From the NCBI GenBank assembly GCA_949751835.1, contig CATKHK010000005.1, positions 682,001 to 746,000 of the forward strand: DNA of 64,000 nt, in the 5' to 3' direction. The notes beneath the pieces are model-generated. The model saw nothing but the letters and a program-made list of their open reading frames with translations. It searched no databases and had not been told where the DNA came from. This document shows positions 1-64,000 of this stretch, piece after piece (positions within the stretch are counted from its first letter, which is position 1; each line of letters begins with the position of its first letter). Made by a program: the position numbers and the translations under genes. The stretch comes from Blepharisma japonicum (Eukaryota > Ciliophora > Heterotrichea > Heterotrichida > Blepharismidae).

Positions 1-282
1 AGGATTTGCGATTACACAGAAAAAGCAGTTAAAGCTGAAGATAACCTAGTCTATCACAGGCAAGTCCGAAGACTGGCTGAGCATGTTGACGCAGACTATA
101 AAGATTATCCACTGGATCCTACACTTCCAAGGACTTTTGATATTGAATGTCCTAGATGTGGATACAATGAAGCTGTTTTTTTCCACGCGGAGACTGAAAG
201 TGGAGAGTCAGGGATGAGGCTTACGTATGTGTGTTGTAATAGAAGCGAAGAAAGAGCTTGTGGATATTCGTGGCAAACTTAA
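1..282 (+). CDS. RPB9: RNA polymerase II subunit RPB9, 3' part
   Basis: The first 93 codons of the window are open and in frame from base 1; the 5' end lies outside. The C-terminal half has the RPB9/TFIIS-type zinc ribbon: the family signature DPTLPR, then a CPRC pair near residue 50, NEAVFFHAETES, and a second cysteine cluster (VCC...AC). The N-terminal part keeps the end of the first ribbon and the LVYHR segment that matches LVYR in yeast RPB9. In the family this subunit sits on the polymerase jaw and helps start-site choice and proofreading. The second cysteine pair is spread wider (about 8 residues) than the usual CxxC. It ends in TAA. Identity is confident; the start cannot be judged. 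Confidence 0.88.
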   Translation, partial: RICDYTEKAVKAEDNLVYHRQVRRLAEHVDADYKDYPLDPTLPRTFDIECPRCGYNEAVFFHAETESGESGMRLTYVCCNRSEERACGYSWQT

Positions 283-407
283 TAGATAATCACTTTTAAT
301 CATTTAATGTGTTAGCTTAGCATTGCTACTGGATTTTGATAATAAATTATGGAAATTCTGAATTTATTTATGTGAATCATTTGTATTATAATATTATATG
401 AACCAAG

Positions 408-1208
408 CTAATTCAAGTTTTTTTTGAAGATGTTAATCATCTGGATATCTTTTTTCTTCAGCTTTTTAGCTCGGGTTTCTTCTCTGCTTGTTAATGGAAT
501 ATTAATTTTGCTTTCGACACTTTTTTTATACAGTTGATCACAGCTATTCATAATTGAATGAAGCTGTTTTAAAGCTTTAGCTTTTTTTTGGCCAACATCA
601 GAATTAATAATAAGTCTTGATGTTTTGGCTCTCAGAGCGGGAAGTTCATCATTTTTCGAAACTTCACTTTGCTTTATAAATACTCGAGTTTGTGCATGCT
701 GGTCCATTATATGTGGCTTGTCTGGGTTTGTGAACGAATTTGAAGACTTGGTAGCTTGTAACAAATATTTGTGACGCATTATATTGGCTGCCTTTCTGAG
801 CCGAGGACTAGATAGGAGTCTTTGTGTTAGTTTGTGGCCTCATAAATCCGCTAGTGTAATTGTCTTTCTTTTTGGTGTATGCTCTGCATTGGGATCTATG
901 CCTTGTAACAGTGGTTTTAACTCTAGATCATTATATATACCAAATTCTTCAAAAACAGCCATAGCTTTGGAGGTTTTCTGAATCAGACGTTCGCTGATTG
1001 GAGAATCTTCAACGTTTTCTAGCGTTGAGAATATTGTTTCCCATGGCTTTTTATTTTGCAATAAATTATTGGAGAACGTATCATTCCCATTGCACGGGGA
1101 ATTTCCTGCAGATTTATTGTTTACAGTCAAGGCTGATTTAGTTAAGTGCTTATGATAGGGCACTCTCAGTAGATCTCTTTCAGTTTTTAATGCTTTTTCT
1201 CGCTCCAT
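408..1208 (-). CDS. Unrecognised basic protein, 266 aa
   Basis: Two open stretches (840-1208 and 408-779) share one frame and are separated only by an in-frame TGA at 840-842, read here as Trp, so they form one gene ending in TAG. The product is hydrophilic and Lys-rich with no membrane segment. The last third is strongly basic (KKAKALKQL, RAKKLKKKD) and may form helices. I recognise no domain. The start is the first ATG after stops in this frame. The gene lies downstream of the small ORF at 1313-1492 and the kinase at 1519-2496, all on the minus strand. It looks real because it stays open for 266 codons with natural composition. Confidence 0.6.
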
Positions 1209-1312
1209 AAGTTATTAAATTTATCAGCTGGCATAGTTTGTTATTTGTTTTTTCTTACCCTTGCAAACCAATAGAAAAAAATTTAAATTTATTAAGCTAT
1301 AAATTACGTTTA

Positions 1313-1492
1313 TTATGATTCAAGCTCATATCTTACAGGTATCATCACTTTCTTGATCAATTCCAATTTAGCTTTTGCCCTCGTCTGATTATTTGAAATT
1401 GCAAGTGCTGTTATTGTAGACGATTGTGATAAAAACTTCAGGCTCCTGTCTTGCTGCCGTCTAGTTTCAATATTTGCTGGCTTTGAAGGCAT
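1313..1492 (-). CDS. Possible small protein, 59 aa
   Basis: This is a short ATG-to-TAA frame of 59 residues, beginning MPSKPANIETRRQQD and ending VRYELES. It fills most of the gap between two minus-strand genes and has an even, protein-like composition rich in Arg, Lys, Gln and Ser, with no hydrophobic segment. There is no recognisable family. In a compact genome such a frame may be a real small gene, but its length alone does not prove coding. Confidence 0.4.
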   Translation of the reverse strand: MPSKPANIETRRQQDRSLKFLSQSSTITALAISNNQTRAKAKLELIKKVMIPVRYELES

Positions 1493-1518
1493 ATTTATTA
1501 GAATTTACAATAAATCTA

Positions 1519-2496
1519 TTACCACTCGAAAAATGGATCATCTATCTTTTTCATCGCAGTAGGGACTTCAAATGAGTCAGGATATTTCTGATGACTATGG
1601 TTTCCTTCAGGGCTAACGATTGGAGGTAAAAAAGGTGCTGGAAGCTGTTTCGTCATTAAGCCTTGCCAATTAAACCCTTCAAAAAATCTATGATTTTTAA
1701 TGTCTCTAGTACCTCTTTTTAAATTTCCATAACGTTTTGATAAATCTTTGACTAATAAATGTTTTATTAAGCTTTTGGCATACTTATCAAAATTTCTAGG
1801 AAAAGCTAGTTTTACCTTGACAATGTTTTGGAATATTTCCATAGTGTCATCATCTGTAAATGGATCAACACCAGTTAAAAGCTCATAGAGAAAAACCCCA
1901 AATGCTCACCAGTCAACTGCTTTTCCATGTCCTTGGTTTAATAGTACTTCGGGAGCCATATAATTTGGCGTCCCACATAGTGTATAAGTCCTTCCCGGGA
2001 CGATCTTTGAGAAGCCAAAATCAACGAGTTTTATATATCCATCAAAATTGATCAGAATATTTTCTGGTTTTAAATCTCTGTAAATAATATTCTTTGAGTG
2101 AAGGTACTCAAAAATGACAACAACTTGGGCAGAATAAAATCTTGCTTCTCTTAACTCAAAATAACCACTTGAGCGTAGTAGATGGTATAATTCTCCTCCA
2201 GGTACATATTCCACAACAAAATAAATATATCGAGAATCTTGATGCATAGAGATAAAATTGTTTAAAAAAGGATGATTAAAAGTTTTTCCAATACTCATTT
2301 CATTCCGAATGTGGATTTCTTGCTTTTTTCTAATGATTTCTACTTTTTTAAAAATTTTGACAGCAAAATAAATATTTTCTTTTACTGATTTTGCAAGTTT
2401 GACGACTCCATATGCTCCTTTCCCTAGTGTGTGTAAAAGTTGGTAGCCTGGCAAGTCTAAAAATTTCTCTTTTGTTTGTGAAGACTCGCTATTCAT
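1519..2496 (-). CDS. AGC-family protein kinase, PKA/PKG catalytic-like
   Basis: A complete 325-residue serine/threonine kinase. Visible motifs: glycine loop GKGAYG (25-30), VAIK-type lysine K47, catalytic loop YRDLKPEN (D141), DFG (159-161), activation segment TLCGTPNYMAPE with likely phosphothreonine T172, then W196-W197 where the second Trp is UGA (1906-1908). The C-terminal tail after the kinase fold ends DPFFEW, like the FxxF hydrophobic tail of PKA. YRD in place of HRD and the TLCGTP loop are typical of PKA/PKG. There is no cyclic-nucleotide-binding domain, so it should be a free catalytic subunit regulated in trans. Two cyclic-nucleotide phosphodiesterases lie in the same window. The alternative is another AGC subfamily. 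Confidence 0.85.
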
Positions 2497-3092
2497 TTCT
2501 ATCTTTATTCCATTTTTGAAAATAAAAGAAGAGAGAAATAAAATGATTCTATTTGAAAGAAAAACGTTTAAGTAGCCTAAAAACGTTTAAGTAGCCTAAA
2601 AATTAGGCTGTGTCTATAAAATATAAAAAGATAAAATCTTAGTAATAGTTCGAAATTATAAGATACATTGATTAGAAAAGTTAATAAATCTATTTATGTT
2701 TCAATTAAATTGCATGATTTAATGTCTTCACTATTTTTCTCATTGTAAAACAGTTTTAGGTATTTTTATTCCAGTTAAAAAACATTTAGATCAGTATACG
2801 AATAGATTTGGATTTTTTTAAAACAATATTGAAAATCAGAAATTATAATACAAAATATTGCCTTTAGAATAAACTTAATAAGCAAATTTTTAGTTTTTAA
2901 TGATTTAATAACGGGAGCTAAATTTTAGTTAAAGCATCTATTTGGAAGAGCTGTATTTGTTCTAAAAGCTTAGCATATAAAAAGTGAGTCATATTTATTA
3001 ACAGCACCCTTATAAGCTTTACATTTAGGATAAAAATTAAGAACTCTACAAATTTTAGATTAATATCTAATAATAAATTCATTTCTCATAAA
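2497..3092. other. AT-rich intergenic region
   Basis: About 600 nt between the divergent kinase and aminopeptidase genes. It is AT-rich with no open frame of note. It holds a short tandem duplication and a small inverted repeat near the kinase side, listed separately. Promoters of both genes should lie here, but I see no recognisable motif. Confidence 0.6.
2561..2609. repeat. 19-nt tandem duplication with a 7-bp hairpin
   Basis: The unit cgtttaagtagcctaaaaa occurs twice with a 19-nt period, and the second copy runs into an inverted repeat, agcctaa-aaa-ttaggct. It lies about 70 nt upstream of the AGC kinase start codon (on the opposite strand), so it could be in the promoter or 5' leader. Function is unknown. 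Confidence 0.6.
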
Positions 3093-5843
3093 ATGTTGTC
3101 AAGAATCTCAGCTTCAGATTGGATAAATCCAAGTATAAACGTAAAGAAGGCATTAGGCTTACTTTTAATCGGTGGCGTGACAGCATATGCATTTTATTCA
3201 TATAAAAAACAGAGTATTTCTCCTCAGAATGATGAAGCTGTTGTTTGTCTCACCGTTGCTGATGCAGCTATTAGATCACAAAACATTTCAAGTGTTGAAT
3301 ATTATTTAAAGCTTAACACTCCAAAAGGAATAACATATTGGGGCTGCTGCACAATTATTTTCCAAATTATTCATCCTAATATCCCAACATTTTTAGATTT
3401 CGAAGGAGATGAAATTCTATCACTTTCTATAAACGGCCAAGAATACAGTGCCAACTGAACAGCTGGAAAAATTCACTTAAACAGATTGCAAGTAGGAATA
3501 AATAAAGTAGAGATTCGTTACAAAAATAATTATGCAAGAGATGGAAATGGGCTGCATAGATATGTGGATACACTAGATGGTGAAGAATATTTAAACACAC
3601 AATTTGAGCCTTTTTACGCTCATAGGATGTTTCCTTGCTTTGATCAGCCAGATATAAAAGCTAGACTAAACTTGACTGTAAGGTGTCCAAAATACTGAAA
3701 AGTAATTTCAAACGAGCCTATTAGAGATATAGAAAATTCTGCAGTAGAAGGCGACCCAATTTATTCATATGGCAATGAAGATGATGATAATTACCAATTC
3801 GTAACTTTTAATCCCACAGACAGAATCAGCACCTATTTATATGCCTTATGTGCTGGCCCATTTTTGGAATACAGGAACGATTATAATGAATTAAATATCC
3901 CAATAGGCTTTTATTGCAAAAAAAGCTTAGAAAATGAATTTAACGTTGATGTTCATTTAAATTGAACAATAAGAAGCTTTAAATTTTACCAAGAATTCTT
4001 TGGGATTCCTTATCCATTTAAAAAATATGATCAAATACTTCTCTCTGAAATGAATTATGGTGCAATGGAAAATGTAGGCTGCGTCACATATAGGGAGCAT
4101 TATTTAAATCTACCTTCAAGCATTAAAAAATGCAAGGTTGGTAATGTATTTTTGCATGAAATGGCTCACATGTGGTTCGGGAACTTAGTTACTATGAAAT
4201 GGTGGGATGATTTATGGCTTAATGAAAGTTTTGCTACTTTTATGTCTCATTTAAATTACTCTCAATCCTTAAATGACGAATTTTCTGACGTTTGGCTTAT
4301 CTTTTTAAGAAGAAAACGCTCAGCTTATGAACTCGACAGTATCAGCACATCTCATTCCATATGAACTCTTGTAGAAAATACATTAGAAACCACCACAAAT
4401 TTTGATGCAATTTCATACAATAAAGGGTCATCAGTTTTAAAGCAACTGTATTATATTTTAGGTCCTGAAGTATTCCAACAAGGAGTTAGAATTTATTTAA
4501 ACGCTTTTAAGTCCCGAAACGCTACATTTCATGATTTAATCAGTTCACTTACTCTTGCGGCAAAAAATAATCGGCTTAAAATTGATCTTGAAGACTGGGC
4601 TCAAAGGTGGGTAAAAACTACTGGCGTTAATTCTTTAACCCCTCAGCTTGAAATTGAGGATGGAAAAATTCGCTCATTTAGGGTAAAACAGCTAGGAAGT
4701 AAATTATATCCTACATTAAGAGACCATAAAATTTTGGTAGAACTGTTTGATGATAGCATGCAGTCAATTTGTAAAGAAGAAATATTTATTGAGCCACAGA
4801 ATTATACATTTTTTGGAAAAATGATAGGAAAACCAGCTCCAAGCTGTGTAGTTTTAAATGTAGATGATTATGGATACTGCAAAGTCAGATTTGATAAAAT
4901 TTCACTGAAAAATATAAAATCAAAATTAGATAAAATTGAAAGCAAGATGACGAGGATGCTGATTTTGTCTAACTTATATGAGATGGTAAGAGATTGTTTG
5001 ATGCCTGTGAATGAATTTATAGAGATCTGTAAGAATCATTTTGTGAAAGAAGAAGTCGAGGTGATTGAAAGCTATATATTAGATATAGTTTATCTTGCAA
5101 TTACAGATTGGGTTGAAAAACAGTCTGAGAAGGTAAAATATTATAGCTTCTTTTTCGATGAAGGTTTGAAAAAATTGTCAGAAAAGCCGAATATTAGAGA
5201 ACTAAGATATAGATTGTTTAGATTTCTTAAGAAGAAAGATGATATAATTTTTGCTGCTTCTTGCATTAAATCTAATAGTGATGAATTGCCTGACCTTAAG
5301 TTTACAATTGATGAAACTTGGACTGTTTTGAAGGCATATTCATCAATTTTGAAAGGTGAAAAAACACTTATTGAAGAATTCAAGGAAAATGATAAAACAT
5401 CAGCTGGAGTGCTTGCTTATATTTATTGCTTAGCAGCATACCCTAACCCAGAAAATAAAGAAGTAACTTGGAATAAAATACTTTCTGAAGGTCCTTCAAT
5501 GTCTGCACATCATAGACGCGCTATTATGACAGGATTTATGATTAAATATCAGAAAAAAATCCTTAAATGCTACACAAGTCGTTACTTTGAAACTATTTCT
5601 TCAATAATTAAAACCCAAGAGCTTCAATTTGTGCTTGACTTTTGTGAGCATTTATTCCCCAGCTTCGAATCTGAAGGGTTGCTGATTTCTGAAATCAGAA
5701 AAATATTAAAGAAGATTCCTCAATCATTTTACCCAATTATTAGATTTTTCAATGAAAAGAAAAATTTATTGGAAATAAGCAGAAGAGTCAAATCCTTTTC
5801 ACGAGATTCACAAAAAAGTAGTTTTGAACAAGCTCTCAAATAA
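3093..5843 (+). CDS. M1-family zinc aminopeptidase, membrane-anchored
   Basis: A complete 916-residue gluzincin. The exopeptidase motif GAMEN is at 323-327 and the zinc motif HEMAH (H355, H359) is followed 18 residues later by the third ligand E378 in LWLNE. A hydrophobic stretch at about 17-36 preceded by Lys suggests a signal anchor with the catalytic domain outside the cytosol. The family removes N-terminal residues from peptides. The C-terminal half is the helical ERAP1-like region, and total length fits M1 enzymes. The frame crosses several TGA codons read as Trp, for example residues 122 (3456-3458) and 202 (3696-3698), with no other break; TGA-as-stop would cut it before the active site. 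The start ATG follows an AT-rich leader. It ends in TAA, 34 nt from a convergent gene. Confidence 0.93.
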
Positions 5844-5877
5844 AATAAATAATTAAATATAAACAAAAATTAGTTAG

Positions 5878-6477
5878 TTAAAAAGGAGATGGGATATCTC
5901 GATCTGATAATGCAGGCACTTCCCAATAAGAAGTTCTTCCACTTTCCCACCCTCCTGATGCGTTTTTCATCACTGGTAAGGACCCTCTGCCTTCTTGAAT
6001 CTTTAATTCGTAAAATACTTTAAGAGTAGGATGTTTAAGGGATTTCGGATGATTTGGATTTCTTTTGAAAAATAAAGGTGTGTATTGCTTTTCTTTAAAA
6101 TTCATTCAGTAACCTTTGGATTGCAAATTATTTTTCTTTCCCTCATTGCTACTATATTTTCTTACATGCACAGAAGGTTTTAATTCTGCTGAATCTTCAG
6201 TTGAGCTTCCGAATGAACTTTCATGTCTTCTATTTGCCTGAGAATATGACCTAGGCTTTAAGTTTTGAGTTAGCACTGTACATTGCCTATAAGATTCTCT
6301 AAGAGCAGAATTCCTTAACACAGAATATTCGCCTGCTTTGATATTCATCTCTTCAATTGCTTTTATTGGACTTGTAACTTTTAGCGCTAAAAGTCTTGGT
6401 GGTGATTTGTAAGGGCAACTCGGAATAGATGAAGGACAAAAAGGACTGCTTTTGGATTTTTTGTGTTTTAAAATCAT
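5878..6477 (-). CDS. Unrecognised protein, 199 aa
   Basis: Two open stretches meet exactly at one TGA (6106-6108) read as Trp, giving a 199-residue protein from ATG to TAA. It is Lys-, Pro- and Ser-rich and without membrane segments. The C-terminal part carries aromatic motifs (YTPLFFKRNP, TSYWEVP). I recognise no domain. It is convergent with the aminopeptidase, 34 nt away. Low-complexity basic proteins of this kind recur in the window (408-1208, 14728-15321, 23731-24591). Confidence 0.6.
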
Positions 6478-6914
6478 ATTAAATGATATATACTTTTAAA
6501 ATATGTTGAAGCTTTATTTAAATAATTTTTATGCTATTTTATTGCAACTGAACAATTTCTTAGCTGTATTACAGTGGCAAAAACTTAAAATTGGACTTTG
6601 AATTATGATAATTCGAGTTTCTATGAATGATAAACCATATTAATCATTCCAAGATTTGGAAGTATATTGAATTATGATGAATAAGGCTATCTATATTTTA
6701 AATAATTAATTGAAGTTCTTATTAATTAGAAAGAAAAATTTTCTATTAAGTGAATAGTGTTAAAATGCTATATCATTCATATTCTATAGTAAAAAATTCA
6801 AATAATTTCGTATTGAAAATCTTTATTAATTTTTACTTTATTCTTTCTAGACTTCCCTTCTTCCCGTTTTCTGACTGCGCAACTCACTTAATAAAAGATT
6901 TTTTTTAAAAATTG
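6478..6914. other. AT-rich intergenic region between divergent genes
   Basis: About 440 nt, AT-rich, between two divergently oriented unrecognised genes. There is no open frame or structured element that I can support. It presumably holds both promoters. Confidence 0.5.
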
Positions 6915-7712
6915 ATGGAATACATTAAGCGCCAACAATCAGATGAGCAAGAAATCCACTCCAACAAACTTTTTCCAATCGTTTTTTCTCCCGCACATTC
7001 GCCTGCATCAACTCGAAATTCTTTCTTTTCGATAACAGACTTTTCAGTCCATACTCGAAGAAGCTCATTTATTCCTTTTATTCATGAACGAGGAGACACA
7101 GGAAAGCTTTTACCTCCAGATCCAGACCCTGTAATTCTTCCACGTTCTTTACGAGTATCCCCTGATCCTATATTGAGATCCAATAAAAAAGAATCTCCTA
7201 AAGGGGTTGCTTTTTTAAGTACTTCGAGCAAAACTTTGCCAAGAACAAAACGAAAACGTTATAATATGCCTGAGCCTGGATACTATAACCCAAAGCCAGC
7301 ATATGAAATTGGTAATAGGCATAGCATTTATTTATCAAATACACCAACTAAGAGAAATCAGCTTGAAAAAAGGAACGCTTTATCAACTGATTACTTAGAT
7401 ATGGATGCAATACATGATCACTTGCATGGACATCATGGAACACTTAGCATGGACAAGCAACTAGCAAGAATGAAAACTAAAGAAGATTATGATCTTGATG
7501 AAAAAATGCTTAAAAGCGCAAAAATGGAACTCCCTGAGCATTTAAAGCAATTCAAAGGACTTTACCACATTGGGAAAATATCATCACAGAAAGTAGATAA
7601 TTTTCCAAAAAATTTTATGGATGTGGCAAAAGACTTGAATGAAAATATTGCAAAAAGAATGGATGAATTAAAGAAAATTGGAAAGCAAATCAAAGCTTCT
7701 GCTTATAAATAG
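6915..7712 (+). CDS. Protein with an STPG-like PGYYNP motif, 265 aa
   Basis: The start is taken as the ATG at 6915; the preceding TTG is in frame but not a credible start. The N-terminal half is Ser/Pro/Arg-rich and looks disordered. At about residues 119-126 the motif PEPGYYNP resembles the sperm-tail PG-rich (STPG/SHIPPO) repeat found in proteins bound to axonemal microtubules. A His-rich stretch (HDHLHGHHG) follows, then a Lys-rich helical C terminus. One motif alone is weak support, so an axonemal role is only a suggestion. It ends in TAG, which shows TAG is a stop here and not a Gln codon. Confidence 0.6.
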   Translation: MEYIKRQQSDEQEIHSNKLFPIVFSPAHSPASTRNSFFSITDFSVHTRRSSFIPFIHERGDTGKLLPPDPDPVILPRSLRVSPDPILRSNKKESPKGVAFLSTSSKTLPRTKRKRYNMPEPGYYNPKPAYEIGNRHSIYLSNTPTKRNQLEKRNALSTDYLDMDAIHDHLHGHHGTLSMDKQLARMKTKEDYDLDEKMLKSAKMELPEHLKQFKGLYHIGKISSQKVDNFPKNFMDVAKDLNENIAKRMDELKKIGKQIKASAYK

Positions 7713-7780
7713 TGCATGTATGTAATTTGCATCATAATTAATTTTTATAATTAAAAGTGATAGTATTAGTATAAGTGCGT

Positions 7781-8177
7781 TTATTTTAGTAAGCATTGAC
7801 ACAATTTCTTCCATTCCATGCTAAAAAAATTGACACATGGAGGCCTGAAGTGATCAAGCCCAACATAAATATGCCATTTATGAGACAGCAGATAAAGAAA
7901 ATGGTCATGATCAAGATGTCCATGAGGATGTAAATCAGCATCAGGATTTAGCGAAACGGATAATAGATCGTTTTCTCACCTCCAAATCAATAATTGCCAG
8001 AAATTGAATAATCATACTTTTGGTATTTTTCATGAATGAATATATCAGATTCAGGGTGAGACCTGATGTCAAACTATTCAAATAGATTGATTAAAATAGT
8101 CTATAAGGAATCATTGGCTTTTTAATCTCTCTATGCAATAGACAGATTCGGCCCCAAATTTTTTGAGACTCAGGCAT
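7781..8177 (-). pseudogene. Decayed gene remnant, about 130 codons
   Basis: The minus strand carries coding-like text split over frames. It opens with an ATG at 8175-8177 (MPESQKIWGRICLLHRE), is interrupted near 8080-8095, continues in another frame (RSHPESDIFIHEKYQ, then GNYWFGGE with a UGA Trp), and shifts again at a short A-run near 7985 into a His-rich end (DADLHPHGHLDHDH, SHKWHIYVGLDHFRPP) that runs to TAA at 7781-7783. No 15-16 nt GT-AG intron bridges the shifts. Each piece has clear protein composition but I do not know the family. A decayed duplicate is the best reading; an assembly indel is possible. Confidence 0.5.
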
Positions 8178-8560
8178 CTTAAAGCAGTAATATTAAAGTA
8201 TCATACATTATAAGACGAAAATAGCTTTGCTGGATAAGCATATTAAACATTTATTACAACTACATTCAATACTTTCATTTCCTTCTTTTCTCTAACATCC
8301 ATAAATAAGTCTCACATGTAATTAAATTTCTGCCATCTATAAGACTCTCTTACGTCACAATACTCTATGGATTATTTTTTCAATAACCCTATAAAAATTT
8401 TACCTCTATTAACACAATAATTATAGCAACAACTCACATAGCAGTCATCTCCCCTTAAAAAAAAAGAAAATAAGGCTTCAAAATATTTCCAGTTTAATTT
8501 TGAATTGAGAAAATGGATTCCTTCAGACTGTTGATACCTAAATAATTGTAATAATACTCA
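8178..8560. other. AT-rich intergenic region upstream of SNF1-like kinase
   Basis: About 380 nt with many in-frame stops in all frames and no supported feature. The last part must contain the 5' leader of the kinase at 8561. Confidence 0.5.
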
Positions 8561-10166
8561 ATGTAAAATCCACACAGGTCACGCTCAAGCAGTATCTCTC
8601 GTAACCGCACATCATCCACACACTCCAAAAGTATAGGACAATACATTATAGGTAGAACAATTGGCGAAGGTACATTTGGAAAAGTAAAACTCGGCACTCA
8701 CATTTTGACTAACGAAAAAGTGGCTGTCAAAATCCTTGAAAAAGACAGAATCAAGGACGCTTCAGACATAGAGCGAGTTTCCAGAGAAATAAAAATCCTG
8801 AAAATGCTGAGATTTCCACACATCATCCAGCTGTATGAAATTATTGAAACTCCTAAACAATTATACCTCATCATGGAATTTGCCAGCGGTGGGGAGCTTT
8901 TTGATTACATTGTAGCCAGAAATAAAGTAAATGAGCCTCAGGCGTGTATTTTTCTTCAACAGATTTTATATGGAATTGAATATCTCCATAAGTTAGGGGT
9001 TGTTCATAGAGATTTGAAACCAGAAAACCTCTTGTTAGACGAAGAAAAAAATATAAAAATTGTGGATTTTGGGCTAAGTAACACTTATAAGCCTGGAGAA
9101 ACATTAAAAACAGCCTGTGGAAGCCCATGTTATGCTGCCCCAGAAATGATTGCAGGAAAGAGATATATTGGCAGTCAGGTTGATATATGGAGCTGTGGGG
9201 TAATTTTATATGCAATGCTGTGTGGGTATTTACCATTTGAAGACCAAAACACCGCCACTTTATACAAGAAAATCAGAAGTGGGGAGTATAAAGTGCCTAA
9301 ACATCTTTCTTTGGAAGCTATTGATATTCTTAAAAGGATTTTGAATACAAACCCTGAAGAGAGATATACGGTTGAGCAGATTAGAGGACATCCTTGGTTT
9401 AAAAAGAATGCGTCGTATACAAGGAGAGTAGATGATAGCAAAATTACTATAAATCAAGAAGCCTTGGATGGGCTTGTAACTTTTGGGATTGATATAGATC
9501 ATGCACAAGATAATATATTGCAGGGGAGGCATAATAATATTACAGCGACCTATTACTTGTTATTAAAAAAGCAGAAAAATGAAGCAAAAGCACCTAAGTC
9601 GCCTTCAAACCAAGAAAAAAGTGTAGTCCAAGCTTTTCATGCGCCTCATCCTCATCCTCCGCCAAGACCTATTATTACAGAAAACCAACCAATTAACCCT
9701 AAAATAAAAAGACTTATAGAAAACCAAAGAATAGAAAGCACAGGAGGAAGCTCATCAAGAGAAATGGATCTTGCTGCAAAAACTCAGGGAATTTCTACAA
9801 TAATCACAGGACGTGACCGTAATAATTCTTCTCTTATAAAACCATCTCCAAATACAAGAGTTTATGCTGCATCAGTATCTCCTATCAGTCGCCGGGATAA
9901 TTCTACTTTTAGAAATAACGAAAGGCATGTCCCGAAAGAGCCTGAAAAGCCTAAGCCAAGCATCACACCTCGTCCAATCCGTAATTTTTATTCTAGGAGG
10001 CCGCCAATATAAAAGAAGAGAAAGAGTTAAGACCCCAGTCACTTATAATGTAGATCTCTACACTACTCTTAACCTGTCCATCAAACATAGTCCACGAGCT
10101 GGAACTTCTATTGGGATTCAAAGACCTCGTAGAATTGAATCCAACGAATTTTCTTATAAATTTTAA
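8561..10166 (+). CDS. SNF1/AMPK-type protein kinase, two tiny introns
   Basis: The coding sequence is 8561-8562, 8578-9980 and 9997-10166, 524 residues. Removing a 15-nt intron creates the start codon (AT|G) and an N terminus MSRSSSISRN that leads into IGRTIGEGTFGKV. Motifs: K52 (VAVK), HRDLKPEN with D146, DFGLS, activation loop LKTACGSPCYAAPE whose T179 matches AMPK Thr172, and a UBA-like autoinhibitory segment at about 305-345. The family is the energy-sensing kinase that pairs with beta and gamma subunits. After the UBA the tail is Pro/Ser-rich; I do not see a clear KA1 domain. A 16-nt intron near the end replaces a short C terminus with about 57 further residues. The frame closes exactly (1575 nt). 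AMPK-related kinases such as MARK are the alternative. Confidence 0.88.
8563..8577 (+). other. 15-nt intron splitting the start codon
   Basis: The intron gtaaaatccacacag has GT-AG ends and lies between AT and G of the initiation codon. Unspliced RNA reads ATG then TAA at once, and no other ATG in frame lies between the upstream stop and the kinase domain, so this splice decides the start. Length matches heterotrich introns. Confidence 0.8.
9981..9996 (+). other. 16-nt intron in SNF1-like kinase
   Basis: The intron gtaatttttattctag lies after the first base of a codon. Splicing joins the kinase frame to an open stretch reaching TAA at 10164-10166. Retention runs into TAA at 10010-10012, giving a shorter tail. 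Confidence 0.75.
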
Positions 10167-10214
10167 CTTTATAAATACATGAGTATTAACTGTTGCATAA
10201 ATTAAACACCGAAG

Positions 10215-12233
10215 ATGGAAAATAAAGAAGATTTCGCAGGAACCTTTTATAGTAATTTAAGATCACTAATTACTCTTGTAGACCACTTAAGAGATGCAGG
10301 GCTTCAAAAATATATAAAACTGCCAAGAATTGTAACATTGGGACTTCAGAGTTCAGGTAAAAGTTCAGTTCTTGAGTCTATTGTAGGGCTAAATTTTTTG
10401 CCGAGAAGTGAAGGAGTTTGTACAAGGCGACCTTTAGAGCTGAGACTGGTCCATGAAGAAAACCAAGTGCAGCCATGGGGCATTTTTGAAGGAAATTCTA
10501 CGAAATATACCGAGTTTGAAAAAGTCAGAGAGCAGATTGAAAGGTTAACAGACGACAGAGCAGGAAGAAATAAAGGTATTATAGACGACCCTATTATACT
10601 TACAATCCATTCTTCTACTTGTCCAGATCTTACCTTAATCGATCTCCCAGGCATCACCAGAATTCCTGTAAAAGGAAGTGATCAGCCAGCAGATATTGAA
10701 AGAATTACCAAAGAAATGGCTTATAGGTACATTACAGACCCAAGAACTATTATTTTGTGTGTGATTGCTGCCAATTCTGATATCAGCACAAGTGAGTCGT
10801 TATTAATGGCAAATAAAGTTGATAAGAGCGGGATCAGAACTTTAGGAGTTATCACCAAAATTGATATTATGGACAGAGGCACAAATGCTAAAAAAGTAAT
10901 TTTAGGGCAAGAAGTTACGCTAAGACTAGGCTTTATTGGTGTAAAAAATAGATCTCAAGAAGACATTAACAATAATGTCAAAGTGGGGGCAGCTTTAAGA
11001 GAGGAGCAAGAATATTTTGCACAACACCCTGTATATTCAACTATGCCGCCTGGATATCTCGGCACAGATGTCCTTACTCAGAGGCTGACTCAGATTTTAT
11101 TTAACCATATAAAACATTTTTTACCAGAAATTCTCAAAGAAACTATGTATAGGATCAAGGATTGTGAGGATAAAGTAAAAGATCTTGGCCCAAGTACTCC
11201 AGTTGAGCCAAAACAAAAAACTCAAATGCTGTGGAATATGATCACAGACTACTGTGAAACTTTTAAAAATACAATTAGAGGCAAATTTGAAAGGAGAGGG
11301 AATTCAAGAATTGCTAAAGATTTGGCTGGAGGAGTTACAATAAAACACTATTTTAATACTCTGCTAGAGGATTATTCTGGGAATTATAATGCTACTGAGG
11401 ATTACAGTAATGAAGAAATTCAAAGAATTATGGCACAACATGAAGGAGATAATATTCCTGGATTTCCGTCTGTAGATGTGTTACTGTTTTTGTTGCAACC
11501 TCAGCTGGAAATGATTAAAGGGCCTGTTTTGGACTGTTTAAATAATGTGCATTCCTATTTAGACCAGCTTTCACATAAAATTATAGAAAGGGTTTTTTAT
11601 AGGTTTCCATCTTTGGTAGCGGAAATTGGAGATATTTCGTCTCATGTTTTAATTAAAGAGAGAGAAAACTGCAGAATCATTGTTGAAGAGTTAGTGGATT
11701 CTGAAGAAGGATATATTTTTACTAATGATGTGGAATATTTAGCGAAAAGAACTGATTTGATACCAAAAAGTGATAATAAAGTCCCAAAAACCCCAGAAAG
11801 TTTATTTGTGGACGAGATCAGGAGTCGAATTGATACTTATTTTAGGATTGTAGTAAGAAATGTAAGAGATACAGTACCAAAAATCATTGGCTATTTCTTA
11901 GTAAGATCAGTAATGGATAAAATGCAAATGCAGCTTTACGAAGCAATTAATAGAAGCGAAACAGTGCTAAATTTACTTAGCGAGCCTGCTCACATTACAA
12001 CTGAAAGAGAAAACATCAGAAAGCAGCTTTCAACATTAAGGAAAGCAGAGAAAATACTAAAACATGATCCAAATCTTGCTTTGCAAGCAAATTCAATTGA
12101 AGATGAAATCAGTAAAATTGAAAGTGAAGCAAGCGAAAGTGGAACTGCAAAGAAAATAGCAGAAGAAAAGAAAAAGCCGGAAGACGATGTAAGGCCAAGT
12201 AAAACACCGTCCAAGGGACTTTTTTCATCATAA
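10215..12233 (+). CDS. Dynamin-like GTPase, DRP1 type
   Basis: A complete 672-residue dynamin without introns or UGA codons. G1 is GLQSSGKS (43-50), switch-I threonine T70 in CTRRP, G3 DLPG (143-146) and G4 TKID (214-217). The stalk (middle) domain and a GTPase effector region near 540-640 follow. There is no PH domain or proline-rich tail between them, so it resembles mitochondrial/peroxisomal DRP1 or vacuolar dynamin-related proteins rather than endocytic dynamin. Such proteins assemble as helices that sever membranes. The last 50 residues are Lys/Glu/Ser-rich. It starts 49 nt after the kinase gene on the same strand. Ciliates have several DRPs, so the exact membrane is uncertain. Confidence 0.93.
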   Translation: MENKEDFAGTFYSNLRSLITLVDHLRDAGLQKYIKLPRIVTLGLQSSGKSSVLESIVGLNFLPRSEGVCTRRPLELRLVHEENQVQPWGIFEGNSTKYTEFEKVREQIERLTDDRAGRNKGIIDDPIILTIHSSTCPDLTLIDLPGITRIPVKGSDQPADIERITKEMAYRYITDPRTIILCVIAANSDISTSESLLMANKVDKSGIRTLGVITKIDIMDRGTNAKKVILGQEVTLRLGFIGVKNRSQEDINNNVKVGAALREEQEYFAQHPVYSTMPPGYLGTDVLTQRLTQILFNHIKHFLPEILKETMYRIKDCEDKVKDLGPSTPVEPKQKTQMLWNMITDYCETFKNTIRGKFERRGNSRIAKDLAGGVTIKHYFNTLLEDYSGNYNATEDYSNEEIQRIMAQHEGDNIPGFPSVDVLLFLLQPQLEMIKGPVLDCLNNVHSYLDQLSHKIIERVFYRFPSLVAEIGDISSHVLIKERENCRIIVEELVDSEEGYIFTNDVEYLAKRTDLIPKSDNKVPKTPESLFVDEIRSRIDTYFRIVVRNVRDTVPKIIGYFLVRSVMDKMQMQLYEAINRSETVLNLLSEPAHITTERENIRKQLSTLRKAEKILKHDPNLALQANSIEDEISKIESEASESGTAKKIAEEKKKPEDDVRPSKTPSKGLFSS

Positions 12234-12709
12234 ACCATTTTATTACGGATAAATAAATAATAAATAATTAAGGAATTAAGCTAAATAGTGTCAATTAAGT
12301 TTTAAAATGCTTTGTGAACCAAAATACTTAATTGGAAAGTTGCATCTGGTGGTTTCTGTGTGCTAAACACATTAAAGGCGCTTTATTAAGTCAAATTTAC
12401 AAGCCCCCCTTTTTTAAACTATTTTTTACTTACTTTTTCACCCATCCTTAATCGAATGATTCTAATGAGAAATATCGATTACATCTTGCGTGGCTCTAGA
12501 TAGTCCTCGGGTTCAGCCAAGTCTAATAATGAAAATTGGTCAATGAGAAATTCTGTCCGGGATATCTAATCTCATTTCTTAGGTAAAATATTGATATATA
12601 AGATAATTATAATAATTGAATATATTTATCTTGTTTAAGCGACTAATATATAAAAAAACTACATTTAGTATAATTATTAAATTATGAATTATTCATTACA
12701 AAATAAAAT
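12234..12709. other. Intergenic region with a weak coding-like trace
   Basis: About 475 nt, AT-rich at both ends with a C-run near 12404. On the minus strand 12479-12553 reads as a 24-codon fragment (ending LDLAEPEDYLEPRKM) before TAA, preceded by a stop in frame. This may be chance. Nothing else is visible. Confidence 0.35.
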
Positions 12710-13126
12710 ATGCAGGTTAAAGCATTAATTGCATATTCTACTTGTGTTCTTATTTACTTTGTCTGTTTATCTGGATTTATCTACGATCTCATCACACGGG
12801 CAACAGTTATTGGATTCGATCTCAGAACCAAAAGAGTCGAGTATGTTCATCGAGGCCATAGAGAACAGTATGGCGGTGAAGGTATTGTAATGAGTTTTTT
12901 AATATGTCTCTGTGGCTGCGCATTAGTAGGAATTAACAATTTACGAAAATTGCCTCCTTTGATCGTTAGAATTGGTGGACTGTTTTGTTTGATGATATTG
13001 GTGTTTTCATACAGAAAAGTAATTGAAGTGTACAGGATAAAAATGCCTTGGTATGGGCCTGGGTTTTACCCACCTCCACACTATATCAAAGGTCCTTTAA
13101 TTAATGACCAAGGCTACACTATATAA
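12710..13126 (+). CDS. OSTC: Oligosaccharyltransferase complex subunit OSTC/DC2
   Basis: 138 residues with three hydrophobic helices at about 5-27, 62-82 and 84-104. The pattern GFIYDLI after helix 1, QYGGEGIVMSF before helix 2 and the closing MPWYGPGFY match the OSTC (DC2, Ost3/Ost6-like C-terminal) family, whose members end helix 3 with a MKLPGY-like motif. OSTC belongs to the STT3A-type N-glycosylation complex in the ER membrane and contacts the translocon. Length is close to animal OSTC (149 aa). The start ATG is the only one before helix 1. It ends in TAA. Confidence 0.82.
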   Translation: MQVKALIAYSTCVLIYFVCLSGFIYDLITRATVIGFDLRTKRVEYVHRGHREQYGGEGIVMSFLICLCGCALVGINNLRKLPPLIVRIGGLFCLMILVFSYRKVIEVYRIKMPWYGPGFYPPPHYIKGPLINDQGYTI

Positions 13127-13429
13127 TTTTACAAAAATTGTATTAAAGAATTTTCCTTATAAATATCTTTTCTGAATTAAAATAATCCAAATTATAAATA
13201 TATAGCAGACAGAAGAAGATAAGAAGTTAAAATAATCATAGTTTATTTACATTTAAATGTAATTATTTATTTCTAGAGCTGAATTTTCAGTGTTCTGAGT
13301 AATATTATTCTTCTTTTTGCAACAATGAAAGGATTTTATGTTTAAGTCAATATCTCTCTATTAAAAGTATAATTATCATTATAAAGAGAATACTTTTTCA
13401 TTTTAGTAATTCAGCAATTCTAAATAAAC
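13127..13429. other. Short AT-rich intergenic region
   Basis: About 300 nt of AT-rich DNA between two plus-strand genes. I see no feature in it. Confidence 0.5.
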
Positions 13430-14566
13430 ATGTCAATCGAAGATGATTCTTCAGTTATAGCTGATAAAACAACCTTTATAACCCATACAGATCAAAGCAA
13501 TCCATCCAAACTTTTGCAAACAAGTTATACAGAAAAACCTTCAGTTGTCTTCAAAATCGAAGAAGCTCAACCGCCTGAAGTACTTTCTTCATCAGCCCCT
13601 TTGCCAGAGAATTCAAACCTTCGCAGAGTGGTTGACAATATTTTTAATACCATGAAAACCAACAACCCAAAGTTTACCAACCCAATGGTCGAATCAACCT
13701 GAAAAAAATATTTTGACACCCAAGAATGTAAAGACATCATCGGGGATATGTTTTGATATTGTGTAATAAAAGTCGAAAAAAGGAAAAAATATGATACCTA
13801 TAAGAAACAATTGTTAGAAAGAATTTCACATAATTATATACAGCTTTTTGTAAACGTTGAACATGAGGATAAAGAAATTTTCTTCGAAAATTTCTATGAT
13901 TGTATAGCTCAGGCTGTCTTTTATAGCATGTATTTTGCATACCCCAAATCAAGATCTAGGCTAAATAGTGAAGAGTTTAAAAGAAGCATTTATGAGTATG
14001 TTTCGTCAAAATTAACAGGAATTGCTGTAAGCAATCTAGGCTATAAAAAATGAATTTTAGATTTAGGAGCTGGAAATGTGCTATCTAATCAAGGCTCAAA
14101 ACAGCAAGAAGGGCTCTATAATATTCTACTTCCTCCTATTAGAAAAAAACAAACCAAAAGAAAAATGCAGCAGCTAAGGTACAGTCCTTTAGTTAAAAGA
14201 TATTTAAGCTCTAAAAGGTATGAAGCAATTAATGCTATTCCTGTATGAAATATGAGATATACTTTGAGAAATCCTGATAAGGAAAAAGAGCTTGATAGAA
14301 AATTTAGTTATTATAGAAAAATGGCTATTAGCTGTGAAAGAAAAGCTGTTGAAAAAGATAAAGAATTTCAAGACTTCAGCTTCAGAGTTGATGAAAAAAT
14401 AAAAGAAGACCACAGAGAGTATTTAAAGCAAATAAAAATCCTTAATGAGCATACTCAAAAAGTTTTGCAAGAAAATGCTAATGAGTATGCAAATAAACTT
14501 GTAGCTCAATCTAAAAAGGAAAAAGAAGAGAAAACTAAAAGGAGTTCTTCCTTCAAAGAAAGATAA
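13430..14566 (+). CDS. FAM227-family protein
   Basis: 378 residues in one frame over several UGA-Trp codons (for example 13700-13702). After a disordered, acidic N terminus, residues about 90-215 have the FAM227 (FWY) domain pattern: WKKYFD, MFWYCVIKV, HNYIQLF, FFENFYDCIAQAVFYSMYFAYP and FKRSIYEYVSSKLTGI. The C terminus is a charged coiled coil rich in Lys and Glu. FAM227 proteins occur in ciliated eukaryotes and are expressed with cilia genes, but their biochemical role is unknown. The aromatic residues that name the domain are partly encoded by UGA, so standard-code annotation would miss it. Confidence 0.75.
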
Positions 14567-14727
14567 ATGCTAATTTAATATTTTATACCCATAAAGTACC
14601 TGAAAACCCTCTGAAGTATTTATTTGCCAAAAATTCTGGCTCATCAAAATTTCTATTTTTATTTTTAATTTTATTTAAAATAATCTTAATTTTTGATGCA
14701 AAACTATTCAAAATGCATTTAGAACAT

Positions 14728-15321
14728 CTATCAATATCTTAATGTTGAAATATCAGATGTCTTGTTTTGGAGCAAAGCTCGCTGCATTAGATGAACTTTT
14801 CTCGAATAAGGAATCGAAGGGTCAGTCCTAATATCGTCTAAAATGTCATCAATACTTGGTGCATCTTCTTCTCTCTGATTTGGTTTAATATAGCTACTTT
14901 TAGCAAAACGGTCCAAATAGTCCACAAATTTACTTTCATTTATTGTATTTGGTATGTGCTCTCCATTATCATGCCTTGTAGTCTTGATATTTCTTTTCGG
15001 AATTTCGTTATACTTTTTTGGAGAATTGGCTAAAGAGTTGTCTTTTTCTTTCAAATTAATTCTCTTTGTAAAAAGAGATGCAAGATTTGGTGAAAATATT
15101 TCGTCTCTTTCTTTAGCAGTTTTCCCAGATCTAGAAATTGAGGTTTGGAATGTTTTATCAGGAGATAGGGAACGTGTTCCTTTATACGGGTCTGCAAGAG
15201 CACTAAGCATTCGTTTTCTTATTGAATTTTCTTTATTAACTCGACTTTGTCAATAGTGATGAACGTCATTTGGAGATAGAAATGCTGCTTTAAACGGCTT
15301 TTTATTCTTTTGGTTTATCAT
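14728..15321 (-). CDS. Unrecognised protein, 197 aa
   Basis: The start is the ATG at 15319-15321 (MINQKNKKPFKAAFLSP), extended upstream of the internal Met through a UGA-Trp in DVHHYWQSR. Near the end the frame reads one more UGA-Trp (14731-14733) directly followed by TAG. The protein is hydrophilic with phosphorylatable Ser/Thr-Pro sites and an acidic helical C-terminal segment (SIDDILDDIRTD, VHLMQRALLQN). There is no known domain. Confidence 0.6.
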
Positions 15322-15415
15322 TTAGTATAATTCCATATTTTATCACATAACCAAAAATGGAAGTATTAATTTTTTATCAAAGACCAATTAACAAAAATTC
15401 ACTTTTTAATTAATA

Positions 15416-16813
15416 TTAATTTGTCAGTAATGCGTTAATCCTAATCATTTCAAGTTTTGAAATTAATTTTTCATATAAATCTTCATCAACTTGTCTCTTG
15501 ACAATATTCAACTTTCCTAAATAATTGTCGATATGGATAATATCTAGCCTATACTCATCTTCTAAAAAATCAATCATCGCACGAAGTATAAATTCATCAG
15601 TCTCTTCGTCTTTTCCTAATTCTTCTATTAAAATTTCTCCAATTCCTAAATCTAAAATCCGCTTTGATTGGAGAGCGTTGCAAGCTGAAGCTGCATTACA
15701 AAGTGCATAAATGCCTTCTTGTTTTACAATGAGACTTTCATTCTCTAGTGTTAACCTCATTAATTCAAAAAATCCACATTTCAAGGCTTCTTCAATTATT
15801 TCATCACTTTCTACAAATAAATTGTATAAAATCCAATAAATTTCTTTTTTTAAGCCTTTTAATTGAGTTTTGCAAATAATCTGGTAAAGATTCATTATAA
15901 CGCCAGAATTAATCAAAAGATTTATATTGGCATCTGTTACACAATAATTTCCAAAAACTTTCAAAGATGGGTAAGAAAGGCATTCTTCAGGAGAATTTAA
16001 TAAAAATAGAATTTTCATAATGAGGGAATCTGGGAAATACTTTGGAGAACTGTTTTCATTAGTTAAATATCAATAAGATCATAGTGCATTCATCAGTATT
16101 TCTGTATCTTCACTATATAAAAGTGCTCTTGCTATAAAAGGAATAAAAGGCTTAACTTCATGATCATCAGGGATTGGCTGGATTTTTATCAGATTTGAAA
16201 CACTTCATACCAAAGTAAGCGAAATTTGTGATTCATCTAGCCCATTTAAATAGTCAATCATCGTCTTCATATCAATCTCATATAAAATTAAATTTCTATA
16301 CCTAGCATTCTCAGCTGCAATATTCCCAATTGCCCACATGATTTGGGTAAAAAGCTTAATTCCTGCCTTTTTAATCAATCAATTAAAAAGCTCAATGCTC
16401 CTTATAGACAGTAGATATTGTATACAGATTTCATTTCCTGATGCCAAATTCGATAAAATTCATGCTATTTCTAGCGCAAAATTTTCGTCATAATTTGGGA
16501 TAAGCTGAATTAAATGCGGGATTATTCAAGAGCTCATAATTTGCTGGAATGGAGGGTCTGTTTCTTTACATGTAAGATTTCTTATAATACGGGCTGCTTT
16601 AATGTGGCTTGTAGAATCCTCGGCTTGAATTAAAGAAATTGCATATTTAATCAAGTCTTCGTTAGGTAAATTTAACTGTTTTAGCTCAGATTCAGCTAAG
16701 TAATCTGTTGTTTTTGCTTTGTGGATATTTAAATTTGTAAACATTTCTGCTAAAGCGTCTTGGTTAGCTCCACTTTGCAGCAATTTATCATCTCTATCAT
16801 TATCGCAATCCAT
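15416..16813 (-). CDS. Importin-alpha-like armadillo protein
   Basis: 465 residues built of armadillo repeats. The repeated W...N signature that binds nuclear localisation signals is visible several times: IAWILSNLASGN, IMWAIGNIAAEN, LVWSVSNLIK, IYWILYNLF. The N terminus (MDCDNDRDDKLLQSG) lacks the Arg/Lys-rich importin-beta-binding segment of canonical importin-alpha, and total length is 50-70 residues short. In the family the adaptor loads NLS cargo and needs the IBB to bind importin-beta. This copy may be a divergent paralogue with another partner, or an upstream exon may be missed. The frame joins three open stretches across UGA-Trp, two of them in LWSYWYLT, with no other break. Confidence 0.75.
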
Positions 16814-17076
16814 AGTATAGGCTATTTTTATCTTATATTATATTCAGAATTATTAGCTCTTTTAGAAAATAAAATGTGTAAGGATTTATTTTTATTTTAT
16901 TATAATTAATTATGTCTATCTATACCAATACAAAAATATGCCTGCTGGACAGTCCAAAGCATATTATTTTTCCAAATTTGTCTCTATAATTTCTCAATAG
17001 AGCAATATAAAATTTATAATTTTGAGTTCGGAACAGAAAATGCCCTAAAATTTATGGGCTTATAAATAAAATTTGC

Positions 17077-18138
17077 ATGCTGGCGGACTCTCCATATTTG
17101 CCAAGTAAACAAACAAATCTTTCCTCTATGAAAAGGTCAAGAAACAAGAGACAAACTGAAACACCTCTCAAAAGGAAATCTACTGCAAATTCCAATTCAT
17201 TTCGCACTAATTCTCTTTGTGAAAAGTCTAATATTTCTCCTATAATTATCCCTAAAATGATTAGAACAGTAAGCTGCTATTTAACCGCTTCAACCGCAAC
17301 CTCCCCTCCTCCTCTTGATTTAGATTCAGAAGCAGAGCCTAATTGATCTAAACAAACTCATAAATATGAACAGAAAATCCGTGTAGCTCATAGTCCAGAA
17401 GATGATTTATATCTTAATAAAGCTATAGATTTCTTAACAACCATTGAAACTCAGTCTAGCGAAGGAGCAGTTGAAAGGTGATCTAGTGAAGATTCGACCC
17501 CAGAATCAGAGAGTTTTCGTTGAGTAGCTGAATCAGGGGCCATAAAAGAATCATTTAGGAATTGCCTCAATTTTTCTGACTGAAATCAGTTTCCTATCAT
17601 TGACCTTAGCGATATGCCTTTTGCAATCCCCAATTCTTTAATAAAAGACAATCTTAATGAAGAATTCAAAGAAAAACACCCATTCCTTCACCAAAAATTA
17701 ACGCTAAGCAAGATAGTGAACTTAAGAGAGGACCTGGTTTCCAAAATGTGCAGAAATATGAATATTGAGGCTTGTACTTTAGCAATAGCCTGGATATATT
17801 TTATAAGGCTACTTAGTAAAAATGTGATCACGAAAGCTAATAGAAAATTATATGGAGCTATCTGCGTCTTATTGGCTTATAAATTCAATGAAGAATCTCA
17901 TTTGGATGACAACAAAGACCAGATAAATACAATTATAAAATTTGTAGGCTCTATGGACAAGCATGGTGTGCTGCAGCACAAGCATATCTCTAGAATAGAA
18001 TTTGAAGTTTACGCCCATTTAAATTTTTCGCTTTTACTGAAGTATGAGGAATTTAAAGAAGAATTTTTATATACTTTATGCAGGATGGGCATAACGTTTG
18101 ATGACTACATTGGTGGCTTTTACGATGATTTAGCATAA
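17077..18138 (+). CDS. CABLES-like cyclin-fold protein
   Basis: 353 residues read over several UGA-Trp codons. The first 170 residues are disordered, Ser/Thr-rich and basic. A single cyclin box follows at about 205-335: LTLSKIVNLREDL, then ACTLAIAWIYFIRLL, NRKLYGAICVLLAYKFNEE, and HISRIEFEVYAHLNFSL. Order and wording match CABLES1/2 (a cyclin-like domain in Cdk5/Abl substrate proteins) better than mitotic cyclins. In animals CABLES links CDKs to regulatory kinases; here a role as a CDK partner is inferred. The ATG start is followed by a near-continuous disordered region, so a later start cannot be excluded. Confidence 0.7.
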
Positions 18139-18359
18139 TTCATTATTAGCTTTTAATTGGTATAATAATTAATAATTCCGATATTTAGCTGTTTTATGCT
18201 ATATAACATTATTTTAATAGTTCTAGTAGATATTTCAATAGAAAACATATGAAATGGCTTATTATATAAAATATTATCTTACTAAATATTAACCTAAAAA
18301 TTAGCAGAATAAATTTTGATAAAAACACAAAATTTATTAATTTTAATTATTTTGTGAAG

Positions 18360-19253
18360 TTAATGAAACCCTTCTAATCTCTTATTGTGTTGATTGCTTT
18401 TGTTTCCTCTTTTACCGGAAAGCATTTTAAATATAGACAAGCAGCTTGATACAAGCCCACAAGTACTCACAAAAATATTACTCATATGCTTTGACAGCGG
18501 AAGTCTTAAAGACTTCGTGATTGAAATTATTTTAAAAATATTGATGACAATTTCTAAGAATTGGAATCTCCTCTTCTGTCGCGCTTTTAATAAACAATTT
18601 GTGTTTTTAAACCCTAAAGTCCCTATACCAATAGACTTTTCAGGGTTCGACTCTAATTCTTGCAAAATATCTCTTTCTTTTCTATACCTCTTATGCGCAG
18701 TTGCCAAATTAATTAAAATCCTCAGCGCAGATCTTGCGAACGCTACCACATCTTTTGTACTTTCCAGTCTCAAATTTGCATACAAAATGACTTTACTGAT
18801 GACCCCAATTCTAGCTATTCATAACAAATTGTCAATAAGGTAATAAATCGTCCCTATAAAATGTTTCAGTAATTTAAGTATCAGCACAACGTCCATAGGC
18901 TTCCTTATCTTTTCTCCGAAGCCTGAAAGTTCTTCCATTCATCTGAATAACCGAAAGATCTTTCGGCCATCTTTCATAGATTCCTGGATTGCTTTAGAAT
19001 TCCTTACAGATAATGGCCAGTCCCTAATTCGGAGAGAGGAAAGGTAGTCCAGCATACATTGTTTATATAGGTCGGCTAGGTATTGAACGACGCCTAATAG
19101 CTTATCTCTTCCTCTGGTGGAGCGGAGTAGGTGTGATACATTTGAAGAAATAAACAGAATCAAGTAAGAGCCTTTTAGTGTAGGGTGAGAGAGCTTTTCG
19201 AGGATTGAAATTGATGGGCTCTTTTTCACTCCTCGATGAATAGTAGTCAGCAT
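18360..19253 (-). CDS. PEX11: Peroxisomal membrane protein PEX11
   Basis: 297 residues. The PEX11 signature is clear: LLRSTRGRDKLLGVVQYLADLY at about 42-63 (TxGRDKLxRxxQYxxR in the family), then KIFRLFRW with the Trp as UGA (18939-18941), a central YYLIDNLLWIARIGVI segment and a conserved C-terminal hydrophobic region. PEX11 is an amphipathic membrane protein that elongates and divides peroxisomes, recruiting dynamin-related proteins. A dynamin-like GTPase at 10215-12233 and an acyl-CoA oxidase at 34854-36812 are in the same window but not adjacent. It ends in TAA. Confidence 0.85.
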
Positions 19254-19691
19254 TTTTATTGGTTTATTTAAGATATATTAGGTCATCAATATTATCGGAG
19301 CAATTTTTGAAATTGTGATTGTTGAGGGCAGATTTTTTGGGTTGGGAAAATATTTTATTCAACATTATGAATTTTTAGGATATTTTAACTGATTAGAGTA
19401 TATATATAGAAATAAGGCCTATTTAGCAAAAATAAGCTGTAGATGGACTAAACTTTGCTTACTGTATTTTATTGTTGTTTATGTGGAAGAATTAGCAGGC
19501 TATGCTTAATTATATAGCAAAAAATATATTCCTTAAAATTTTCGCATTTAATTAATCTAGAATTTATTCATTGTTAAAGAGCCAAATTTAGCCAATTTCT
19601 TTTGAACTTTTTAATATAAAACATAATGATGTCATAATTAGTGTCTATTAAAGTCTATAACAATTTCATCGCTTTTTAAAATAATCAAAAC
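19254..19691. other. AT-rich intergenic region between divergent genes
   Basis: About 440 nt between PEX11 (minus) and the deubiquitinase (plus). AT-rich with no open frame. It presumably holds both promoters; I recognise no motif. Confidence 0.5.
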
Positions 19692-21815
19692 ATGGAAAGT
19701 TGTCCTCATCTCTCTGGTGTTACTTTAAACAAGCAATTATCAAAATTTTCACAAGGCAGAGTTAAAGACCAAATAGAGACTGGCACACTATTTTGTGATG
19801 CCTGCAGTATTGGGCTTCCCAGCTTATGGCTTTGTTTAAATGTAACACACATATAGGATAATTGCAACTTTGTTGGCTGTGGACGGTACCAAAACAAGCA
19901 TTCTATGATGCATTTTCAAAATTCCAAGCATCCTCTTTATATAAATCCTAGAAGCTGCATGATTTGGTGCTTAGATTGTGACACAGAAATCATAGATGGT
20001 GAAAACGAATACCAAGAAAAGTTAAGAGGGATTCGCGCAATTTTTTCAAAGCAAGAAGAAGAAAATGGAAACAAGCCAAATGGCAATCCTGAGAGCAAAG
20101 GAAAAATTGGACTGAAAAACTTAGGAAATACTTGCTATATGAATTCTGTTTTACAGTGTTTAAGCAATATCAGAGCAATTCAGAGATATTTCAGAAAGGT
20201 TTTCATGGTAGAAGATTTTAAAGATTCAGAAACTCCTGACTTTTCTTTAGTAGCAAAATTTGCTGAGTTAATAAGAGCGCTGTGAAGCGGATCTTATACA
20301 TCCCTCAGCCCTAGAGATTTTCTTTCAAGTTTACATAAGTCATGTCCGTTTTTTAAGGGTATGGGTCAGCACGACGCTCAAGAATTTTTACGAATTTTTT
20401 TAGATAAAGTCCATGAAGCCTTAAAGCACCAATATATAAATGCTGCATATCGCTCCATCGTTTCTGACGCTTTTAAATCAAATATTGAAAGCAAAGTAAC
20501 TTGCCTTCAATGCCAAGCCTCCTATACCAAAATTGAAGATTATTATGATATTGCTTTACAAATCCCAAGCCAGCAAGAAAGTGAAGATTTTCGGAAATAT
20601 GACAGCCAGCTACTTTCTCCTGCTGAAAGAGTGAAATTTAATACAGAAAAGCAAAATATGTGAAGAAAAATATCCAAGGTCTTTTCTGGAGATTCTGTTG
20701 TAACTTTATATGACTGCATTCTGAATTTTTGCTTACCTGAACAGCTTAAAGGAGATGATAAATTTTTTTGTGAGAAATGTAGGAGGAAAACAAAAAGCCA
20801 GAGGGAATTTAGAATAATAAATCCTCCAAATGTATTAGTTTTAGTCGTAAAAAGGTTCAAATTTATGGGAATTGGCTCAAAAGTGTCAACTTATGTAAAA
20901 TTTCCAAAAGAGCTTGATTTAAGGTACTTTTTGCAGAAACCTAAAAGCTGTATTTATCATCTTAATGGAATGGTCCAACATTTCGGAGGAGTAGGAGGAG
21001 GACATTATGTTTCTTATTGCCATAACTACAGGACTAATATTTGGCATGAGTTTGACGATTCCCGTGTTCGACAAGTCCCAGAAAGCTACGTTTTAGAAAA
21101 GGAAGCTTATATCCTTTTTTACCAAAAATCCATGCCTAGTCTTAGAGAAAAAGTTACATCCCAAGAGCCTTGTATGTATATCCCAACCTATTGGCTCAAT
21201 AAATACTACACACTTTCAGACCCTGGCCCAATCTACCAAAAATATCTCCTATGTCCTCACATGAAGCTTAAACCTATATATGGCGCTGCTGAATACACTC
21301 GAATGAACGCAAATCAGCTTTTAAATTTTATGTCAAACTACAATAGTGACACTGGGTCTCCAGAAGTAGTCCAAAAATGTGAAAGATGCGAACAGGATTT
21401 CTATAAAATTGATAACCGCGTTGAAAAGGAATTCGAGCTTTTGACCAATTTAACCTCAATAAAACCTTTTGAAGGGCCGTGGTATATTATTTCTGCAGAG
21501 TGGATTAATAAATGGAAAAGATTTTGCTCACATGATATAGGAGAAGATAATGGGTATCCTGGCCCTGTAGATAACTCAGTACTATTTGAAGGAAATAATG
21601 TAAAAAGAGGCCTGGAAAAATCAAAACACTATAGAGGAGTTAATAGACATGTGTGGTATGCTTTTATGGAAATTTATGGAGGAGGGCCGACTGTTTGTAG
21701 GCAGGTTTTAGATATTTATACAGCACCTTCGCAGGAGATTAAATGCTCAACTCCCGATATTAGTGATGAGGCAATGCAAAGTATAAGGGCGATTAAGAGT
21801 ATAATTCGGCTTTAA
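19692..21815 (+). CDS. Ubiquitin-specific protease, USP20/USP33 type
   Basis: Coding sequence 19692-19841 and 19857-21815, 702 residues. Order of parts: an N-terminal ZnF-UBP (C4, H6, CDAC 35-38, C53, C58GR, H65), the cysteine box GNTCYMN with C143, a Zn ribbon inside the catalytic domain (CLQC, CEKC), the histidine box GGGHYVSY with H433, then DUSP-like segments near 470-560 and 590-690. This order matches USP20/USP33, which trim ubiquitin from membrane and signalling proteins. Without the 15-nt intron the zinc finger is broken by a stop, which supports the splice. UGA-Trp occurs twice in the catalytic domain. USP3/16 are less likely because of the C-terminal DUSPs. Confidence 0.88.
19842..19856 (+). 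other. 15-nt intron in the ZnF-UBP of the deubiquitinase
   Basis: The intron gtaacacacatatag lies between codons (phase 0), after N50 and before D51. Retained, it would add V-T-H-I and then TAG. Splicing restores the spacing between the zinc ligands CDAC and C53. Confidence 0.85.
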
Positions 21816-21902
21816 TATTTCTTTGTTTATTTAAAATGATTCTACACAAGTATCCGTTTTATAATTTTATTAGAATAAAAATAATTGTTTTTTGTGCCAG
21901 GC

Positions 21903-23387
21903 ATGGAAGAAGCAAAAGAGCCTTGGGAAAGTATAGAAAAACAGTATTGGATAATTGGCTGTATTTATACAATAAACTCCAATTTAGGGACAGGTATTCT
22001 TAGTGTTCCATGAGCTTATTGAGCATCAGGCTGGGGCATTGGAATTATTTTCCATGTGGTGGCTTTTATCACAGGAGTCATGTTTTGTTACATATACACC
22101 CAATCTTTAAGTAGAATGGAAATGATAGCAAAGCTAAATGAAAAAGGATACAAAATAAAGCCAGTTCAATTTTCTCAGCTATTTCAATTAACAAAACCTG
22201 AAGATTTCATAAGCAGCCCAGATTCAGAAGGAGACCAAACAGCTTTGATTAACGAAGACATAAAACCTACTATTAAAGGCAGAAGAATTGACTGATGTGA
22301 AATGGCTACTGTCCTTTATGGTAAAAAATTCGGAGTTATCAATGCAATCGCATTTTCTATCGCATCTTATACACTTTTAATAGGATGGTTCTCTATATTT
22401 GCATCTTCATTAGCTTCAACTATTCCTATATTTGGCTTAGACACCTGCAATATATATGATGATTCAGCATTTAACGATCCCTGCAGATTAAAATATATGA
22501 TTTATATCGTACTTTTTGCTCTCATTATGTCAATATTTGTGCTAATCGGCTTGTCAGGCCAAGTTAAATGGCAGACTTCGATTTTTGTTATAAGACTAAT
22601 CATCACTGTACTTATGATAATGACAGCCCTCTATGCAATTTCTTCAAGCACAGGCCTAGGCGACAACGAAAGTGAAAATGCCAGCCCTGCAGCCTTCGAC
22701 GTAAGCTATATTGGCTTTACTCTCCCAATAATTTTATGTTGCACCTATTTTCAGCCACTTATACCAAATATAGCCCAAATCACCAAAAAAAGAGAATCTA
22801 ATATAATGAAAATTTGTACCACAGCGACAGCAGCACTTGCCGGTTTTGCCTTAGTTATGGGAATAATTATATCATTTACAGTTGATGAGGCTGAAAAAAT
22901 GGCTTCTTTGAACTGGATGGATTATACTGGAGGCTACGATGAAGAGGACAGAAAATGGTGGGCTTATTTAATTGAGTTTTTGGTAATTATTTTTCCGGTT
23001 ATTGATATCAGCTCGGCTTATCCTTTGGCTGCTATTAATTTGTCGGATAATTTATTGTCACTGAAGTATGGGCATTTTGATTCTCAAGCTATAAATAGAG
23101 ATATATACCTCTTATATAGGCTGGCTGTGATAATTCCTCCAGCTATAGTTGCTATATTTATTTATGATTTAAGCTATATTACAGCTACTTGTGGACTGAT
23201 GGCAATTTTGCTTTCTGGGATTGTGATTCCTTTATTTTCAATAGCGACTAAAAAAATGGTACCACAAAGTAGCCCTTTTGATGAGTATTTCTTTTCAAGT
23301 GTTCTTGATTTTGCAATAATTTTATGTACAATTTTTATAGTGATGGGGCTGTGCGTTATGATTTTGCTTTATTATTTATTTTATTAA
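21903..23387 (+). CDS. Amino-acid permease, AAAP/SLC38-like
   Basis: 494 residues with about ten hydrophobic helices. The N terminus has the AAAP signature SNLGTGILSVPWAYWASGW, whose two Trp after the Pro and Tyr are UGA codons; the short soluble loop at about 90-135 precedes the third helix, as in other ciliate members. The family carries amino acids with H+ or Na+ across plasma or lysosomal membranes. Substrate cannot be read. It follows the deubiquitinase by 87 nt on the same strand and ends in TAA. Confidence 0.85.
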
Positions 23388-23730
23388 CAATGATTAAACA
23401 GATTTTTAAACGTTATTAGGAAATGCAAATTTAATCCATTAATAAGGACTAACTTTTATATTTACTCACTTCTTGTGATTCGCAAGGTTAGTATATTAAT
23501 TTATAAATAAAGGGTTTATGGGTTCTATTTTGATTTTTTATTATTAGTGATGTGGAATAGCCATTTTTTGAATTTTTTTATTAGAATCTGCATATTTTCA
23601 CAGTTTTCTTGATCTTTTAAATATAAATTTAGACTTGAACTGTATTATATTTATCGTATTAATCGATTATCTAGTTTCTTATAATTCCTATACAACTAAA
23701 ACTTTATAATTATCTAAAATTTTAAGTTAA
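23388..23730. other. AT-rich intergenic region
   Basis: About 340 nt, AT-rich, between two plus-strand genes. Nothing supportable in it. Confidence 0.5.
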
Positions 23731-24591
23731 ATGGAAGAAAACAGTGAAAAGCCTAAACGAAGGCGTAAAGGTAGAAAACTCAAGAAAAAGCACCAATTTA
23801 AAGCATCATTTCTCCAAACCTCCCCTACAGAAACTGTCCCCCACTTTGAAAGAAAAGAAACTGTTAGTAAATTCAAAGAATTAATTGATTTGCAACAAAA
23901 AAACAAGGAATATAAAACAGAATGACTCGGCCTCTACACTACTCTAAAAGAAATCCCACTAAAACGATCTCTGGTCCGTGACACTCTTCCATCACTTCAA
24001 TCAGAAAAATTTTCATCTGACTCAACTGCATCAGCTACCAAAAAAATTCCTGCAATGAGGCAAACTTATGATGGCTCCAGAATTAATATGCTTTTGGTTA
24101 GTTCCCAATCTGTTCCTCTAATCACTAATCATAATAGAAAAGAAAAAACTGAAAGGGAAAATTCGACCCAAACTCGACTCTCTACAATGAGAAAATCAGG
24201 GTCAGCGTCTTCTAAAGACTATCATGAAGGGAATGATAATTTTAGGGTCATAATTCCAAAATCACTTGAAAAGTTAGGAAAAACGCAGAGGGTGGAAAGC
24301 AGCAAGTCTCCAAGTGAAATGTCATCACAGAGACTTTTGTCTACTACTCAGCTAGAGTTTAGTATTCCGTATCAGCAAAAAATAGGACAAAATTCAGATT
24401 TTTCAGTGCCATCAATAAAGAATTCACCTGTTTCAAAGCCGAGAAGAGTAAATGATGCTATTAAGTCAGTTTCTCCAAAAGCTTTTAATCCTACTGTAAT
24501 TCCTGAGCTGCCAAATCCAAAAGTTACTATAAATGACGTTCTATTTTATATAGAATACCTTAATAAAAAAAACAATCGCTTTTGTGTTTAG
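23731..24591 (+). CDS. Unrecognised basic protein, 286 aa
   Basis: One frame over a UGA-Trp (23923-23925), ATG to TAG. The N terminus is extremely basic (KPKRRRKGRKLKKKH), which could be a nuclear localisation or nucleic-acid-binding patch. The rest is Ser/Pro/Thr-rich and disordered, with a short ordered-looking end (VTINDVLFYIEYLNKK). There is no known domain. Confidence 0.6.
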
Positions 24592-24745
24592 TAAATATTG
24601 TTATAAATCAAAATTAATATTATTCTTTTGCTTAAAAACTTAAACATTTTTGTTTATTAATCCCTAAAATATATAAAGCACATTATTATATTTAAAAACT
24701 ATTATTTACGTTATCAATAAAATACATGTCAAATATGATTTGTAA

Positions 24746-26884
24746 TTACGATAAATATTTGCTAGGATGGCTTCCACGTCTATGTTTATCAACTTTTTCT
24801 GTGAGTACTTCATACTGGTTGTTAATCCACCCTTCTTCATGTTTAACAAGAACAGTCTGATTTCTTGCAACTAATCTTCGAGCATTTCAATAAGCTTCAT
24901 TCTGCTTCAGCTGATTTATTATATTTTCTTCAATATCTCTCGAATTTACAACATTGTTCATAGCCGAAAATAGAGGCAGTGCAATATTTTTAATAAACCC
25001 AGACTGAGACTTGGCTATATCAGTCGTTTCTTTGTCACAGTACATTGAAACAGGCAACCCCAATGATTTTTCTATGTCACCTTGTGTAAAAAACTCTTGG
25101 AGTACCAGGACACACCATTTTTCGTGCAATTCAATAGACTTTGCGGAATGGCCAATATCAGCCATTTTTATTGTCATTTTATTCATTTCTTGTCTAATTT
25201 CAACATTGGCAAAATCAACAGGGACGTTAGCTCCTACAAATCTTGCTCGGAAATGCTCTACTAAGTCGAAATGCTTTGACATATCAGTAGCAAGAATAAG
25301 CTCTATAATAACTTTTCTGATAGTAAAGTACTTATCACCAGGCAAGTTTGATAAGATATTATATTCATTTTTTGCTAAAATTTGAAACAAAATGGTTGAA
25401 TGCATCATTTCTAATACACTAAAATCATTATATTGGATAGAAACATCACTTTTAGTTACCATCAAAAATCGGTTGGTCTTTGCAGGATGGCCTACATCGT
25501 GTGCTAAGGTTGAAATAATCCCAGCCAATAGCTCTAAAGAACTGGTTTCATCAATTATAGCGCAGCTGTGGATTATGTAGAGATATGAGCACATCACATC
25601 AGCGGCGTGACAAGAATTGTGATAAGGGTTCGGCAGATATTTTCCTTCTAATTCTTGCAGAAAAGAACTCAGCAGCCGATCGCTGATAGAAAAGAGCTCG
25701 TGGAGGCTTAATCGTTTTATTATATGCATTCCTATAACTTGTATAGGAGTTTGCCCAGAGCAGTCTCCTATAAACATAGTATTAAAATTCCATTCTTTTC
25801 CAATTTGGCGTAGAATTCCTGAAAGTTCAGACATACCATAAATATGGTTGAGTTTTTCTTTAAAATTGCCTTTGGATCCTAATGAAGCTGCATCTACGTC
25901 AGATGATCTTTCAAAAAATACTTGAGAAACATGAATTTTATCTTGTTCGTCCATATTTTTTGTAATTTGGTCAAAAGAGGTCTGATATATATTTCTGTGG
26001 CTTAATGAGTCTAACGCACCCTTTAAGTTAGTTATAGTTGCCACAATGGTTTCTTTATTTCCATACTCTGCATGCTCAAATGCGTCAAAAAGAACTGTTA
26101 TTGAATTTTTAATAGCGTTTATTATAGTTTCCATGCCTGTAGAGGATTTTGTTTGGATATCATGCAGTTGGAGTGAAGGCAATATTGACTCCTGAGCATA
26201 ATCAGCTTCCCTTCCTACTTTAGCAATAGCAGGATAATCAATTAGTCCGAAGAAAATGGCTAAAAAAAGAAGTAAAATTTGAAATATTGAAATCCCGATA
26301 TTTTGCTTCCCAAAGCAGTTTAACCCAAATGCAATAATAGATAAAAAAATACTAATAGATATATATATCACTTTTTTGGTTTCCAATATTTTTGGCCCAA
26401 TTACAAATAATAGTAGCAATGCCTGCATTCCTGGCAAATATGAATCATTTTTATCTTCCCTATAAATAACAGGGAAAATATTGAGGTCTGATAATATAAA
26501 AGACAACCCACAGTAAATGTAGAGCGTTGGCATTATTCACCTCTTCCCTTCGTCTTGGAAATTGTCTCTTTGTCTATATATAATGACCACCAAATTGATT
26601 AAAAAACTGCTTATAAGAAAGATAAGACAGAGGAGAACTGTGGTTACATCGTTTTGGTATACAGAATTTGAAGTCAGAGTGCTGGACAGGTAAATCATAA
26701 ATAAAATACAATACCCAACACAAGCTTTTACGGTGTCTCTGTACTTAGGACCAATAGATGCTAAATTTTGGTTTGTTGAATTATTAAGGAAATCGTTTGA
26801 GTCAGATTGGTTGTGTGAGGCTTCTATGATATTGATTGCTGTTGATGAGTGCTCTTGAGGCCTGCTAGGCTCAGTATTTCTCAT
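24746..26884 (-). CDS. Membrane-bound cyclic-nucleotide phosphodiesterase
   Basis: 712 residues. About six hydrophobic helices occupy residues 50-215 (for example VTTVLLCLIFLISSF and ISIFQILLLFLAIFFG). The class I PDE domain is C-terminal with the metal-binding HD residues: H422 in NPYHNSCHAADV, H463-D464 in LAHDVGHP, LATDMSKHF, and D576 in MADIGHSAK. The enzyme should hydrolyse cAMP or cGMP at a membrane. No GAF or PAS domain lies between. A UGA-Trp joins the first TM part to the second (26537-26539); another (24887-24889) adds a 47-residue Lys/Arg-rich tail after the usual domain end. Six-helix PDEs are known in ciliates and apicomplexans. Specificity cannot be read with confidence. Confidence 0.88.
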
Positions 26885-27108
26885 TTTATTTCAAGTGTTT
26901 TGTTAATTATGACAGAATTTTTAATTAGAATGATTTAAAATAAAGTAAATATTAATTGAAGAAAATTTGAATTGTTCCATGCACCATTTATCTCTTATTT
27001 TATTCGCAGGACCGTAATTAATATGGAAATAATTAATAAGGGCTGACAGTATAAATAATATTTTGAATTTTATATATATTGAATTTATTATTAAAAATTG
27101 TTGAAAAT

Positions 27109-28440
27109 TTATAGAGTTTCTCGGAATTTTTCGATAAGAATTTTAAGGTTCCTTGATTTAAGCTCTTCTGGGCTAAGCACTTCTAAAAGCTTGCTAAATT
27201 CATAAGAGCCTATAGGCCAGCCGCCTTCGACCATTTGCTTTCAAAGCTCTAGCAGCACTAATTCTTCAATAGCAGGCTCATGCCGTTTTGATTTAAAATC
27301 TTCAAGAATCTTCAGATAAATGAGCCCTTGTTTATGGTTTTTATATTGATTTTCTCGTTTTTGAAATTCAACAATCCCTCTAAACTCATTAAATTTCCCT
27401 ATTGAATGCAACTGATTTCTATATCCCTCTTTGTCATCTTGTATCAATGCAATTTTTTTCTTAATAGAAATCGGCCTATCTGCATCCATTTTCTGCAGAA
27501 TATCACACAATTTTTTATTTTCTGTGGCTTTTGAGGTATAAAATGATCTTAATGATTCTTCTAAAGAATATTCAACGTCTGAGGATAAAGAAAATTTCGT
27601 TTGAGGTCTAGAGCTCGGCATTGGGGTGTGCTGGTTTGCTGGGTAATATTTGTTCATCATAATTTTTAAGTCTTGAGTTTTATTCATGATTTGTACTGTA
27701 TCTCTTTTCCTTATAGGTGAAACTAATCCTTGGTGGTCAGTAATAGTCCTTCTTCTGAATTTATTTCTTTTATAATCATCAACTTTGAGCTTTAATTCCA
27801 GCTCTTCTTTTAATTTTGACAGCTGATCGGCTGCTTTTTCAATTCTATGAAGAAGTTCATTTTTTCCTTTCTTTATAATAAAATCGGCACCTTGTGATTC
27901 TAAATATTCTTCATAGCTCGGCAATTCAATTGGCTTTTCGACTTTCCCACTTATAAGAGATACATAAGGCAGCGGTTTTTCTTGATACCCTTCTTTTAAT
28001 GCTTTCAAAGGCTTATTTCCATCTTTCCAATTATGGGATTTTATTGCTTTTATAAGTGGCGGATCTAAGGCTTCTGCTGATATAAAAAAACCAATTGTTC
28101 TTTTTCCAGCTCTGCTTAGCCTTAGTCTTTGGTTTGTTTCTTGCAACGATAAATTAAGCCTTTTTTTGACGACAATTGTGGGGGAATCTAAAATTACGTC
28201 TTCTTTTTTAGCAGAGTCTGCTACATTTTGACGGATTTTGTCACTTTCTTTAGTAGTAGAGCTGAGTTTGCCTTTTAAATGATGTGATAGGTTTTTGATT
28301 TCTTTGTTTATAGACAGAATTCGTTTTCGCCCATGGGATACCTGTGATTTAGGATGAATTAGAGTATTTACCTCTTCGAGACCAACTGCGATTTCTAAGG
28401 TTCGGTCTAAGGTTATACGCAAATCATCTGCAAGTTCCAT
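27109..28440 (-). CDS. Unrecognised Lys-rich helical protein, 443 aa
   Basis: ATG to TAA with one UGA-Trp (27241-27243) near the C terminus. The N-terminal 60 residues and the segment LLHRIEKAADQLSKLKEELELKLK are likely coiled coils; the remainder is basic and mixed. The end (GGWPIGSYEFSKLLEVLSPEELKSRN) looks ordered. No known family. It neighbours the coiled-coil gene at 28924-29997 on the same strand. Confidence 0.6.
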
Positions 28441-28923
28441 TTAAAAATTAAATTAATATGACGTAATTTGGGACAGAAAACAAATAAAATGCTTTGTCTT
28501 CTATATTTTAGGCTAACTGATTATTATCTGTTACATTTTTATATTTTTTTAATTATCCTTTGGTATATAAAGGTATATGGAGAATACAAGTATAAATTTT
28601 TAGAGCTAATTCTACATAAATTATATTATTTTTAGTGGTTCAAGTGCAACTTACAAAAAGAAATTGTATTCTTAAAACATAATAAGTTTAAAATCTTTGA
28701 CTAATGATTAATTAATTTTTTAATAACGTTTTTAGTCAGATAGATGCTTATTCTAGCTATTTTGAAGTTGTAAAATAAATCAAGAAAAATACTAGGAAAT
28801 CATTCTCAATTTTTAATTAATTTCATCAATTTTTAATCTATAAATTATATAGCATTATAAATTGTTTATATGGCAAATAAAATTGTTTATTCAATAAGTT
28901 GAAGCATTAATATAAAATACAGC
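28441..28923. other. AT-rich intergenic region
   Basis: About 480 nt of AT-rich DNA with stops in every frame; I see nothing in it. Confidence 0.5.
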
Positions 28924-29997
28924 TTATTTAAAAGCTTTTTCTACCTCTTCCATTGTTGATGCTTGAGGCAATCCAAAATATTTTTTCACTTGTCCTATTA
29001 TTCGGTGACAAGATCTTAATTGGGTATTTAAAAACTCAATGGTACTAGGAATAGATTCGCTGTCTATGCATTGAAGGTCCCTTTGTATATTTTTTACAAT
29101 TTCGGCTTTTTGTCTTAACTGAGCTCTTTCATCTGCTAAATTACTTATTCACCTTCATATATCTTCTCGAGAAAAATTTGATTCCCCATTCATTTTCATA
29201 ACTTCTTTGAATTTCGCTATAACTTTTTTCCATTTACATTTCTTTCTATGTTTTATTAAGTTCCTAACCTTTTCAATCAATTCTGAGTGATGTACTTGCA
29301 AAGTGTTTGAAACTTCATTAATCATATCCTTTCAATTGGTTTTTTCTGATGGATATCTTCGAGATAATTGCTCATCTAAGGATTCTTCTAAAGAGAAAAA
29401 CCTTTTATTTAACTCTTCAATCTGTCTAGAATTTGCATCGATGCATCTTTTACTATTCGATTTTAATTCTTCAATTTGCCGACGGAGACGAGCTCTTTCA
29501 CCTTGAAGATTGAGAATAAGCTCTTCTCTGTCATTATATTTTTCTCGTAAAGCATTTAGTTCCTTTAATATTACAAATTTGTCTTTTTCATGGGTGAATT
29601 TTATTGTAGTATCTTCATCTATAGGAATTTGTCTTGAGCTCAGCAGTTTTTCTAATTTTTCAATGTTTTTTTCTTTTTCTTCAATAATTATTTTTAAATT
29701 TTCATTTTCCCTCAAAAGTTTATCCCTTTCTCTAAAGCAATCTGTTAGCTTATTTTCTAGTGCAAGATTATTATCATAAGTTTCATCATGAATTGTGCTC
29801 ATTTCTTTCAATATTTTTTCCTTTTCAGCTAATCTTTGTTCTAACTGTACAACTCTATCATTTTGATATCCGACTGCAACATTTGGCTTATAAATTACAG
29901 ATTCTTCAAATGATGAATCAATTTTTGCGTCGTCAGCCGTCATAAATGAAGCATTCTTCAAAAAATCAATCATGCTTTGACTGTTAGAAGCTGCCAT
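28924..29997 (-). CDS. Coiled-coil protein, 357 aa
   Basis: Residues about 45-215 are a long coiled coil (VVQLEQRLAEKEKILKEM, LLRENENLKIIIEEKEKN). Past a UGA-Trp at 29332-29334 the frame continues with a helical, possibly globular part containing three more Trp codons, ending FGLPQASTMEEVEKAFK. No family is recognised; centrosomal or axonemal scaffold is a guess from the coil. It is divergent from the IQ-protein gene at 30089 with only 91 nt between the starts, which suggests a shared promoter. Confidence 0.65.
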
Positions 29998-30088
29998 TTT
30001 GCAATAAAATTTATATGAATTTCTGCAAGGGTATTAAGTACGCGGATTTTTCGTTACAATAAATTTTAGGTCATCAATAAATTAGAAA

Positions 30089-32746
30089 ATGGAGTCTCAG
30101 ATCTTGATACTCACAGAAAAAGAGTACAAAAAATACCAAGCCAACGTGCAAGAAATGTCATCTAGAAGCCCAAATTTACCGTCACCAATATTTGTCAGCA
30201 CAGATTATGAAGAAACAGTTGATAGTAAAGCTGCAGAAAAATTATTGCAAGATGAAGCTAAGCAAAATTATTTGTCAATACTCAAAGAATTAAGCTTGTC
30301 GCTTGACCCATCCAAGCCAAAGCTAAAAATTCAGCCCATTAATTTAAATGAGAATGAAAATATAAATAAAAAATATCAAGATGATATCTCCAAACGGCTG
30401 TCTCAAAGAACACCCACTGCAAAACTTAAAAGTAAAAAAAGAAGGATTTTAAAATCCGCAAGAGTTTCTCAGTATGCTACCTGCAATAATAGTTTTGAAA
30501 GAAAAACTCCAAGCACCCACGAATCTATTATTGAAAGAAACAAAGAAAAACTGATAGATCTTCTAAGTGACGATAATCTCGAAAATCTTCTAGCAAAAAA
30601 GGAGAAAAAAGAAAGGTGCAAAAGGCCTTTATCCTTGCAGATAGATGATATTAAGCCATCACTAGGAATTACTGATAGAACAACCCAAACTACATTGACA
30701 AGGCCTTCAACAGCGAGTAAGCCAAGCAAAAGAATTTTGAAAAAATTCATGAGTCAAGTGTTACCATGTATTCCTATAGATACCCTAAGCACAAATCCTG
30801 AAACTCCAATGCATATTAAAGAATCGATAAAGTCAAAAACTGTAAAAAAAAGAAAGCACGTCAAGCAGCTTTCAGACAGTACGCTGGTTCTTAATGTACA
30901 AAAAAGCGTAATTGGTACCAATAGATTGGCAATAAATAATGAAAAAATCCAAGAAAAACAAATTTTCGACAGGATTTTGAATGAAATTAAGCAGGAGTTT
31001 AAAATCAACCAAAAGGAGCAGTCTTCTAATATTATTGAGCTCATGCAAATAATGTTTAAGGTTAAGCCAGAGCTCGGGGATATTATTAATCCTAAAGAAA
31101 TCACAAAATATAAGTCACTCCATGAACGACTTTATCATTTAATGAAAGAAAACCCATCAAAATTGTATAGGATAATTTCAGATGAGGAAACCAAGCTTAA
31201 TACGAATAGGAATAGGTTTGAAACTGACGACTGAACAGAAGAGCAAGAAGCTGCCTTCAGATCAATGTTTAGAAAAACTCACAGTTTTAATTCATTAACA
31301 AAAACCAGAATTTTCAAAGAGGCAGAAAAAAACCTACCAGAAACCCGCACAATTCTAGATATGGAGTGAAAATATGACAAGCATTCTCCTTGGGCTAATG
31401 ATTTTGATTACCATGAAGAGCAAAATTTGATATCCAGCCAAACCCCAAAGCATGCCAAAAAATCGTCTATTTCAAATTTGAAACAAGAATGCAAAGGTCT
31501 TACTCCTGAAGAGTATAATTTAATGAAATTTAAAGAGCTGCAAGAAAAAACAGGGGACTTCACGCTTGGTTTTAATGCTTTGCAGAAGAAAGCTGAAAAA
31601 ATTGACAAAATTAATGAAGTTAAAGAAGCAATAACGGGTTATAAAATTTTTAGTGATTGAAAACATAACAAGGATGAGCTAGAAAAAGCTAAAAATAAAT
31701 TAGCAAATAATATAATTGAAGAAGGAAACGCAGAGGTAAAAAAGCTAAACCAAGCCCGCTATTCTTATTTATCAGCAAAAGTTGCCAGGCAAAGAGCACA
31801 TAAAGAACTACAAGACAAGCTAATACAACGAGCAGAAAAAATGAGAAAAGAGCTTAGAGATAGGCAAAAAACATTTCAAATGCTAGTTCTTGTATATAGA
31901 AAAATCTGCAGAGATTTGTATGGGCTCGACGATAAAAAGCCCAAACGAGCTTTACTAAACAGCCAATACCCCTTAGGCTCCCCTTTATTTAAAAATTCAA
32001 TGATTAAGTTAGGCTATCTCCCTGAAGCTTATAACCCTAGCCCAGCACCCCCTCATGAATTTGACCCAGCCTCTATCAAGCATATAAAAACGAGTATTCC
32101 CAAAGAAAGCCTCGTCCATGTATCTCTCTGAAACCTTCATAACCAAAGCTCTCACGACAAAAAACAAGACAAAAACGAAATGGCGTCCAAAATAAAAGCC
32201 TTAATAAGAGGCTTTGTCGTCCGAAAAAGAGTCTCCAAAATCAAAAAAAGTGCAGTAGTCATAAAGCGGTCATTTGTGAGATATAAAACCAAAAAATTTA
32301 TATTGACAGCTTTATTAGTGGAACATTTATCTAGTGGAAATAAGCTTCTTGGAGAGCTTTTTACGCGCTATAGAGATAGTTTTATTTATAATAGAGTCCT
32401 AAAAGAAGTGGTTAGTTCTCCATTTATTCAAAAACTGCTTATAGAAAGAAGGAAACAGAAAAATTTACCTACAAAGAGCCCACAAAATTTAATTAATTGT
32501 TTTGCAGCTGATTCGTCAAGAAAAAGTAGAACTCCGCTATGCCCGAAAAGTGATAGGTCTAAAAGAAAACATATAACATTTTCTATGAAATCAGAAACAG
32601 AAGCATATAAAATAAATAATAAAATCAAATCACCAAGATTTGCGTTGCAAAGGAAAAGTACAACAAATATACCAATTACTCCTATTATAAAAGAGCTTCC
32701 TGATAGTGTACAAATTTATTTGAAAACTCTTCCAATTAAAAAATAA
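30089..32746 (+). CDS. Large basic protein with a C-terminal IQ motif
   Basis: 885 residues in one frame across several UGA-Trp codons (the first at 31232-31234). The first 370 residues are Lys/Ser-rich and disordered; residues about 450-610 are helical and charged; near residue 700 the pattern IKALIRGFVVRKRVSKIKK is an IQ-type calmodulin-binding motif, followed by a second basic helix (AVVIKRSFVRYK). Calmodulin or centrin binding is inferred. Proteins of this make-up are common in ciliate cortex and axoneme, but nothing here proves location. Confidence 0.65.
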
Positions 32747-32784
32747 TTAATTTTCAATTAAAATTTTTTGAAAATATTTTTAAA

Positions 32785-34008
32785 TTAATCTCTAGGGTCG
32801 ACAAAAGAATGGAACATCCACGGACATAACTCAATATCAGAAATACTCTTTTGGACGTAATTTTTGGTGCCACTTATTTCATAAATTTCGAAATCTTTTG
32901 TAAAATAGTCTTCACACCTCATTTCAAAACTGATAAAATCTAAGCCATGATCATGAGCTTCAGTGGCTAAACCTTCAGTCAGCTCAATAAGCATATTTCT
33001 TCGATTTTCCTCTGTGCACTGATAGAAAAACCCAAATGTTTTGGCTCTTTTACTTCTCTTTTGATTTATTGCGATTTTTGCGAATTTATAAATCTTATAT
33101 AGCCCTTTTCCAAATTTGAATAAGCCAATTAAACCTAATAAAAAATAAATTTGCTGGAGAATAGGCTCATTTATCCAAAAATAAAGAAAATATCCATAAT
33201 AAAGAGCAAGGATAATAGAGAAACAGGCGAAAAGCCACAGAGATTGATAAAAAATAGGGCTTGATTTCAGTTTTTCTGTGTCAATTACAACTTTTGAAAT
33301 AAAAGTGTCAGCATATGCTGAAGAATCCCATAGAGAAATCCCTGCGTAACCTTTTTCTGTTTCTACTATATATGTTCCTATATAATGCGGGGATTGGAAA
33401 ATTTCTAGTAAATTTGTGTTGCATAGGTCTCTTTTGCTGTAAAAATTTTTAGTCATTTCATATGCTTTTTCTACTGATAGTTGGTTTAACTTAATTGATA
33501 AGGAGGGATTAATAATCCATGTATCTTGGTAATAGCAATCAGCAAATTGTAGTTTATTAGCAAATAATTCTCATGCTTTGGTGTTTGAGGATTCAATTTT
33601 GGCATAGACGATGGCAACACCTAAGGATTTTAAGGCGACATTAATTTTGCTTATAAGCAACGTGGCAATTCCTTTTCGCTGGTATTTTTCATGTACTTTT
33701 AAGCCAAAAAGCTGTGCAAATTTGATTGTGTTTTCATTATATCAGGCTTCTTTAATTACAGCATTAATAACACCAATAAGTTTGCCTGAGACTGTGTCTT
33801 TTGCTACTAAAATTTTGTAGTCATTATTAAATTGTTTTGGACGAGATGAGTAATTTTGATGGAAAATTGTGCAGAATTTTATTAAGCAGCTAGGGAAACC
33901 TGAGCCTACTGAAACTGATGACTCTTTTTCAAGCTGCAAAATCCTAGGCTCCATTTCGTCTGTGTATTCTTCGATTTGTATGTTTGGAATTGAATCAATA
34001 TCTTGCAT
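32785..34008 (-). CDS. GNAT N-acetyltransferase with membrane segments
   Basis: 407 residues. The GNAT acetyl-CoA site motif V.EKYQRKGIATLLI (Q/RxxGxA) is at about 102-118, preceded by the beta-strand LIGVINAVIKEAW (UGA-Trp) and followed by LGVAIVYAKIESSNTKAWELF, the usual strand 5/helix 4 of the fold. Two hydrophobic helices near 255-300 (LWLFACFSIILALYYGYFLYF and IYFLLGLIGLFKF) sit after the acetyltransferase, then a soluble C terminus. A tail-anchored or integral acetyltransferase is implied; substrate unknown. The C-terminal part has no recognised domain. Confidence 0.75.
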
Positions 34009-34221
34009 CTTTTATAATGGAACGGATTTTTGCTGGAAATTTCATATAAGGCAAAAATTTATTTCATGAAAAATTTTAAGAATTTCTAATGTATTTTAGA
34101 TATAAAAACAATTCTGAAATAAAGCTGAAAAATTTTTGTTGTGAAAAAAGCTTAGTGGAATAAATAGAGAAATCTTGTGGAAATATTATTTCTTGAAAAT
34201 TATATTAAGCTTTTTAATAGC

Positions 34222-34824
34222 ATGAGTATCCCAACCAATTTAAAAGTGGTTGTACTCGGTGAATCAGGTGTTGGCAAGTCAAGTGTGGTTCTTCGATTTA
34301 TCACAAATGTATTCAATCCCATCTCAGAAGCAACCTTAGGTGCTTCATTCGTAGGCAAGGCGTTATCCTTCAATGACAAAATTTTGAAATTTAATATTTG
34401 AGACACAGCTGGGCAAGAGAAATATCACAGCTTAGCTAAAATGTACTATAGAGATGCTGATGCAGCGATAATGGTTTATGATATTACGAAAAGAGACAGC
34501 TTTAATGGTCTTAAGAAATGATATGAAGAACTTAAAGAAAATGGGCCCAGGGACATAGTTGTAGCCATTGCAGGAAATAAAGAAGATTTAGTTGAAAATG
34601 AAGCCGTTTCTCCTCAGGACGCCAAAGCCTATGCAGACTCTATAGGGGCAATTTTTAGAAAAACATCTGCAAAGACATGTACAGGAATTGACCAAATTTT
34701 TAAAGATATTGCATTAAAAATATTCCCAGAGCTTAAAGAAGAATCAAAGTCAAGAAGATCTACAGTTTCACTGAGACCTCGAAATAATTCAAATGAAAAT
34801 AAGAAAAAGAAAAAATGCTGCTAA
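34222..34824 (+). CDS. Rab5-like small GTPase
   Basis: 200 residues from the ATG at 34222; an upstream in-frame GTG is not used. G1 GESGVGKS (13-20), effector loop EATLGASF like Rab5 (STIGAAF), G3 WDTAGQEKY with W60 encoded by UGA at 34399-34401, G4 NKED (119-122), G5 TSA (148-150) and a C-terminal CC for geranylgeranylation. W100 is UGA too. Rab5 governs early endosome fusion. All catalytic residues are intact, including Q65, so it should switch normally. The invariant Trp encoded by UGA is the cleanest single proof of the genetic code here. Confidence 0.93.
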
Positions 34825-34853
34825 CAAATAAACAAATATTTTAAATAAATAAG

Positions 34854-36812
34854 TTAAAGCTTAGGTCTTAAATACTTTTGCATTCCTGAGAATACCTTTT
34901 CTTTATTGATAGGGTTCAAGTTTTTACTAGCATCAAGCATTGCAGGATAAATATTCCCATCTTTTCGTCCCAGAACAGAGCATAAAGCTTCATCAGAAAA
35001 TTCAAAAGTTTCAACTAGTCCGATTGCGTCATTTCTAACTCTGTCTAATGCTTGAATTAAAGTATCTTTCATTTTCCCTAAAATATCAGGAGTCAATCCT
35101 ACTCTTAATAATATCCCTGAGAATTTTTCAAGCTTGGCTATTGCATAAATCTGCCTTAAATTTTCAACAGCCTGCTTTATATCAGGATCTGCCAAATTTT
35201 CAACTGCTCTTACAAAATCTTCATGAATTGATGCATGATAAAGTGGCTCACAAGCTTCAATTGCTTCTACTTGTAAAGCATCAGTCCATATTTTTTCTTT
35301 CGAAATTCCGCTTTTTATCAATTTTTGTTCTTTTTGAGCCAGTCTATGAAGCTTAAAATGAGCTAAAGCTTGGAAGCATTTTTGATGAAAAACAGCACAA
35401 GCAGCCTGTTGGCTAGAATTAAAAACTGGTATTGGCTCAGCTAAAAAGGTGAACTTATTGGGCAATTTTTTACCTTTTCCTAAGTTTCTTAATAGCGCTG
35501 TTATAAACTTTGCGGCCTGGAGAATCAAAATACTGTTATCTCCTTCATAAGTGCATGCAGGAATATACATAGTATAGACTATAGGAATCCCTGAGTACAT
35601 AGAATACCCGTGGCCTCCGCAGCTTCTTCTACAAGTTTCTACACTTTCTGCAGCAATAGCTGTAGCAAATCCTTTATATAATGATGATAAAATGTGCATT
35701 TCCCCAAGCATAGAATCGTCATCATTTTGCATTTTCAGCTCACATTCTTGGTATTTTTGACTAAGGGCGGTTCTGGCAAAAATATTTGCATAAATCATAG
35801 ATAAAACTGTGAATAATTTTGACCTTTGGATTTGGTAGTCAATTAATTGTCTTTCTTTTGAAGGGTTTTCGTGGTTTGGAAATTGCTCTCTTATAAGGGA
35901 ATAGCGGATTGCTATTGTAGCTGAATGTGCCATAGAGTACCAGGAGTCGCCAAAAATTAGGACGCGGGCTTTTACCATTGAAGAATAAAGAATTTTTAGA
36001 GCGTTGGGGTTGAGAACTTCATACTCGCCGTTTTCGTTAACTCTTGCAAATCTAGTAAGCATGCATTCTCGTGGGACTCGCATGTGGTCAAATATTAAAA
36101 AACCGTTGTCGTTTGCGTTGGTGCCAAATTTAGGACCAATATCGCCTACAGTAACACCGCATAATGGTTCGTGGGTTTTCATGTCTCGGATTTGTATCAA
36201 AAAAGTATGAGGACCATAGTCTTGGTTTTTTATAAAAAGCTTAGCTACTACTAATGCATGAGTCGCAGCTACTCCTAATCCTCCAATCCACCATTTCGCA
36301 GAGGTCACTGTTGGGCTATTCATAACAAAAGTTTCGTTTTCCACATCATAAATAGCTTCAGTTTCAATTCCTCTAATATTCGACCCATGTCCCAGCTCAG
36401 TTTGTGCATAACAGCCAATTATCTCTAAATTCATGATTTTCTCCATCATTTCTGCCTTCTGAGACTCGCTTGCCTGGAGCTCGAAACTTGGCAAGAAAAA
36501 TTCATAATGAAGGACTATAGAGGTCAGCTCAGGGAATAGTGAAAGTAAAATTCTGGACTCTTCTCTGGACAGTTTTTCTGATTTTATGAAATTTTTCATA
36601 GCTAAACCATGCCTAAGGCCTCGATCTATGGTGTCTTCTCTGTTTTCACTATATCGATGCAGTGGGAAATAAAGGTCAGGATTTTTGATGGCTTTTTGGG
36701 TAATTTCTCTGACTCGAGAAGCTGTAGTGTTTGGGAGAATTTGTGGTATTAAAATATCACCCAATTTTTCAACGTTAAAGGTAACTTTTTTCCGCTCCTC
36801 TTCAAGTCCCAT
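34854..36812 (-). CDS. Peroxisomal acyl-CoA oxidase
   Basis: 652 residues, uninterrupted. The FAD/substrate motif CYAQTELGHGSN is at 134-145, the central acyl-CoA dehydrogenase fold continues with KWWIGGLG, and the catalytic base motif TYEGDN gives E423. The full two-domain C terminus (ACOX) is present, and length matches the family (about 660). It catalyses the first, H2O2-producing step of beta-oxidation. The last three residues PKL are a weak variant of the SKL peroxisomal signal. It is convergent with the Rab gene, 29 nt apart. Identity is confident; chain-length preference is not readable. Confidence 0.93.
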   Translation of the reverse strand: MGLEEERKKVTFNVEKLGDILIPQILPNTTASRVREITQKAIKNPDLYFPLHRYSENREDTIDRGLRHGLAMKNFIKSEKLSREESRILLSLFPELTSIVLHYEFFLPSFELQASESQKAEMMEKIMNLEIIGCYAQTELGHGSNIRGIETEAIYDVENETFVMNSPTVTSAKWWIGGLGVAATHALVVAKLFIKNQDYGPHTFLIQIRDMKTHEPLCGVTVGDIGPKFGTNANDNGFLIFDHMRVPRECMLTRFARVNENGEYEVLNPNALKILYSSMVKARVLIFGDSWYSMAHSATIAIRYSLIREQFPNHENPSKERQLIDYQIQRSKLFTVLSMIYANIFARTALSQKYQECELKMQNDDDSMLGEMHILSSLYKGFATAIAAESVETCRRSCGGHGYSMYSGIPIVYTMYIPACTYEGDNSILILQAAKFITALLRNLGKGKKLPNKFTFLAEPIPVFNSSQQAACAVFHQKCFQALAHFKLHRLAQKEQKLIKSGISKEKIWTDALQVEAIEACEPLYHASIHEDFVRAVENLADPDIKQAVENLRQIYAIAKLEKFSGILLRVGLTPDILGKMKDTLIQALDRVRNDAIGLVETFEFSDEALCSVLGRKDGNIYPAMLDASKNLNPINKEKVFSGMQKYLRPKL

Positions 36813-38147
36813 ATTATAAAAATCACTAAGATAATAGATACTTAATTAGTGATAAAGATGATTGTACCACAAATAAGAACTGTGAAAAATCTATAGTGGC
36901 AGTATAATAATCACTTAGACCCCTTTTTAATTGGGACAAATTTAATTTTTATAGGTAAAATAACGCAATGTAATGCTTCCAAAATTAAAAATTACCTTTA
37001 ATTAGATTATTTCGCTGCATTTTGAGAAAAATTTTATAAATAAGTTATTATCTTTATTAATAATATACTTATTTTGTTTGCTATTTAAGCAATATTCAAC
37101 TAGGGAAGGAAGCCAATCTAAATTAATAGCAGTGCATACATATTACTTTTATTATTTCATCGTAGCATAACTTTAATTTTACTCAATTCATTTATCAATC
37201 TTATATAGGCTTTTATGCTACCTCCTTTATCTTTAGCAATTTTTGGCCAATTTCGACCATGAAGCTTATTTTGGAAAGCATCTCTGAAGCCTTATTACTC
37301 GATGTATCTATGATTATCAGTCTTTCAACTTCGATACTTCAGGGCCTGTATAATAAAACATATAAAATTCATAATTAGGACTCATATAATTATAAAGAAT
37401 ATCCAGAAGCAGTATCTCATAGCACCTGTAAGGATCTCTTTATAATGCCCAAGACATAAATTACGACTTTTTCATCTCTGATTCTAAAAATCTTATATAT
37501 AGCCATTTATAGAGGTAAAAATGCATATCCTTCCTCATGATTCCAGAAATTATAATATTTTTACTATGCATCTTTTCATCGAGCGGATTATTTTGTAAGC
37601 ATATATTCTAAAGCTGATAAAGAGTTATGCAAATAAATCCAGACTATGTAACTTTCATTTTTCAGCCTTAAAATTTTTAAATCTGTATTTTCATTGGCAA
37701 ATTGGATTATATTTCTGCATCAAAATCTGAATATTTTTCTTCGAAATAAAATATATTCACTGATTTCTTTTTTTGGTATTATGAGATATATTTCTAATTA
37801 GATAGTATTACTATTTACAATATTTAAACATATCTAAACCAAGTCAAAGTTTATAATGTAAATTAATATTAAGATGTTTTAGGGAAATGGAGCTGCAGGG
37901 TGGTAGAATCACTGCTTGGTTATAATTTTTTCGTTATTATAAAACGTAGGAGATAAATTCAAGATGTTTTATCTATTAGGTAATTTCTTTACTCGAGAAG
38001 CAGGATGCTTAGGAAAATGTATGATATAAAAGTATCGCTTGATTTTTTGCTTTTGAATTTGACGTTATCTTCCTCTTTAAGTCCAGTCTTATTAGTTCCA
38101 ATATTAAAGACTTAGAGAAAGATTCGAATAATATTTTATAATTAGTG
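36813..38147. other. Long gene-poor stretch left of the kinase array
   Basis: About 1.3 kb between acyl-CoA oxidase and the first kinase, the longest gap in the window. It contains the decayed gene at 37213-37650 and, from about 37873, the 3' flank of the first kinase that is also present beside the other copies. The rest is AT-rich with no feature. Confidence 0.6.
37213..37650 (-). pseudogene. Decayed gene remnant, about 145 codons
   Basis: The minus strand shows coding-like text in alternating frames with stops: VWIYLHNSLSALEYMLTK, then YNFWNHEEGYAFLPL, IFRIRDEKVVIYVLGIIKRS, RDPYRCYEILLLDILYNYMS, FYYTGPEVSK and, after another shift, IIIDTSSNKASEMLSKIS to TAA at 37213-37215. At least three frame changes and two stops interrupt it, none explained by a 15-16 nt intron. 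Family unknown. The composition of each piece (Tyr-rich, ordered) differs strongly from the flanking AT-rich DNA. Confidence 0.5.
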
Positions 38148-40169
38148 TTAGACTATTTTTCTGTTTATTCTAATCAGTCATTGGTTTAACAGATCTCTTA
38201 TATCTTTTGCTGGGGGTCTGCTTTCTGGATTTAGCTCCCAAATTGCTTCAAATAAATTTACGATTTGTGGAAGATGCTTTTTGAAGCTTTCTGTAAGTTC
38301 AGGTCTTTTATTCTCTTTTTCTATTATCTTACAAAATTCTTCTGGCTCAGTATCACTTTTATTAGCCTTTTTTAGATAGTCAAACGGCTTTCTTTGCACA
38401 ATAAGAGCATATGATGTCATCCCAAATGATCAAATATCAGCACTTTGTCTTGGATTTTCCCCTTTTATGTGCTCTGGTGCGCAGTAATTTGTAATGAAGC
38501 CTGGCTTTACTGAAAATCCTTCTCTCATATGCTCGCTCATGCCGAAATCCCCAATTTTTGGAATATAATCATCATCAAAAAATATATTTTGTGGTTTGAT
38601 ATCAAAATGGCAAATATTCTTACCATGCATGAACTCTAAGCCATAAGCAATCCCTAATAAAAATCCAAGCCTTTTAGGAAGATCCTTTTCTGGGGAATTT
38701 TTAATATAATCACTTAGCGTGCCCTTTGAGCAGTATTCAATAACCAAGCCATATTTATTGTTATAGAAAACATACCCATAGCATTTTGTGATGTTTTCGT
38801 GGCATAAATTTTTCATTATACTCAATTCTTTTTGAAACCTGAGCTGGGCCTTTATATCATTTTTTGTGTCCTCTTTTGCAAATTTTATAGCAACTTTGGT
38901 ACCATGAAGCTTGTTCTTGTAAACTTCCCCAAACCTTCCCTTGCCAATTTGCAGTTCATCCTCAGTTAAAGATGGGAATTTAAAATCTTCAGAAGAAATT
39001 GTTTCAAAGCTAGACAATTCATAATTGGGGTGAAAAAAATTGTCCAAAATTTTTAATTGAAATTCCATGTAATAACTAAAGAGGTCATTTTTATAATCAC
39101 TAGGCCTTAAAATCTCGATTTCATCAATATCTCTGATCTTAGCTACTTTATCGATATCATCACTTACCAAGAAAAAGTTAAATCCTTCAGCTTTTGTTCC
39201 AAAAATAATAACATTTTGAAAAGGAAATTTAAAAAACTCCAAGCGATACTGATACATTTTTGTGAGAATTAATAAAATCTCATCTAGCAAACCATCTTGC
39301 AAATCTTCTATTTCTAAAAATTGGCAAAGAGGCATACAAAAAAAATCGGAACAATGAGCTATTTGCATTTCATTGACACTATTTCTAAAAAAAGCTTTTA
39401 AATTTGGATTTTCATTGATAAAGTTTAATGCATAATAATCTTCTGATGTGTTATGGGAATTATTTTCATATTCTGTTATGCAAGAATCTGATAATTCTTC
39501 ATTACTGTCAGAATCTTCTTCTTTGTTCTCTTCTTTTCTAAAATTGTGAGATGATACTTCTTCTTCCGTTTCATCTCAACTACTATCGCAAGAATAAGAT
39601 CTTTCGTTGCTATTTCCTAACTTTGTTTGATAGATATTTGCTTTAATTCATTTTTTGGGTATTTTATTTGATTCCTCGATAAGCGCATAAAACTGCTGGA
39701 CACGATCGTTATAAATACTGGCAGCTTTTTTGATATAAGGACAAATTAAATTTTGGACCTCTGCGATATCCAGCTTCTTATACCAAATTGCCAATTCTAA
39801 CAGCAGAGTATTAAATTTCTCATTAATGTTGAAAAAACCTAAATCGAGATCTAAATTTATTAATGAAATCAATTTTAAGGCTTTTTCCATAAGATTGATA
39901 TTAGAAAATTTGTAGGGCTCGTTTCTGATAGTAAAAAAAACTTTGAATCGTATGGAGTCTTCACTGATCACCACAAAAATAAAAAACCCTTTTAGACTTT
40001 CAATATTTTGTTTTTGGTTTAAAATGCATAGCCTAAAAGTAAAACTTTTGGGGTTATCGTAATGCTTTATAATAGAACTTGAAAAGTATTTTGAGGTGGT
40101 CGTTTTTGTTGCATTTATCATTTGATTCATTTCATCTGAATGATTAAAACTCGCAATTATCCTTTCCAT
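38148..40169 (-). CDS. TKL-like protein kinase, array copy A
   Basis: 673 residues, read through UGA-Trp codons. Order: N-terminal domain 1-170 (see copy B), acidic linker about 180-250, middle domain about 250-395, kinase from about 400. The glycine loop is GKGRFGEV (the other copies have GG), VAIK lysine and HFDIKPQN, DFGMS and APE are all present. The Arg of HRD is Phe. A last UGA-Trp (38178-38180) extends the C terminus by about ten residues beyond LLNQ to TAA. It differs from copy B in 3 of the first 50 residues (counted by eye). TKL assignment rests on the loop and APEHIKG wording. Substrate unknown. Confidence 0.8.
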
Positions 40170-41206
40170 CTACAATTTTTATTATTGAATTCAAGATGTA
40201 TTTTGCATCATATGAGCAGTCGCAAAACATATGATGTGAATTGCACCTTATTTCATTAGCCAATTTAATCTATTCTTGTCAGAAAGACATTAATGCTAAA
40301 TGGTAATTTGAAGATCTCCTTTTACCATATGTTTACAATAACCCTCTTAAAACTAAAGTTGATCGGAAAAATTCATATATCTTCACACACTCCAGATGAA
40401 TTAAATTTCCTAATTTTATCAGAACCAAATTTTAAGATGAATTAAATTCTCTAAATTTATAAATTTTAAGAATCTAATTTTTAATACCCTAGCTTTTCCC
40501 TCCAGTTTAAATATTTACATCAAATCAGTTTTGAACACCCATTCAAAATATTCCCTTTTCAGGATCTAGCTAACCTTTATTATTCAATTATAATTATTTT
40601 CTTATAATTTATCTATTCTTTACACTTTTCGCCCTAATTTCAAAATACTTGGCCTCCTATAAAATTTTGATATTTTAAATTTTTAAGTTAAAAATTTCTA
40701 AATATATTATAATTATGAAATTAATGATTTTGGGAGCTTTAGTTTTTAGACTAGTTGATTTTTTGAAAATTAAAAATAAATAATTAAGGCTAAATTTAGT
40801 AGGAGATGAATGAGATTATAGCTTGTAAAAGATATATATTAAATTTCGAGTTCTATACTTTTAAATTTATAAATTATATAATTATTCATTAAATATATTT
40901 TAATATAATAATTTTCATAATGAAATCTCTAAGATCTTTTAGGGAGATGGAGCTGCAGAGTGGTAGAATCACTATTTGGTTATAATTTTTTCGTTATTAT
41001 AAAATTTAGGAGATAAATTCAAGATGTTTTATCTATTAGGTAATTTCTTTACTAGAGAAGCAGGATGCCTGGAAAAATGTATGATATAAAAGTATCGCTT
41101 AATTTTTTACTTTTGAATTTAACATTTCTTCCTCTTTAAGTTCAATCTTATTAGTTTCGTTATTAAAGACTTAGAAAAAGATTCAAATAATATTTTATAA
41201 TTAGTG
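40170..41206. other. Spacer between kinase copies A and B
   Basis: About 1 kb of AT-rich DNA. Its right part (40931-41206) is the 3' flank of copy B, almost the same as 37873-38147. The left part (40170 to about 40880) matches the 5' flank of copy C. No open frame. Confidence 0.65.
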
Positions 41207-43237
41207 TTAGCTAGCATTTACTACTTTTCTGTTTATTCTAATCAGTCATTGATTTAACAGAGCCCTTATATCTTTTGCTGGGGGTCTGCTTTCTGGATTT
41301 AGCTCCCAAGTTGCTTCAAATAAATTTACGATTTGTGGAAGATGCTTTTTGAAGCTTTCTGTAAGTTCAGGTCTTTTATTCTCTTTTTCTATTATCTTAC
41401 AAAATTCTTCAGGCTCAGTATCACTTTTATTAGCCTTTTTTAGATAGTCAAACGGCCTTCTTTGAACAATAAGAGAATATGATGTCATCCCAAATGATCA
41501 AATATCAGCACTTTGGTTTGGATTTTCCCCTTTTATGTGCTCTGGTGCGCAATAATTTATAGTGAAGCCTGGCTTTACTGGAAATCCTTCTCTCATATGC
41601 TCGCTCATGCCGAAATCCCCAATTTTTGGAATATAATTATCATCAAAAAATATATTTTGTGGCTTAATATCAAAATGACAAATATTCTTACTATGCATGA
41701 ACTCTAAGCCATAAGCAATCCCTAATAAAAATTTAAGCCTTTTAGGAAGATCTTTTTCTGGGGTATTTTTAAGATATTCACTTAGCGTGCCTTTTGAGCA
41801 ATATTCAATAACCAAGCCATATTTATTGTTATAGAAAACATACCCATAGCATTTTGTGATGTTTTCGTGGCATAAACTTTTCATTATATTCAATTCTTTT
41901 TGAAACCTGAGCTGGGCTTTTGCATCATTTTTTTGGTCCTCTTTTGCAAATTTTATAGCAACTTCGGTACCATGAAGCTCGTTCTTGTATACTTCCCCAA
42001 ACCCTCCCTTGCCAATATGCATTTCATCTTCAGTTAAAGATGGGTATTTAAAATTTTCAGAAGAAATTTTATCAAAGTTAGACAATTCATAATTGGGGTG
42101 CATAAAATTGTCCAAAATATTTGATTGAAATTCCAAGTAATAACTAAAGAGGTCATTTTTATAATCACTTGGCTTTAAAATCTCGATTTCATCAATATCT
42201 CTGATCTTAGCTACTTTATCGATATCATCACTTACCAAGAAAAAGTTAAATCCTTCAGCTTTAGTTCCAAAAATAATAATATTTTGAGTAGGAAATTTAA
42301 AAAATTCCAAGCGATACTGATACATTTTTATCAGAGTTAATAAAATCTCATCTAGCAAACAACCTGGTAAATCTTCTATTTCTAGAAATTTATAAAGATG
42401 CATACAAAAAAATTCTGGACGGTGGGCTATTTGCATTTCATTGATACTATTTTTGAAAAAAGCTTTTAAATTTGGATTTTCATCAATAAAGTTTAATATA
42501 TCATAATCTTCTGATGTGTTATGGGAATTATTTTCATATTCTGTTGTGCAAGAATCTGATAATTCTTCATCATTGTCAGTATCTTCTATTTTACTTTCTT
42601 CTTTTATCATATTGTGAGATGATACTTCTTCTTCCGTTTCATCTCCACTAGTATCACAAGAATTAATTTTTTTCTCCTCGTTTCCTAAATTTGTTTGATA
42701 GATATTTGCTTTAATACAATTTTTTGGTACTTTTTTTGATTCCTCTATAAGCACATAAAACTGCTGGACGTGATCGTTATAAATATAGGCAGCTTTTTTG
42801 ATATAAGGACAAATTAAATTTTGGGCCTCTACGATATTCAGCTTCTTATAACAAATTGCCAATTCTAACTGCAGAGTATTAAATTTCTCATTAATGTTGA
42901 AAAAGCCTAAATCGAGCTCTAAATTTATTAATGAAATCAATCTTAAGGCTTTTTCCATAAGACTGATATTAGAAAATTTGTAGGGCTCGTTTCTGATAGT
43001 AAAAAAAACTTTAAATCGTATGGAGTCTTCACTGATCACCACAAAAATAAAAAACCCTTTTAGACTTTCAATATTTTGTTTTTGGTTTAGAACGCATAGC
43101 CTAAAAGTAAAACTTTTGGGGTTATCGTAATGCTTTATAATAGAACTTGAAAAGTATTTTGAGGTTGTCGTTTTTGTTGCATTTATCATTTGATTCATTT
43201 CATCTGAATGATTAAAACTCGTAATTATACTTTCCAT
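41207..43237 (-). CDS. TKL-like protein kinase, array copy B
   Basis: 676 residues; the first 579 are open without any UGA, so this copy gives the cleanest view. Residues 1-170: a conserved N-terminal domain with beta-rich wording (SFTFRLCVL, GFFIFVVISEDSIRFKVFF) and then ALRLISLINLELDLGFFNI, which recalls the YbjN/type III chaperone-like fold. Acidic linker 190-250; middle domain 250-395. Kinase: GKGGFG 409-414, K429, E448, H521-F522-D523, K525, N528, DFG 541-543, APE 564-566, W580 (UGA). All catalytic residues are present, but HRD is HFD (non-RD), so activation-loop phosphorylation may not control it. The tail ends NRKVVNAS. Function unknown. Confidence 0.82.
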
Positions 43238-43712
43238 CTACAAAAATTATTATTAAATGTTATTTTATCTTAAATTATCTGAGCATGATATGAATTTCTC
43301 ATTAGCTCATTTGCTAATATTGCCTATTCTTGTCAAAAAGAAAGATGTTAATGCTAAAATTTTAATTTTTAAAATATCCTTTACCACATGATGCTTGTAA
43401 TAACATTCTTAATAAAAATTTAATTTGGCCTTTAGGCCATCAAAAACAATCATATTCTAATAATTCTTGGGGCTTAAGATGTTTTAGGGAGATGGGCCGT
43501 GGGCAATCTTTCGCTATAATAAAAAATAGGAGATAAGATCAGGATATTTTATTCTATTAGGTTATTTTCTTACTTAAGAAGTTGGATATTTGAGAGAATT
43601 AATGGTATAAAAATATCGCTTAATTTTTGACTCTGAGTTTGAATTTTTCATCCCCTTTAAGTCAAATCTTAGTTTCACTATTAAAGATTTGAGAATGATT
43701 TTTAGTTATATT
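43238..43712. other. Spacer between kinase copies B and C
   Basis: About 475 nt. The first part is a shortened form of the 5' flank of copies A and C; from about 43475 it is the 3' flank of copy C, with conserved phrases such as gtataaaaatatcgcttaa. No gene. Confidence 0.6.
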
Positions 43713-45749
43713 TTATAATAAAATATTATCCAGCATTACCTCTTTTTTTATAATAATTTTCAGCAGTCATTGGTTTAACAGAGCCCTTATATCTTTTGCT
43801 GAGGGTCTGTTTACTGGATTTAGCTCCCAAGTGCTTTCAAATAAATTTACGATTTGTGGAAGATGTTTTTTGAAGTTTTCTGTAATTTCAGGTCTTTTAT
43901 TCTCTTTTACTACTTTCCTTCAAAATTCTTCTGGCTCACTATCACTTGTATTAGCCTTTTGTAGATAGTCAAACGGCCTTCTTTGCACAATAATATCATA
44001 TGATGTCATCCCAAATGATCAAATATCAGCACTTTGGTTAGGATTTTCCCCTTTTATATGCTCTGGTGCACAGTAATACGTTGTGAAGCCTGGCGTGACC
44101 TGAATTCCTATCCTTAAATGTTCGCTCATGCCGAAATCAGCAATTTTTGGAATAAAATTATCATTCAAAAATATATTCTGTGGCTTGATATCAAAATGGC
44201 AAATATTTTTACAATGCATGAACTCTAAACCACAAGCAATACCTAATAAAAATTCAAGTCTTTTAGGAAGATCCTTTTCTTTGGTATTTTTAATATAATC
44301 ACTTAGTGTCCCTTTTGAGCAATATTCAATAACCAAACCAAATTTATTTTTATAAAAAACGCACCCATAGCATTTTATGATATTCTCATGACATAAATTT
44401 TTCATTATACTCAATTCTTTTTGAAGACTAGATTGGGCTGCTGAATTGTTTTCTTTTACCTCTTTTGCAAATTTTATAGCAACTTTGATTTCATGGAGCT
44501 CGTTCATGTATACGTCCCCAAACCCTCCATTGCCAATATGTAGTTTATCATCAGTTAAAGATGGGAATTTAAAATTTTCAGCTGGAATTACATCAAGGTT
44601 AGACACTTCATTAATGGGATGTATGAAATTATCAATAATTCTTAATTGCAGTACTGAATATAAACTATAGAGGTCATTTTTATAATCCACAGTCTTTAAA
44701 ATGTTGATTTCATCAATATCTCTGATTTTGGCTACCTTATCGATATCATCACTTACAAAGAAAAAGTTAAATCCTTCATCTTTTGTTCCAAAAATAATGA
44801 CATTTTGAGAAGGAAACTCAAAAAACTCCAGACGATTCTCATATATTTTCGTTAGGGTTAAAAAAATTTCATCTAGCAAATCATCTGGCAAATTTTCTAT
44901 TTCTAAAAATTGATAAAGAGACATACAGACAAATTCGGGATAGTGAGATCTTGACTTTTTATTGTCACTATCTCTAAAAAAAGCTTTTAAATTTGAATTT
45001 TTATTGATAAAATTTAATACATCATTATCTTCTGATGTATTTATGGGGTTATTTTCGTTTCTATAATCTGGCCATTCTTCATCACTCTCAGAATCTTCTG
45101 CTTTACTTTCTTCATTTCTCAAATTTTTATGAGCTACTTCTTCTTCCGTTTCATCTTCACTAGAATCTCTAGGTCTAATTTTTCTGTAGTTATCTCCTCA
45201 ACTTGTTTGATAGACATTTGCTTTCATAAACTTTCCAGATGCTTTATTTGGTTCCTCTATAAGCATATAAAATTGCTGGACATGATCGTTATAGATACTG
45301 GCGGCTTTTTTGATGTAAGGTAAAATTAATTCTTGGACTTCTTTGGTATTCAGCTTCTTATAACAAATGGCTAATACTAGCTGGATAAAATTAAATTTCC
45401 CAGCAATGTTGAAAAAACCTAAATCGAGCTCTAAATTTATTAAAGAAATCAATCTTAGGGCTTTTTCCATAAGATTGATATTAGAAAATCTGTAGGGCTC
45501 ATTTCTTATTGTAAAAAAAGCTTTGAATTGAATGGAGTCTTCACTGATCACTAGAAAAATAAAAAATCCTTTTAGACTCTCTATCTTTTGTTTTTGATTT
45601 AAAATACATAGCCTAAAAGTAAAACTTTTGGAGTCATTGAAACTCTTTATAATAGATCTTGAGAAGATCGTTGAAGTGGTGCGTTTTATGGCATCTATCA
45701 TTTGATTCATTTCATCTGAATGGTTAAAGCTCGTAATATTCGTTTCCAT
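43713..45749 (-). CDS. TKL-like protein kinase, array copy C
   Basis: 678 residues over UGA-Trp at 45198-45200, 44019-44021 and near the end. Same order of parts as copies A and B. Glycine loop GNGGFGDV, VAIK, HFDIKPQN, ADFGMS and APE are kept; the linker and the middle domain differ most. It differs from copy B in about 14 of the first 50 residues (counted by eye). The C terminus runs on as LLKIIIKKEVMLDNILL, different from copies A and B. It is the oldest-looking branch of the array and appears functional, since all catalytic residues and the frame are intact. Confidence 0.8.
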
Positions 45750-46363
45750 CTACAATTTTTATTATTGAATTCAAGATTTATCTTAAATTTTCCGAGCCAT
45801 CATCAAAATATGATGTAAGTTGCTTATTATTTCATTTGGTAATTTCGTTTGTTCTTTTAAGAAAGACACTAATTCTAAAATTGTTATTTGAAAACCTCCG
45901 TTTATCACATGGTGCTTGCATAAACCCTCTTGGAACTAAAGTTGATTGGAAAATTTATATATATTCAAAAATTTTAGATAGACTATATTTCCAAAATTTA
46001 TAAGAATCAAATTTAAAAATCTACCTGAGCTTTTTTCTCCAAATTTTAATATTTACATCAAATCAATTGAATCTTAATTCAATATTCCTATTTCACAATC
46101 TAGTTAACCTTTACTATTCAATTATAACAATCGTTTTAACCTTTCTCCATTTTTTATGCTTTCCACCCTCATTTCGAAATATTAAAATTGGTTTATAGTA
46201 AGATTTAGTATTTTGGGCTTTAAGTTGAAATTTCTAAAAATATTAAATAAAATTATAGCTTGTAAAAGATATATGTTAAATTTAGAGGTCTATACTTTAA
46301 AATTTCAAGGGTATAAGTAAAATAACTAAACTATATATTATTTATTAAGGAGCATTTTTATAA
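45750..46363. other. 5' flank of kinase copy C
   Basis: About 610 nt, AT-rich, homologous along most of its length to the DNA upstream of copy A (40170-40880). It also lies downstream of the TmcB-like gene's TAG. No open frame. Confidence 0.6.
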
Positions 46364-49300
46364 CTACTCTTCCTTGTCAGCTTTATTTAAAAGCTTATTA
46401 TTTTTCAAAGACCTTAGAATTTTAGCTCTATGGCCAATTGGGATAAGCCTTCCTAAAGTCCATATAGAAGTTATTTCTCTCTGAATTACATTCAAACCTG
46501 GAATATATACAAAAAAATACAAAATCAGAACAAAAACTATATACGCAACAGTCAGCCCAATAATCAATAAAGTCGTATCATCCAAAATCGACCCTATATC
46601 TGATATATACTTATCCCTTAACTTCGTACTCACATCGAGCAATTCTTTCATTTGAGCTCTTATATCCTCTATTGAGACGTCTTTGCCGCTTAATATCAAA
46701 TCTCTTGCGTATGATACATCTTCTATATAGTCTTCAACACCTGAATGGAGCCCTCTTTCTAAAAATCCACATTCTGTGACGTTGCAGCCTTTATCAAGTA
46801 GTAGATCTTTATGAGACTGGCTTTTTCCTAAATAGGCGACATTTCCATATAGTAAATAATATTCAGCCCAGCGTAAATTCTCTATTGCTTTGTCGAGCTC
46901 AGATTCTAAAGAAATCGCTGATCTCATATAAGGGATGACGTTATAATAGCTTCAAGTTTGGTTATGATGCTTTATTTCTTGAAGTCAAAAAAATACCATA
47001 TTGACAGCTAAAACTCGTTGTCCAGCCCAGTCCACTACTATTGGCTTTGTATATAGTAAATTATCGTATATCAAAAAACCTTTGAAATAAAATAAAATAA
47101 AAAATAAAAAGGAAGCAGCATAATAAATCGACATCTTGCAAATAATTCGAGGTCACTTAGCCTTTGCTTTGACTTTTTCACGAGATGCAAGATTTTTAAA
47201 AACTCTAATATTTGTAAGTAGCTGCGGCTCGCAGCCATGTGTCTGCTCTAATCGTTCTTCACATCGTGAACGCATTTCTTGAATCAAATCAAGAGGTAAA
47301 TTTATAAAAAGACTTCATACAGTTTGATTTGAGTATTCTACAGAAAGAAGTGTAGGAATAAGCACGACTATTAAGCAAATAATAAGCAGACATATTGCAA
47401 ATATAGCTAAAATGAGGACAATGTTTAAAACTGAAGTCAGCATTGAGCGTTCTTCAGATTTTAAAACATAGATAGACTCGTTTAAAGCACTTAGAGTTTC
47501 TGAATGCCCATTTCTTAATAAATAAAAAAATGAAGGGTTTTGGTTGCCTATATTACCAGAATCAGTCGCAGATAAAATATTCCCTTCTTCTATCATGTTC
47601 CTCATTAGGTCCATTAAATTATCAGTTTCTGCAACAATATTATCATCATTTAGTTTAAAGCACATAAATTCACTTGTATAATACATGCTCCTATATTTCC
47701 CTTTTGGCCACGTTTTCAGCCTGTCACTTGCTCTGTTCACAATTTCCGCATAACTTGCAACATCTGCTTTCATACTATTTGCAATAGTCTCATAAGTATC
47801 AGAAATCCCATAATTTACTGCAGAAAGGTACAAATTTCTACCCTCAAGAGCTAGATAGGAGTTCAGAATTCTTCTTTGAGTGACGTCTTTTACCACAACC
47901 TGTTCTTGAAACTGCCCAGCGACAACTGACATATATATAACCATTGATAAAATAGCCATGTTTACGACGACTGTAGTGATAAAAAAAGACACTTTGAAGC
48001 GGAACATTGATCTATTTACACCTGTGAGGAGGATTTGGGCGACTGCACTAGAGGTAAAACTAGCGTTTGAGCTGTTAGAAGAGCTTGCGACTGATGTACC
48101 TTTGCGGGGCTCTTGCTGGATGTTTATGATTTCTCCTGAAATCCCTGAAATGCCTGATGCAGAACTTAGATTATTAGGATCCTCATATGACTCTGGGGCA
48201 ATTATATCAAGATCTTTCAAATCAATCAGTTGAGAATGTGAAATTACAGGCGCAGAATTCTGCACAATATCTGATTTATCTGTGTTTTCCTTGTCCTCTT
48301 CTTCTTCATCATGGATTTCTGAGAGTGCTATTTTTGGTTTTTTTATGGAGGTAGCGTCTTTTTCTTTTCCAATTATTTTTTTGCCAGCTTTAAAGTCAGT
48401 TTCATTAATAAAGGACACTTGGGGATTTAGATCAAATTTTACGTTGCAGTCTTTATTGGATTTCATACGAGGTGGCTTTAAAATTCCTTTTTTTTCGTAG
48501 GTGGGTGCGGTATATTCTTTATCTACTGGGATTTCTTGGCCTATTAGTTCGTCAAAACCAGTTACTTCTGGCAATGAGCTAAACCAGGATTGTTTTTCTT
48601 CTTCATTTCCAGTAACTATTAGAAGGTTAAAAGTGACGGAGCCAACAACGTGATTATGAAATTTTAAAAAAATTTTATTGACGGTCCCTGCTAAGACATA
48701 ATCTATGACTTGTTCAGGTTTATAAGTTTTTCTCAGTTTATTAAAGGTAGGAAGCACCATTTCTGCATAAACTCCTTTTAAATTCATCGGTTGGTCTGAA
48801 TATCCAGTTAAAATGGCAAATCCTCGTGTAGAGGAAATTATAAAGCCTTCTACATCAAATAATATAACTTCTCTATCTTTAGTATTTTTTTTAAACGCTG
48901 CAATAAAGAACGGATAGCTATCTAATGCAACACATCTGACTTGCAGAAAAACTTCTACTATAAAACTACTATAATCAATAAAAAAAGAGCTAAAAGGAAG
49001 ACCAACTTCAGTGGTTTTGCATTGTAAAATAAAATTTTGCATTGCTTTATTGTGGATTGAAATCACGTTCATTGGGGGTGGAATAAAAACACTGATATTC
49101 ATGCTTAAGCCGAATCTTATAGGAATTGCTAGAGTATTGCTAGCAATATGATTCATGCTTTCAATATTTCCAAAATTTTCAGGATTTCCAGAAACTATTA
49201 AGATTCCATTATTGTTATCAAAATAATTAAATTTCTCGCCAAGAGCTTGCATTTTCTTTTCAAATTGTTGTTTCTCATGCTCTGCACGACTTACTAGCTC

Positions 49301-51052
49301 ATTTCCTTTATTCGAATCATTATATACTTCTAAAAGAAAGGACCCAAATAATTTGAGAGCTAGCTGATTTGATGGATATTTCTTAATAAGCAATTTAGAA
49401 AGTTTCCTTGATTTTTTTACGATTTTTTCTAATCTATATCCAAGATCTTCAAGTTTATCTATCTGAAGATCTTCACATGCTAGCTCAGTTCAAAATTGCA
49501 ACTGGGCGTCACAGCATTTTTCATCAAATTTTAAAGCTTTTTCGTACATTGTACGAAATTTTAAAAAATCAACTTCTTCATGATATGTATGAAATGCAAG
49601 CTCTATTTCTTTTGAGTATTTATATTGGTGAAATGAGCCTTCTAATTCAAAAGCAGCACGGCGGCATTGGCTGAGTTTAATTCTTGCCAAATTATCTAGT
49701 TTTAATATACTGTATGTAAATGCAAACTCTCATAAGCCTACATATTTTTTATTTGAATAATATTTCGCCATACCTCTAAACAAGCTATTTATGTCTTCTT
49801 TTATCAAGAAGGCCTGCTCTGGTTCTTTTTTATAGATATTTAAGTATTCCATCATCAAAAGTCTTATAGGAAGCTCATAAAGCCAAATACTTCCATAAGA
49901 TTCCAAATTTATGTAGCTCTTGTCTATAAGTTTTACCCTTCTTTTAACAATTTCTCATAATAAAAGATAAAGACAAGGTGTCACTATTACAATCAGCCCA
50001 AACCCCATCGTCCCATTATCCAGCGCATATGACCAAATCTGTGCAAAAGCTCCCCACGACAAAGTCAAAAATGCTGCTGAGTGAGTAAAATTCAAAAAAA
50101 CATTAAAATAAGGCAAATAATACACATAACCTGCAGACAGCGCAGAAGCTAGCACCAAAGTAGTAAAAAAATGTGCAACAGGGTAATTTTCATGTATCCA
50201 ATAATGGTTCCCAGATATTATAAGTATCGATAACAGCTGAAAAACCTCTAATTTACTGTGTGCTCTAGTTCCTATATCATATTTAGCCTTGCTTATGTAT
50301 TGGTCATATAAAAAAATTACTTGAAATAAGCAAAGAACCACTAATAGCACTATTAAAACCAAAGTAAATTCTCCATAATATTGGGCCTGGATTAAGCTTG
50401 TATCAGCATCATCATACTCAAAAAGTGTGTCCGAAGGCATAAGTCACAGTTTAAATGTAGCAAAAAAAACACACAAAAAGGGCAAAAAAGCGTAAACTCT
50501 TGTAAATTTCAATGCCAAACTTAAGGTAACACGGTAGTTTGTAGGCTTTACTGGCTTTTTGTGGTAGAGCTTGATGTAGAGGTAGGCTAAAAGGAAACAG
50601 GGCACTACAACAGTTCCTGCAGCAATGTATAAGAATATAACTCCGATACTGAGTGTCATAAATAAGTAATCAAATCTAGTGTATGAAATAAGACTAGAAA
50701 ATCAATGGTAGCTTTCTCACGATGGCAACGTAGGCGGAAATATCAATGAAAGTAATTGCAAAGTCAAAAGAATCATACGAGCGAGATGAATGTAAAATTT
50801 ATTCTTTGAGCCTTCAGCTCTAATATTTGAACTTGAGCTTTTATAAATTGTGTAAAAGGTTTCAAATAAAGTATTAAGTAATCTCTCTAATAATTTTTTT
50901 AATCTTGTTGAGATTGCGATATCGAAAGCATCTGTTTTTAATGCATCACTTGAGTCTTCCATTAAGAATTTATAATGAAATAATGATTGAGTTATCAGAT
51001 AATTAAACATTTGCAAAAATCATTTTATCTTGCTAGAAGGTCAAATAGGCAT
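46364..51052 (-). CDS. TmcB-like multipass membrane protein with PAS
   Basis: 1562 residues in a single frame joined across many UGA-Trp codons, ATG at 51050-51052 (MPIWPSSKIKWF) to TAG. About seven hydrophobic helices in the first 375 residues, a helical TPR-like stretch about 385-560, a region around 560-760 with PAS-like wording (VILFDVEGFIISSTRGFAIL), an acidic/Ser linker to about 1010, then TM helices near 1020, 1205, 1330 and 1495 separated by soluble domains. This plan matches Dictyostelium Tiny macrocysts (TmcB) and its ciliate relatives, large sensory proteins. A role in sensing is inferred from PAS. The start could also be the ATG at 51008-51010. Very long, so an undetected in-frame 15-nt intron is possible. 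Confidence 0.75.
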
Positions 51053-51335
51053 AATAATAAAAAACAGAAATAAATAATTTCAATTAAAATCATAACAAAA
51101 TAATTGTATATGCTTTAATCTTTTGACGAAAATGATCAAAAATAAAAAAGTGTTTTGTTGGTTTTTTTGTATATTTTTCAAACTTAATATGCAAAATAAA
51201 GACTATTGCAAACTCTCACTTTCAAAAATTTGTCTTAAAATATTAATAGTAATTTTACATTAGAACTTTTAAGAAATAATTATCATTTTCTTAATTATTT
51301 AACGTCATTTTGTGACTGTTAATATTTAATCTATA

Positions 51336-51698
51336 ATGAATAAATTTTTGATATTCCTGCTTCTAGCCTTTGGGAGATGCTCACTTGATGAAGAAGTTAG
51401 CCCTATTATTTATAGCTGAAATATGATTAGGACGAATTGCTGGATTATTTTGGTTTTACTGACAGCGATTATTGGAATTTTGGTGATTATAAAGCTTCTC
51501 TTTATGGTACATAAAAAGCAAGAACCAAATTTGAAGAGTAGCTTGACTTTTTTGAAAGAAAAAACGATTTTTAACAAAAAATGTGATTTTCTTTTCGAAA
51601 GACCTTCAGAAAAATCAAAATTACTTGAGAAAAAAGACAAACTGAGCTATGATACAAATATATATAGAGAAACACCTATAAGACTTACAATGATTTAA
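51336..51698 (+). CDS. Small type I membrane protein, 120 aa
   Basis: ATG at 51336. Residues 1-17 are a clear signal peptide (MNKFLIFLLLAFGRCS), a short 20-residue outer part follows with a UGA-Trp (51417-51419), then a TM helix near 36-57 (WIILVLLTAIIGILVIIKLLF) and a 60-residue cytosolic Lys-rich tail with Tyr residues. There is no known family. It lies divergently between two very large signalling genes. The orientation and the short ectodomain look like an accessory or adaptor protein, but that is speculation. Confidence 0.65.
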
Positions 51699-51925
51699 CT
51701 ATTTGGACATTAATAATATATATTTTAGATTATTCGTTTTTATTCTAATTAATTATTAAAATGGAATTTCATTAAAAGCTTAATAAGATACAAACTTATA
51801 ATTTATCATGAAAAAATTCTTCAAAATTAAAGCAAAATCTCTGATATTCAACAAAATTGAATTAGAGACATCATTGGTATCAAATATAAGTATGTTAATG
51901 ACTTATTTAAATTATTTTTTGCATA

Positions 51926-54900
51926 TTATTTGCTATTCGAATTCTGTAGTCTCTCTTGATATTTTTTGACATTATCATCTAGATTTAGCATGCAATGGTC
52001 AATTTCAGGGCTAAGCCAAATATTTGCACACTCCCATAGTGGTTTCACAATTACAGAAATGAAATTTATTTCATTCTTATAATAGTTTAATGGATCGTCA
52101 AGACCTTTCATAAATTCAGTTTGAGGCAAGCCATACTTTCCTTCATCTGCATATTGATTTGAAAATTCATTGCATACAAGTAGTGACCAATACGAAAACA
52201 CATCAAAATCTTTAGCTGGGTGAGCTAAATCTGACAAATGTATGACTAAGGAAGCTATTTTTTCACAATCATCATCTAATGACCCTAATGGATGGTCTTC
52301 CAAGTCCTTAAACCTTGACGCCATTGATGAAATCATATTAAAATGTTTTACCATATCTGTGCTTAAAATTGATTCTATAATTAATTTTCTCACAGCTTTA
52401 TAAATATCGTTGCTTAAAAAATCAAAAATATTGTTATTGCCATTTTGAAGAATCTGGAATGTTAATGCCGCATGATGATTTTCAAGCACAGATTTATCAT
52501 TATATACTATTGCATAGTGAGAACTTCTATTGACTTCAAAAGCATTATTATGCCCGGTATGCCCTAAATCATGGCATAAAGAAGCGATAAGTAGTGCATA
52601 TATTTCATGGTCAGAGAAGATATTTGATACTTTGGTTGTTGCCATAAGATAATAGGTAGAGTGCATTACGGTAAATCCATGATAAAAGTTGTGGAAAGGA
52701 TTTTCATGATAATTCATCCTTACTTCACTGACAAAAGCTTTAAGTTTGGTAATGTTTATATTGAACTGAGTTGTAAACTTAAAGTCTCTTAGCATTGCAA
52801 CAATATATAAGAAATGATCCTCAACCTCAAAAGCATTTAAGCTTCAGTTTCGTAAGGACTCAATATCGACTTCTAGCTCTTCTACTTCAAAAAATGACGT
52901 TTCAGATCTATTTGTAAAGGTGCTTAAAACAGAACTTCTCCTATCTACTGTGTCAGGAATTTCTACATATTCGTTTATATAGCTTTTCAGCTCAGGCTCT
53001 ATAATTTCGTTTTCTCCTAGAAAAGTAACTTCAGCCCTATCTAGATTTCCTCTCTTAAGTATATTGATTACATCTGTGAGCTGTGCAGTATTATCTGAGG
53101 ACAATTCTATATCTTGTGTAATTGCTGTGAGTTTATCTATACATCTTTGTAAAGAAGTTTCTGTTTTGACTGGGTTATTAGTGAGATCATAAAGTTGTGA
53201 TTGCATATCTTTCAGCCTTGTGCTGAGTTCTTCAATTTCGCTTGCGTCTTCTAAAATTACTATGACACCAGTAGAAGAATCATTCATAAAATCTTGGAGA
53301 GGAACAAGTGTATAGTTAAATATTGAGCTCACTGATGGGCTTTCTTGCAATTCTGGGAATATTGATTTTCTTGTCACAGGAGAAATTTTTTGGCTTTTTC
53401 TATGTATTCTTCGATAAGGATAATTATAAATAGAAGTTACGTCCAATACCAACTGCCTATTGAATTCCATCCATTTTTGATATGCAAGCTCTTTAGCTGC
53501 AGCTTCAGTCACCCCGAAAATATTTTCAAAAGGTCTGTTATTATATTCAAGCATTCCGTCATTGTTAAGGACCAGCACATAATGCCCAATACTGTTTAAA
53601 ATATTTGCAAGGGCAGTTCTTTCCTCAATATTTTTTTGGAAAAGTTTCCAGTTCTGCAAAATAAACGAAATTAATTCAGAAAAAACTTCTAAAGTGTCTT
53701 CATCATATTGGTCAAACTCCCCTCCTCTTTTATTAATCATTTGCAGAGCAGCAATTACATTACCTTGATAATCTAATACGGGCGTGCACAACATTGTGGA
53801 TGTTTTAAAGCCTGTAAGACGGTCTACTTCTGGGTTAAATCTTGAATCAGAATATACATCTTTAATATTTTCAGCTTGGCCAGTCTGAGCGACATATCCA
53901 GCAATGCCTTTTCCTAAAGGAATTTCGAACCCCATAGGTATTTCTTGCTCAAGACCCTGGGATTTTATTACCAAATTATCGCCTTCTCTGAGAAATACAG
54001 TCCCTCTATCACAATCTAGCAGATTTTGTGCTACACTTCTTATGGTGCTTATCAAGCTTTGTGTATCCATCCCAACTGCATAATGCCTTATAATTTTCCT
54101 GAGCTCTGAATTTTCTGATTTTCCATCATTTGTTTTTGGGCTTATTGCAGAAAAAATATATTTTCCTAATTCTTTAATTTTAATTTCATCTTCTCGTGTA
54201 TAGGTCACATAAAGCGAATAAGTCTCATCCTTTTTATTCCAAGCTTTAATTATTAAAGATTTCCCATCTTTTCTTATAGGGATATATAAAATGTTTTCTT
54301 TCCCTTCAATGTGATTAAATACAGCTGGTTTTTCTGACTCAGCAAGTCTAGCAAAGAAATCTTCTTGTTTTTTATTAAAAATCATGCTCAATTTATTTTC
54401 ACTTATTTGATACATTGTGTAATTAAGCTCTGAAATCCATATACAGCTTGCCCCTTCAGATCCTGAGAGTGCTTTAATAACCTCTAGTGCAATAGATATC
54501 AATGAATCTGTATCATTATCATTAGCAAGCCTTCTTAAAAGATCAACAGATAGCACCTGTGAAAATTGAGCATAATTTGTGGTTTCTGTAATCTGCTTAA
54601 ATGACCGTAGCAGCATTTTATGTTTTCTTCCTTCTTTTAATATAGTTTGTCAATTATTCTCTGTTGTAACCTTCATTTGGAGAATTTCTCTAGAAATCAC
54701 TGATAAATATTGGGCAAAAATTATGTCATCTATTGGGAAATTTTCTGGAGAGTTTACAAAGCAGATTACTCCATCTACACCGCTGCTTAAGCTAGAAATA
54801 GGGATACATAAAAATGAGTTTATTTGGTCTTGAACCCCTAAAGAGTCTATATGAACGTCGAATTTTCGATGAGAATAAGCTTTTTCTTTCAAAAGCACAA

Positions 54901-56980
54901 TTTCGTTATCCACAATGGACTGCTTGACTAATCCTGAATTTTTAAGCAAATTTTCATTTAAAATATCAAGTAAGGTCCCATCAGTGCTATATTTCAGCAA
55001 CATGCAGGCTGCTTGACAAGGTATAGCAGACTGCAAATTTTTAGCAAAAGATTTTAAGCTATTTCCTGAATTTTCTATTAATTCTTGGTATTGTGATAAT
55101 CTCTGCAATTTTTCCCATGGGACAAGATTTATATGGAATAATGCTTCAATTGCAGAGTTTTTTGTAATGATATTTTTTATCTCGACTGAGTCTATTAATT
55201 TATTTTTTGAGGCCTGTCTTCTATGATTAATTGGGAGCTGATTAACTGACTTAGAATTTAGCCTTCTAAAGCCAGATTTTGGGGAGACTGATCTTTCTTG
55301 AGGTTGAAAAGGATTCGCATCGATTATCAAGCCAGAAGCAAAAAGATTGTCAAGAATTGTTGATAATTTATTTGAAAAATTCGTCAAGAGGTTTATTTCG
55401 TCATTCTTAAATTCACTAGGTGTTCTTCTTACCACGATTATCCCAATTACTCGTTTTTCTGTCAAATTCCCTAAAATTGGAATTGATAGTACACAGCTTT
55501 CTCTATAAATATCGATATCAGAAATATTCATTGCTGCACTTGAAGGAAAAATTACTGTTTTTTCAGAAAAAAAGGTTAAGCCTAGAAGCGAATTTTCATT
55601 TAAAGGGTAAGAAATCGTGTCTTGCTTTTGGTCAAGAGTTGTTCACATAGACATTTTTTTGTGGTCAACGATGTAAACTGCACTTGAGTCAAAACAAACT
55701 AGATGCTTCATGCTTTGCTTTATATGGTCAAATAGTAAAGAATAGTCATAAAGTCTCTCAGTATTTAAGGTAAAACATTTCAATGAATTGGCTATTATAG
55801 AAACTTTGTTTGCAACTTCATGAGAAATCCCAGTGAGGCTAATTTCTTGCCATTTTTCATAAGGAATTTCGCCTAAAATTTTTATTAATGATTTTGCGAA
55901 TTTTTCATCTACATCTTTAAATGAGTTTTCCTGCTTAAAAAACTCAGCAACACCTACTAATGTTTTTTCTCGATCAAAAATAGGACATGATAAAATTCCT
56001 CGATAAGCTATATCAATTCTCCACAAAGGCTCTGATCTCAAGTCTTTTATATTTAAAATTCCTTGAGATGTAAAAGCAGCATAATTACTAGTCTGTGTAT
56101 TTATCATAATTTTGCTATCAGATTCTGAATTTATCCCAAAAGAATAGAAAGGATTCAATTTTCTGTCGACATTTATATAAAAAACTCCAGCTTGAGCATT
56201 CAAGCACTCACACATTAACGCTAAATAGTCAGGAGTTAAGGTTTGCTCAGTTTTGACTATTTTTTTGCAAATTTTTAATATTTTTTCTCTTTTTATCATT
56301 TGATTAGATGTTTTTTGGATAAAAGCACCTTCTTCTTCGTTTTTTAAAATTGCATGATTTATCCCTTTCAATTCTCCTAATCTTTTTCTATAATTCAGAA
56401 TCTCAATAAATAATAAACCAGCTGATTGAACCATTAAGACATCATTTACAGTAAAAAACGCTTGAGCTCTCTTTTGGTCAAGCTTATTGTAAAGAATAAT
56501 AACACCTTGCAAATGCAAGCAATCTGCTCCATAAATAGGAATTGCACTCACCGAAAAGGGTTCTTCCATCGAATTCGTCGCTTTGGAGTAAGGCAGCAAC
56601 TTGTCTTGAAAACTCTGATAAAAACCAGAATTTCTGGGATTATTTATGATTTGGTAAATATTTTTCGTAGCCACAAATCCAGGCAGACTGTTTGTATTTA
56701 TGTCAAGATATTGCTTATTTTGCTTTCTTCCAAGTACTTTTAGCTTGTCATCTTCTTTTAATAAGATTTCAACTCAGCTTGCAGAGGTAAGTGTTTTGCA
56801 CTGATAGACTATATCATTTTCTAAATCTTCGTGGTCAATTTTTTCACCTTTAAATAGCTGTGCGAGATTTTTCGTTATTGAAAAAATGATGTCTCCAGCA
56901 CACTGAGGGTTAAAGTTTGTTTTAATCCCTGTACTATCTGGGGCTTGAAGAGATTTTGGCCGATATTCATTAGAAGCCAT
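51926..56980 (-). CDS. Six-GAF/PAS cyclic-nucleotide phosphodiesterase
   Basis: 1684 residues in one frame across several UGA-Trp codons. Approximate order: GAF1 55-215, GAF2 240-375, GAF3 410-580, GAF4 625-775, GAF5 800-955, GAF6 965-1098 (canonical NKRGGEFDQYDED), PAS 1123-1250, helical linker, PDE from about 1396. The PDE has NPFHNFYHG (H1434), CHDLGHTGHNN (D1471), LSTDMVKHF and SDLAHP. The five first GAFs are divergent and I assign them from repeated wording such as SFLCIPIS and ILSCPIFD. Vertebrate PDE2/5/6/10/11 have two GAFs. It should be a soluble enzyme tuned by several ligands. Ends in TAA. Boundaries are rough; GAF count could be 5 or 6. Confidence 0.82.
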
Positions 56981-57166
56981 TTTTTATAGTATTTTGAGTG
57001 CAATTATAATTAAAGAATTTTTATGATAGTTTTAATTTTTAAATATTTCTTTTTATTTATAATTAATCAAAATTTTCATTTTTCACAGAAAATATTAGCT
57101 ATAAATTAAAATAATAAATATAGTCTAATAAAATATTAATAAAATAATAGTATCAATTTAGACTGT

Positions 57167-59311
57167 TTAGCCAATTTTATGCAGTGACAAGCCCAATGAC
57201 AATTTAGCCACTGCAGTCCTGCGTCTTTTAGACTCTCCTAGTCTTTCTTTTATCAAATCGAGCTCAATTTTTTTCTTTTCATTTGGAATTGGGCTGAAAT
57301 CTGGCTTGACACGATGATAGTAATAAGCTCTCATCCTTTGTCTCCATAAGTTTTCATTTCCTGCTACAATATTCCGATAATCAAATGTTTTTAATGAAAA
57401 ATCTTTACCTTGTTTTCTTTTTATATTAGATTTGAGAAGATCTTCTGTAGACTTTGATTCAGAGAAAGGGATTGATAAAGCTTGATCACTTTGGATTGGC
57501 CTTTCAGGGCTGTCTGATATCTTTGTATAAGGATTGTCCAAAAACTCTAAAGGAACCTTTTCCTTTTCTATGAGTTTTGATTTGATTAAATAATCTGCTA
57601 AACCTTGAGTTCTTTTTACACTTTTACTGAATTTATTTAATAAATTGTTAATATATCGCTCTCTACCTTTTGTTTGTGGAGATAGAGAAAGGTCAGATTT
57701 TTCATTAGAAAATTTTCTATCCGTTAGACTTGAAGTATTTTCAGAATATTTATTTTCAAAATTATTGGTGCTGTTGCTTCTCATAAATTTCATTCCATTT
57801 TGGTTCTTCATTGCTAAATTAATATCATAATTTCCTTCTCTATAGCTTGGAGCTTGCTTATTATTTATCTCTTTATTTTCAGCAGAGATATCGCTCTTAT
57901 ATATATTGTTTTCATCAATATCCTGCTCGTTTTTAAATCTTTTTAGTTTTAATTCTTGATCATTTTGATGCTCTTTTAATTTTTCTTGAATATTATCAAT
58001 AAAATTGCTCATTTTTGCATTTTTTAATTCTTTTTTATTTTCATCAATAGGACCGAATTCTTGGCCTTCTTTTAAAAAATTCACAGATTCTCTTTCTTTT
58101 CGGTTAATTTGATAGTCTAAAGATTCATCGCTTTTAGAAGGTTTGATGTCTCTTTGGCCAAAATTCTCTGTCCTTCACTCCTCACTTTCTCTATATTTCT
58201 TTCCTTTGATTTCTCTATCACTTTCATCGGATATTTTCCCATTTATCCCAAAATCATTTTGAACTAGGTTTTTTCTTTTATTTTTTTCTTTCCAATTTTG
58301 GTCTTGCCAATCTCGATTTTTTATAATATTGAGTTCTTTATTATATCTGTCCCTTTCTTTTTCATGGATGTCATTTTTTCCTTCTTCTTTTATATTATAA
58401 AGCTCTTGATGAGCTTTTGAGGTTTCTTTCTCATTAATTTCTATTGAATTTAATTCTTCGTTGTATTTTATATTTTGGGTTTTTTCTTTATAGTATTTTT
58501 CAGCAGATTTTCCATCATTTTCAATTGGATTTAATTCTTCTTTATATTTTAAGTCGTGAATATCTTTGTAGCTTTTTTCAGCTGCTTTTTCATCTATTTC
58601 ATTATAATTATATTTTATGCCTTGAATTTCTTGATCATATGCATCTATTTTTCCATTTCCTTTATAATAGGCGCGCTCTTTATTTCCTTTTTGATTTTCT
58701 TCAATTCATTGTCGCTTATAATTTTTATCTAAAATTTCTTTTTTCAGTTTATTCCTGACTTCTCCCCTCTCATCAAAATTATTGCTATTTTTGACATAAT
58801 CAATATCGCTTTGGTTTTTATTTCCCAAAATATCTTCTTCTCTGTGTGCAAAACCCCGGATTCCAGGAGTTTGATTATTATAATCTCCTTTATTATCCTG
58901 TGGGAAATGAGCAGAACTGATGCTTTTTGTAAGTTTAACCATATCTTGAATCTCCTTTGGAAGCTTATAGTCATAGCCTTCTTTGTATTTTAAATCTTGA
59001 ATTGCGTCAACCAACTTATCGATTATTTTTCCTTTCTTTTCAAACTTAGAAGTGCTCTGGCTCTTTGGGAGTTTTAAATCTTCGTGGTTTTCACTTGTAG
59101 ATTTAAGCTCCTCTTCTTCTCTCCGTTTTAATTCCTTAATCGCTTGTAATAATCTATCAATTGTTTCTTGATCTTCTTGTCTTCTTTCCATCACACTTTT
59201 TGCATTTCTTTCTCTAAGAAGTTTATTTCTTCTTCGAGCTTCTCTCACTTCTTCAGCTTGTCTCCATTTGATTTCTTTTATATCTGGATACTCAATTTTA
59301 GGACCTATCAT
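57167..59311 (-). CDS. Highly charged coiled-coil repeat protein
   Basis: 714 residues, ATG at 59309-59311 to TAA. An N-terminal coiled coil (EEVREARRRNKLLRERN, IKELKRREEEEL) is followed by diverged repeats of about 26-28 residues between 220 and 335, each starting like HDLKYKEELNPIE, QNIKYNEELNSIE and LYNIKEEGKNDI. The rest is Lys/Glu/Asn-rich. UGA-Trp links its pieces at 58706 and near 58175. The C terminus (ENLWRQRMRAYYYHRVKPDF) is better ordered. No known family. The start lies 8 nt after the stop of the nuclease gene. Confidence 0.65.
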
Positions 59312-59319
59312 AAAGCAAA

Positions 59320-60630
59320 TTAATGATTAATAAAATTAAATTCTGCAATGATTGGGAAATGATCACTTGGCAAAATTTCGTTTGGAGCCCCACTAAATCC
59401 TTCCAAAAATTCAAATCTAGGGCTCATCAGCACCCTGCTTGGTGCAATAGAGCCGCCATACCATATATAATCAACTGTAGATCTGGAGTCATCTAAAAAC
59501 GTTGTAGGAAATGGCTCGTAACGAACACATGATTTATAGCTGCTTTTGATATCCAAATTATGCACTATTGTTCCATCTTCATCTAGGTCTGTATTGCAAA
59601 AAGCAGGGGTAAAGGTGCTACCGTTGAGCTGGACTCTGATAGAATTCAATATATGGGCAATTTCATAATTGTTCATATATTTTCGATCCTGCTTATAGGA
59701 GAAAGGTGTCCTGAAGACTTCAAGAATCCTCTTATTTGTAGCTTTTTTCTCCAGACCTATATATCTACTGTTTAAATCTTCTTTTTTGATCAGTAAAAGC
59801 TTTAAGATTTTATTTTCTAAGAAATGATAAATACCACCACAAGGTGTTGAATTAAAATCTCCTGTAAATAAAATACTTATATCAAATCCAGTATATTTAA
59901 TTAATATAGCTTCAATTGATTTTAACATTGTGTAAATTTGGCAAAATTGTCTATCTCCTTTATTTGGGCTGAATAAAAAATGGGTATTTGCAAATAAAAT
60001 GTATTTAGATTCGTCTGAGTTTAGTCTTAAAATGGTAATGACACCAATGTTGGCTTTGGATAAATAATTTTGAAACTCTGGGTCTTCACTGTAATATTCC
60101 ACGTCAAATCTTTCAACTAAAGTAAATAAGCTTGGTTTCCATAAAATCATGCAGCCATCTAAATCAGTTCTCAGACGTTTTTTATAGCACTTCTCGTATC
60201 CAGCTAGGGATGTATAAGCTTCATAGCCTTCGTCTACCTCTTGTAAGGCTAATAAATCAGGGTCATGGTATTTTATTTCATCAATTATTAATTTTGATCT
60301 TTTCTCAATGTCCAAATCTTCAGGTTTACAAGAATACAGTCCTCTGTGGCTTTTCTTGATACAGTGATCTGATAAGACGTTATAACTCATTATTTTATAT
60401 TGTCCTTGAGGTCCCCTAGACCATGGCCTTTGTGTGTAAAAGTACCTGAACTCTCTTAAAATTTCATTAAATGGGACTGCAGGATTTTCTTCAGGAATGT
60501 TTTTAAAAGATTGAATAGGAGGAGATGAGCATTCGTTTTCTAATGAAGGGACATAATCATTATCAATAGAATCAATAAGATCTGTTTCAGACTTTGATAA
60601 ATTTGATATATTTGGAAGGGAAAAATCCAT
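59320..60630 (-). CDS. CCR4/ANGEL-family endonuclease-exonuclease-phosphatase
   Basis: 436 residues of the EEP fold. Catalytic motifs: N84 in MSYNVLSDH, E131 in LQEVD, NTH with H217, GDFNS with D258 and N260, and the terminal SDHFP with D423-H424. MSYNVLSD and the substrate side wording match CCR4-type deadenylases and ANGEL proteins, which trim poly(A) or 2',3'-cyclic phosphate ends. No leucine-rich repeats precede it, so ANGEL or nocturnin is more likely than CCR4 itself. The first 60 residues are disordered. It ends in TAA; the next gene begins 8 nt later. Confidence 0.87.
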   Translation of the reverse strand: MDFSLPNISNLSKSETDLIDSIDNDYVPSLENECSSPPIQSFKNIPEENPAVPFNEILREFRYFYTQRPWSRGPQGQYKIMSYNVLSDHCIKKSHRGLYSCKPEDLDIEKRSKLIIDEIKYHDPDLLALQEVDEGYEAYTSLAGYEKCYKKRLRTDLDGCMILWKPSLFTLVERFDVEYYSEDPEFQNYLSKANIGVITILRLNSDESKYILFANTHFLFSPNKGDRQFCQIYTMLKSIEAILIKYTGFDISILFTGDFNSTPCGGIYHFLENKILKLLLIKKEDLNSRYIGLEKKATNKRILEVFRTPFSYKQDRKYMNNYEIAHILNSIRVQLNGSTFTPAFCNTDLDEDGTIVHNLDIKSSYKSCVRYEPFPTTFLDDSRSTVDYIWYGGSIAPSRVLMSPRFEFLEGFSGAPNEILPSDHFPIIAEFNFINH

Positions 60631-61020
60631 ATTGATTTTATAATTTATTAATTAAAATCTCTTTGTGATTATCACTAGTAAACTAACTCCTTCTAATAAT
60701 AAGCAAAAATTCTGTACTTAATCGTTAACTAATTTAAATCTTTATAATATTTATTTCTGGCTATTGGTTTTTTTACAAGGCCAGAGAACTAATCTTGAGA
60801 AACAATTTTTTAGGAGAATAATAAGGCTTTCATTTTTTGCCCTCAATTGCAAAACGTTGGCCCACTCCTAGTGCTACTGGCCTATGTTCCGAGGATCGCA
60901 TTTGCAGAAATTCCAGGGTGAGTTTTCATTATAACTTAATCTTTTACCTTTTTAAAGAAGTGGGTGAACTGAGGCAATGGCCTGCAATAATTCTGTTTAA
61001 GTGAATCTATTAAATTTAAA
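60631..61020. other. AT-rich intergenic region
   Basis: About 390 nt upstream of the divergent nuclease and B-box-like genes. There is a GC-richer patch near 60855-60925 for which I find no tRNA or other structure. Confidence 0.45.
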
Positions 61021-61533
61021 ATGAAATGCTATATTAATTATAATGAAATTCTGAATAGCCAACTGCGAAGACAAGTTAGAGTTTGTCTGCCATGCACAAA
61101 TCCTTCTGTTTATTCATGTGATAATCATCTCGTAGCTCACATGAAAACTGCATCTAAATCTAGGCATCTTCCAGGTCCTTTAACAATTTCACCAAATCCA
61201 GAAACATAAAGAGCTCTTATTGATTATATTCTCAAATCACTGTCAGATTTATATGAACTAAGGAGTAAAGCTTTATTAGATTTTTCAATGAAAATTAAAC
61301 AAATTAAAGAGAACATTGGAGAAATACGATCAATCTATAGAAAAGCAACCAAAAATAATTTCTGAAATAATGATAACAGAAGTCATATCAAATATCAAAT
61401 AGACCGAAATAGTCGTTTAAACAGCAGAGCTTGATAGCATAAAGTAGTTAAAGCTGGCAGTCGATGCGTAAAACATGAAGATGTAAAAAACTTTGAAGAA
61501 AGGGAAAAAAGGTGAAAGTCTACAAATATTTAA
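61021..61533 (+). pseudogene. B-box-like zinc finger plus coiled coil, interrupted
   Basis: An ATG at 61021 opens a Cys/His-rich segment (KCYINY, VCLPCTNPSVYSCDNHLVAHM, SRHLPG) whose spacing looks like a B-box zinc finger, followed by a helical part (YELRSKALLDFSMKIKQIKE). The same frame meets TAA at 61207-61209 and TAG at 61435-61437 but stays open otherwise, to TAA at 61531-61533, with UGA-Trp in between. Two stops in an otherwise clean 170-codon frame suggest recent decay, or readthrough. B-box proteins are abundant in heterotrichs. Confidence 0.5.
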
Positions 61534-61861
61534 TAAAAAAAATAAAGGTTTGCTTTGGGCCCTGCCCGCTAAATAATATGATGATAATGAAAATCCAGCG
61601 ATTTTGCTGATAAGTTTGGTCTAGGGATTCATTTTTAATGATTTATCAGAAATGAATAGTTAATTCAATAAAATCTATTCTAATTGTCAGAAATGAATAG
61701 AACCTTTGAAATATTTATTATTATAGTAAGAATAACAAATTCTTACACTTAGGCCAATCATCAGAAGTAGCTTAATAGTTTTCACTAGTATTTATAAGGG
61801 TTTACAATTTTTCAAGAGCTTTCCATAATTTGAAATTATATATAATAATTAAAGCTCCACC
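61534..61861. other. AT-rich intergenic region
   Basis: About 330 nt, AT-rich, upstream of the TPR gene. A short phrase (tcagaaatgaatag) occurs twice near 61646 and 61687. Nothing else seen. Confidence 0.45.
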
Positions 61862-63268
61862 ATGGACCAAACTCATTTAGAAAATCATGAGCGTTTGACA
61901 AATGAAGGTAATCGGCTTCGTTCAGAAAATAAGCTAAACGAAGCAATAGAATGCTATAATGCAGCAATCAAGCTTGAACCTGGCTATGCCAAAGCTTATT
62001 ATAATAAGGGCTGCGCTTTTAAAGATTTAGGTAGAAAGCTCGAAGCAATAGAACTCTTCAATGAAGCAATTAATCTCAACCCAGTTGATTTTGAAGCTTA
62101 CTGTAATAAAGGTGCAATCCTTTCCGATTTAGAAAGAAATTTTGAAGCAATAGAATGCTATAACGAAGCAATCAAAATCGAGCCTGAAAAAGCTAAAACC
62201 TCTCATAAAGCAAAGATTATCAGAGATCTTGGCAATAAAGGCGAAGCAATAGAATGCTGCAACAAAGCAATCAAGCTTGAGCCTGAGTATACTGATGCTT
62301 ATTTTGTTAAAGGCACTATTCTTCTGCATTTAGCCAAAGATCTTGAAGCTATTGAATGCTATAATGAAGTAATTAGACTTAAACCCGACTATTATAGGGC
62401 TTATATGGGCAAAGGAACCTCATTTTGGGCTTTGGGCAGAAAAGAGGAAGCGCTAGAATGCTATAACGAAGCAATCAGAATCAAGCCTAATGATGCTTAT
62501 TTTTTATATAATAAAGGATTTATTCTACGTGAAATGCACAGAAATGCAGAGGCACTTGAATGCCATAGCGAAGCAATTAAACTCAAGCCTGATTATGCTG
62601 AAGCTCACTATTATAAAGGTTTGGCTCTTGATAATTTAGACAGAAAAACTGAAGCAATAGAATCTTTAAATGAAGCAATTAAACTCAAACCTTCCTTTTT
62701 ATCTCAGGTTTATTATTATAAAGGTACTATTCTTAGCAATTTAGGCAAATATCTTGAAGCAGCAGAGTGCTTTGATGAAGTAATAAAACTTGAGCCTGAT
62801 CACACTAATGCTTATATTAACAAAGGCAACGCTTTTATGCATTTAAATATGTACATAGAAGCAATAGAATGTTTTAGCCAAGTAATTCGAATAGAGCCTG
62901 ACAATGGTGGTGCTTATAATAATAAAGGTTTTGCTCTTGGTATTTTGGGGAGGTACGCTGAAGCAATTGAATGCTATAGTAATGTAATAAAAGTTGTGCC
63001 TGAGTACATTGATGCTCATTATGGTAAAGCGTCTTGTCTTTATAATTTAGATAGACTAGATGAAGCAATAGAGTGCTGAAGTGAAATCATAAAACTTGCT
63101 CCTGGCTATATTAAAATATATTTATTGAAGGGCAATACTCTTAAAGATTTAGGAAGAATTCCTGAAGCAGTTCAATGCTATGTTGAAGCATTAAAAATGA
63201 ATCCAGATGGCATTTTCCTAGCAGAAATTAAGGAAAAGCTGTATGAAGCTTTACTATGCATGAATTAA
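61862..63268 (+). CDS. Tetratricopeptide-repeat protein, about 13 TPRs
   Basis: 468 residues made almost entirely of 34-residue TPRs with the consensus AYYNKG...LGR..EAIECYNEAIKLEP. One UGA-Trp (63077-63079) lies in the penultimate repeats and is in the place of Tyr/Asn in others (ECWSEIIKL). The repeats are alike at DNA level (gaagcaatagaatgctataa and variants), which favours unequal crossing-over. TPR superhelices bind peptides or partners; resemblance to O-GlcNAc-transferase-type TPRs is only in the repeats, and no catalytic domain follows. It ends in TAA. Confidence 0.85.
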
Positions 63269-64000
63269 ATTTGATTAGTTTTAATTAATGAATTATATTT
63301 AATTATGTTGCTTTTCAATAACAATTAAATGAATTACGCAGTCTAAAGAGTTTCATAGCCATGCTTTGCTATTATTTTACCTTAAAAAATTTTTTTGGGT
63401 TTATTTTCGATATATAAGAGCAGTTACTTCTCATTAGTAATTAAGGAATTAAAAATTTGAATTTTGTTTTTCTTTCTATAGAGTTTTATATATTATCAAA
63501 AGATTGCAAACTTCCATTTATTGACTTAAATAGCTATATATGATTATGCATAGAGCACTCGAAACTTAAAAAAATATTTTTGATTGGCTTAAGAATCGTA
63601 AAGTATAAAAATATCGCAATCAATAGACTTAATTGCTTTGAAATTGCCTGCTGAATTTTTTTAAATTGGCTATTTTGAGTTAATAATAATTGCTTTAGTG
63701 TCAATTCGCTTCAAGATTTGTACTTTAACTGATTCAGGGTTAAAATAAAGTGTTAATCTCTTATAAATAATAAAATTACACTATTCATTTTAAAATAATA
63801 TTTTAGCATCCAAGCTTTATCAAAAATATGTTTGTTATTAATGCGAAAATTAGAAAATTAAGCAGAGACTAAAAGAATTTGAATGCTATGCCGAAGGACT
63901 TAAGCTCAATCCTTATGATCCTAAATAAAAAGAGCTCTTGTTAAATTAAAGAAGTTATTATAATAAAATTTATTTTTATAATTTGAAAAAGAATTAGCTA
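63269..64000. other. AT-rich region with a solo TPR fragment
   Basis: About 730 nt to the window edge, AT-rich with no gene. It holds the TPR-like scrap at 63860-63928, listed separately. No telomeric repeat is visible at the edge. Confidence 0.5.
63860..63928 (+). pseudogene. TPR remnant
   Basis: A short open stretch reads RLKEFECYAEGLKLNPYDPK followed by TAA. It matches the second TPR helix consensus of the gene 600 nt upstream (EAIECYNEAIKLEPD). No start or further repeats are seen, so it is likely the left-over 3' end of a duplicated TPR gene. Confidence 0.45.

Follow-up and report, generated by a model that had tools for sequence, protein, structure and literature searches.

Introns of heterotrich ciliates are described as sharing one compact form, with a stringently conserved GTA at the start, an A at position 10 and AG at the end (PMC9505925). 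All 8,806 introns annotated in Stentor coeruleus are reported to be 15 or 16 nt long (8,173 and 633, respectively), with the branch A at position 10, an A/T content of 75.6% and a bias towards the 5′ end (PMC9505925); heterotrich introns at large are given as ~95% of 15 bp with the remainder of 16 bp (PMC11441545), and Blepharisma stoltei is described as 66% AT, as reading TGA as Trp and as having introns that mostly measure 15 and 16 bp (PMC9942806). According to Nuadthaisong et al., SR proteins were noticeably undetected in Stentor (PMC9505925). In other ciliates, Paramecium and Nyctotherus, retention of short introns is reported to tend to stop translation (PMC5014332, PMC2633312), and 5′ UTRs of 14 Nyctotherus genes extend over 8–44 nt (PMC2633312). 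The start codon is an unusual intron position, which is already documented in other organisms: 47 genes of Yarrowia lipolytica are listed in which the first coding exon contributes nothing but the A of the ATG (PMC2911113), and in GenBank data from vertebrates, arthropods, fungi and plants, introns that interrupt the start codon are characterised as relatively rare (PMC1626468). The hexamer AUGUAA has a described function of its own, since in the 5′-UTR of Arabidopsis NIP5;1 it brings ribosomes to a halt and sets off decay of the mRNA as part of the boron response (PMC11915504).

In the window, by which we mean the whole 64-kb stretch of DNA analysed, the start codon of an AMPK/SNF1-like protein kinase gene (8561–10166, plus strand) appears to be divided by a 15-nt intron, GTAAAATCCACACAG (8563–8577, plus strand). 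Its likeness to the introns of Stentor coeruleus and Blepharisma stoltei extends over length, GTA, A at position 10 and AG (PMC9505925, PMC9942806) and, with respect to the 5′ position bias of Stentor, over location too (PMC9505925), while the placement inside the start codon sets it apart; the phrase "start codon" is absent from the main text of both papers. Among the papers listed for ciliates, titles and abstract openings yielded no report of a start-codon intron, and one may exist. As in Yarrowia, splicing would assemble the AUG, although the 47 yeast genes are of the A|TG type, whereas the kinase has AT|G and 15 nt, and introns of the yeast are far larger, with a median of 196 nt across all of them; another figure in the same source, 42, includes introns placed after the G, which leave the codon unsplit (PMC2911113). 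The rare examples in the GenBank data come from organisms other than ciliates (PMC1626468). With NIP5;1 the unspliced kinase RNA would share the identical six bases, but there AUGUAA belongs to the 5′-UTR and the boron response (PMC11915504), whereas here the letters AUGUAA would be confined to unspliced RNA. We consider it highly probable that the element is an ordinary, constitutively spliced 15-nt heterotrich spliceosomal intron, which happens to split the start codon of the kinase.

The GC content of the window varies between 0.28 and 0.35 in 4-kb steps. Wherever open stretches of at least 70 codons are separated by a single in-frame stop, this stop is TGA (29 of 29 cases, three of which, at 29504, 30756 and 48231, are antisense to called genes by position), and several of the remaining TGAs sit at an expected tryptophan of kinase domains (VDW*AFG, ADI*SFG), so that TGA is to be read as Trp, with TAA and TAG as stops, in the manner of Blepharisma-like heterotrich macronuclear DNA. 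The same count rules out the standard genetic code, that of Stentor. Training of the gene finder relied on 17,050 codons, including 78 TGA and 90 TGG. Taken with the tiny introns, the TGA code points to a macronucleus of Blepharisma type. The finding of the split start is itself independent of the genetic code because the stops involved are TAA, and the kinase frame from 8579 remains open under the standard code as well.

A simple gene finder operating with TGA as Trp called 30 genes in the 64 kb and placed seven introns in them. Three are needed to maintain the frame (8563–8577, 9981–9996 and 19842–19856), and GTAA forms the first bases of all three; those proposed at 5818, 29223, 49696 and 62882 were set aside as unsupported, their frames being open with or without them. 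Introns of the strict form, defined here as 15 nt with GTA start, branch A at position 10 and AG end, gain independent support from a USP-type ubiquitin-protease gene (19692–21815). Its zf-UBP domain covers profile positions 16–60 with 49.9 bits when taken from the downstream exon alone, versus positions 1–60 with 61.3 bits within the N-terminal 216 residues of the protein joined across the strict 15-nt intron at 19842–19856; completion of the domain by the joined exons speaks for such introns being real in the DNA of the window. A search for introns across in-frame TAA or TAG between stretches of at least 60 codons, which detects only introns covering a stop between two long stretches, gave a 15/16-nt GT..AG candidate in one of 22 cases, located on the strand opposite to the dynamin gene. 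No Rfam family reached its gathering threshold in the window, and a bacterial-code scan returned no tRNA. Among other genes, the minus strand carries three tandem kinase genes (38148–45749) of 673–678 residues, whose N-termini share SFNHSDEMNQM and which constitute a recent-looking array, and two genes of cyclic-nucleotide phosphodiesterases (51926–56980 and 24746–26884), one of which encodes 1,684 residues including GAF domains.

The protein encoded at 8561–10166 counts 524 residues with both of its introns out. Pfam assigns Pkinase to residues 24–275 (E 5.6e-82), and in PDB the AMPK alpha chains rank first, with E values reaching 2.7e-96, followed by Snf1 and MARK chains among the best 60 of 2,805 matches, in agreement with the original prediction of a SNF1-like kinase. 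An AMPK-type kinase domain is present together with an activation-loop threonine (LKTACGSPCYAAPE against LRTSCGSPNYAAPE in the AMPK alpha comparison), which we take to be the site of activation. A C-terminal beta/gamma-binding domain is a further feature of the AMPK alpha/SNF1 family, and in this respect the kinase differs from it: for the 249-residue tail Pfam offered nothing but UBA_MELK (E 0.061, 13.8 bits versus a cut-off of 27), PDB gave no convincing match (best E 0.086), and neither recognised a domain of the beta/gamma-binding kind. Since no AMPK regulatory domain was recognised in the tail, we label the gene AMPK/SNF1-like and not AMPK alpha. Pattern scans of viral and prokaryote contigs for relatives returned 11 and 123 matched stretches, respectively, none of them confirmed.

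Closer to the 3′ end of the gene a second candidate intron of 16 nt, GTAATTTTTATTCTAG, is located at 9981–9996 (plus strand). Its removal would shift the frame and let the protein continue after RPI for 56 codons up to the stop at 10164–10166, giving the 524 residues, and with its retention 10 codons follow, ending in RNFYSRRPPI*, for a product of 478 residues. The tail coding score past this intron amounts to +6.6 nats, whereas the two alternative frames reach −4.8 and −67.4. Spliced and retained forms of this candidate would thus differ in their C-termini. The downstream neighbor of the kinase is the dynamin gene (10215–12233), and upstream of it ~850 nt (7713–8560) are free of called genes, with no Pfam match at E 0.01 for the minus-strand open frames 7781–8242 and 8372–8575.

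As to the start codon itself, its first two bases, AT, occupy positions 8561–8562 and the third one, G, position 8578 (both on the plus strand, read from the sequence and recovered by enumeration of starts), exactly as the original prediction stated for a 15-nt intron splitting the kinase start. The kinase frame runs from 8579, where TCA CGC TCA AGC follow G8578, and with the 15 nt out it reads ATG TCA CGC TCA AGC..., the protein starting with MSRSSSISRNRTSSTHSKSIGQYIIGRTIGEGTFGKV. RNA read from 8561 with the intron kept is AUG UAA, i.e. M*, which bears out the further claim of a start directly followed by a stop. Upstream of the ATG the spliced frame contains TCA, TAC and then an in-frame TAA (8552–8554, plus strand), two codons separating this stop from the split ATG, so the statement that the frame has no other ATG after the upstream stop proved correct as well. 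The first downstream ATG in any frame is at 8804–8806 (plus strand), in frame and within the kinase N-lobe. Over the 242 nt after the start the count of ATG is zero for the kinase gene versus 1–9 in the other 29 called genes.

When possible starts were enumerated backwards between 8579 and 7713, allowing 0–3 introns of 15 or 16 nt bounded by any GT..AG, the procedure left the split start as the single model and revealed no further upstream exon reachable through one to three such introns. The split start therefore lies between the bases of the only usable ATG when introns have these lengths, and within this limit the proposal that splicing alone creates the AUG of the kinase is upheld; once a single intron may measure anything between 12 and 120 nt, one extra model is added, with 48 nt at 8530–8577 and ATG at 8513. 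The intron form, the uniqueness of the start among heterotrich intron lengths and the AUG-UAA of the putative unspliced RNA are thus properties of the DNA as read. It is the reading frame that argues for removal of the intron from the mRNA. With the split ATG the kinase domain begins at residue 19–24, close behind the start, as follows from the top AMPK alpha match being aligned from residue 19, and the best AMPK alpha chains align from residues 3–31 of their constructs. The first 20 codons past the junction have a coding score of −0.94 nats, higher than in either of the other two frames, both of which contain stops; being near-neutral, this score counts against the gene model. Altogether, we regard the gene model with the split start as very likely.

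The chance of such an arrangement was estimated from 20,000 dinucleotide shuffles of 8379–8578. Five of them produced a start codon split by a strict intron, and 43 one split by any GT..AG intron; in 65 the start preceded a strict intron, and an unspliced ATG, which the real sequence does not have, appeared in 5,444. The strict 15-nt motif occurs at 28 sites in the 64 kb on both strands. Sixteen of these are antisense to called genes or between them, for which reason the motif taken on its own carries little weight, and among the 12 sense sites two are required to keep a frame open. Three of the 28 sites would join a split ATG, and a long open frame stands behind the one at 8561 only (477 codons versus 28 and 3). 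The weight of the evidence is in the fit of the intron to a gene otherwise left without a start.

Intron strength was scored with a matrix composed from the published heterotrich description and assumed base frequencies, untrained, so its scores are relative only: 7.1 nats for the start-codon intron, 7.5 for the 15-nt intron of the protease and 4.7 for the 16-nt candidate at 9981–9996, compared with 9.1 for the intron most common in Stentor. By this measure the strength of the start-codon intron is ordinary. A/T accounts for nine of its 15 bases, making it GC-richer than typical (75.6% A/T in Stentor), and this, along with the score below that of the commonest intron, counts against the ordinary-intron reading. 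The A at position 10 fits a branch point. The 5′-end bias of Stentor introns and the start-codon introns known from other organisms count in favor of that reading. Under the ordinary-intron reading, the intron would lie between the second and third bases of the start codon, i.e. in phase 2 of codon 1, and the spliceosome would take it out of most transcripts, presumably in a constitutive mode, assembling the AUG. Transcripts retaining it would carry AUG-UAA, lack any further AUG upstream of 8804 in all frames and probably be silent or decay; no working kinase should come from them because the AUG at 8804 falls inside the N-lobe. The translational stop expected upon retention conforms to the general pattern of short ciliate introns and therefore provides no evidence of regulation here.

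The original prediction went further in proposing that splicing could act as an on/off switch, with the unspliced start-stop form blocking translation. In a regulated switch of this kind the spliced fraction would be controlled, for instance by nutrients, and the AUG-UAA form would block synthesis of the kinase, perhaps via ribosome stalling. The AMPK/SNF1 family is involved in nutrient sensing, and the resemblance of the kinase to this family speaks for such control, as do the exact AUG-UAA of the retained RNA followed by no other AUG until 8804 and the precedent of stalling and decay at the AUGUAA of Arabidopsis NIP5;1 (PMC11915504). Nevertheless, AUG-UAA arises automatically wherever an AT|G split meets a GTAA donor. 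The strength of the intron does not stand out (7.1 versus 7.5 nats for that of the protease), and the flanking RNA shows no exceptional structure (z +1.39), with 190 of 200 shuffles folding at least as well, so that local structure was dismissed as a regulator. The ATG-free 242 nt are the extreme of the 30 genes, yet a single zero among them is only mildly unusual and unconvincing as a sign of selection. We consequently hold a regulated switch to be very improbable. Thus the parts of the original interpretation concerning the assembly of the AUG by splicing, the SNF1/AMPK-like nature of the kinase and the AUG-UAA left by retention stand, whereas the on/off function finds no support. A broader version, namely a conserved condition-dependent gate in heterotrichs, in which splicing efficiency would set the presence of the start codon, retained AUGUAA would stall ribosomes or signal decay and the 16-nt intron would add a choice of C-terminus, is likewise a long shot.

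Another possibility is that no intron exists at this place, the kinase being translated from a non-AUG start downstream of the in-frame TAA or from ATG 8804 only, and the AT|G fit being accidental. Strict motifs do arise by chance, as their 16 sites antisense to or between called genes indicate, but the complete split structure emerged in five of the 20,000 shuffles, and initiation at 8804 would deprive a well-conserved kinase of its glycine loop and ATP-binding region, which makes this account highly unlikely. Another very improbable alternative, a 48-nt intron (8530–8577, plus strand) with a GTTGAT donor and a 3′ splice site common with the 15-nt intron, which would place the start at ATG 8513 and give a protein beginning MDSFRLSRSSS..., is the sole other single-intron model with an in-frame ATG among lengths of 12–120 nt, but its length departs from the 15 or 16 nt reported for all annotated Stentor introns (PMC9505925), for heterotrichs as a group (PMC11441545) and predominantly for Blepharisma (PMC9942806), and its donor does not have the stringently conserved GTA (PMC9505925). 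The same ATG, 48 nt 5′ of the split start, opens a short upstream ORF (8513–8545, plus strand; 10 codons before its TAA stop), which may not be transcribed, given the 5′ UTRs of 8–44 nt described for Nyctotherus (PMC2633312).

An ordinary intron in codon 1 would matter chiefly for annotation, since gene finders that rely on a contiguous ATG will shorten or overlook genes of this kind, and the kinase will be mis-annotated at both ends unless its two tiny introns are taken into account. Protein output would be coupled to splicing, given that unspliced RNA lacks a usable start, and the split start could therefore serve as a clean natural readout of how efficiently introns are spliced in a lineage where they are extremely small. 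Should regulation prove true after all, it would represent a very compact translation gate.
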